Source of the DNA: Antedon mediterranea
Taxonomy: Eukaryota; Echinodermata; Crinoidea; Comatulida; Antedonidae
NCBI RefSeq assembly: GCF_964355755.1
Contig: NC_092672.1
Coordinates: 18,040,501 to 18,104,500 of the forward strand
Direction of reading: 5' to 3'
DNA length: 64,000 nucleotides
Below are positions 1-64,000 of the stretch, piece by piece. Under the pieces are notes generated by a model that saw only the letters and a list, made by a program, of their open reading frames with translations, searched no databases and was not told the origin of the DNA. Both the position numbers and the translations under genes were made by a program. How positions within the stretch are numbered: position 1 is the stretch's first letter; every line of letters begins with the position of its first letter.

Positions 1-3000
1 TCATTAACAAGGTACCATGTTCAAGATCAACAGTTACTGGCTTGATGCTCCTTTTGTTATTCTTTCTTCGTGTATCACCATGGCGAAATCTAAACAATCG
101 TGTTTGACCCAATGAAATAGATGCAATTGGACTCAATTCATTCATATCTTTCTCATCATCTTTGTGTTCACCGATGTAATCATTACCATCTGCATATCTA
201 GTAACAAAGGAAACAAACAATACTTCAATATAGAGTTTAGTAGTGGGGCTCCTTAGACCAAAAATACTTCAAATTTGGTTAGAAGCATAACGCTTGGCAT
301 GGCAACTTGTATCAAAAATGTATTTATAAAATTTTGGACATTAGAAATGTGATGTGATGATACATCATCAATTGGATATTTTCATAAAAATTGATCTTGC
401 TCCATGCTATTAATTACTAGCTAATTATTAAGATTATTATAAAAATCCTTTGTAACATTAAAATGAGAAATACAATGGTATACCTGCCAACTCTCGCACA
501 TATTGCTTAAGTTTCACGCATGAGGGCTGATTTTTTAGGTCTTGCGCATATATGGCTATTTTCTCAAACATCCATAAAAAATATTTGGAAAAAATATTAT
601 TTTGAAAAAGTTAACTTAGGCCTACACATTATAAATTTAGCATCAGATAGGCTTATGTTTATTTGGGCTAACAGCTAACTATTTAGTTAAAAATTAGAGG
701 ACGTTTTATATCGCAATTATATTTAGTTATCACAATATAGATGCCGCTATGTACATTTTCAATTTATTGTCTCGCTCATTGGCCACTGAAAAAGTTGGCA
801 GGAATACAGTGGACGTAATAAAAGTATAGTGTTGTACCTGTTAACCAAAACAAAACTAAAGTAAACTCCTGTAACTGATTGCAGATGATCTCGAAGATCT
901 TTTAGGAACAGTGGCCATGGCAAAGCCGGAACATTGTTGCCTGAAAATTTGTATGTTAAACCTGTGTCACCATAAGAAACCTGTGTCAAGAGAATAGACA
1001 ATCTCTAAACCAAACAGTGTGAAAAATTGTTTATTCTGCTTATATAAATTTAAAACAATACTACTACAGCAGTTATTGTGATTGTATAAGATCATCTTTT
1101 TTTTCTTATTAGTTATCCGCACTTGGCGGATAACTCTTTAAAATTTAAAAAGGCGCAAAATTAATTTCTAATCAACTTTCTACATGAATCATGACATTTT
1201 GCGCATGTCCAAAATTCCCATGTGTGTGCGAATTTTTACGTGAGCAAGTAGCGTTAAAAACATAATTGTTTTGCCTGAATTATGTATTTCAATTTTTCTA
1301 GTAATTTTACTAAATTTTATTTAAAATCATGTCATACGAGCACATCGAATTAGACAATTCATGCAAGTTTTTTTTATGAAAATTTGTCAAAATAGTCTTA
1401 CGCCCGTATTCTTAAACCGGACTTTAGTCGTAGTTCGAAGTTCGACTTGAAAAAGTCGTAGTTCGAGCTATTACTTCAAATTCGATTCAAAAACGAAGTA
1501 GTCGAAGTTTGCAGTTCGACTTAATGAAGTCGAGCTTTTAGTCGAGTTGCACACGTCTGGGTAACAAAGGCTATACATTGGCCAATGACAAGAGAGTATT
1601 TGAGGAGCAGACGAAATTTTGCGCATTGATATCACTTTCCATTTTTTTACAACACTTTTTACGCATCAGGACTATATACATGAAAAATAATTTTAATCGT
1701 TAATTATTAGAACAATATCAGTATTAATTTAACAGTGAAGTATATTTGATTAACAACAAACAAAATCTTCAAAATATATTTAGGAACCATGGCGGTACGG
1801 TAACTTTTATTTTGTCTAGGCCCCCAACAAAGTATGATCGCGACGAACCACGCACTTCATAGCGTGACAAGAAAGCGCTAGGCCCCCTAAACATTTCATC
1901 GCGTGGTGAATTTCCGCATCTGCCATTGTCGCTATGGCGTCACGTAGTTCAAGTCGGACTTGCGCAAAGAAAATAATGTAATTTGTATACGGTTGTAAAT
2001 AAAGATGATTTTCATTATTATAACTTATACCAATGTATATTTAATTAAGCGAATATAAAAATAGATATTTCATTCATCAATATCTGGCCAATATAACAAC
2101 TCAATGACTGTTACGTTTTTCATGAACGTCGTTTAAAAACCATTTAGTCGACCATTTAGCCTGCCCCCTCCAGGACTAAAAAAATCGATCAAAATCCGTC
2201 TCGATTTAGTCGAGGTTGGCCTGAATTAGTCGGCGATTTAGTTGAAGTTCGTTTTATGAATTAAAATGACGTCATTTTTAAAGTTTTAGCTCGAACTACG
2301 ACTAAAGTCCGGTTTAAGAATACGGGCGATAGTTTCTAGTTTCGTTTTTTTATTACATATTCTAGAAGTTAATGAGTTGTAGATATCGGATCATGCATCA
2401 ATATGGCTAACAGGACATTGTGATGTCATCGTATGGCCACCCGAATATAAAATATAGGATTTTTGTTTCTTTCGTCATAGCTAATCACATTTAATAAAAC
2501 GCATCTCCGCTTATCCGTACCTCGATTTCGTCAATATTTTGATATTGTCTAGGTCAATCAATTTTCTTTCAGATGATCTTTTCAATTTTTATGACGTCAT
2601 CATGTTCATAAGAGTGAATAACTTGGGTCACTTATTTTTATTGTTACAGTAAATTTCAACATGTTATAGCTCCTCAGAATGAAAAGAGATACTCATGATT
2701 AAAAGGTTTTCTGTTAGATGTTGAATTTTAAATATGAATTGATGTACAAATTTTGTGCATCGGATGTTGTGACGTCAATATATGGCCAGCTCAATTATAA
2801 AAGTCGTATTTTCTTTTTTTGCTTCATAGTCCATGAACTTTAAAAGAGCGTGCATCTATATTATACGTATCCAAATTTCTTCAACACGTTAATGTTTTTG
2901 CAAGATAATTTTCTTCCAAAATTGCTATCTACATGTTTCATTTGATGTCATTTGATGACGTCATCATGTTAAAAATTGAAATAAAAGGCGGGTCCCGTTA

Positions 3001-3771
3001 TTTTTACCTATTCTGCAGTGTATTTAGTATGTGTACAGTAGACACAAAATAGGGAGAACACTAACATTTTATTTTCTTTAGGTCACAATGGCATAATCAT
3101 TTTTCTGTGCGCAATATTCTAACGTATGACGTGCACATGGCATTTTACATTTTGTGATAAAATATTTAAAAAGCATTATTCATCATGAACCTAACCTGTT
3201 TTCTAGGAATATTAAACCACTTTCCAAATACCTTCACCTTTGCAAGATCACCAGTAAAATATTCAATCTCTTCCTCACACTGTTTATATAAAGTATCAGC
3301 AGACATTTTATTAAGAAGTTGAATGTAATCACAATCAAAATTTTCCCCTAGTATCTTTTGTACTGATAAGCCAAAGTAAGGAGTTTTCAACTTTTGACCT
3401 GCTTTAATTAACTTCTGTGTAGAATCTATTTCAGTACTTTCACATTCTTTGTTTGGTTTCTCTTTGTAGTCGTACTTTCTCTTTTTAGATGTCACTTTAA
3501 AGTCTGTATTTGTTGGTTTTGATGGCTTTCGCCAGATCATTTTTCCTGATGTACTTGCATTTGCAGACTTATTTAAATGTACTGTCATATCTTGCTTTTT
3601 CAATAAAGTATCAGGAACTACATCACCACAACTTGAAGTAGAAATATTTTTCTCAAATTCAGAACTTCGTTTTGTTGTAGAGAAGTTAGACTTTTTATTA
3701 AATTGATCAATTTTTGAAAAAGTTAAATCTGGTTTTGCAACTGAACCCATGCTTTTGTATGTAGTTGTCAT
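1..3771 (-). CDS. ALKBH2: ALKBH2-like DNA oxidative demethylase, three exons, 3' end outside window
   Basis: Coding exons on the minus strand are 3196-3771, 838-980 and 1-197, the last running off the edge. Family knowledge: ALKBH2 is a nuclear Fe(II)/2-oxoglutarate dioxygenase that repairs 1-methyladenine and 3-methylcytosine in double-stranded DNA. Exon 1 encodes 192 residues: a long, basic, poorly conserved N-terminus, then the family block around EYFTGDLAKVKVFGKW and PRKQ. Exon 2 continues with SYGDTGLTYKFSG and FVLVNR. Exon 3 contains YIGEHKDDE, whose His and first Asp are the HxD iron ligands. The distal His and Arg ligands are not in view. Donors (CAG|GTTAG, AACAG|GTAC) and acceptors (ACACAG|GT, ACTAG|AT) keep the frame. 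The N-terminal extension is longer than in the human protein. The start is the ATG at 3769-3771. Confidence 0.9.
198..837 (-). other. ALKBH2-like gene, intron 2
   Basis: AT-rich intron of about 640 bp between coding exons 2 and 3. I see no coding signal or clear repeat. Confidence 0.75.
1401..2328. mobile_element. Non-autonomous TIR element (MITE-like), 928 bp
   Basis: The first and last roughly 40 bp are inverted copies of each other, starting CGCCCGTATTCTTAAACCGG and continuing into ACTTTAGTCGTAGTTCGA. Inside are repeated 'gtcgaagttcg' motifs and no coding capacity. The flanks ATAGTCTTA and ATAGTTTCT resemble a decayed 9-bp target duplication, but the match is imperfect. A relative lies in an FTSJ3 intron near 53124, so the family is repetitive here. 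Confidence 0.7.
2340..2990. repeat. Diverged tandem pair, about 350-bp unit
   Basis: Two units align with an offset of about 353 bp. Landmarks are 'ttgtga(t/c)gtca..tatggcca' near 2412 and 2765, and a TGACGTCATCATGTT block ending each unit. No coding potential is seen. Confidence 0.55.
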
Positions 3772-4000
3772 ACTGCTTCACTATTTTAAGTTTTCATGCA
3801 ACTCAAACACTTTCTCAATGCATTATTCTTCATGAAGTGCTTATGGAAATCAAACTTTCATCATCAAGTAAGGCTGAAAAAAAAAAGCATTTATTATCAA
3901 ATGGGGACTGTATTTTCCAGTTTGTTCCTAAAATATGGGTTTAAATGAAACTGTTGAAGCAGACCTTTTTCATTGGAATCATCAATCAATTGGAATCTTG
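3772..4000. other. Upstream flank of the ALKBH2-like gene
   Basis: Unannotated AT-rich sequence directly 5' of the ALKBH2-like start codon. It presumably contains the 5' UTR and promoter, but I cannot identify a TATA box or initiator with confidence. Confidence 0.4.
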
Positions 4001-4220
4001 AATTGTGGGAAGACTGTCATACCAAAATCGGTCCGGGCCAAAATCGGTCTGGCGGACCAGTTTTGGCTGCCGAAATCGGTTCGGGGGACCATTTATGGCT
4101 CCCAAAACCTGCCTGGCCAGACGAATTTTAGCGCCTGGATAAAATTGGTCCAGGCAGTAAGACTGTTTTTGGCCACCAAATATGGTCCAGTCTTACAAAT
4201 ATATGGTGCGCAAAATTAGT
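4001..4220. repeat. Degenerate short tandem repeat around AAATCGGTCCGG
   Basis: Irregularly spaced variants of 'aaaatcggtccgg', 'gaccagttttgg' and 'cctggccagac' appear in both orientations. They leave a short open frame that is a by-product of the repeat. Confidence 0.4.
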
Positions 4221-4287
4221 CATTTATTAGAAATTAGATATTCAAATGATAATAATATGTATAACCCATTGTTTAATACCTACCCTG

Positions 4288-4352
4288 GGGCGGATCCAAG
4301 GGGGGGGGGGGTCCACGGGGTCCGGACCCCCCCTAAATTTTAAGGGTGCCCT
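4288..4352. repeat. G-run/C-run palindromic stretch
   Basis: Runs of G and C flank GGTCCACGGGGTCCGGACC, a self-complementary GC-rich segment in AT-rich DNA. It looks like the end of a decayed repeat. No boundary can be set. Confidence 0.35.
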
Positions 4353-4726
4353 TTTTTTAAGAGGTTCAATATTTTATTCGTGTGACATATTTGTGTGTAT
4401 ATTAGTATGCACAGAGTAGGTTACACTAACCGCAAAAATAAAAACAGAAATTTATCACAATGCGCGCAATGTTAAGTTACGGCGGCCGATCAAAGAGCAT
4501 CGTGAGAGGTGGTGACGCGTGATGATCTCTACTGTACTTAAACTTCTAAAAATAGATAGTTTCACATACTACAGAGGGAGCATGTAAACTTTTTACGATT
4601 CAACTCCGCGTACGTTACCATGCCCGCTATGTCATTGACGCGATTATTTATCCATTGGTAAACACATTTTTATTTATTATTATTCTGAAAATAATTGAAC
4701 TGTACCACAAATAATTACCGATTATT

Positions 4727-5535
4727 ATATATGTTATGCGCGATTTGAACGATTTGCGCAATTTGAAATTGCGCAAAAAAAATCCTTGCGCAATTTGAAT
4801 TGAAACATGTGTTTCAAATTGCGCAAGCAACGTATTAAATTGCGCAAGTAATCTGCAAATTGCGCAAGGTTTTTCGACAGATTGTGAAATCATGCACACC
4901 CATATTTTTATAGTAATTTCTAAGAATGATTCAAAATTAAAGATAAATATCGCATTTCCTTATTTTAGTAGTGCAAATATTGTTATAAGTTAGCATACCG
5001 TCGAAGAACCGACGAAGGAAAACGAAGCGGTGGTGTTCCACCAGGCGGGCGCGGCGCGGGCGGCCGGCTATACTACTCTAGCCTAGCTAGGGTCTGGACT
5101 ACTGATACTGACTAGGTTACATGGCCTAGCTTAAACTAATATTAAAAACTTAAAAAGTGAGTATTAAACATTATCTTCATTGAAATGGTCTTATTTATAT
5201 AATAAAATACTAAATTTTAAACTCCTCTGCCTAGTCCTAGCCTAGCCATGTATGGGAAAATTTTACAGTTCGTTTTCAAATTGCGCAAAGGTGTCATATT
5301 GCGCAAGAACTATCTTGCGCAATTTACAAATTGTGCAGCGCAATTTAAAATTGCGCAAAGATTTTCTTGCGCAATTTGAAATTGCGCAAGTTGATTGCGC
5401 AATTTCAAATTGCGCAAAAAAATCCTTGCGCAATTTTAAATTGCGCAAGAATTCTTTGCGCAATTTCAAATTGCGCAAGGATTTTTTTGCGCAATTTCAA
5501 ATTGCGCAAATCGTTCAAATCGCGCATAACATATA
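4727..5535. mobile_element. Foldback-like element with TTGCGCAA palindromic arrays
   Basis: Both ends carry TATGTTATGCGCGATTTGAA in inverted orientation, followed inward by tandem arrays of a palindromic unit close to TTGCGCAATTTGAAATTGCGCAA (4740-4870 and 5275-5515). The roughly 400-bp middle includes a GC-rich patch near 5010-5070 and no gene. Short ORFs spanning the arrays are translations of the repeat. I found no convincing target duplication. Confidence 0.7.
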
Positions 5536-5539
5536 CATC

Positions 5540-6190
5540 AAGTTCATGTTTATTATGTCAAAGGTCAATAACTTTACTTCCGGTCATTATAACAAAATTT
5601 TGCATTACAATAAATATAAATATGTATAGTCTCAGCAATTTGAGACCATTTTTTAATTTTAATGACCAGCCGTTTTTTAGATACAATGCAAGTCAAGGTC
5701 AAAGGTCAATAGAGCAGAAAAAAAATTCCTATTACATTTTGTCAAAATGTTCCATTACAATGAATATAAATATGCTCCGATGCTGTACTTTTCTACTAGC
5801 CTACAGTAAGTTAAAAAATCAAACAGAGCATTTGCCAAAAGTACTATATTTTATTTTTACTTATTTATTTTCTCATATTAGATCAACAGAAAGGAAAAAT
5901 AATTATACACTAAATAAATTTATACCACAAAATGATTAACAAGCAGTAGACAGACAATGAAAGCAGCAATAAACAACAACAATTTTAAATATTTGTTTAT
6001 TCCAGTGCCCTATTCATATGTATTAACAATACTTTAAATAAATAATGATTATAGGCCTACATCTATTATTATTGTCATTTATATGTGCATATCTTGATCT
6101 ATCTTCTTTAGGAAAACCGGTATCCGTATTCCATTATTCTTGATTTTTCAAAAACGTCAGCAATACCAAGCAAGTAATCAAAAAGTTGTT
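5540..6190. other. Intergenic, no recognisable feature
   Basis: AT-rich sequence with weak internal repetition ('aaaggtcaata..' and 'attacaatgaatataaatatg' recur). No supported gene. Confidence 0.4.
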
Positions 6191-6197
6191 ATTTTTA

Positions 6198-6360
6198 ATT
6201 TACCTCCGCCAAGGAGGTATATGTAATCGATCGCGTGTGTTTGTCACTTTGTTTGTTTGTTAGCAGGATATACTTAACAAGATCTTTCCCAAAATGAAAA
6301 TACAGATAGATATGTGGTCAAGGACCACTCCATTAAATTTTGGAGGCAATCCGGACCACA
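6198..6360 (+). repeat. Dispersed repeat starting CCTCCGCCAAGGAGG
   Basis: The stretch opens with the self-complementary CCTCCGCCAAGGAGG and continues through 'tttgtttgttagcaggatat' and 'ttttggaggcaatccgga'. I recognise this arrangement as a family common in marine invertebrate genomes. It lies immediately upstream of the decayed hAT gene. Confidence 0.5.
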
Positions 6361-7987
6361 GTCCTAATTCTGGACCAATTTAAAGATAAAAAGCCAGATG
6401 GAAATAACATCGACATCCGTTTCAACGAAGAAAAGAAGGCTAACATCACTCGAAACAGACATATTATTAAATCTGTTTCCGAAGCAATCCTCTTCTGTGG
6501 TCGCCAATGTATTGCTCTGCGAGGAGACGTGGAGGAGTTTTACAAGGAAGATATTGTCACTCATGGGAACACTGGCAATATTTTTGCCGCACTGCAGATG
6601 GTTGCCAAGCACGATACCACACTATATAGACAACAGCAGAAACGCCAAATACACCTCACCGATCATACAGAATCAAATCATTCAAATAATTGGTCACGAC
6701 ATTATTCTTGCCGACATTGTTAAAGAAATCAAGGATGCAGGCTGCTTTAGTAATGGCAGATGAAGTAACAAGCTATAATAACGAACAACTGGCTTTATGT
6801 GCTCGTTTTGTGGATCAGCATAACAACGTTAGAGAAGAGTTTTTGGCTTTCTTGCACCTTCCTAGAATCACTGGCGAATGTATAGCCAATTTTATTGTGA
6901 CGACCATTGAAGATTTTGGACTTGACATAACCAATATCAGAGGTCAAGGTTACGATGGAGCATCCAATATGTCAAGTAAGAATGTAGGGTTCAACGAAGA
7001 ATACCAGATCGTTCTCCGAAAGCTGTCTATGTCCACTGCAGTGAACATTGCTTGAACCTTGTTATTGCACATTGTTGTGCGCTTCCAAGCATAAGGAATA
7101 CCTTGGACAAATTAAAGAAGTGTAGTCTCTTTTTTCTCGCAAGTTCAAAACGTGAAGGTGAGATTAAGTAGAATTATAAGAAAGGATTTAATATAGGCCT
7201 AAGTAAACAAGTTGCTATCTATTTTTAAATATATTCGTAACTTCAGTAGCCTGAATAAAGAAAATTGTTTTACAGTATCTTTTTCCACACCAAACACTCC
7301 TATAACCACACATTGGTAATTATAATTATTACTCATACAGGCCTGCTGAAATCTATCATTCTGAAAGAGCTACCAGAGTCGACAAAACGTAAACCATTGA
7401 TTGATCTCTGTAGAACCAGATGGGCAGCACGCCATGACGCCTACACCCATTTTTACCAAGCTCACATCTTCATCATTATCGCATTAGAAAATATTAGCCA
7501 AGGAGCAAATGGTGAGTTGTGTGGAGAGACGTTTAGAGATGCCAAGTGGGATCCGAAGTCGAGAGGCGATGCGTCATCACTACTAGCAGGCATTACATCG
7601 TTTGATTTTATCATAACATTAGTTGTTGTATACCAATTCCTTTCACATTTAGCTGGTATCACTATAAAGCTACAGGGCAGATCAGTTGATATCATCTGTG
7701 CATACAATCAGGTATTTTTACTTTTCGATACATTCTATTTGAAAGATTATTTTTGCTATGCAATAATGCACAATTACACGTTCTCTAATTTACCGGTAAT
7801 GTACTTATTTTGCAAACACCTTATTATTTTACTTACTAAGATAGCAGAAGTCAAAACCACCTACAGATGTATTGCATCTACCATTGATAAAGAGTTTGGG
7901 CACATATTCGAGCATGCTGTATTTGCAAAAAAACATCCAAGGATGCTAGAGCTTCATATGCTATTACATGATCGTCATTCTACTTAA
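6340..7987 (+). pseudogene. Decayed hAT-type transposase (ZMYM1/DUF4371-like) with introns
   Basis: Reading across frames gives the order typical of hAT-derived ZMYM1-type proteins: ITRNRHIIKSVSEAILFCGRQ with ALRG near 6440-6530, then MADEVTSYNNEQLALCARFVD, then IRGQGYDGASNMS (6930-6980), SEHCLNLVIAHCCALP (7040-7090), LCRTRWAARHDAY (7400-7445) and TYRCIASTIDKEFGH. At least two frame changes lie near 6620-6750. Probable introns remain at about 7157-7341 (AAG|GTGAG to CAG|GC) and 7712-7846. The C-terminal hAT dimerisation region is not evident. It is either a dead transposon or a decayed domesticated copy. Confidence 0.75.
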
Positions 7988-8077
7988 ACAGTAATGAATC
8001 ATTTAAAATAAATCATTGTCTAATACGAACACAATTTAATTAAGAATTTGTCATTTTGTTGTCATTGAAAATCTAAG

Positions 8078-8610
8078 TGTTCATATCTTGGTAACCAAGA
8101 GTAACCAAGACTGTAGAGACTTGCTTTTGGTCTCAAATTGTTCGTAATATAAAACTTTATATCAGTTCTAATGGAACATTTACTCCCAAAATGACCGGAA
8201 ATGGCTTTTCTGACCTTTAGCCCTAACTGACCGGAAGTTTTGTATCTCCATAACTGGTGGACGTAGTGACTTGATTGTGGTCTCAAATTGTTCGTAATAT
8301 AAACCTTTATATCAGCTCTAATGGAACCTTTACCCAAAAATGTGACAGAAATTTCTATCTATTTCTGACCTTTGACCCTATTTGAATGGAAGTTTCATAT
8401 CTCCATAACGGGTAAACATAGATACTTCATTTTGGTTTTAAAATGTTCATAACATTAACATACGACTTCCTATTTGCTCTAATGAAAACTTTCCAAAAAT
8501 AATGACCAAAAATAAAATGACTGACCTTTGACCCTAGTTACCTGGATTTAGTCATCTTCATACCGTACTGTTGGCATAGTTACTTGATCTTGATATCAAA
8601 CCTTTTAGAG
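8078..8610. repeat. Tandem array of about 155-bp units at the transposon's left end
   Basis: Four diverged units begin near 8078, 8241, 8395 and 8552, each with 'catatct(t/c)cataac', 'tggtctcaaattgttc', 'tctaatggaac' and 'ctgacctttgaccct'. Only one unit remains at the right end. Confidence 0.65.
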
Positions 8611-8862
8611 CATACACATTTCGAGTAGTTCTGTTGTTAATTGTTTTTTTAATTTATTTTGCTTATTTTATGGACTAAATTGTTTTATGGTTATTTAAGT
8701 TAAATACAGCAGTTCATCAGTTTCGTCCTCTTCAATATTGTCATCATCATCATCAGTGAGACTTGCCTGCTCTTGGTTGTCACATAATTTCTCATCGTCA
8801 CAGCAACTGCAAAGGTCTGTGCAGTTTTTAAACTTTGAAAACTTGAATTGGTTGGTTGTGCA

Positions 8863-10621
8863 TCATGTTTTTGCACAGTGGCACTTCACTAGGTCGATAA
8901 AACCCTGGGGCGCTGGAGGTAAAGATGTCATAACTGAATGGCCATCTACAATATCCCAACTAAAATCTTGAGGCTCTGGTATAGTTGGATTAGCAATGAC
9001 ATCGTTGTTCCATATTATAGCCTGAGAGTATGCCCTTAAAATGGCAGGCCGCAATGCACCCAGCGTTGGAGGCAAACCCTCTGATTGTGCTTGTTCCTTC
9101 TTAAAAAGCCACCACCTAACATCAGCAACATTTGTTAAATCTGTGTTTCGTATATAGAGCTTACACACAAATGATGCTTCAGATAGTTCATTTGTTGTTC
9201 CTAATAATTTCAGGGCAGTAACAATACCACCAATAAATTCCAGAATGTAGTTTTGCTTTTCCCAGAAAATCTATGAGTAATATCTGCACCTGAGAAAGCA
9301 TGCAGTCCAGGAAGTGTTCTGTGGATTGCGCCAATAGAATTGTCCTGCGGGTTTTGCGAATGCCGGTAACAAAAGTGTGTATTTTGGCATATAATGAGGT
9401 ATCATCCGATGGCTAGTACAAGTACGTCAGTGTTAGTATATATCTAGTGTGGTACCATCATTCGTTGTTGCATCAACGGAATGCAAAATGAGTTTGGTAT
9501 CAGCTTCCTCCTGACTACTTGCAAGGTTGCTTACTTCCCTATGTGTAGCCTTCACTTTGTTCCGCCAGGCAACTACAAGATGCTTTTATTTTCCTCCGCA
9601 TGATCTAATATCTTTTCAGTTAAATACGTCGTCAGTTCATCTTTCGTTGATACATAAGCAAGAAGACGTTGCATACTGATCGTACTGATTGAAGTTGAAT
9701 CTGTAATGTGGTAATCTACAGCTAATTGCCGCCTAGTCATCTCGCACGGTTTGAAGCTTTGAGTGATTCTCCAGTATCATAGTGGTCAAATACCAAATGC
9801 ACCTCATCATAGTTAACATACTTCTGCCAGTGTCGTTCAATGAAATGTTCTGATAGATCCAAGCATGTTCCAATATTCTCTGGTTTACTTAGTGATTGCA
9901 GATAAGCCATAGCATCGATAATACATACTCATTTATAGTTCCTGACAACTTTTTCTTTTGTTGAGTAATTTGTTTCGTGAGCGACTTCTATCTTTTTTGG
10001 TAGTTTTTCAAGAATCGTCATCAAGTCACTCTTCGACATTGTAGGAAACAGTGAACCATTTGCTGCGAATAAAGCTCTTGGAACAACAGAAAACTCATAT
10101 GTACCAATGGCTTGTCTAAGGTCGATGTCCCTCAACTTGGATACAACTAGTTAACGAGCAAACAGCACCCGGTCTTCCTTGAGTTCTACAAGCTTGTTGT
10201 CAATCTTTTTATCCCACTTGAAGACCACATGTGTAATTTCAGTTTCTTCATTGAAGCCCACAGTTTTTTTTCATTTGTGGTAATCCTCTCTGTCACAAAT
10301 TTTGTAAAGCATTCTTGTATTATTTTCGTTCTGTTATTGACATCATGCTGGATTTGGGTGGGCATAATGGCTTTAGTGACAATATTGATCAACTGATCAC
10401 ATTTGCTGAACGGGTTTGTGAATTTGTTGATTGTTTCTGTCAGGTCCGTTACGTTTTTTTCCTTGGAGATCTGTTTTAGCATTACTATTTATATCATGAT
10501 GTCTACTGAGAAGAAAAGTCATTGTCTCAGCTTCTTTTGCGAAGTCAGCGAGAGCAGGAGCCACTAGAAAAAACTTTGTGCGAGCAAAAGGGTTTAACGA
10601 AATACCAGTTAGCCCCACCAA
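8863..10621 (-). pseudogene. Decayed transposon-associated ORF (EEADTK..TDVLVLAI..LPGLHAFSGAD family)
   Basis: Fragments in shifting minus-strand frames follow one protein order: TNPFSKCDQLINIVTKAIMP, then DLRQAIGTYEFSVVPRALF (about 10100), EEADTKLILHSVDA (about 9500), NTDVLVLAI, LPGLHAFSGADITHRFSGKS (about 9300), and a C-terminal block ending APQGFIDLVKCHCAKT (8863-9168). I recognise this as a multicopy gene family repeated in invertebrate genomes. The acidic EExDT and DTDVLVL motifs recall PIN/FEN-type nucleases, which is my inference. Stops and frameshifts disable it. Confidence 0.6.
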
Positions 10622-11039
10622 GTACTTTCATCATTCGATTTACTTGTACAAACAAGTGCGTGATCTGGAAAAATAGCACCTCCAAGATTAGGGTGAACGG
10701 TCAGAAATGGCATTTCCGGTCATTTTGGCGGGAAATGTTCCATTAGAGCTAATATGAAGTTGTATATTATAAACAATTTGAGACCAAAAACAAGTCTCTA
10801 CTGTCTGTGGTTACCAAGATATGAACACTTTAAATTTCAATGGCAGCCATTTTGAAAATAAAGATGGCGGGCCTCTGCCACCCTTCCAACGTTGTCAACA
10901 TGTTTTTTCCTGTTGTTTGGATTCTAAATAGGTGGGATCTTCTATTCATAAAAATCCCACGGAATTACATAGTCTCCCTGACTATAATAGTATTGAGCTG
11001 GGATTTGGCATGGGTATACTACAGAAACATGTCCTCAAA

Positions 11040-11510
11040 GCTATAGAGCCGGATTTTTAAATTTCAAACCGGATGCAGCAGTGACATTTCGAAGATGTTA
11101 CCTTGGTGCCAAACGATTTTCATCGTAATATAGCCGTGTTTGGTGTTATTTCAAAGGTCTTGACTTGGAGAATATATACAGTAAAACCTATTTATGATAT
11201 TGTGACGTCACTTCTGCTCCCGGAAATAGCAAAAAAATCACTTTGAGATTTCACAATTTACTGCAATTATGCCATTTCCGGTTATGTGACATAACTTTTC
11301 GGAATATAGCCGTATTTGGTAGAGAGGGTATTGATGTGTATGTGACGTTACATCCCATGACGTCATTACAGCTTCTCTTGCTGTACCCCGAGTATCGCAC
11401 ATTTGTGCTTGTTTTATTTGCTTTTTATCTTACTGCAATTATATTGACAGAGAACCTTATTGAAAATATAACTTCAAACTCCACTTTTGGCTCTACAGAC
11501 TAACAGCGAT
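11040..11510. repeat. Short diverged repeat pair with TGACGTCA motifs
   Basis: 'aatatagccgt(g/a)tttggt' occurs near 11130 and 11303, each followed by a 'tgtgacgt(c/t)ac' motif, indicating an old duplication. The open frame here has no recognisable protein features. Confidence 0.4.
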
Positions 11511-12460
11511 GGATCATTTAAATAGCTGCGCGACGGCCAACTAGCCTAGATGCCTATTAATGACCAGCGAGATGTGACCAATGGGCCTATTTATTTCGTA
11601 ATTAAAAAAGTTGTTGCTTCATTCATATATAAACTTCATATAATTATGAATTATAATTACATGACTAGTTTTAATTTTTATGATTTTTCAAGTACAAAAT
11701 AAAAGATTTCATATAACTAACACATTATACTGTACATAACATGCAATCGTATACAAGTTGATTTGTTGACAGCAGCCGCCGAGCGGATGTGAAAAAAAAA
11801 ACAGAACTGTTCGGGAGAGAAGTCAGGTTCGCAACGCTACGCTATTCACTTTCGTACATTTCTTGAAATATGGAAGCTTTATGACACTAGGGCAGGCCCG
11901 GTGTGTGTTTTTCTCCCGTTCCGAACTTCATACTTCCTCTGTCTAATAAAATTAAAGCATTACGATTGGTAGATACCGATTCTTCTCAATATCATAATTA
12001 TTTTAACGCGTGGCGTAATCGTATTTTAATTATTAATTCATGTATGGCCTAGGCAAAGTTTCATCCATCGCTCTCTCTCGCTCGCGCGACGACTAACTAG
12101 GCTACAGTACATCCCTAGTCTAGTTATCACTCTCGGTTAATGTGGTGCGCGGTCTGTGGCACACTCTCTAGTGCAAGCAGCTATAATTACTTTGCTCTGG
12201 GCATGCGCAATAGCGTGTCGGATTCCCTAAACGCTGGGCAGGTGAGTTCCGGTGCCGGAATCCTAACCACAGCGTATTAAACATTTATCTCTTATACGTA
12301 ACAAATATTGACCAGAACCAATTATCAGCGACGCTCTAACCGAATAACAGATGTTGATTTTTATCGGAACCAAAATAAAACGCTATCGATTTTACCATAT
12401 CAATCACAAGACGATCGGGCCCTGCGTCACAAGACGATCGTACCAACGACGCACGCCCAA
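11510..12460. other. Intergenic, no gene recognised
   Basis: Mixed AT-rich sequence with patches of 'gcgcgacg' and 'ctctctcgctcgcgcg'. No coding, RNA or clear mobile signature. Confidence 0.4.
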
Positions 12461-12464
12461 CGTC

Positions 12465-12630
12465 TGTATCCCTCATAATTTACTATAATAAAACGCTAGG
12501 CCTACAGGCCTAGGCCTCATAATTTACTATAAAACGCTAGGCCTACTATGTCTAGGCCTAGCCTAGCCTGCCTACTAGGGCTAGGCCTCTAGGCCTAGGC
12601 CTAGGCCTAGTAGTAGGCTAGGCCTAGTTC
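12465..12630. repeat. Tandem duplication and aggcctaggcct tract
   Basis: 'cctcataatttactata' followed by 'aaaacgctaggcctac' is present twice, about 50 bp apart. A long run of AGGCCT/CTAGGC palindromic dodecamers follows. Confidence 0.6.
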
Positions 12631-12919
12631 CGTTTCGCACCTTTTTTTATTTCGACTTCCTTTTGACACCAAACTTGTTAAGTAACTTATTGTGAATACC
12701 ACACCTTAGAATTAGGCCTCATAAGTACTTGTATGAAGAAGAATCACATATAGAGTAACAAATAGGCCTAAATCCTTTAAATTGATGATTTTACAGACGT
12801 GATTTTTCGCACACCGTTTGCGAATTTCGCAACACGAGAAGTTCAATATTTTCGTCTCTATGGAGCGCCAAAAGAGCAACTACAATTATTCTTAAAAGTG
12901 TATGTACAGTATAACAGTA

Positions 12920-14974
12920 GGGTGCAGGTCAACTCGGCCCTAAACCGTCTCGGCCAAAGTCAAGTCGGCCCCACGTCAAGTCGGCCCCAAGTCAAGCCGG
13001 CCTCAAGTCAACTCGGCCTCAAGTCAATTCGGCCTCACGTCAACTCGGCCTCAAGTCAACTCGGCTTAAAGTCAACTCGGCCAAAAACTAATCCGTCAAC
13101 TCGGCCTTTAAAAAGTATGGAATGCAAAAAGTGCTAATATAGTAGTTCATTACAATGGCAGGATATAGTACGGTTAGGCCTATATAATAGACGAAATAAA
13201 ACGGAAATTTCAATGTAAATTAAAACACACTGGCTGATCGTTTTTCGTTTAATTGATAGGTAATTTTTATTTATATTGTTGGTTGGTTTGTCTCAGTAAG
13301 AACCCTCAGTAGGCCTAATGTGTTTGTTAGATCTATTTTGAGGATGTTCCCAGAAATAATCGCAAATATTCTTAGAAGGCCTATATATTATATAGATATT
13401 ATTAGAATACAGTAAAATAAAAATGGGTTTTTTTTTGTATATATTCTCTCTCAAATTATTAGCAATATGTCACGGTCAAAGTGAATAACTATATGTGACA
13501 TTAAAATGGTATATTACAGTAACAAAATTTTTTCACACATTTATTGACGATGTCAATCAAACTACCGAAGAGATTATGGAAACAAATTCGGAATGTTAAA
13601 TTTCTATTGCAATTGTGCGCTATTCAAATTGTTTTTATTACTTTTGTTAGGCCTATTTGATTATAATGGAGAATCCAATGAATACATTTATGGGAAATTA
13701 ATCTAAAACACACTGAAGAAATCATCATAAATAAATGGTGTATTTTTATTTTGTCAAGCATAAAAACTAATCTAAAACACACTGAAGAAATCATCATGAA
13801 AAAATGGCGTATTTTTATTTTGTCAAGCAAAAACTAAAACATATTGTTTGAGTCCAAAACAACGGAATTCCTAAACAACATAATATTGCCTTTGCATTCT
13901 CATCTGTTTTTTAACACCCACCGCGCCCTGTATTGTTCAATAAAATTGATCACCTAAAGGGGCATTCCCACCGTCCGTACCTGTTCCGTTTCGCGGACGG
14001 CGCCGTTTTTTCAACGTGACGCGCGCCCGTTCACCGTTCCGTTTTAAACATTCACACCTGTTCCGTTTTGTGACGTGAGGTTAAAATAGCAGCCGTTTCT
14101 GGATGATCATCGGATGATAGTGAGGAAGAAATTATTCTTTTTAGTTTAATTAAAGATGATATTACAAAACGGGACACAAGATTCCCGATGATAGTATAAC
14201 AACACACACCATGACAAATTCCATGAATCCATAATTAAATACAATAAAATCACAATCACATCCCTATGGACTGTTATGGAAGCAAATTTCTCTCTTCCCA
14301 TGGTGTACTGTATTAATTATGAATAATTATGAAGTACTAAACGAAATGAAAATAAAAATGTCATACAAAAAAAACCGTAAGGCCTATTTGAAAATAATGC
14401 ACATTCATGTCTGGGGTGTGTGTGCATGTAACCTATACCCATAATGCTTATGCAATTTGTTTTCTTGCCTTTTGATTTGTTTTGATTTTAATGTCATTTT
14501 ATTCTTTTTATATTGATGTATATACAGTTGTAGACCGAAGTATATTGTTTAAATATTATTTTTTTAAATGTCTTCTTCGACAGTTATTCCTGTATACAAA
14601 ATGTGAAGAAATATTTGTTTATTTCAAACAATATAAATAAATACTACCTATCAATTAATATTATATAATCATTTATATTGAATTTTCCGTTGTATTTCGT
14701 CTATTATGTAGGCATAACCGTACTATATCCTGCCATTATAATATTAACTACTATATTAGCACTTTTTGCGTTTCATAGTTTTTAGAGGCCGAGTTGACGG
14801 ATTAGTTTTTGGCCGAGTTGACGTGAGGCCGAGTTGACTTGAGGCCGAGTTGACGTGGGGCCGAGTTGATGTGGGGCCGAGGTGACGTGGGGCCGAGTTG
14901 ACTTGGGGCCGACTTGACGTGGGGCCGACTTGACTTTGGCCGAGACGGTTTAGGGCCGAGTTGGATCGAAACCC
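12920..14974. mobile_element. 2.06-kb foldback element with GTCAACTCGGCC arrays
   Basis: The ends GGGT..ACCC lie directly inside a 7-bp duplication AACAGTA (12913-12919 and 14975-14981). Each terminal region, roughly 320 bp, is an inverted copy of the other: outermost a tandem array of about 12 bp (GTCAACTCGGCC, GTCAAGTCGGCC), then a unique segment shared by 13116-13260 and 14640-14780. The interior holds no intact gene. Arrays at the tips with unique inner TIR sequence are typical of foldback elements. The superfamily is unknown. Confidence 0.75.
13680..13842. repeat. Tandem duplication, about 72-bp unit x2
   Basis: 'aatctaaaacacactgaaga' through 'tttttattttgtcaagca' occurs twice in a row inside the foldback element. 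Confidence 0.75.
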
Positions 14975-15289
14975 AACAGTAACATTTTAGTAGTATTGAC
15001 ATTGACAAAATATATTAAAATTGAACGTAATTTGTAAAGTTAAAAGTGAATTTCTCGCCGTCGCCATTCCAGAATCGAATGCGTTCGATCTTCATGACAA
15101 TGACAATGATTCTTTATTTCTTTATCGACCCTTTTTCAGGGTATGAAAGAACATTCTTTCAATCTTATACAGAAACAAACTAAACACTTCCAGACATAAA
15201 TATTTGGTCTTAAACATAATTGATGATATATCGAAAAGCAACATCTAACTAAAACAAATACAAAATATTATGAATAAATTTAGCTAAGT

Positions 15290-16096
15290 TTGATATTTTT
15301 TGGGGGAGATCTGGTATTAGAAACGACAGAAACAGACACGGTGGTGGTGTTCTGATAGCATGCAAAAATTCCATAGATGTAATACCTGTGGACATTGACA
15401 CAAATATTGAGATTCAACTGGCTGAAATCCGAAACTCGAAACATCCGAATAAAATGTATAAGTGGAAAAAATACAGAAAATTTAGTAACGCATTGCGTGA
15501 AACTACGAGAAAGTCTCATTATGATTACGGTACCTCCATAATCTTAGTTTAGGCTGTAAATTTAATCCTAAACGATTTTGGTCATATGTTAAGAAAAAAC
15601 GAAAATGTGCAACAGAAAGAAAGTATATTTACACGGCAATATCATAGATTCAGATTTAAATGCTACTAAAGCATTTTCGATATATTCTCAGTCTAATTTT
15701 ACTGAAGATAATGATGATTTCAATGTAAGAAACGAAACATCTTATTGTAATCACAGTGAAATTGTCTTACCTTTAACTAGTATTTTCATCAATAGGGATC
15801 CAATGTTCCGTGCCCTGTTATCTTTAGATACTAATAAATCCCCTGGACCCGATGGGATTACCCCTATGATGTTGAGTATGGCTGCACCTGTTGTATCCAC
15901 AATTTTGCTTAAGATTTTTCAAATGTCCCTTGACCAAGGCATTGTGGTGAAGGAATGGAAATTGGCCAATGTTGTGCCAATTTTTGTTGGTAAAGTTCTA
16001 GAACGTATTGTGGCTGATAATTTTTTATTTCATCTTCAATGTAATGCGTTTGTTAGTCCTGTACAGCACGGGTTCTATCCTGGAAGATCTTGTGTT
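15290..16096 (+). pseudogene. Jockey/CR1-like LINE ORF2, left part (interrupted)
   Basis: The left portion shows a fragment of the endonuclease domain (NRHGGGVLIACKNSID near 15335-15380) and then the start of a reverse transcriptase: LLSLDTNKSPGPDGITPMML (15820-15870), WKLANVVPIF, VGKVLERIVADNF and HGFYPGRSC. Stops and shifts occur between the domains, so the copy is dead. At 16097 the frame is cut by the palindromic Polinton-like element. The same gene resumes at 26233. Confidence 0.8.
16091..16096. repeat. Target-site duplication TGTGTT, left copy
   Basis: The six bases TGTGTT immediately precede the AG terminus of the palindrome and are repeated at 26233-26238. A 6-bp duplication is the Polinton/Maverick integration signature. 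Confidence 0.85.
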
Positions 16097-16652
16097 AGTA
16101 GTATAGTTCCCCGTTCAGTCCAATGAATAATTCATAAATTAATTAATGAATATTAATATATTAATTATGAGTGTACTATTTATGAATAATTAATTAGGGG
16201 GTAGTTTTATGAATATTTAATAATTAAAATGGTATTATTTTTTAATAAATGAATAAATTAATTTGTTTAGCGATCTCAGTCCAATGAAGAAGTAATAAGA
16301 TGTTTTAATATTCATGAATATTAATATATTTTTATTAATATGAGGGGTGTTTTAATGAATAATTAGTAAATGAGTGATAGTTTTACGTATAATTTTTAAA
16401 CGTAATACATGTATTACATGATGTTTAAATAAATATTTACATTTAAATATTAAAGACAATGTGCTTACCTTCATTGAGAAGTCTGATGTACAGTTTAATG
16501 AATAAAATCCACAAGTTTAATCAGCTTTGATTACTGTTTTTTATGTTTGTATAAGGAATCATAACATCAATTCGCTGTCTTTCCATGGAATTAGTTTACA
16601 TGTGAGGCGTGGACAGGTCATTTTTTGTAATTCTGTGATTTTAGCGGGTATG

Positions 16653-16660
16653 TGACGTCA
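16653..16660. promoter_or_regulatory. CRE-like palindrome TGACGTCA, left arm copy 1
   Basis: A perfect TGACGTCA with a CCAAT motif ('aaccaataag') about 15 bp away. This pairing is typical of CREB/ATF plus NF-Y promoters. Function is inferred. Confidence 0.45.
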
Positions 16661-17054
16661 TCCGGCAATGAACCAATAAGATTCCTTATAAGCATAATGC
16701 TAATGAAATTAGAATTCGTTGTCCTTGTTGAGATATTCAAAGATATTAAAAGTTATTTAATTATTTTATTAGTTTTTTATCCTTTTGTTTTTTCGTTTAG
16801 TTAAATAACCGCATTATTTTTTAAGGGTATTCCTTCAATATATAAAGATGGTAATAAATAAATAAATAAATAAAAATTAAAAATAATGTGCTTACCTTCA
16901 TTGAGAAGTCTGATATTATAGTATATTTTAATGAATAAAATCTACAAGTTTAATCAGCTTTGATTACTGCTTTTTTTATATGTTTGTATAAGAACAAAAT
17001 CATAACATCAATCCGCTGTCTATTTTTTCAAATCCTGTGATTTTAGAGGGTATG

Positions 17055-17062
17055 TGACGTCA
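17055..17062. promoter_or_regulatory. CRE-like palindrome TGACGTCA, left arm copy 2
   Basis: Second copy in the duplicated module, again followed by 'aaccaataag'. Conservation of both motifs in a diverged duplicate suggests selection, though a recent duplication would also explain it. Confidence 0.45.
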
Positions 17063-17333
17063 TCAGGCAATGAACCAATAAGATTCCTTATAAACATAGT
17101 GCTAATGAATTAATCTACCAATCATAATTCGTTGTTTTTGTAAGCGTAGCGATCTCAGTCCAATGAATAAGTAATGAGATGTTTTAATATTCGATCGTGA
17201 ATATTAATATATTTTTATTAATATGAGAGTGTTTTAACGAATACTTAGTAATTGCGTTGGTATTTATTCTATGAATTATTGAATTAAGTATGATATATGT
17301 AAATTGTTTTATTTTTAACACGGTACCTGATTT

Positions 17334-17350
17334 ACTATATATATATACAG
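17334..17350 (+). promoter_or_regulatory. TATA-like tract before the 230-aa ORF
   Basis: TACTATATATATATACAG lies about 95 bp upstream of the ATG at 17441. It could be a TATA box, or simply an AT repeat. Confidence 0.35.
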
Positions 17351-17440
17351 ATTGTTAATTTGAAAACAGTACAGTTTTCCTGCTTTAGATTTTTAACATT
17401 TAGTCATCTGTTCTTTATCCTGCTGTTATTATCTATCAGG

Positions 17441-18133
17441 ATGAATTCTACTCAAAATCAATCCGGTAGTAAGAGAGTTTTTTCTTCTTCAAAAGGACAG
17501 AGTCCTGTATCTAATCGAGTAAAGATACACAAAGTTTCACATCAACACGGCACAGCAGTACCTTCAAATTGTATGACGTGTTTAATGGCGATTCAACCTC
17601 CACCTCCAATGAACGTTGATTTCAATAATGTATCTAATACTGAAGAAGACGAACATTATAGATCGAGAATAATTTCTGAAGAGGAGAGGATTGTATACGA
17701 CGACACGTCATCGGTAGTTGACTACCACCTATTTCTGGCAAGAAAATCCGATGTAGAAGATGAGGTAGAAGATGAGGTGTTTGCAGAAGAGTACCTGAAC
17801 CCTGTGCTGGAGGCGGAGATTAAGAAAGAAACTACCGAACTTGAGTACAAAGAAATAATGAGAACAATTGAGAAGGTTTTCATAGAAGAATTTATGTTCA
17901 TTCTGAAGGACATGGTTGAACGTTATAACTTTCACGGCTCAAGATATGAACAACTCTTAACATTTTTTCGACCAATTCTGGCATTGAAACTTGTGGACAA
18001 TAGCGCTACCCATTTTGAATGGGCGCTAAACTACTTTCATTTACGTTGTATCAATGTTGATGCGTTCGATAAAGCCATAAAGTTGATTACAAATGATTCA
18101 GAGCTTTTTAATAAGATTCTTTACCAATTGTAA
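17441..18133 (+). CDS. Unrecognised 230-residue protein, left-arm copy
   Basis: The frame stays open upstream to about 17360 without an ATG, so I start at 17441. Directly before it, 'ttattatctatcag' looks like a splice acceptor, so a 5' leader intron is possible. The product has a polar Ser/Lys-rich N-terminus, a CMTC motif near residue 46, a proline run, an acidic middle with a DVEDEVEDEVF repeat, and a helical C-terminal region of about 95 residues (EIMRTIEKVFIEEF.. to ..ELFNKILYQL). I recognise no family. Both arms keep it open with only two residue differences, which implies recent function or homogenisation. The position, the first gene in from the tip and transcribed inward, might suit an early or accessory protein of a Polinton-like element. 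That is inference. Confidence 0.7.
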   Translation: MNSTQNQSGSKRVFSSSKGQSPVSNRVKIHKVSHQHGTAVPSNCMTCLMAIQPPPPMNVDFNNVSNTEEDEHYRSRIISEEERIVYDDTSSVVDYHLFLARKSDVEDEVEDEVFAEEYLNPVLEAEIKKETTELEYKEIMRTIEKVFIEEFMFILKDMVERYNFHGSRYEQLLTFFRPILALKLVDNSATHFEWALNYFHLRCINVDAFDKAIKLITNDSELFNKILYQL

Positions 18134-18244
18134 TTTGTACAAATTTAAAATAATATCTTAACACTTTTTTAATTAATGTTACATAATTTTATAATTCTTA
18201 TTTCTTTTCGGTAAATTTATTATTATTATGGTTATAATTTATAT

Positions 18245-19380
18245 TGAAATAGAATGCGTGTTAAAATAAAGGTTGTGTTTTTTTCTTTTAAAAGCAACAA
18301 CAACAAAAATGAAATTTGATCTTTGCGTGTTATTTAAGTATTTGATTTATTTTTTTAATTTTCATTTGGGTGAATGAGGGTAATGAATATGGATGAGTAC
18401 TTAAGAAAAGTATATTAAGATCCTAAGCATCCTGATAGTTTTGGTGGTGTGGACCGACTTTATCAAAATGTAAAAGACGATTTAAATATTACCAAGAGAC
18501 AAGTTCAAGACTGACTGAACAAGCAATACATTACACACATCCATACAACGTAAATTCAAACAAAACTGGGTACTTGTAAGTGCTATTGATGAACAATAGG
18601 GAATGGATTTGGAAAAATAACGTGTATAAAATTTGATTCAGACAAACTGTTTGCAAAATCAAAGGTTTGACTCTAGATTTCCAAAAATCAAAGGAAGTCA
18701 ATTTTGAAATAGTTGGTAGCATGGTACGAGGAATCGGACTGGAAAAAATAACAACAACTAATCCTAACAAAATAACCCGTAAACCAAAATCTCACTTAAT
18801 ATTTATTTTGTATTATAAATTTGTAAAAGTAGTTACCCTATTTTAATTCATGGTAAATTTATTTTTCGAATTAATTTAATTTGTTTTATTTTCTGTTGAA
18901 TTTTTATTATTATTATGTTTGTAAAGTGTATTGCAATAGATTTGTTTAATAAAATAAATTAATTATGTTTTGACTTAATTTATGTCAGTGTAAATTTGTA
19001 AAAGTAGTTTTCCTATTTTAATTCATGATAAGTTTATTTCTTGACTTTACTTAATTTTTTTCTTTTCTGTTGAAGTAGAATGTGTATTGAAATACATTTT
19101 GTTTTTAACATCAACAACAAAAAATGAAATTTTATCTTTGCGTGTTGTTTAATTCGTGTATGATGTTTTTCTAATTTATTTAAAAAAAAAAAAAAAAAAG
19201 AAAACAAGTTTTTGAATTTGTTAAATGTAATTGCAAACATACAAAATAAATGATTGCGATTAAAAATTATATTTTGTAAAGTGTATTACAATAGAATGTG
19301 TATTGAAATACATTTTGTTTTTAACGTCAACAACAAAAATGAAATTTGATCTTTGCGTGTTGTTTAACTCGTGTATGAAG
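18245..19380. repeat. Three copies of a roughly 95-bp UTR-like repeat, left arm
   Basis: 'aacaacaaaaatgaaatttgatctttgcgtgtt' with the preceding 'gaatgtgtattgaaatacattttgttttta' recurs at about 18250-18345, 19075-19155 and 19285-19375. A 'gtaaaagtagtt(a/t)cc..ctattttaattcatg' block is also duplicated (18822 and 18997). The AT-rich DNA contains several AATAAA motifs. It is mirrored in the right arm. Confidence 0.6.
18383..18755 (+). pseudogene. Broken Polinton/YMD3-type integrase remnant, left arm
   Basis: Translation from the ATG at 18383 gives DEYLRKVY, a stop, DPKHPDSFGGVDRLYQNVK, ITKRQVQD, a stop, then after a frame change QRKFKQNWVLVSAIDEQ, a stop, and GMDLE. This order (SFGG(V/I)xxLY, isoleucine-x-(R/K)-KxV, RRKFxRNxVxV, IDxQWxxDL) is the N-terminal part of integrases of Polintons and the C. 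elegans F54H12.3 type. The Trp after the third motif has become a stop. The catalytic D,D-E core is missing, so it is certainly inactive. It is transcribed inward, downstream of the 230-residue ORF. Confidence 0.7.
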
Positions 19381-19887
19381 TTTTTGAATTTGTTAAATGT
19401 AATTGCAAACATACATATTAAATGATTGTGATTAAAAATATTCTGTTTACTTTTTATTTTTTATTTTAAACAGTAGTATTTTTAACAGTAGTTATATTTT
19501 ATATATAATAAGTAATATTACAAAAATAAACATACAAAATGTATAAAGTATAGACTTATTAAATTTAAATACAATTTCTTTTTTTCAAAATGAATTTCAT
19601 TTTATACGTGTTTTCAATTTTAAATCTTTTAAGAAAGACACAATACGTACTGATATAAAAACGCACACAAAAGGAAACAAATTTGAGACGCACGGTTTGT
19701 AACGACACTTTCAATAAGAAGGCATATTATAAATGTATTTTTACAAAATTTATAAAGTAAATGTTTATTATTGAGAAATATACATTTTAGATAAATGATA
19801 ACACATCTAAAAGTAATTAGAGAGATCAATACAATATGGTGTTCATAATAATTTGTTTTGATGACTAGACGAAACATCTGAAGACAT

Positions 19888-20452
19888 TCAACGAAAAACA
19901 AGCGTTAACACCATACCAGTCACTAAAAATGCCACTGCTTTGAAAAAAACATCTCCCTTCCTACACAGAGACAAATTCTGAACGAAAATAATAAATAAAA
20001 ATAATTAGTAAACAAAACACGCGCATTATAAATAAAATGAATAATTTAAGAATATTTGTTAAACTACCCACGAACAAAAAACGAAACATACTAACCGACT
20101 CATCGTCATTACGAAGTTCAAATAACGAAAACTTTTCCTTGAAAAATCCACAGGAGACACGTTTTACATTTTCTAACTGCAATTCAGTGTCACATTGTGT
20201 CGCAACACATGTACATACAACGAGTCCTGTCACAAGTCTGCCGACGTTTATTTTTCTATCGCTCATCATTTGTTCTAATACATAATACAGCGCTTCCAAA
20301 GAAATATCTTTACACAATTCTAACACATTAAAATTGTTTTCCAACTCTTTACAAGCACGAATAGTACTCTGGAGGATGGGTGAATCCAAAACAACTAACC
20401 CCGTCAATTTATATTCAATGTATGCTAAAACTACTTCCTCTAAATCAACCAT
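19888..20452 (-). CDS. Bcl-2-like apoptosis regulator, two exons, left-arm copy
   Basis: Mirror copy of the right-arm gene. The ATG is at 20450-20452, exon 1 spans 20096-20452, a putative intron 19978-20095 and exon 2 19888-19977. Exon 1 has the same BH4-, BH3- and BH1-like segments as its partner. Without splicing the frame reads into the intron and stops at 19961, giving a different hydrophobic tail. See the right-arm entry for the domain argument. Confidence 0.65.
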
Positions 20453-20990
20453 AACGCTCGACAAAACAAATGATAATGGATGTAATTACCAAGAAAGTTA
20501 CAACTTAAAACCTTTATTTTTGTTTTTAAAAGAAGTTGTAACATAGAAACTAATTTTGTCCGGAAATGTGTTTTTATTATTTATGTGATTTATTTGTGTT
20601 TAGAAAGTTACAACATTAACATTTAATTTGGTAAAAAAATGTGAATAACCCATTGTTCCGACAGAAGCTAATGATATTTACAAAGGATGACACACTTTGA
20701 ATAGAATAAATACCGTATAACATAATTAAATTTTGTCAAGATAGTTGTCAAAAATAAATAAAATATATTATACTGAATTTACTTTGTACATTTATTTAAT
20801 TTAGGCCGTAATTAGGTTTATTGTTCATTTATGATTGTGAAAAAAAAAAAAAATACATACTAATAAAACAGCATAGGCCTATAAAAAAAGTAAAAAAAAA
20901 AATAATGATTCAGTGTTATAATTTTATTTACCTGTCATTATGTTAATAAAACATATTTAAATTTAATTTATGTCATGTTAGATATATTTT

Positions 20991-21200
20991 CAAGGACATT
21001 TGTTACATACAAATAATTTTGTAAAGAAATTTGTTACATAAGATAAATTTGTTAAGAAGTTTGTTTCATAAAAATATTTGTGAAGATAAATTTGTTACAT
21101 AAAAATAATTTTGTAAAGAAATTTGTTACAAAAATTTATTTTTTACAAGAAGTTTGTAACAGAAAATTATTTTGCAAAGAATTAGTTGCATCAATTGATT
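20991..21200. repeat. Central spacer: about seven 30-bp AT-rich tandem units
   Basis: Units resemble 'gaaatttgttacataaaaat' plus 'aattttgtaaa'. They run in one direction and are not inverted about the centre, so this segment is the true loop between the arms. The repeat breaks the symmetry and fixes the inversion axis near 21095. Confidence 0.75.
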
Positions 21201-21540
21201 TTATATATCTAACATGAAATAAATTAAATTTAAATATGTTTTATTAACATAATGACAGGTAAATAAAATTATAACACTGAATCATTATTTTTTTTTTTAC
21301 TTTTTTTATAGGCCTATGCTGTTTTATTAGTATGTATTTTTTTTTTTTCACAATCATAAATGAACAATAAACCTAATTACGGCCTAAATTAAATAAATGT
21401 ACAAAGTAAATTCAGTATAATATATTTTATTTATTTTTGACAACTATCTATCAAAATTTAATTATGTTATACGGTATTTATTCTATTCAAAGTGTGTCAT
21501 CCTTTGTAAATGTCATTAGCTTCTGTCGGAACAATGGGTT

Positions 21541-21681
21541 TCTTTTCTTTGATCATGTAGATTTCCAATTTCAATCCATTTCTATATGTCTAATCTGCAA
21601 TCATTAATTTCCGTTCGCTCTTTTTTTGTTTATAAAATCTCTCACTATACTAAGGATTAAAAATTACAATCGGCTCCGTAT
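21541..21681. other. 141-bp block present only in the right arm
   Basis: The left arm joins 'aacccattg' directly to the AT-rich 'aaaaaaatgtgaat' tract near 20648. The right arm has about 141 bp of unique sequence between the matching parts. It has no TIRs or target duplication, so a deletion in the left arm is the simpler explanation. Confidence 0.7.
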
Positions 21682-21875
21682 ATTCACATTTTTTTACCAA
21701 ATTAAATGTTAATGTTGTAACTTTCTAAACACAAATAAATCACATAAATAATAAAAACACATTTCCTGACAAAATTAGTTTCTATGTTACAACTTCTTTT
21801 AAAAACAAAAATAAAGGTTTTAAGTTGTAACTTTCTTGGTAATTACATCCATTATCATTTGTTTTGTCGAGCGTT

Positions 21876-22440
21876 ATGGTTGATTTAGAGGAAGTAGTTT
21901 TAGCATACATTGAATATAAATTGACGGGGTTAGTTGTTTTGGATTCACCCATCCTCCAGAGTACTATTCGTGCTTGTAAAGAGTTGGAAAACAATTTTAA
22001 TGTGTTAGAATTGTGTAAAGATATTTCTTTGGAAGCGCTGTATTATGTATTAGAACAAATGATGAGCGATAGAAAAATAAACGTCGGCAGACTTGTGACA
22101 GGACTCGTTGTATGTACATGTGTTGCGACACAATGTGACACTGAATTGCAGTTAGAAAATGTAAAACGTGTCTCCTGTGGATTTTTCAAGGAAAAGTTTT
22201 CGTTATTTGAACTTCGTAATGACGATGAGTCGGTTAGTATGTTTCGTTTTTTGTTCGTGGGTAGTTTAACAAATATTCTTAAATTATTCATTTTATTTAT
22301 AATGCGCGTGTTTTGTTTACTAATTATTTTTATTTATTATTTTCGTTCAGAATTTGTCTCTGTGTAGGAAGGGAGATGTTTTTTTCAAAGCAGTGGCATT
22401 TTTAGTGACTGGTATGGTGTTAACGCTTGTTTTTCGTTGA
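21876..22440 (+). CDS. Bcl-2-like apoptosis regulator, two exons, right-arm copy
   Basis: Start ATG at 21876. Exon 1 (21876-22232, 119 codons) has a BH4-like helix (LEEVVLAYIEYKLTG, compare the ELVxDFLxYKL pattern), a BH3-like helix (ILQSTIRACKELENNF), and a BH1-like segment with KINVGRLVTG, where Bcl-2 proteins have NWGR; the Trp is Val here. A donor TCG|GTTAGT and an acceptor TTCGTTCAG allow an intron 22233-22350. Exon 2 (22351-22440) then adds a short polar stretch and a hydrophobic segment of about 17 residues before the stop, as in tail-anchored Bcl-2 proteins. Predicted length is 148 residues, short for the family. Family knowledge: such proteins act at mitochondrial/ER membranes, and virus-like elements often carry them as death inhibitors. 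Pro- versus anti-apoptotic activity cannot be read from sequence. Confidence 0.7.
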
Positions 22441-22949
22441 ATGTCTTCAGATGTTTCGTCTAGTCATCAAAACAAATTATTATGAACACCATATTGTATT
22501 GATCTCTCTAATTACTTTTAGATGTGTTATCATTTATCTAAAATGTATATTTCTCAATAATAAACATTTACTTTATAAATTTTGTAAAAATACATTTATA
22601 ATATGCCTTCTTATTGAAAGTGTCGTTACAAACCGTGCGTCTCAAATTTGTTTCCTTTTGTGTGCGTTTTTATATCAGTACGTATTGTGTCTTTCTTAAA
22701 AGATTTAAAATTGAAAACACGTATAAAATGAAATTCATTTTGAAAAAAAGAAATTGTATTTAAATTTAATAAGTCTATACTTTATACATTTTGTATGTTT
22801 ATTTTTGTAATATTACTTATTATATATAAAATATAACTACTGTTAAAAATACTACTGTTTAAAATAAAAAATAAAAAGTAAACAGAATATTTTTAATCAC
22901 AATCATTTAATATGTATGTTTGCAATTACATTTAACAAATTCAAAAACT

Positions 22950-24083
22950 TCATACACGAGTTAAACAACACGCAAAGATCAAATTTCATTTTTGTTGTTG
23001 ACGTTAAAAACAAAATGTATTTCAATACACATTCTATTGTAATACACTTTACAAAATATAATTTTTAATCGCAATCATTTATTTTGTATGTTTGCAATTA
23101 CATTTAACAAATTCAAAAACTTGTTTTCTTTTTTTTTTTTTTTTTTAAATAAATTAGAAAAACATCATACACGAATTAAACAACACGCAAAGATAAAATT
23201 TCATTTTTTGTTGTTGATGTTAAAAACAAAATGTATTTCAATACACATTCTACTTCAACAGAAAAGAAAAAAATTAAGTAAAGTCAAGAAATAAACTTAT
23301 CATGAATTAAAATAGGAAAACTACTTTTACAAATTTACACTGACATAAATTAAGTCAAAACATAATTAATTTATTTTATTAAACAAATCTATTGCAATAC
23401 ACTTTACAAACATAATAATAATAAAAATTCAACAGAAAATAAAACAAATTAAATTAATTCGAAAAATAAATTTACCATGAATTAAAATAGGGTAACTACT
23501 TTTACAAATTTATAATACAAAATAAATATTAAGTGAGATTTTGGTTTACGGGTTATTTTGTTAGGATTAGTTGTTGTTATTTTTTCCAGTCCGATTCCTC
23601 GTACCATGCTACCAACTATTTCAAAATTGACTTCCTTTGATTTTTGGAAATCTAGAGTCAAACCTTTGATTTTGCAAACAGTTTGTCTGAATCAAATTTT
23701 ATACACGTTATTTTTCCAAATCCATTCCCCATTGTTCATCAATAGCACTTACAAGTACCCAGTTTTGTTTGAATTTACGTTGAATGGATGTGTGTAATGT
23801 ATTGCTTGTTCAGTCAGTCTTGAACTTGTCTCTTGGTAATATTTAAATCGTCTTTTACATTTTGATAAAGTCGGTCCACACCACCAAAACTATCAGGATG
23901 CTTAGGATCTTAATATACTTTTCTTAAGTACTCATCCATATTCATTACCCTCATTCACCCAAATGAAAATTAAAAAAATAAATCAAATACTTAAATAACA
24001 CGCAAAGATCAAATTTCATTTTTGTTGTTGTTGCTTTTAAAAGAAAAAAACACAACCTTTATTTTAACACACATTCTATTTCA
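22950..24083. repeat. Three copies of the roughly 95-bp UTR-like repeat, right arm
   Basis: Mirror images of the left-arm copies at about 22953-23043, 23173-23253 and 23983-24078, each with 'aacacgcaaagatcaaatttcattttt'. Confidence 0.6.
23573..23945 (-). pseudogene. Broken Polinton/YMD3-type integrase remnant, right arm
   Basis: Mirror of the left remnant, with the same stops and frame changes. Both arms share the same lesions, so the integrase was dead before the arms were duplicated or last homogenised. Confidence 0.7.
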
Positions 24084-24194
24084 ATATAATTTATAACCAT
24101 AATAATAATAAATTTACCGAAAAGAAATAAGAATTATAACATTATGTAACATTAATTAAAAAAGTGTTAAGATATTATTTTAAATTTGTACAAA

Positions 24195-24887
24195 TTACAA
24201 TTGGTAAAGAATCTTATTAAAAAGCTCTGAATCATTTGTAATCAACTTTATGGCTTTATCGAACGCATCAACATTGATACAACGTAAATGAAAGTAGTTT
24301 AGCGCCCATTCAAAATGGGTAGCGCTATTGTCCACAAGTTTCAATGCCAGAATTGGTCGAAAAAATGTTAAGAGTTGTTCATATCTTGAGCCGTGAAAGT
24401 TATAACGTTCAACCATGTCCTTCAGAATGAATATAAATTCTTCTATGAAAACCTTCTCAATTGTTCTCATTATTTCTTTGTACTCAAGTTCGGTAGTTTC
24501 TTTCTTAATCTCCGCCTCCAGCACAGGGTTCAGGTACTCTTCTGCAAACACCTCATCTTCTACCTCATCTTCTACATCGGATTTTCTTGTCAGAAATAGG
24601 TGGTAGTCAACTACCGATGACGTGTCGTCGTATACAATCCTCTCCTCTTCAGAAATTATTCTCGATCTATAATGTTCGTCTTCTTCAGTATTAGATACAT
24701 TATTGAAATCAACGTTCATTGGAGGTGGAGGTTGAATCGCCATTAAACACGTCATACAATTTGAAGGTACTGCTGTGCCGTGTTGATGTGAAACTTTGTG
24801 TATCTTTACTCGATTAGATACAGGGCTCTGTCCTTTTGAAGAAGAAAAAACTCTCTTACTACCGGATTGATTTTGAGTAGAATTCAT
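24195..24887 (-). CDS. Unrecognised 230-residue protein, right-arm copy
   Basis: Mirror copy of the left-arm ORF, start ATG at 24885-24887. It differs by Thr for Ala (FLTRKSD) and Ile for Met (EEFIFILK). The frame is fully open. The TATA-like tract is mirrored at about 24978-24994. Confidence 0.7.
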   Translation of the reverse strand: MNSTQNQSGSKRVFSSSKGQSPVSNRVKIHKVSHQHGTAVPSNCMTCLMAIQPPPPMNVDFNNVSNTEEDEHYRSRIISEEERIVYDDTSSVVDYHLFLTRKSDVEDEVEDEVFAEEYLNPVLEAEIKKETTELEYKEIMRTIEKVFIEEFIFILKDMVERYNFHGSRYEQLLTFFRPILALKLVDNSATHFEWALNYFHLRCINVDAFDKAIKLITNDSELFNKILYQL

Positions 24888-25265
24888 CCTGATAGATAAT
24901 AACAGCAGGATAAAGAACAGATGACTAAATGTTAAAAATCTAAAGCAGGAAAACTGTACTGTTTTCAAATTAACAATCTGTATATATATATAGTAAATCA
25001 GGTACCGTGTTAAAAATAAAACAATTTACATATATCATACTTAATTAAATAATTCATAGAATAAATACCAACGCAATTACTAAGTATTCGTTAAAACACT
25101 CTCATATTAATAAAAATATATTAATATTCACGATCGAATATTAAAACATCTCATTACTTATTCATTGGACTGAGATCGCTACGCTTACAAAAACAACGAA
25201 TTATGATTGGTAGATTAATTCATTAGCGCTATGTTTATAAGGAATCTTATTGGTTCATTGCCTGA

Positions 25266-25273
25266 TGACGTCA
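25266..25273 (+). promoter_or_regulatory. CRE-like TGACGTCA, right arm inner copy
   Basis: Preceded by 'cttattggttcattg' (inverted CCAAT). About 155 bp downstream, toward the element tip, ATGAAG|GTAAGC at 25428 looks like a short first exon with a donor. This suggests transcription outward through the tip, or a leader exon. Confidence 0.4.
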
Positions 25274-25668
25274 CATACCCTCTAAAATCACAGGATTTGA
25301 AAAAAATAGACAGCGGATTGATGTTATGATTTTGTTCTTATACAAACATATAAAAAAAGCAGTAATCAAAGCTGATTAAACTTGTAGATTTTATTCATTA
25401 AAATATACTATAATATCAGACTTCTCAATGAAGGTAAGCACATTATTTTTAATTTTTATTTATTTATTTATTTATTACCATCTTTATATATTGAAGGAAT
25501 ACCCTTAAAAAATAATGCGGTTATTTAACTAAACGAAAAAACAAAAGGATAAAAAACTAATAAAATAATTAAATAACTTTTAATATCTTTGAATATCTCA
25601 ACAAGGACAACGAATTCTAATTTCATTAGCATTATGCTTATAAGGAATCTTATTGGTTCATTGCCGGA

Positions 25669-25676
25669 TGACGTCA
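25669..25676 (+). promoter_or_regulatory. CRE-like TGACGTCA, right arm outer copy
   Basis: Same arrangement as the inner copy: 'cttattggttcattgcc' upstream, and ATGAAG|GTAAGC at 25855 downstream. Confidence 0.4.
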
Positions 25677-26232
25677 CATACCCGCTAAAATCACAGAATT
25701 ACAAAAAATGACCTGTCCACGCCTCACATGTAAACTAATTCCATGGAAAGACAGCGAATTGATGTTATGATTCCTTATACAAACATAAAAAACAGTAATC
25801 AAAGCTGATTAAACTTGTGGATTTTATTCATTAAACTGTACATCAGACTTCTCAATGAAGGTAAGCACATTGTCTTTAATATTTAAATGTAAATATTTAT
25901 TTAAACATCATGTAATACATGTATTACGTTTAAAAATTATACGTAAAACTATCACTCATTTACTAATTATTCATTAAAACACCCCTCATATTAATAAAAA
26001 TATATTAATATTCATGAATATTAAAACATCTTATTACTTCTTCATTGGACTGAGATCGCTAAACAAATTAATTTATTCATTTATTAAAAAATAATACCAT
26101 TTTAATTATTAAATATTCATAAAACTACCCCCTAATTAATTATTCATAAATAGTACACTCATAATTAATATATTAATATTCATTAATTAATTTATGAATT
26201 ATTCATTGGACTGAACGGGGAACTATACTACT

Positions 26233-26238
26233 TGTGTT
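26233..26238. repeat. Target-site duplication TGTGTT, right copy
   Basis: Directly follows the CT terminus. With one copy removed, the LINE reading frame is continuous (GRSC followed by VTQASS). Confidence 0.85.
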
Positions 26239-27335
26239 ACACAAGCTTCATCCATATACCACGAATGGTCCAAAATATTAGATGGTACGAACCCACCAGT
26301 CGTCGATGCTATATTCCTTGATTGGGAAAAAGCATTTGACCGTGTGAGTCACCCTAAACTATTACGTAAGCTCCACAATTTTGGTCTATGTGGTCCAATT
26401 TTGAAATGGATGGGCTCCTTTCTTACTGATCATTGCCAACAGATTGTCCTAAATGGACTGATATCTGACCGTACGCCTGTTGTTTCAGGTGTACCTCAAT
26501 GGTCGGTACTTGGCCCATTACTTTTCAACTCGTTCGTTTTTTACCTCCCTATGTCGATCAACTCTCAAAATATGACAATATGCCGACGATACGGTGGTGT
26601 TTAGGTCAATTAGATGTGAATATGATGCGATATTACTTCAAAAAGATCTAGATAACATCGATGAATAACATGATGAGACTTAATGCTAAAAAATGCAAAG
26701 TTCTCCATATTACTCGCAAACGTAATCCCATTCATGCTCGTTATCATATTCACACTAATGACCTTCAGGCAGTTACCTCCTACAAATATCTTGGTATTCA
26801 CTTTGAAAGCAATCTCTCTTGTCAACGCATGTGTCCGCAATTACCACAAAATATCTCCAAATTGTCGGATTCATAAAGCGTTTAGTGATATTTAACGACC
26901 CTGTAGTTTTGATGAGGCTTTTTAACGGTTTATGTAGGCCCATACTTGAGTATGCTGCCCCTGTTTGGGTGCCTCATCAAAAACAACATATTACTAGCAT
27001 AAATAAACCTCTTCGAAGGATCACAAAATTGTGTGCTAAGGGCGATTACGAGCAACGGCTTGAACATGGACCAGAGAGTGTGTTTTCTCAGTATACTTTT
27101 TATTATGAAATGTTTGTATGGTCGAATTGATCTTAATATTCATGATTTTAATCCAAGATATTCCGAATCAGTTATTTTTAAACACAAATATGCCAGAACC
27201 AATTCTTTTAAATATTCATTGTACACTACTTTTCCCCGTGTATGGCAAGAGATTCCTAATTATATTAGAGAACATTCTTTATTTAGTTTTAACACATTTG
27301 TGACAGCTCTCCGGTCTTATGTCAGGCAACTTTAA
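26233..27335 (+). pseudogene. Jockey/CR1-like LINE ORF2, right part
   Basis: Continuation of the reverse transcriptase cut at 16096: AIFLDWEKAFDRVSHPKLL (motif A, 26310-26370), SGVPQWSVLGPLLF (26485-26530, Gly replaced by Trp), ADDTVVF (26582-26602, catalytic motif C), AKKCKVLHITRK and YKYLGIHF. The C-terminal region has PILEYAAPVWVPH and ends ALRSYVRQL before a stop at 27335. Frameshifts near 26560, 26650, 26850 and 27100 make it a pseudogene. Confidence 0.8.
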
Positions 27336-27485
27336 ACTTTTTATTTTTTTATCTTTAAACTATCATTTTTATCTGTACATAATATTTATATATATATATA
27401 TATATTTTAGATTCAATTTTAATGATTGTTCAATTTGATGCCTCGCAATTTTTAAATTTTTATATCTTTGTATTTTGAATGTTCA
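27336..27485. other. LINE 3' flank, AT-rich
   Basis: T-rich sequence with a (TA)n tract at 27389-27406. Probably the 3' UTR of the split LINE. No poly(A) tail is evident. Confidence 0.4.
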
Positions 27486-27837
27486 AGTGCGGTTCTAGGA
27501 CACCTACCCCCTAGACAGTTACCCCCCGGATGTTTACCACCCGGACAACTACCCCCTTAGGACAACTACCCCCCGGACAACTACCCCCCGGACAACTACC
27601 CCCTTAGGACAACTACCCACTTAGGATAACAACCCCCCGGACAACTACCCCCCGGACAACCACCCCCTTAGGACAACTACCCCCTTAGGATAACTACCCC
27701 CCGGGTAACTACCCCCCCGGTCAACTACCCCCCGGTCAACTACCCCCGGTCAACTACCCCCCCCCCCCCCCCCCCATCCAAAAGTAGACAAATATATAGG
27801 ACCGGTTTCTGTAAAAATGAAATCATCTGTTTTTAAC

Positions 27838-28278
27838 GGGTGTTTCGAAACTAGAGACCCGAGACCAGAGACCTGACACGAGACCCAATACGAAAAGGGA
27901 GACCTATATTTGGGTCTCCCTTTTCGTATATTAGGGTCTCCCTTTTCGTCTAGTGTGGTCTCTCTTTTCGTATAGTGGGGTCTCCCTTTTCTTATAGTGG
28001 AGTCTCCCTTTTCTTATAGTGGGTCTCCCTTTTCGTATATTTGGGTCTCCCATTTTGTATATTTGGGTCTCCCTTTCGTATAACTGGGTCTCCCTTTTCG
28101 TATATTTAGGTCTCCCTTTTCGTATATTAGGGTCTCCCTTTTCGTATAGTGGGGTCTCCCTTTTCGTATAGTAGGGTCTCCCTTTTCGTACGTGGGTCTC
28201 CCTTTTCGTATATTTAGGTCTCCCTTTTCGTATTGGGTCTCTGGTCTCTGGTCTCGGGTCTCTAGTTTCGAAACACCC
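27838..28278. mobile_element. Nested 441-bp TIR element with 9-bp target duplication
   Basis: It starts GGGTGTTTCGAAACTAGAGA and ends with the complement. Inverted ends are about 65 bp. The flanks GTTTTTAAC (27829-27837 and 28279-28287) are a perfect 9-bp duplication. The core is a tandem array of about 19-bp units (GGTCTCCCTTTTCGTATA). GG..CC ends with a 9-bp duplication fit a Mutator-like MITE, by inference. Confidence 0.75.
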
Positions 28279-28289
28279 GTTTTTAACCG

Positions 28290-28920
28290 ATTATTCTGTT
28301 TAACAGCACGCTAGACCCTAGATGCGCTAGATTTAAAGTACCGTATTTAATGAAAAAACGGCCTGGGCTGTTTATTGTTTAGGTGGTTTTTAGGTGGACA
28401 TTTATTGGAAGAAAGTTGTTTATTCAATGGGAGGGGGTATAATCTAATGGAAATAGACGCCGATTATTCCATATGATGTTTCATGGGAGTGACATGGTCA
28501 CCGTTTATTTGAGGGGAATTTATTTAAAGATCGACGTTTATTCGGTGAGTGAACATTGAGGTCAAATATCAAAAGTGATATTATTCTTCAAGTGTACAAA
28601 AATACATATAATTATGACAAATTTGAGACAAAAATTAATTCTTTTAAGACCAGTAGTTATCGAAGCATTGTCCTGACGCAAAAATTATTATTATTAGCGA
28701 ACCCAGTCTTTACAGTAAATACAGGGAGTACTATATAATACGTTCGACTATCCTATTATCATGTGTGACAATCTTCAGTTTATACCAGGCTATATTTATG
28801 TTCAATCTTTTACTTTTGTTTACAATGGTGAATAGTAATTCGTCAAAGTAACGAATTAAAATATAGTTATTAATTCCTATTATACACTGTTGCAGAGTCA
28901 GGTTGTTGAATGGTCTGGGT
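28290..28920. other. Interior of the foldback element, no gene recognised
   Basis: AT-rich sequence with repeated 'tttattg' motifs. A 60-codon frame at 28556 has no recognisable features. Confidence 0.4.
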
Positions 28921-29318
28921 GGTTAGGGTGTTCTAAAGGGATAGTTTTCTGGGTGGTAATTGTCCGGGGGGTAATTGTCCGGAGGGTAATTGTTCCTAGG
29001 GGGTAATTGTCCGGGGGGTAGTTGTCCAGGGGGTAGTTGTCCTAAGGGGGTTGTTGTCCTAAGGGGGTAGTTGTCCGGGGGGTATTTGTCCGGGGGGTAG
29101 TTTTCCTAAAGGGGTAGTTGTCCTAAGGGGGTAGTGGTCCAGGTGGTGGTTGTCCGGGGGGTAGTTGTCCGGGGGGTAAATGTCCAGGGGGTGAATATCC
29201 GGATACGAAAATTAATGACTGTTCGAATACTAAAACATCCTTAGAATATCTATAATTATCACACACTAAATTAGAAAAAACATTATGACGCCATTCCTGT
29301 TTTGAGATGTCACTCAAT

Positions 29319-29333
29319 CGGAGATTACTCTTT
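29319..29333. repeat. LINE target-site duplication, 3' side
   Basis: CGGAGATTACTCTTT is repeated exactly at 35082-35096, bounding the L1/Tx1-like LINE. The adjacent T-run belongs to its poly(A) tail. Confidence 0.85.
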
Positions 29334-29348
29334 TTTTTTTTTCTCTTT

Positions 29349-29364
29349 TGTGGCGCAAACACCA
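29349..29364 (-). promoter_or_regulatory. 3'-terminal LINE hairpin
   Basis: On the RNA strand GTGGTGTTTGCGCCAC folds into a 6-bp stem with a 4-nt loop about 8 nt before the A-tail. The older LINE downstream has a hairpin of different sequence at the same place. In other LINE families such 3' hairpins are where the reverse transcriptase binds. Confidence 0.5.
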
Positions 29365-29702
29365 CTTTTATTCACATTCATATTATCTCATATTACATAA
29401 AATCGTATTATTTAACTTGTAAATGTCGTTACAGTTCATAAGTAACATTTTTACATATATGAATTCTGTATTACTCCTTTTTTCATTAATTTTCGTATAT
29501 TTTGTTATACACTTGACAGGATCATCATTGTCATCTATCCCGTTTTAAAATAGTTCACACATTTTCATTTGTTTGTTTTCATTTTACAACCCGGATTATA
29601 CAATATATTTATATACATGATAAAAAAAACAATAATAACTCAGTACCACCAGTAACCCGTATTACTGTAATTCTTTTTCGGTTAATCGTATCAAATTAGA
29701 AA

Positions 29703-32700
29703 TTATATTATCATAATCTTATTTCTTAAAGCTACCCATTTTTCTATACTTGTTTCTTTATTGTTATATGTTTCACATTCAATGTTATATAACATATTGC
29801 TTTTAAATGAATTCCATAAAGATTTACCCACTGGCTTATTTAGTGCAGATAACATTTTTATTCTATAAATAGTAAATGCTGCAAAAGTGTAAATATAATC
29901 TATTAGCTTATCTCCCGTTCCTAGTATTAATTGTTTAAATGATATATTATTGTGATTTAAACTTACAAAGATACTAAGCATTTTCCTCCAATATTTCTGA
30001 ATAAATCTACAACTAAAAAACAAATGATTTTCATTTTCAATTTCTCCACATTTGTCACACGTTTGTGTTTCCTTAACTTTCCACTGATACAGCCGTTTGT
30101 TGGTAGGCAGTATTCTATGTAACATCTTATAATTGAATTGTGCTAGTTTCTTATCTTTCATTTTACATACTTTCCGTAACCAAGAAGTTTTCCAATCAAT
30201 GTTGTTATCATTGAAGTACTCTTCCCATTTTAGTTGTGACATTGGAATAATGAAATATTCTTTCACAAACCATGAGTATATTAGTTTGGTAGTATTAATC
30301 TCATACTTGGTCCCAACTAATTCATCATTATCATCACAATTGAAAATATCTACCTCCTTAATAATACGTTTCCATTGAATTGGTATTGCCTTAATAATGC
30401 ACAAATACTCATTTAACCAGTTTGTTTTACATTGTAGTTTCACCAGTATTTCGTTTGATGTTAAAAAAGTGTTCTTATTAACAATGTCTTTAATACTGAT
30501 AATGCCACTGTCAATCCAATGCTTGTAGAAAAGCGATTTTTTTTTTTAGTTTAACGTAGTGGTTTCCCCACAGTTGCTCATTCATTATATCGTTATAAGT
30601 TTCAGGGTTTTTTTTAGAGATTCTGTTATAATTTATGTAGGCTTTTATCATATTTTTGTAAAACAGTGGAATTTTATCAGAATTAACATCAATAATGTTA
30701 TAACATGACATATTAAGTAAAACATTAACATCACATATTTTTTTAATATAATACATTGGAATATTTTTCCATTTAGCACCATCATCATTCATAATTCTTT
30801 TTAACCAGCCACACATGAGTGCGTTAACATGAAGAGTAAAATCAGGCATTTTAATGCCTCCCATCTCAACATCACCAATTAGAGTTTTTCTTTTTATCTT
30901 TTCCCTTTTATTGTTCCAAATAAAATTATATATTAGATTTGTAACTTGTGTATATACATATTTTGGAACATCAGTGATATTTGCAGCATATGTTAATTTA
31001 GATAGTGCAAGAATTTTCAGGATTATTATTCTACCAAAAATTGAGAGATTTCTAGCATTCCATTGTTTTAAAGTCTTTTCTAGCTCTATTAATTTAACAT
31101 CCCAGTTTTTTCTGGTACATTCTTCTGTATTATATCCTACATATATGCCTAAAATTTTGATCGGGTGTTTTACCCAATTTAATTCTAAAGGTCTATCTAT
31201 TCTGTTCTTCCATTTACCAATCCAAAAAGCATTGGTTTTTTTTTTTATTTAGTGTCATTCCAGATACTTCACAAAAACGTTCAATTACACTGACTGCTGA
31301 CTTAATACTTTTGTCATTACCAACATACAAAACAGTATCATCGGCTAATTGGCTTATTCTAGCTTCTATGTTATTTTCATTATTTGGAAGTTTAATACCC
31401 TTATAGTCATCTTTGTTTCTTATTCTAGATGCCATTACTTCAACCACTAAAATGAATAACAGAGCAGATAGAAGACAACCTTGTCTAATACCTCTTTCCA
31501 TTTTAAAATTGTTTGAAACCCAACCATTGTTAACTGTGACACATTCAACGTTATTGTATAATACTTTTACCCAGTTACAAAAGAACATTCCAAAGTTAAA
31601 CTTTTCTAGAACATTGAACATAAAATCTCTACTAATAGAGTCAAAAGCCTTCTTAAAATCTACGGTAATTATTGCCCCTTCGATATCATTACACTCTGTA
31701 TAATAAAGCAGGTCTTCTATTAACCGAATGTTTTCACCAGCGAAACGGCCTTTTATATAACCTTTTTGGTCTGAACTTACTATTGATTTAATAACCATTT
31801 TAAGTCTGTTACTTAATACATGTGCAAGAATTTTGTAATCGGTGTTTAAGAGGGTAATGGGACGCCAATTATTCAAATTTTCTCTTTCTCCATCCTTGAA
31901 CAAAAGGGTGATTACACCTCGTTTTTGCGAAAAGGATAATTCTTGAGAATTATAACTTTCATTTAACGCATCGCAAATTAAATGTTTAATATTATTCCAA
32001 AAGAACACATAAAATTCAACACTTAGACCATCCGATCCAGGTGTTTTATTTTTTTCCATCATTGAAATGGCCTTTTTACATTCATCAATAGTGACGTAAC
32101 CTTCACAATTTTCTTTTTCTATTTCTGAAAGCTTGTTTATAGTAGAATTACAAAGGTATTTATTAATTTTTCCAGGGTTTATAACATTTTTTGCGTATAA
32201 ACCTTCGAAATGTTGTATTTGTTCCTTTAAGATATCAATTGGGCTCGTTGCTAAGCTCCCATCTTTAGTAATTAAACTTTTTATGTGTTTCTTTTTACTT
32301 TTGGATCTTTATAACCCAAGAAAGTATTTTGTATTCCGCTCGCCTTCCTCTATCCATTTTACTCTGGACCTAATTTGCGCGCCTTTTGCTTCTACATTAT
32401 AAATGTTTTCAAGCTCTATTTTTTTGTTTTCAATTTTATTTTCAATGGTTATATCACAATTTTGAGTATTCATAATTGTTTCATTTAAGTTTTTTATTTG
32501 TTTTTGTAATTTTTCTTTCTTTTTATTCTGGTTTTTATTTTTTTGTTTTCCGTATGCAATTGAAAATTCTTTTATTTTTGTTTTTACAAGCTCCCATAAC
32601 AAACTTGCACTTACAGGTTCTCTATTATTTTTTAGTATTGAAACATCAATTATTTTAATTACTAATTTTGTAAATGTTTCATCTTTCAGAAAGCTATTGT

Positions 32701-33466
32701 TGAACATCCATAAACCAGGACCGCGTATTTTTTCATGCAAATCTATTTTAATTGATACCGCCTGGTGATCTGTGAGAATGGCTGGACGAATGTCACAGGC
32801 TAAAACATCTCCATTTGAAAAGAGATCTTCTGATATTAACCAGTAATCCAGCCTACGGAAAATGTTGTTAAATCTCTTACGCCACGTAAATTGTCGCTTA
32901 TTCATGTTTTTGGATCTCCAAATATCATTTAAATTTAAATTTTTCATTAGGTTTTTAATCGTAAAAACAGATTTATCAGACCTATTTGCGCTACCTTTTT
33001 GGTCAATGTCACTATTCATGATGCAATTCAGATCTCCACCTAGAATGATAGAATTACCCTTCCCTCCATCAAAGTCATTGTAACATTTGTGTATGGTCCT
33101 AAAGAATGCACTTCTATTTTTGCTTTCATTAGGAGCATAAATATTTATAATGTCCAATTCCTTTTCATTTATCATTAAATTAAGAAATATATATCTTCCA
33201 TCAATATCAGTTAACTTTTTAACAATTTTGCATTCAAGACCTTTTCGTAATAGTATCGACACTCCTCTACTATGTGAATTACCTATACTATGGATCGCTT
33301 CACCTTCCCAAACAAAGTTTGATTTATTAATAATCTCATTTGTTAGATGGGTTTCCTGAAGCAGACATATATCCGCTTTTTGATCTTTTACCCATTGGAA
33401 TAGCTTATGTTGCTTATTTATATTTCTAGCTCCTCTAACGTTTAGTGTTATACAATGTAAATTCAT
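29703..33466 (-). pseudogene. LINE ORF2: endonuclease and reverse transcriptase, three lesions
   Basis: Starts at the ATG ending at 33466. The N-terminal endonuclease shows ITLNVRGARN, LLQETHLT, GGDLNCIMNS and TDHQAVSI. The reverse transcriptase (about 31214-32062) has NKTPGSDGLSVEFY, NNWRPITLLNTDYKILA, VDFKKAFDSISR, RGIRQGCLLSALLF and ADDTVLYVG. The C-terminal domain follows, with MGGIKMPDF and a CDKCGEIENENHLFFSC zinc-type motif near 30040. Lesions are a stop at 32309-32311 where relatives have Glu, and frame changes in A-runs at about 31236-31246 and 30537-30547. Endonuclease type and the GSDG..EFY pattern place it in the L1/Tx1 group. Confidence 0.85.
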
Positions 33467-33531
33467 AAGATTAGAGTAAAGAGCTTCCTAGGGAAATTAC
33501 AATATTTAGAATACATATTATTAAGATTAAA

Positions 33532-34857
33532 TTACTTGTTTTTGTTTCTCTTTCTTAAACTTCTTTTTTCAATACTCTTTGTTTTTTCTTCTGTCCTGCC
33601 TTCATTTCCGGACTGTTCCTTCAGATCTCTCGCTGCTTTCTTGTTTGTGCTAACACTTTTACTTTTTTGCATACTTTTTTCAAAGTAGTCAGTTACCTTC
33701 TTCTGTTCATGCTCCTCTCTTTCCCCAACTTCCTGCTCCTCTCTTTCTTCAGCTTTCTGGTACTTTCTTCCCGGTACTTCTTGTTCCTCTCCTTCTTCAA
33801 CTTCCTCCTCCTCTCTTTCGTCCACTTCCTGCTCTTCTCTCTGCTCCTCTCTGTCATCATCTTTCTGCTCATTTTGGTTTGTGTGTTGTTCTATAGTGAT
33901 CACACTTGTTTCTTTCTGCGCATTTTCATCATCTGATGATTCACTACTTCCATCAATACTAAACACTTCATCATGTGTTTCTGTATCAGATTGTACCGTA
34001 GCTCTTTTCCCGTAGTGGTTATCGTTAGCATTACTATTTTTTGGGTTTTCAAAGTTAAAAACCGATTCCCAAACTTTATTAATGTATGCACCAGGTGAAC
34101 CAGATGATGATACATTATGCGCTTCAACATTACATCTGTCCCTAGTATGCCCTGGTAAATGACACTTGAAACAGATTATATCAGCTTTGCATTGAAAAGC
34201 TAAATGCCCAGTCTTTGTACATTTGTTGCATTTCACTTCCTGACCGTCATGAAAAGCCCGTGCTCTAAAACCATTTATTATTATCTGTCTTGGTATAGGC
34301 GATTTTAGCTTTTCTACAACGACAGCTCTGTCACCGTTTAGCCAGCTGGTTAATTGGCCATTAACCCTTATTTTTAGCCTTGTAACATCTCCTATTGGTT
34401 TGCATCCTAGCGCTTTCAACTTGCTAGCAATCTCTACGTCAGCAACCGATAATGGTATATCCTTTATGACTATTCTCGTTGTTTCCATGTTGTTGTATGC
34501 CAAATAAGGATTTTTATCATGAATTGTAATATTACAATTCCTAATGTTTAGTCCATTCGTAATTAGTTTCACTCTATCATTTCTATTATTTAGATAAATT
34601 CGCCATAGGTTCCGTATTTTTTGAACACCTATTATACTTTCTGCAGCAATTATTTTTAGTAGGGCTATACATAGGTCTTCATCTTTGAAAAAGCTTTTTC
34701 CTGTTGGTATTTGATCAGCCTTCAAAAAGATTGGCTTCACTACACTACGTTCTTTGTTTACTGTTTGCCCGTTCATCCTGCTGATTTCGTCACCGTCAGC
34801 CTGTGCAGCACTGTACATTCCTTTGTTAGTCCCGTTTCTATGGGTTTTTGACGCCAT
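33532..34857 (-). CDS. LINE ORF1, nucleic-acid-binding protein with two CCHC knuckles
   Basis: A 441-residue open frame. Residues 120-200 resemble a compact RRM-like fold (TRIVIKDIPLSV..). Two CCHC knuckles follow: C210-C213-H218-C223 and C229-C232-H237-C242. A Ser/Asp-rich linker and an imperfect acidic repeat of 'EEREEQEV' (about 335-400) precede a Lys/Arg-rich tail. This matches ORF1 of Tx1-like LINEs, which coats the element RNA. It lies 65 bp upstream of ORF2 and is uninterrupted. Confidence 0.85.
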   Translation of the reverse strand: MASKTHRNGTNKGMYSAAQADGDEISRMNGQTVNKERSVVKPIFLKADQIPTGKSFFKDEDLCIALLKIIAAESIIGVQKIRNLWRIYLNNRNDRVKLITNGLNIRNCNITIHDKNPYLAYNNMETTRIVIKDIPLSVADVEIASKLKALGCKPIGDVTRLKIRVNGQLTSWLNGDRAVVVEKLKSPIPRQIIINGFRARAFHDGQEVKCNKCTKTGHLAFQCKADIICFKCHLPGHTRDRCNVEAHNVSSSGSPGAYINKVWESVFNFENPKNSNANDNHYGKRATVQSDTETHDEVFSIDGSSESSDDENAQKETSVITIEQHTNQNEQKDDDREEQREEQEVDEREEEEVEEGEEQEVPGRKYQKAEEREEQEVGEREEHEQKKVTDYFEKSMQKSKSVSTNKKAARDLKEQSGNEGRTEEKTKSIEKRSLRKRNKNK

Positions 34858-35081
34858 TGTTTGGCTTTCACCGGGCTTAGACGTGAACGATATACAAATT
34901 GTTTTTTCCTAGTATTTCTTTCAGGTAAAAACTTCCACCTTAACAAAGACTTGGTTTAACTTGACTTATTCACTATATTATACTCACTTAGAAATCAATC
35001 GAGATTTAGAAAACGTCAAATTTTAACCGTATTTCAGGAGCTGTAATAAACTATACCTTGGTTAAGTAAAATCACAACGCC

Positions 35082-35096
35082 CGGAGATTACTCTTT
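35082..35096. repeat. LINE target-site duplication, 5' side
   Basis: Second copy of CGGAGATTACTCTTT, marking the full-length 5' end of the LINE. Confidence 0.85.
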
Positions 35097-35148
35097 GCTA
35101 ACCATTTTTTATTAAAATTATCGAAATCATTTTTTTTTTGTCTTGTGT

Positions 35149-35164
35149 GGGGTTGTCCCACTTT
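35149..35164 (-). promoter_or_regulatory. 3' hairpin of the older LINE
   Basis: On the RNA strand GTGGGACAACCCCAC forms a 5-bp stem and 5-nt loop, in the same position and flank (AATAAAAG..) as in the younger LINE but with different stem bases. Confidence 0.5.
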
Positions 35165-37387
35165 TATTATAATTCTGTGTTTTATATGTATATATATATA
35201 TATATATTATATATATAAAAACAAAGGTACATTTGTAACAATTAATTATTTGCATGAATATTTCTCTTTCTATTGTATATTACTACGATTTTTACAGTGT
35301 TAAAAGTAGTTAAATTGCAGGCATATTTACATAAAAAGATGATTGATTTCAATATAAAACCATATGCTTTCATTTACAATCTTAAAAAAGATGGTAATTA
35401 AAATATAAAGATAAAACATGGTAATAAAATTCTGTGAACTGTCATTGAAATCGTTCTTATAAAATCTTGTTCATGTTCGGGCAGAGAGGCTATAAACTCA
35501 GAGAAGGCGTATAAAATATCATCCCTTTTCACCCAGACAAAAAGGATGAGATGAAAAAAGATGAATGCAAAAGTTTGAAAACTAGATAATAAGGATGATA
35601 GCATAGGATGATATTTAAATGAAAACCCTAAGCACTGTGCAAGTCCAAGATGCCAATTTGGCTCTGTGTGCATGTGAGACGCTTCATACCCGATGTCATC
35701 TTATTATAATACTACTTCAGTGTACAAAAAAAAACAATATTGCATTTTAGAAAATATGAAAAAACACTTCATACAAATTATATTCATGCTATCAATTGTA
35801 GCAGAGTTTCTTTTTTTGCACCCCATTTACGTTGTGTCTTAATTAAGTTACACATAATATGTTCATTTTCTAATAGATTTTTAACTTCAGCAGTGAAAAG
35901 AATCCAGATCTTTTTTTTATCATCTTTATCATTTCTTCCAGCTTTGGATATTATGTGTACCTTGTATATACAGAATAAAAACAGAGAAATCAATTCATTT
36001 ACAATATTGTTTTTTGTTCCTGTAACAATTTTAAACTAAGTAATATTATCTTCAGCTGGAAAGCAAACAGCCAGCACATCTTTAAATTTGTGCCATGTCC
36101 ATTGAATGGCATTGCATTCAAACAGCATGTGTTGTTCACTTTCTATCTGATTTATACAATTGTCACATAAATTGTTTTCTGCTAGATTCCATAGTTTTAA
36201 TCTTTTTTTACACGGTAATATTCGATGTAGGAGTTTAAAGTTGAATTGAGCAACTTTACTATATGTTTCATCTTGTATACCTTATAATACCATACTTTAT
36301 TCCAATCTATTTCTACGTTATTTAGCTCACATTCCTATTTTTTTTTTGTGAACCTGGTTCACTGGAACAGTTGTTTATAAATATTTATAGTAGATAGATC
36401 CTTTAATGTTCGTATGCAACAATGAATCATTATTGCCTACATCTTGATTATTTGTATTGTCTTTTCTAATAATTTCTTTCCACTCATTTGGTATGGCATT
36501 CATAAGCTGTAAATATTCAATTAAATCATTATGTTTTTTATACAAATTTGAAATTATTTCCCCTGCAGTACATACTCTATCATTTATAAATATATCACCA
36601 ATTGTTTTATAATCAGAATATAACCATGATTTGAAGTACAATGATTTATTGTTAGATAATATAAACTTATTTTCCCATAATTGCTGATTTTTTATTTCTA
36701 TTAAAGTTGTTGGTTTTGGATACACAATATTATTAAATTTTACTACAGCATTAATCATGTTCTTGTAGAATGTAGGCATATCTCTCAAGTTAGCATGATC
36801 ATGTACATTAAGTTTAGTACTTTTTATTGTATATTCAATTGGGTGAAGGAAATATTTTGGTATGCATTTCCATTTACCTGGATCTGGACCTAACAGTCGC
36901 TTGACCCAATTTAGTTTAAGTTATTCAACCACAGAGCTAACATCTGGCATGTTTAAACCACCTTCTTTAATATTTTTAATTAAGGTTGTTCTCTTTATCT
37001 TTTCTCTTCTATTTGTTTAACTATATCTTTTGGAACATCAATTATACTTGCGTTATATATAAACTTACACAAAGCAAGTGTTTTAATAATAGTGATTTTA
37101 CCAAAAAATGTAAGATTCCTTCTTTTCCATAAGTTTAATACATTTTCTAGATTGGTAATATTTTTGTCCCAGTTTCTCTTCTCACATAAATGCTTATTGT
37201 AACCTACATGGATTCCTAAAAAAGGGTTCACTAGTCCATGTAATATCTAATGGTCTTGAAACACTATTTTCGTTTTCACCAATCCACATACCATTTGTCT
37301 TTTTTCTATTTAATTTTAACCCTGAAACACTACAAAATGACTCAATCTCATTCAAGAAATATTTTAAACTACCTTCATCATGTGAAA

Positions 37388-38171
37388 CAAGGCCAACAGC
37401 CATTAAGTCGCGTGCTACAATGCATAGTGATACCGGACCGACAGACCGACAGACAGACCGACAGACCGACAGACAGAGAGACCGACCGACCGACATAGTG
37501 AACTATACTGACCGAAATTACTGAACATGTTTAAAAATGTTGAAATGTTTAAAAACATTTATTTTTTTAAAATTTACACGTGCGTAGCCTGTCACTTTCG
37601 ACGTGCTCGTATAACGTAATTTCGAGTTGAAAAGTAAGTCAAGAAAACAGAAATCGGGCAAAAAGAGTGCGTGATAACATTTAACGCGCAGTGCGCGCGC
37701 AAAAATATGCGCACTCATGGCAATTTTGTAAACGCTTAAAATTGCCTGAAATGTACTCTTATTTCATCGAAAATAAATTTTGAAAATGTTAAGCGCGCGT
37801 ACGCATGCGTTACATGCGCTACGCACGTAATTGTATTGCCATATGATGATTTATGCCCTGAAATTTATGAGTACCAAATTTTATTTAATTGTGATTCATG
37901 GTTGTGAAGATATGATTACAAATCGTGCGTAGACCGCGTAATTTTTTATTGCGCACCGTGAAAACATAACCACATTGATTCCTGGCCATAAGGAATATAC
38001 TGTGAAAAATTGACCTAGCTAGATTAAACTGATATCAAGATAAGGTCAGAAAGCGATAAAACGCATAGTGATACCGGACCGACAGACAGACAGACAGACC
38101 GACAGACCGACAGACAGACAGACAGACCGACCGACCGACATAGTGAACTATAGAGTCGCTTCCACGCGACT
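37388..38171. mobile_element. GACAGACC-rich element, copy 1
   Basis: A roughly 780-bp unit with AGTCGCGTG ends in inverted orientation. Each side has a 'catagtgataccggaccgac' or 'accgacatagtgaactata' module around a (GACAGACC)n microsatellite (37435-37494 and 38074-38142). The middle is rich in 'cgcgcgtacgcatgcg'. It interrupts the older LINE just after the ADDTVIF motif. I recognise the layout as a widely dispersed animal repeat. Confidence 0.65.
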
Positions 38172-38724
38172 AAAAATTACGGTGTCATCCGCTAATTGAG
38201 CAATTTTAACGATATTATCATCATCATCGTCAGTGCTATTAGGTAACGTAATTCCTATACATTTAGGATTATTATTATTTCTGACATTTACTGCCATTAT
38301 TTCTTATACCAGAATAAATAGCAAAGCAGATAATGGGCAACCTTGCCTCACGCCACATTCCATTTTAAACTTTTCTGACAACCATCCGTTGTTTTACTAT
38401 TGCACATTCTGTTTCTTTATACATAACCCTTATCCATTTGATTTAAAACCTTAAACAGTAGTATTCTGTCTATTGAATCGAAAGCTTTCGCATAATCAAG
38501 AAAAACAACAGCACCTGTCATATTGCTTTTGTGTAGTTTAGTATGTCATTTACCAGTCTTACATTTTCTCCTCCAAACCTTTTTTTTACATATCTTTTTT
38601 GATCTTCATTTCATCCTATCACATTTTGTAGTCTGTTAGCTAATACATGGGCTAATATTTTAGAATCGACATTAAGAAGAGTAATCGGTCTCCAGTTTTC
38701 TATGTTTTCTCTTTGTCACTTTTT

Positions 38725-39520
38725 AGTCGCGTGGAAGCGACTCGTATAGTTCACTATGTCGGTCGGTCGGTCTGTCTGTCGGTCTGTCTGTCGGTCTGTC
38801 TGTCTGTCTGTCGGTCCGGTATCACTATGCGTTTTATCGCTTTATGACCTTATCTTGATATCAGTTTAATCTAGCTAAGTCAATTTTTCACAGAATATTC
38901 CTTATGGCCAGGAATCGATGTGGTTATGTTTTCACGGTGCGCAATAAAAAATTACGCGGTCTACGCACGATTTGACGAAATCACGTTTGTAATCATATCT
39001 TAACAACCATGAATCACAATTAAATAAAATTTGGTACTCATAAATTTCAGGGCATAAATCATCATATGGCAATACAATTACGTGCGTAGCGCATGTAACG
39101 CATGCGTACGCGCGCTTAACATTTTCAAAATTTATTTTCGATGAAATAAGAGTACGTTTCAGGCAATTTTAAGCGTTTACAAAATTGCCATGAGTGCGCA
39201 GATTTTTGCGCGCGCACTGCGCGTTAAATGTTGTTGCGCACTCTTTTTGCCCGATTTCTGTTTTCTTGACTTACTTTTCAACTCGAAATTACGTTATACG
39301 AGCACGTCAAAAGTGACAGGCTACGCACGTGTAAATTAAAAAAATATAAATGTTTTTAACCATTTCAACATTTTTAAACATGTTCAGTAATTTCGGTCAG
39401 TATAGTTCACTATGTCGGTCGGTCCGTCTGTCTGTCGGTCTGTCTGTCTGTCGGTCTGTTTGTCTGTCTGTCCGGTATCACTATGCATTGTAGCACGCGA
39501 CTTAATGGCTGTTGGCCTTG
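38725..39520. mobile_element. GACAGACC-rich element, copy 2, inverted
   Basis: Inverted relative of copy 1, sharing the same end modules, microsatellites (38757-38820 and 39412-39474) and inner sequence, with scattered differences. The 18 bp CAAGGCCAACAGCCATTA next to copy 1 is also present here in mirror, so it belongs to the element. Confidence 0.65.
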
Positions 39521-40343
39521 TTATATATTTGGTTTATTATACATCTTTTTTGTGTTGTAGATAACTTTCCATTATTATAGTTTTAGTTCAAAGAATCACA
39601 TAGGATATGTTTTAAATGGTTCCAAAAAGTGCGATAAAATTCTACAATTGGGCCATCAATACCTGGACTTTTATTTCATTTCATTTTAAAAATCGTTTCT
39701 GTACATTCATCAACAGATAGAAGACCTTCACATTTTTCCTTTTCTTCATCAGATAAAATGTTAAAATATGTATTGTTTAGGTATTTATTCATTAACATTC
39801 ACAGGTACATCTTTATTAGAATAAAGGTTTTTATAGAATATAACCTCTTCTTTCAAAAGTATATTTAGCATTTCTTTTTAATACAGTGTTAATTTGTTTT
39901 CATTTTGCTTTAGCTTTTTCTAATCATCAATATCATTACACATTTGGGGCATACCACAATTTTACATTTAGAATTTTGCTATAGAGTCCATTGTGAGAGA
40001 TAAATACCATGATCATGTAATTTTTTTAGCAACCTGAACATAATATTTGACAATTTGCTTTGTTTGCTACTTATTAAGCGTACCCAAAACTGTAACATTC
40101 TTTTATCAATTACTAATTTAATATTTACTCCATCGACTTCACCATAAACCATGCAATTTGCAGTGGATTTATTAGGTTTTTTGAGAATATGCTTTAAAAA
40201 TTTTCTGTAAAAGACCTCGATCTGATCAAGCTTTTGGAATCCCCAAACTTCGCAACCATATACCAAAATTGGCAAAACGAGCTGGTCAAACAGTTCACAC
40301 ACAATGTCTAACGGAAGATTTAATTGTTTGGCTTTTGTTAAAG

Positions 40344-40885
40344 ATGTATTGTCCCTTGAAACACAAAAAATGAAAAAAAAAATATTCTAAATTTAAATTG
40401 GCCATATCAAAGTAATATTAAAGTTATTCACTTTAAGTCGAAAATTCGAGCCAAAAACAACAGTTTACGTAATTAACAGGTAAATTAATTAGATTACATT
40501 TCGTCTGAGAAATCGTCGCAAGTGAAAGTAAACAAAGATTTCAAACCATGAGTATGCATTATGCATGATGCTAATTAGGATTGTTTACAACTCATCACGG
40601 TTGAGAAGGTGTTTTCACACAGATCGCGAGGAAGTTTTATGATTATGCATACAGAGTAGCCAAACAAGCGCATTGCATTATGGGATATGTTTTGATTGAA
40701 AACTTTGACTGGAAGTCAAAGTTATTTTTTGAACAAAAAAACATCTGTATTTCGGTTAAATTTTTTTTTTTTTGACTAATTTTTGGTGGAAGTTAATAAC
40801 TATTATGATACTTCAAAATGACCCACTTTTTTTCGAAATGAAAAAAAAAAATTTTTTTTTAATTAGTCAAAGGGACAATACATCT
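40344..40885. mobile_element. TIR element (MITE-like), about 540 bp
   Basis: Ends GATGTATTGTCCCTT and its complement AAGGGACAATACATC are inverted, continued inward by A-rich and T-rich tracts. No coding capacity. Inserted in the third LINE remnant. Confidence 0.6.
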
Positions 40886-40989
40886 CATACTGTACATTAA
40901 TTGCTCTTTTGGCTTGTGTTACTTGCTTGTCAATAGCTTTAATAGTTTTACATTTTTACAGTATTTTTAACTTTTTATCTTGAATCTTT

Positions 40990-41360
40990 ATTAAATTAGT
41001 CATTAAAATTAAAGGTTGTCCCTAAATGACCTTTATAGTAACGACTAACAGATATCTCTATGAGGATGTATCTGTAAGTTTTATTTATTTTTATTTATTT
41101 ATTATCATATATTTTTGTTGTTCTGTTTTTATTTTTGTAATTTATATATATTGTACATACAGTTTACGTATTATGTATTTTCATACAGATCTAATTAATT
41201 AATTAGTTTACATTTTGTTTTGATGTTATGTGTTAGTATTTAGAACTTTGTAGCTTATGTTATTTGTATTTTGTCTGTAAAATGGATGCACCATTAACTG
41301 ATAATGTGTGCCACCGATATAAAGGTGATTCCTGTGAATAAAAAAAAAAAAAAAAAAATT
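40990..41360 (+). mobile_element. 3' end of a plus-strand retroelement with poly(A)
   Basis: AT-rich sequence ending 'ataaaggtgattcctgtgaa' then TAAA and a run of A at 41341-41358. It looks like a 5'-truncated LINE or SINE 3' UTR inserted in the third LINE. Confidence 0.5.
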
Positions 41361-42084
41361 CAAAATCATCAAGGTAAATCGCAAACAAAAGTGGTGACAA
41401 GTTTTCCCCTTGTCGTATTCCAACATTAGGGCCTACATGGAAAACAATCGGAAATTAAACCATTCAATTTGACACAAGACTTGGCCGTTACATACATATA
41501 ATATATAACATTAATAACTTTACCGTTTATGCCACATGAAATTAATTTGCATGCTCCGCAAAAAAGATCTATCAACTAAGTCGAACGCTTCTTATATCGA
41601 ACGAAGGTGCAGGTATTATGGGCGATGAACTATTAACAACCTTTTGTGTTTGTTTAAATATACAGTAGTTCAATTATGGAGTGTGAAACTAGAATATTAT
41701 AATTAGTTGAGTACCCATCCCTAAATCCTGCTTGTTCTTCGCCCATAATACCTGCACCTTCGATATAAGAGAGTCGATTGTTAATAGTTGCCGTAAACAA
41801 TTTCCCCATACAGCTAAGTAGGGTGATCCCTCGATAGTTATCAGGATCATTGGGGGAGCCCTTCTTTTTGTATAGGCACAATTCCGATGCACCAGTCTTG
41901 TGGCACTACACCCTAATCAAGAATCAAGTTAAATAATCGAGTAATTGTTTCAATTAATTCCATCTAAGTATTTGTTGATTATGTTATCAACGGTATCAAC
42001 AGTAACAAAACGAACGCGTTCATCCGCCGTGTCTAGTGTACGGTTGCTGAATTCCGCCAAAGAAAACATTTATTTTATAATAAT

Positions 42085-42170
42085 ACGGCGTTATAACGCC
42101 GTAATTAGGGCGTCATAACGCCCTAATTATACAATCCGTTCACACGTACATGCGCAGTACATTAACAAAC
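42085..42170. repeat. GGCGTTATAACGCC palindrome block, left
   Basis: GGCGTTATAACGCC and GGGCGTCATAACGCCC are followed by 'atccgttcacacgtacatgcgc'. An inverted counterpart lies at 47425-47600. Confidence 0.55.
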
Positions 42171-43470
42171 CTTTAGAATCTATTCAATATCATACATAAC
42201 GGAAACAACAAATATTGATTCATTCATGTCACGATTATTATATATCCCTGGTTCTCTATTTTTCATCCTGTATATCAATGATATGCTGATGACATATCTA
42301 TTTTTAAATAAAAAATCTTAACTATCTGTATGAAGAACTTAAATTAATAAAATAATAAATTAAATAAAATAAATCAATCAATCAAATGCTTTATGGACGA
42401 AACAAGCTTATAGGCCTACAACCTTCCCAAATGTTTAATGACATTGAGATTCAACTGGTAGACCTTGTTAAGTTTCTTGGTGTATTGACTCTTATTTAAG
42501 CTGCTGGAAACATCAAATACATTATTGCAGATGATAAGGCTATCCAGATTTGTACCTCAAAGTATTCTCCAAAATAGTAATAATGATTATCGAATAGGGC
42601 CTATTTATAAAGCGCTCTTTACCGAGCGCTTTAGTCTCACAGCGCTACATGAAAAGAATAAGTTTTGAAATAGAGTGAGTTCAAGAGAGATTCCACGCTA
42701 GAAGTGAAACACTGTGATCTTGTATTACAAAATATTCAATGATACTTCGGAAATAGATCCAGTATCGAGAATGGGCTGTAGTGGGACATAATAATGGTTT
42801 AGGTTCGTGATATGTGGAGAGCAGTTCCATGGAAAAGGTTGCAATCTTGTAGGCCTACTACTGGATGCGCTTGTTTACCGGCAACCAGTTACCTAGCTTT
42901 CCATACTTTTATCATTGTAACATTACTTGGGGCATGCAATATTTATTACATTCCCACGAAAGTGGTTTCCCTTTTTTTCTAAGTAAGATTATTTTCCTAA
43001 TTGCTATTGATATCTACGAACAGCAGCATTTCTAAACTGGTGTCGGTGTCTTCTCTAGGCTTGCAAACGCATTCGATACCGTACATTTCTACATAAACTA
43101 TAAAATATGATATATATAAAATATGCCTTTTCAACTTATTAAAGCTCCTTATCTAACCTCTATAACCTAAAATGTACCATGATGTACGTTTTATTTATCA
43201 ATCATATTCTTTGTATTATGTTAAAATTTAATTTAAACCAATTAGGCAGCTATGCATAAAGGAAACATACAATGTATAGTTACCTAATGTATCCTCATTT
43301 GCGAACGTTGTATCTATATTGTATTAATATTATAATTATTGAAATTTTTTTTTTTTTTTTGGGTAGAAAAATAAAATTTAACATTGAACTTGCTGACTAA
43401 ACTCTTTATAATACTGGATAATACAAGAATATCTCTTGTTGCTAAAAAAAACCAATTTCTCTTCTAACAC
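42170..43470. other. Intergenic, no gene recognised
   Basis: AT-rich sequence with scattered weak LINE-like wording ('ttgagattcaactggtagac', 'gatattgagattc') and one T-run. Nothing can be assigned. Confidence 0.35.
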
Positions 43471-43476
43471 AATCCC

Positions 43477-43728
43477 TTAGGTTGATGTAAAAGCGCATAG
43501 AACCTTCTGGAGTAGTTGGGATCTCCCATTCGTTGAATATGATTTTATTGAAATAGTATTCAAATATAGATCACGATGACATGGGTATTGGTCTTTAAAT
43601 TTACTTGATTCTTTACAAAGGTCTATTCTCCTCTGATCTACCAGCTTGATGTGATCCTTGCTGTGATAAACCTGTGGCAGCTGAAACTTCACTAGAGGGC
43701 GTCCATTGGTAACATAGTCCAGAGCCAT
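43477..43728 (-). other. Unassigned 83-codon open frame
   Basis: An open frame with ordinary amino-acid composition (MALDYVTNGRPLVKFQLPQ..), starting inside the palindrome AGAGCCATATATATATGGCTCT. I recognise no family. It could be an exon remnant or chance. Confidence 0.2.
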
Positions 43729-44299
43729 ATATATATGGCTCTGACATGGTCCTACTTAGACCTTCTTATCAAATGAGTGTCCCATCTCCGCTGTTCTATC
43801 AAGATCATACTGCATAAATGTAAACAATGATAATTATAAATACATAATTTACAATCTAAATCCAACGTATTACAAGCTTGAAACCGAATAAGCGAGGTTC
43901 TCTAGTTCCGTACTACACAGTGATTGTTTCTCAGAAATGGCATCCATGTATTTCAATATAGCTAATAATTATTTAAAAAATGCAATATCTTTTTAACCAG
44001 AAGCTGTACAGTAGGTATGGTATATGAAGGTGTGTTGAAATGTGTGTTGTGATCATGGAATACTATAAGTACATTAGCTAGATTGACATTGAGATAAAAA
44101 TAAATCTAATGTAGCCTATAATTAAACTACTACATTCATTTAGTTAAAATTTGAAAGCGTTCTTTTTATGGAAAAAAACCCATAAATTAACAGACAACCA
44201 CAATTGACATGCCTTCTATTTTAATGCTTATAAATGATTTTCTACATCTACATGAAGATGGCAGATGATCAACAGGCATTATGAATGTCTGTATCTGTA

Positions 44300-44724
44300 T
44301 GCGACAAACACCTTCCTGGTTGTCGTTGCACGCAGGTCGGTGTCTGATGTGCTGCGACAAACACCTTCCTGGTTGTCGTTGCACGCAGGTCGGTGTCTGA
44401 TGTGCTGCGACAAACACCTTCCTGGTTGTCGTTGCACGCAGGTCGGTGTCTGATGTGCTGCGACAAACACCTTCCTGGTTGTCGTTGCACGCAGGTCGGT
44501 GTCTGATGTGCTGCGACAAACACCTTCCTGGTTGTCGTTGCACGCAGGTCGGTGTCTGATGTGCTGCGACAAACACCTTCCTGGTTGTCGTTGCACGCAG
44601 GTCGGTGTCTGATGTGCTGCGACAAACACCTTCCTGGTTGTCGTTGCACGCAGGTCGGTGTCTGATGTGCTGCGACAAACACCTTCCTGGTTGTCGTTGC
44701 ACGCAGGTCGGTGTCTGATGTGCA
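44300..44724. repeat. 53-bp minisatellite, about 8 copies
   Basis: Unit 'tgtgctgcgacaaacacctt' followed by 'cctggttgtcgttgcacgca' and 'ggtcggtgtctga', nearly identical throughout. The period is not a multiple of three and the unit has no stops in minus frames, so long artificial ORFs run through it. Confidence 0.95.
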
Positions 44725-45188
44725 GCAGTTATATTAAATAGTGGACGGTGGATCAGGTCGTTAATGTTTATTTGTTCAAGTTCGGATTTGACGGTCTTGG
44801 TATTTGGAGCATCGCGGACTTTGAAAGGCAAATTGTTCCATTCAGGGATCGTTTTGGGAGACAATGAGTGACGATAACAGTCTTTGTTAGCAGGAATAAA
44901 ATCGATCGTTAGCGAGGGCGTCAGTCTGTCTTGTCTTTATACCTGTAGATGTATACTTGTAGATGCTTTGCGATAATTCTGGATATTGTTCGGTGTTATG
45001 TTGTGAGTTTCTTTGTAGAGTGTGACAAGTCTTGATTTTGCTCTTCTTTCATGGAGGCTTTCCCAGTTCAGATCCTTCAGAATGTGTGTGATGCTTGAAT
45101 CGCGACTGTAATCTCGGACTGTGAATCTAGCAGCTCAGCTCTGTTCTTCTTATAGGATTCTTGCTGGGGATCCCAGATGGCAGAACAG

Positions 45189-46806
45189 CAGTGGTGGCGC
45201 CAGCGGGGGGGCTACGGGGGCTCTAGCCCCCTCGTCGGGGAGCCTAGCCCCCCCGTCGGGGAACACGGGTACTTTTTGTCGGGGAATATAATATACAGTA
45301 AAAAATGTTCGCGTTCACTTCATATAGCTTCAGCGCCTAGAAAACCACGTTCCATTGACCGTGTGAGTACGTCAGAGGGCTATTATGCACTTTTATGCAT
45401 TCATTTATTGCCAGCGATCTAACTTACTACTAAACATTAGCTAGGTACGCACTTGTCTGGCGGTATCCCTTTGTACGAATCGTTCAACGTTGGGTCAACA
45501 CGCGTGATATCAAGTTCCATCCAGGGACCAAAATGTGTAATGTAGTTATTTTCCAGGCGAAGTTTACCGACGGTTACCGAAGGGAACACGGGTACTTTTT
45601 GTCGGGGAATAAATTATAATATACAGTAAAAAGCGTTCGCGTTCACTTCGTAGCTAGCTTCAGCGCCTAGAAAACCGCGACGTTTCATTGACCGTGAGAG
45701 TACGTCAGAGTGATATTATGCACTTTATATGCATTCATTATTGCCAGCGATCTAACTTACTCCTAAACAATAGCTAGGTTCGCACTTGTCTGTCGGTATC
45801 CCTTTGTACGAATCGTTCAACGTTGGGTCGAGACGCGTGATATCATGTTCCATCCAGGGACCAAAATGTGTACTGTAGTTATTTTCCAGGCGAAGTTTAC
45901 TGACGGTTACGTCGTGTACTGCGTCGACGTACGTTACACTATAGCAGCAAAAACGAATTATGTTAATTGTTCGTATGTTCACCAATTTTTTAATTTACAA
46001 GTAACCTTCTTTACCGTGGGGCACCTAAAATAAATTTTTCATCCATTACTAAACAAAAAAACATGCCATTTTCGCTTAGCCAACATCTTATTATAGCTAA
46101 GTTATTACATTTTCAATGTCCTGTATGTCATGAATTTCTCACCACTCGGAAGTCCAGATGGTACGCACGCATACACTTGGGAGGAATAAACTTATTTCCC
46201 TGACTGAAAAAGGTCTACGCTTGCGTTTTTTAAGCCTCTAGGCCTGATGTTTCCAAAGTATAAAATGCTATTTTTTGAAGACCTGCAGCTCTAGTTTTAA
46301 ACAGTTTCTTAGCTCAGCCCCAACAATAAAGCTGGTCATATTTCGAAGTACAAGAAGTGCATTTTCCGGGACCTAACATCTCTATTTTTCAAACATTTCA
46401 TAGCTCAGTCACAACCATGATAGGGACTTATATATTTTGTTTCATGTTTTGAAGTATAATAAGTTCAATTTCCGGGACCTCCAACTCTATTTTTCTAAAT
46501 TTTCTTTGAACTTTTATTTTTTAAATTGAAAAATATGGATTGAAACAGTCATCGCGCATCGTTTTTTTGCACGCAGTATTTTATTTATGCATTATAAAAA
46601 ATGGAAAAAATGGCTACCCTAAATCTGATTAAAATGACCTCAAATGACGCTAGAACGCGTTGCTTCCGGGGGCTTCGCCCCCTGGACCCCCACCGGGGGT
46701 CCTTGGCGGCCCCCTGGCCCCAGCCTAGTGATGCTCGCTTCGCTCGCATAGCCCCCTCGTCGGGGAATGTAGCCCCCGCGTCGGGAAGATCCTGGCGCCA
46801 CCCCTG
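45189..46806. mobile_element. hAT-like non-autonomous element, 1618 bp
   Basis: Ends CAGTGGTGGCGCCAG and CTGGCGCCACCCCTG are inverted, and the flanks CAGAACAG (45181-45188 and 46807-46814) are a perfect 8-bp duplication. CAG termini and 8 bp are hAT hallmarks. GC-rich ends with GGGGG/CCCCC runs lie just inside. The interior has a tandem duplication and no transposase. It interrupts a LINE. Confidence 0.8.
45261..45917. repeat. Tandem duplication of about 320 bp inside the hAT-like element
   Basis: 'gaacacgggtactttttgtc' through 'gcgaagtttac(c/t)gacggttac' occurs twice, at 45261-45579 and 45582-45917, with small differences. Confidence 0.8.
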
Positions 46807-47424
46807 CAGAACAGTATTCCAATCTTGGTCTAACCAATGTTTAATTTGTAGGCAATGGATTTTGTGTTTTTATTATAGAAGTACAGATTTTTTTTCAGCA
46901 AACCTAGCATACTGTTAGCTTTGGATGCTATTTGGTCTATGTGTGTCGACCACTTGAGATACCTAGCATACTGTTAGCTTTGGATGCTATTTGGTCTATG
47001 TGTGTCGACCACTTGAGATCAGAGCTTAGTTTCACTCCCAAATACGGATAATGCACTTCTTTTAATTTCAAGTGTCCCATGGAGTATTCAGATTTAATCG
47101 GTTTCTTCTTGTGGGTGATAGTCATAGCGTACTAGCATTTGGACGCATTTAATGACATTTGCCAGTCGCTTTCCCATTTGCTTATTCAAAACATTTGCTT
47201 TATCAGCTGCTGATGAATATGTTCCTTCGGTTGAATTCCAATATGCCTATTTTCTGTTCCTTTGTCTCTTCTGACAAGAGTAGGATATCCTCCTATCTTT
47301 TCGACTGCTTTCAAGAAGAAACCTCCAATATACGTTGGGTCATTTGTTGTGCTGTTTGCCTCAAGCCATTAGTTTTCTTGAAAATCCATCAATGCATCCA
47401 TTAATACCAATGCCATAGGCCTAC

Positions 47425-47600
47425 CGCGCATGTAGCTTACATGTGAACGGATTTTAGGCCTACTATAATTAGTTCGTTATAACCCCGTAGGCTATTTACG
47501 GTGTTATAACGCCGTATTATGGCGTTATAACGCCGTGTTAGGGCGTTATAACGCCGTATTAGGGTGTTGTACGCCGTATTAGGGTGTTATAACGTACACA
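47425..47600. repeat. GGCGTTATAACGCC palindrome array, right
   Basis: About five units of 'ggcgttataacgccgtatta', preceded by 'cgcgcatgtagcttacatgtgaacggat', the complement of the left block's flank. The pair may be the ends of a 5.5-kb foldback element or two separate copies. Confidence 0.55.
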
Positions 47601-48355
47601 AATACAAAATGAAAATGACGCACAGAATTAATGAAGGCTATTTTTATCAAAACAAGGTTTAATCGGATGCGAAGACCTGCATATTCCAAAAATGTCGATT
47701 TACTAAAGGAAAGAATCTTTAAAGAAAATCCTTGTTAATACGCTATTTTGCCGCCGAAATCAAACACGTCATGGTTGCCGTTTCATACTGGAAGAAAAAT
47801 TCTATTCTAGCGAGTGCATTTTAACAATACATTAAAATTGACTGAAGAACATTGAAAGTAGCCGACCTGATTGACAAGCGGATCGTGAAACCAACAAGCC
47901 ATTTTACCTATTTTGTAGGGCTATGATAAAATTCCACGTTTACTTTTATTGTATGTTTTGTTATGTTATTAACATAACAAAATGTATGTACCGTTTTTGC
48001 CATACGAAACATGATTAAAACATAATAACCGTAATGAAAGAAATCGCGCAATCGATTGGTGTATTTTTGTGTACCAATTTTTTTAAGATGTCGTACATTT
48101 TTCTCCAGAGATGCGTAGACAGAAAATGTGAGAAAACTCTTGACTAAAAATTACAATTAACACAATCATTTTTAATTGGTTATCCGCCCTTGTTATTATT
48201 GTAATTAGGCTATAATGACGTAAGTTACGCGCGATTTTATGAATTGCTGGTATTTAACATAGGTCGATAAGATAACCCGTACAAAAATTTAAATTGAAAC
48301 AAAGCGTAAATTTATGTCATGCGCTAACTATCTGTGGAAAAAAAAATGACCCAAA
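47600..48355. other. Intergenic, no gene recognised
   Basis: AT-rich DNA. The short inverted 'atgttatgttattaacataacaaaat' near 47955 is a hairpin. A 'ggttatccgcccttg' motif near 48179 resembles one in the ALKBH2 intron. Confidence 0.4.
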
Positions 48356-48357
48356 AG

Positions 48358-48765
48358 TCAGAGCCATATATAGAGAGAGTTACGGCATTGCGTTCACGGA
48401 TTTTAGAAAGTCACGTGGTGTGCACGCCGGCCATGTTTGTGTCCAACTATGCCTATGTAGCGTATGAAGTCGAGTCATTTGCTTAAAAAATGTATAACAT
48501 TCACAAGGCTTTAAATATCGAATTTAATATCAAAACAATCAATTTTTTTAAAGGTTTCTGTTAGAATAATAACGGAGTTACTGCGAACATGATTTTAAAC
48601 AACAAAATGTAAAAACAATGCATTACTATAGAGAATCGCTGTACAAACTAAACGCGTACGCGTAGAGTGTGCATGGAGCGCACAAAGCCATTTATTGGAA
48701 AGAGTCGGAAATTGAATGGATTAAAGCTAATCCATTCAATGTCGAAACTCTCTCTCTGCCAAAAG
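48358..48765. mobile_element. Possible MITE with GAGAGAGTT ends and an internal hairpin
   Basis: Ends 'agagagagtt' and 'aactctctct' are inverted. A 13-bp perfect stem with a 4-nt loop (ATTGAATGGATTA) is at 48712-48741. No target duplication identified. Confidence 0.35.
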
Positions 48766-49367
48766 TGGGCCGATAGCGCCCTCTATAAAACAAAAGACAC
48801 GTGTGTACGTGAGACGTCCCTCTCTCTCACCACCACCCGCCGCCGCCGCCACGCTCTTGCTTCTTTCCCTTTCCTTTTTGTCAAACAACATGTAGCCTAG
48901 GCCTAGTTGGCGTCTGTGCGATTATTAAATCATCTACAAATACAGTTTTCCAAATTAATATTGTATTCCTTTAGGGTTTATGTGGTGTACGGATTCTTAG
49001 GAAGTTGTTAACCATCCTCGTTTAACGTATGTATGTTTGAGATTTACTAGGCCTAGGCTAGACTCTCTAGTAGGCCTAGCTAGCTAGGCAGTTATTAGGC
49101 TAGCCTAGTAGTAGTAGTAGTATAGCTGAGTTTCAAAACCAAGACTTGTGGTGGGCCAGCAGTGCGTTGTGTGAATGTCGGGTTGATTACCAATGCGTGT
49201 GGACGATTGGGCCCAACGTGTTTAGACGTAATTCCCACGGACGGGTAGACTACGCAATTCATGTAGTTTAATTGGCGCTAATTAATAATGTAGGCTAGTA
49301 GTTTATTTATTAAATTCTCTTTAGTTAGTTTATTCATTATTGGGAAACGAAAAATACAGTGTTATAT
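48766..49367. other. Upstream region of the FTSJ3-like gene
   Basis: Contains a CT/CCGCCG-rich stretch (48808-48880) and TAGGCCTAG tracts. It may include the promoter or a non-coding first exon, but nothing decides this. Confidence 0.35.
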
Positions 49368-49370
49368 TTA

Positions 49371-49795
49371 GGCCGCTGGAATACATTACATGGTTCTCGT
49401 CGGCGCCCGCTTGCGATTTTAGGCCCCGCACCCAAAAAGTTCATCTTTCATCTTTGTGTATTTGTTAAGAAAAATCAGGGGTAAATATGGGAAAAGTACA
49501 AATTTTGTTATATTTTCATGAAAATCTGACTCACCTCCCGCCGATCGTGAACACTCAAACAATTGTGTATGTGATCGCACGATTTTGCAACATAAAGTGT
49601 GTATGTTAATCGTCGCGGACCGCCATCAATCTGTATTTTGAGCCTCAGTCTGAAACCAAGTGTTCTAGTAGTCCGGGCGGTGAGCGTGTGTTTGAACATT
49701 ACGGTTATTTCACCTAATTAAAATACTGTGATGAAAGATGAACGTTGACAAAAATCAAGTGATGACGAGAACCATGTAATGTATTTCCAGCGGCC
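49371..49795. mobile_element. Harbinger-like MITE, 425 bp
   Basis: TIRs of about 30 bp start GGCCGCTGGAATACATTACA (right end TGTATTTCCAGCGGCC). The flanks are TTA on both sides (49368-49370 and 49796-49798), the 3-bp preference of PIF/Harbinger. 'ttcatctttcatc' and 'gatgaaagatgaac' continue the inversion. Confidence 0.6.
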
Positions 49796-49884
49796 TTATA
49801 GGCCCTATCCTAGGCTATATCTATTCTCACTAGCCTACGACGATGAAAATCATTTTATAATGTTTCTTGTTTATTTATTTTGCA

Positions 49885-49985
49885 AATAAAGTTTAGCACT
49901 GTACTGAATTAAAGTTTAGCACTGTACTGAGTTAAAGTTTAGCACTGTACTGAATTAAAGTTTAGCACTGTACTGACTTAAAGTT
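49885..49985. repeat. 23-bp tandem repeat, about 4.5 copies
   Basis: Unit AAAGTTTAGCACTGTACTGA plus 'att', with one-base variants (gtt, ctt). Confidence 0.85.
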
Positions 49986-50711
49986 TCAGAAACACTTTCT
50001 TTCAATTAGACAGTGGTTTAGGTATTTGTAACCATATGAACTGGATAAAACCTTCTCATTTTTGCTGTTTGAGCAGTTTTAGGATAATAATAAATTAAGT
50101 GCATGTTCTAGAAATAGAACGCCCTTGTCGGTAATCAGGATTTGGTCTAAATTGAAAACTGATGAGCACAAGTTGTGGCTCGGTCATACAGGACTTGAGG
50201 GTCTCCTACCCTATTAAAGAAACTGAAATTCATAAAGTGAATAACTGTGTTCTTAAGTTAGGGAAAAAAGGAATCCCCGGTCAGCAAAAACACATAACTG
50301 TTGTTGAAGAACTGCCATTGAAGGTGCAGCTCCGATAAGGTTATAACTACTTAGTATAAAAAGGATATGTTGGCTTACTTTCCGGGCTTAATCGTATTTA
50401 GTTTTATTGGTCTATAGACTTATCTAATAATACTAATAGTACTATAGGATGGTAAAAATGTTTATTAATAAGTTGTTTCTTGCATACATATAAATGTTGT
50501 CTATAAAATAAAAATATTAACTAATTGCGTCCTTGGGTACCGTCGAGTCTAGCTTCTACCAGCTAGACCCCAGTACTTGGCTAGACCTAGAGTAGTAGTA
50601 GGCCTAGTACATAATAGGTCTAAGTAGCCTATTAATTACTCCCTGAGCAGATGATTACTAATTGTTTTGATTGAATTTTAAGCTTGATATCAAGATTACA
50701 GGTATTTGAAA

Positions 50712-63040
<12,329 letters not shown>

Positions 63041-63127
63041 GTACGATGCAGTTTGCTTTATTAGTAGTAGTTTTCTAAATATCTGGTAATGACACTTCCT
63101 TGGTAGTTAGTAGGGAGGTTTCGCAAC

Positions 63128-63513
63128 CTTACGAATACGATAACGAAAACGGATACGTCACACATTTGTGAAACTTTTGAGGTGATCCCCATTTCATATT
63201 CATAAAGCGTATTCGTGTTGACGAATATCACAAAACGAGTATTTGATCTATTTTGCACATTTTGCATTTTCATGATTATAATATAATTATACTTTTATTG
63301 AAAGTAATTTACTAAAATGCCAGGTCAATTTTTGATAAATAGCAGTTTTTTAAGTCCTCACTCGCTTTGATGTTACGTTAGGCAGCCAAGCACCAAGCAA
63401 CACCTACCTGCGCTTCGCTCAAATTTACCACAGTCATATTTTGGACGGTGCCCTCAATATTTCGTTGCCATGCGAAACAGATTTTTACTGGCTTACGCTA
63501 TCGTATTCGTAAG
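63128..63513. mobile_element. TIR element (MITE-like), 386 bp
   Basis: CTTACGAATACGATA at the left faces TATCGTATTCGTAAG at the right, a perfect 15-bp inversion extended imperfectly. No coding capacity. It sits in the intron after FTSJ3 exon 6. Confidence 0.65.
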
Positions 63514-63619
63514 ATTTAAGTGTAATTACCCAGATTAGATAAGGTGTACATGGCAATGACGTTTTCTTAATGAATGTATGACAACATCCTACTTTTAATA
63601 TATTATGTATACCTATGTT

Positions 63620-64000
63620 TTAATCAAAATTAATGGGTTCTTATTCTTATTCTTTTATTGCCAAATATAAAATACATGAAAAACACGACATACAAAAAAA
63701 AACAATAGAACCAACTGAGTGAGCTGGCATGGGACACAAAAGCGAACCTAATCACTGACTTAAAGCCTGTGTTCCCCACTCACCCAGTTTCACAAGAAAT
63801 GATTATACCATCTTAAAATATAATATATCAAGATTCCAAAGTTAGAATGACTTGACGTTCGATGTTAATAGTCTAGGATATTTTGGAAGGTTGCATTTTT
63901 TATTTGCTATATTGATAAATTTTGGATATGTTGTAGAATAGACATCACTGAATCAAAAAAGTATTTGCTCCATAATTTCTTTCATACAAAATTTCATTTC
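63620..64000. other. Intron of the FTSJ3-like gene, possible LINE tail
   Basis: 'ttcttattcttattctttta' followed by 'ttgccaaatataaaatacat' resembles the 3' end of a minus-strand LINE. No ORF supports it. Confidence 0.3.

Follow-up and report, generated by a model that had tools for sequence, protein, structure and literature searches.

A near-perfect palindrome derived from a Polinton in the Antedon mediterranea genome, and its possible inheritance as a fold-back

Introduction

The locus described here raises the question of how a mobile element that is almost entirely its own mirror image came about, and how its two halves remained alike. The element occupies positions 16097–26232 of the window, by which we mean the whole analyzed stretch of Antedon mediterranea DNA, 64,000 nucleotides in length. 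Long near-perfect palindromes are usually thought to be unstable. Relatives in the same genome are also mirror images, which suggests an old mirror-image element that copies itself with its halves kept alike.

Results

Architecture and insertion site

Self-comparison of the window revealed a near-perfect palindrome with arms of about 5 kb around a loop of 215 nt. The larger pair of inverted blocks (17023–20647 and 21681–25305, 3625 nt) and the outer pair (16097–17028 and 25301–26232, 932 nt) are both ~100% complementary, and smaller blocks continue inward from them to the loop. The outer 925 nt are identical between the arms, with 200 shuffles reaching 35% at best, and the arms mismatch at 15 of 4881 aligned bases, in agreement with the initial annotation, which had described inverted, near-identical arms of about 5 kb. 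Its statement that the whole element is terminal inverted repeat does not hold, as the 215-nt loop and a 141-bp piece found in the right arm only are single copy. The element ends in AGTAGTATAG...CTATACTACT, and both these AG...CT termini and the exact 6-bp target site duplication had been correctly recognized.

16097–20987, forward strand: left arm, tip AGTAGTATAGTTCCCCGTTCAGTCC, from the inverted-repeat comparison
20988–21202, no strand: centre loop, single copy, mostly a 31-bp tandem repeat present six times (20998–21181)
21203–26232, reverse strand: right arm, including the 141-bp piece (21541–21681) missing from the left arm
16091–16096, no strand: target site duplication, left copy, TGTGTT
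26233–26238, no strand: target site duplication, right copy, TGTGTT
15605–16096, forward strand: target reverse-transcriptase open reading frame (ORF), left part, frame reading through the empty site
26239–26604, forward strand: target reverse-transcriptase ORF, right part, RVT_1 match, frame reading through the empty site

When the flanks are joined at a single TGTGTT, a 285-aa open frame runs through the empty site, and the right flank matches RVT_1 (3.2e-6, 27.4 bits, narrowly below the 29.6-bit cut-off). The element sits inside a reverse-transcriptase gene.

Genes and gene remnants in the arm

Each arm carries the following, in mirrored positions:

17441–18133, forward strand: 230-codon ORF (ORF257, counted from the first ATG), left arm, intact
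24195–24887, reverse strand: 230-codon ORF, right arm copy
18347–18611, forward strand: Polinton integrase N-terminal remnant, left arm, residues 2–92, frame broken
23717–23981, reverse strand: Polinton integrase N-terminal remnant, right arm, residues 2–92
18613–18801, forward strand: PolB C-terminal remnant, left arm, residues 1474–1536
23527–23715, reverse strand: PolB C-terminal remnant in the right arm, limits taken from the mirrored left-arm copy
19961–20464, reverse strand: 167-aa ORF, weakly matching the Bcl-2 profile, left arm, identity tentative
21864–22367, forward strand: 167-aa ORF, weakly matching the Bcl-2 profile, right arm, identity tentative

The integrase remnant, which had been noted initially, was matched by tblastn in both arms with the integrase of a full-length Polinton of the same genome, each arm giving two pieces whose frames differ (E 2e-19 and 5e-21). 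The bounds of the right-arm PolB remnant should be read with the overlap in mind, as the tblastn stretch there (23527–23868, residues 1418–1536) runs into the integrase remnant. Of the two enzymes, the element thus keeps residues 2–92 of the rve integrase and a C-terminal remnant of PolB only, and no match in the window arm was found to the full-length element's frames for capsid, packaging ATPase or protease. The arm is a chimera: PC4-type and integrase N-terminal pieces come from one Polinton end and are fused to internal sequence from the opposite end, which holds the C-terminus of PolB and, where arms are longer, also a piece of the ATPase.

The first 44 aa of the 230-codon ORF correspond to the start of a Polinton protein with a PC4 domain, and the remainder gave no relative. 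This is the one gene found open across seven of the nine elements of the window's tip subfamily (subfamily 1), being closed in L014 and L015/L016. Between diverged elements (dS at least 0.02) its dN/dS is 0.13–0.40, and the probability under neutrality is 0.007–0.28 in 13 of 15 pairs and 0.37 and 1.0 in the two closest, the pairs not being independent; purifying selection is thus suggested rather than proved. No relatives at E 0.001 were found among 160 candidates, and structure prediction was uninformative (mean pLDDT 38). For the 167-aa ORF, the Bcl-2 label is tentative only, as the Pfam match (2.3e-4, 22.1 bits) lies below the curated cut-off of 31.4 bits. None of 51 candidates was related to it at E 0.001, and none was found in the PDB at E 0.1. 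Its dN/dS between different elements, where defined, is 0.52–1.29, calculated partly over ends that differ in frame.

Relatives in the genome

The tip of the element is shared with full-length, autonomous-looking Polintons encoding PolB and integrase (L017/L018 and L019/L020), and by this comparison the element is a Polinton-derived, non-autonomous one. A full-length relative encodes rve+Chromo and PC4, and one related palindrome has PolB matches on both arms. Among the palindromic elements with both ends read, nine of ten carry their own 6-bp duplication, each different (TGTGTT, AAACAT, ACTCTC, ATTATT, ACGATG, TAAAAG, CTTGTG, GAGATG and CGTGTC), the exception being L029, which has no clear one. 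The four other relatives read at both ends (L014, L015/16, L017/18 and L019/20) also have 6-bp duplications, and, L029 being unclear, no other length was found in any relative examined. The initial annotation had taken the element to be kin to Polintons, had pointed to independently duplicated palindromic copies as the thing to look for, and had stated that related copies with another transposase and duplications of another length would speak against its reading; on sequence comparison, the tips and duplications support this kinship. That the element is non-autonomous and presumably moved in trans is likewise supported. Copy counts should be considered lower bounds, since 40 of 89 and 40 of 60 candidates were scored, and the match lists used a minimum length of 100, 150 or 200 bases depending on the comparison. 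The named PolB relatives among the matches listed included those of Holothuria, Ptychodera, Dendronephthya, Mya, Mytilus and several beetles.

A common centre loop and other turn sites

Four palindromes, at C3:21.24M, C6:14.68M and C8:7.70M and the PolB palindrome at C3:21.75M, have one centre loop in common. This centre (centre 1) folds at arm position ~6331, beyond the window copy's own centre, and carries a 9-bp inverted repeat, TTTTCTCAA/TTGAGAAAA. Two more loci match both sides of the loop by coordinates only (C1:31.30M and C6:14.40M). Four PolB-bearing loci match the loop query over its ATPase part only and lack the loop; the two of these that were tested are not palindromic (matches of at least 150 bases). 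Copies that depart from the palindrome extend past the loop's closing TTG into second-arm sequence, by 7 nt in L014, 9 in L021, 17 in L057 and, by reference, 9–11 in L055, and all four diverge from one another after the retained letters. This evidence is weak apart from L057, whose letters include CGTAATTA beyond the A-run, because those retained by the other three are mostly A-run. The palindrome itself, rather than a single arm, was therefore probably inherited, as one loop is present in four palindromes, one of them with PolB, and broken copies enter second-arm sequence. The locus C4:31.89M, which matches the loop and has a PolB fragment 7 kb off, may count against this.

None of the turns measured lies beyond centre 1. 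The window turn (~5253/5036 in L021 arm coordinates) is consistent with loss of the middle of a centre-1 palindrome. Loops of at most 342 nt occur at four of eight distinct turn sites, more than two random breakpoints within 2234–6350 would give (P 0.026; the L014 turn was omitted and C3:21.24M, C6:14.68M and C8:7.70M were taken as one site), and fold-back is therefore favoured for some turns. As read by eye, the junctions of the window element, L013, L029, L030 and L031 show 0–3 bp of microhomology or insertions of 2–7 nt, and the C7 turn has a 16-nt overlap. Folding has recurred, as the element at C4:17.99–18.00M seems to have folded twice and two PolB palindromes turn at a different centre.

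Likeness of the arms

The site-by-site comparison of arms covered four palindromes, in which mismatches within copies number 15/4881, 3/5023, 12/4780 and 6/3332, and copies differ from one another by 0.2–2.2%. In all six copy pairs, no site is shared by single arms of different copies, so that in these four palindromes the arms were alike at insertion. Two observations count against the inherited, equalized palindrome proposed below. The window arms are as far from each other (0.29%) as from C3:21.24M (0.23–0.37%), and in the pieces read, less alike arms were met in L029 (98.7%), C3:21.95M (94.6%), C7 (93.1–98.9%, with 95.4% at its centre) and the PolB palindrome C3:21.75M (95.9–99.65%). Among the compared columns, the pattern 11000, a derived site present in the two window arms alone, is absent, and no conversion between these arms is thus visible since insertion. 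At C3:21.24M, five derived sites are common to both arms.

Discussion

Origin of the palindrome

The explanation that we consider probable, with somewhat better than even confidence, is that an ancestral fold-back was inherited as a palindrome and that the window copy lost its middle. The inner part of the PolB-side end of a Polinton would have folded back long ago at the short inverted repeat of centre 1, the folded end would have been copied into a palindrome, and the palindrome, not a single arm, would have been handed down through successive cycles of replication and integration. Each strand displaced in replication, being self-complementary, would snap into a hairpin with the arms as its stem, and repair or re-copying would equalize the arms, so that changes in one arm, even replacement of an outer end, would reach both. 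Off-centre turns, such as that of the window element, would be later deletions across the centre, and a Polinton-type integrase would act in trans to insert the element. The replication intermediate and the hairpin stage are deduced from the likeness of arms rather than from observed DNA. On this explanation, the window element is a non-autonomous derivative of a Polinton in which a single arm is read out twice, as forward[1..x] + reverse[y..1]. The initial annotation had proposed inverted duplication of one end; of this, the fold-back origin is supported, while a fresh collapse of one end is improbable for this copy, as the arm is chimeric and centre 1 is shared by four palindromes.

The alike arms could also be yielded by a repeated snap-back hot spot or by arm-to-arm gene conversion. 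If snap-back instead happened repeatedly and independently, the parent arm would be non-palindromic and would refold at a short inverted repeat at each replication, palindromes with the same centre would be separate events and other turns would be other fold points. The 9-bp inverted repeat is what such a hot spot would look like, and the eight turn sites with their excess of short loops, the arms already alike at insertion, the second centre, the apparently twice-folded element and the C7 overlap all agree with it. However, in no copy read does the loop have a common non-palindromic continuation (the four departing copies all differ afterwards), the four ATPase-matching PolB loci lack the loop and no measured turn passes centre 1, and we thus regard this explanation as unlikely. 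Independent fold-back at every turn had been our initial reading, and it was demoted because the PolB palindrome has the same loop, because four PolB loci do not, and because departing copies enter second-arm sequence.

Head-to-head joining of two broken linear copies before insertion, with their tips protected, would account for the microhomologies and small insertions at the five junctions read by eye. Molecules drawn from a mixed population would, however, often differ, while each of the four palindromes compared site by site was inserted with its arms already alike, and the common loop would be left without explanation; we give this little credence. Y-chromosome palindromes have arms that are kept alike by gene conversion, and chromosomal conversion here, with no hairpin stage, would also predict near-identical arms, being inseparable from equalization in a hairpin where both arms share derived sites, as at C3:21.24M. 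Yet conversion does not create a palindrome and, among the columns compared, has left no visible trace in the window copy since insertion, which makes it very improbable. Palindromes are a known class of assembly artefact, and those considered here were read from the assembly, but a missed adapter or mirrored read is scarcely credible when the flanks differ and join into an open empty site, nine copies end where the element tips and 6-bp duplications lie, and the arms bear private mutations.

Beyond the inherited palindrome itself, a broader view can be put forward tentatively, in which we place slightly less than even confidence: palindromic Polintons may be a long-lived lineage inherited as a fold-back, passing through a hairpin at each cycle, so that arms of 5–7 kb evolve as one sequence. 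Such a lineage would parasitize ordinary Polintons, swap outer ends on both sides at once and keep one 230-codon gene.

To our knowledge, Polinton replication has never been watched in any animal. Palindromic copies with their own 6-bp duplications may serve as its fossil record, with centres giving fold points, arm differences giving insertion dates and shared centres giving inheritance. They would also show that long near-perfect palindromes can persist and multiply in a genome.

Comparison with known systems

Polintons (Mavericks) are recognized by 6-bp target duplications, 5'-AG termini and terminal inverted repeats. The window element resembles these (polintovirus, adintovirus-like) elements in its AG...CT tips, which are those of same-genome elements with PolB and integrase, in its 6-bp duplications and in its remnants of integrase, PolB and a PC4-type protein, with ATPase in longer relatives. 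It differs in lacking functional genes for PolB, integrase, capsid and ATPase and in being almost all inverted repeat. No described palindromic Polinton derivative appeared among the matches listed from the open-access literature. In Foldback/Galileo transposons too, the inverted repeats are very long and contain subrepeats, but their duplications are of 7–9 bp and their transposase is of another class; with its 6-bp duplications and Polinton-type tips, the window family falls outside that group.

Incomplete or defective adenovirus genomes, which Daniell in 1976 and Daniell and Mullenbach in 1978 are said to have described, are reportedly short, derived from the left end and endowed with long inverted duplications. 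The likeness would lie in such duplications of a protein-primed linear DNA, but those genomes are extrachromosomal products of infection, whereas window-type elements are inserted in the genome and appear to be inherited as a lineage. A kalilo linear plasmid shortened by deletion reportedly yields DNA in hairpin as well as duplex form (Vierula and Bertrand, 1992). As a protein-primed linear element that has lost sequence, it would parallel the hairpin stage proposed here; kalilo is a mitochondrial plasmid that does not integrate with 6-bp duplications, unlike the palindromes of this genome.

Structure and insertion site of the palindrome

The window element (16097-26232) is a palindrome of 10,136 bp, whose arms match in unbroken stretches of 932 and 3625 nt, followed by smaller blocks as far as a loop of 215 nt (20988-21202). 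Its tips are AGTAGTATAG...CTATACTACT and its 6-bp target duplication is TGTGTT. A reverse-transcriptase gene, split in two pieces, forms both flanks; as these, joined at a single TGTGTT, again form an open frame of 285 aa that spans the site, both boundaries are exact and the insertion is clean. The palindrome, tips and duplication of the initial annotation thus stand. From the outside inward, the arm contains:

AT-rich end with repeated blocks of roughly 430 bp
230-codon ORF, 84% match of its first 44 residues to the PC4-type protein of the full-length element
integrase, residues 2-92
PolB, residues 1474-1536, same direction as the integrase piece
weak Bcl-2-like ORF, opposite strand
ATPase, residues 19-76, some 350 nt ahead of the centre (longer arms of relatives only)

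In the full-length element, integrase and PolB are encoded towards opposite ends, on opposite strands; the arm, as its sequence reads, therefore combines one Polinton end with inner sequence from the opposite end. The 230-codon ORF is open in seven of nine subfamily-1 elements (not in loci L014 or L015/L016), with a dN/dS of 0.13-0.40 in diverged pairs and a neutral probability of 0.007-0.28 in 13 of 15 pairs (six copies); no relative was found at E 0.001 among 160 candidates from 5.8 billion proteins. The second subfamily (L029-L031) has integrase and PolB remnants as in the window arm and different outer ends, and the ORF N-terminus of L029 and L030 differs from that of the first. As the cargo ORF family lies behind at least four tips that differ by eye (L030, L043-L050), an exchange of outer ends between Polinton families, affecting both arms, appears to have taken place.

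Relatives in the genome

The 354-Mb assembly (18 contigs), in which the window is G000:C3:18040501-18104500, was searched with a 304-bp tip query, giving 62 matches, many in inverted pairs, and four palindromes of this tip family, window copy included. An 801-base query, covering the 3' part of the 230-codon ORF plus 0.3 kb beyond it, gave at least 48 matches and more inverted pairs (40 of 89 candidates scored).

Palindromes and their duplications
C3:21243348-21255993, 12,646 bp, AAACAT, same tip family
C6:14678622-14690673, 12,052 bp, ACTCTC, same tip family
C9:17480563-17487521, 6,959 bp, ATTATT, same tip family
C5:16957012-16964377, ACGATG, both ends read
C8:20169332-20180596, CTTGTG, left half and right end read
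C7:11050158-11061419, GAGATG, ends and centre only read
C8:7695036-7708358, CGTGTC, ends and centre only read
C3:21742824-21757458, TAAAAG, PolB palindrome from PolB and tip searches, ends and centre only read

Other palindromic copies with their own 6-bp duplications, as envisaged in the initial annotation, were thus found by tip and arm piece: nine of the ten with both ends read, window copy included, have one, the exception being L029, where none is clear. A single tip at C6:14332008 has a 20-nt flank that is the reverse complement of that of the element at C6:14514199, so this locus seems to be an inverted duplicate 182 kb away.

Full-length, autonomous-looking relatives with window-element tips and PolB
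C3:24152569-24167193, duplication TTTATT
C1:30564179-30582016, duplication TACACA

The former has single-frame matches to DNA_pol_B_2 (1.2e-44), PC4 (6.4e-12) and rve (6.5e-13), the last together with Chromo (1.5e-8), and weaker ones, under curated cut-offs, to Pox_A32 (7.7e-5) and adenovirus endoprotease (0.0026). PolB has 2195 relatives at E 0.001 or better, the named ones being mostly invertebrate among the 120 matches listed. Both full-length relatives are Polintons, and the common tips bear out the proposed Polinton kinship of the window element.

Origin of the palindromes

Turns, in arm coordinates of L021
about 6311/6350, C3:21.24M, C6:14.68M, C8:7.70M
about 5253/5036, window element
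about 3510/3738, C9
about 5276/2234, L016
about 6348/474, L014
about 4258/3478, L029
about 4449/2452, L030
about 4259/5699, L031
about 5840/5498, C7

The PolB palindrome (C3:21.75M) has its loop in common with C3:21.24M, C6:14.68M and C8:7.70M, the adjoining arm sequence being only 71-96% alike. Against four PolB-bearing loci, two of them the full-length relatives, neither palindromic, the loop query matched only in the ATPase part. Past the loop's closing TTG, second-arm sequence continues for 7 nt in L014, 9 in L021, 9-11 in L055 and 17 in L057, and all differ thereafter; the retained letters are mostly an A-run in the first three, and L057 is the firm case. In our reading, these copies go back to a single ancestral palindrome, which later suffered breaks and, as in the window copy, deletions across the centre. 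The initial annotation, in which inverted duplication of one Polinton end made the element, was right in kind, but given the shared loop and these second-arm letters we think it wrong in detail on how this copy formed. At C4:31885018-31892142 there is a PolB fragment and, 7 kb off, an arm end followed by the reversed centre-1 loop (the shared loop, near L021 position 6331).

Folding recurred. Two more PolB palindromes, C3:21950000-21952146 (L035) and C9:16694600-16696747 (L036), are palindromic at the same alternative centre, which in L035 follows the PolB C-terminus at a distance of about 0.9 kb; this is apparently a second palindrome origin. Each half of C4:17989759-18004211 (L039, L057) has the centre-1 loop, truncated on one side, and mirrors the other half around a new centre near 17995142; this element looks twice folded.

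Likeness of the arms

The arms of four copies differ at 15/4881, 3/5023, 12/4780 and 6/3332 sites, and the copies from each other by 0.2-2.2%. Site by site, fixed differences between copies number 5, 62, 58, 67, 61 and 32 in the six copy pairs, and variants confined to one arm 18, 26, 16, 15, 9 and 14; no variant is common to single arms of different copies. The window arms lie as far from each other as from C3:21.24M, the pattern to expect of two young copies; in the pieces read, other copies have less similar arms (93-99.65%), a drop to which age and indels may contribute. Loop-sharing palindromes diverge, by 1.6-1.8% between C3:21.24M and C6:14.68M and in the extreme by their entire outer ends, which bear either PolB or the ORF, yet both arms of each copy go together; some process therefore makes the arms alike before insertion. 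The simplest candidate is strand-displacement replication, in which the two arms would pair in a hairpin and be made alike before insertion.

Other repeats in the window

27498-29192, 1.7-kb element, inverted ends of the 15-bp unit GGACAACTACCCCCC, 22-bp tandem array inside
37386-39522, 2.1-kb inverted-repeat element, arms 537 and 217 nt (96-97%), GACA/TGTC microsatellite blocks
44300-44723, minisatellite, 53 bp x 8 (100%)
55004-57415, minisatellite, 55 bp x 44 (99%)
61420-62562, minisatellite, 53 bp x 21.6

Comparison with known systems

Related literature includes PMC6431247, PMC2836005, PMC11071308, PMC5033970 and PMC12090768. In titles and abstract openings of the open-access literature, partially covered, no palindromic Polinton is named. 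The closest precedents are defective adenovirus DNA and the hairpin-forming kalilo derivative.
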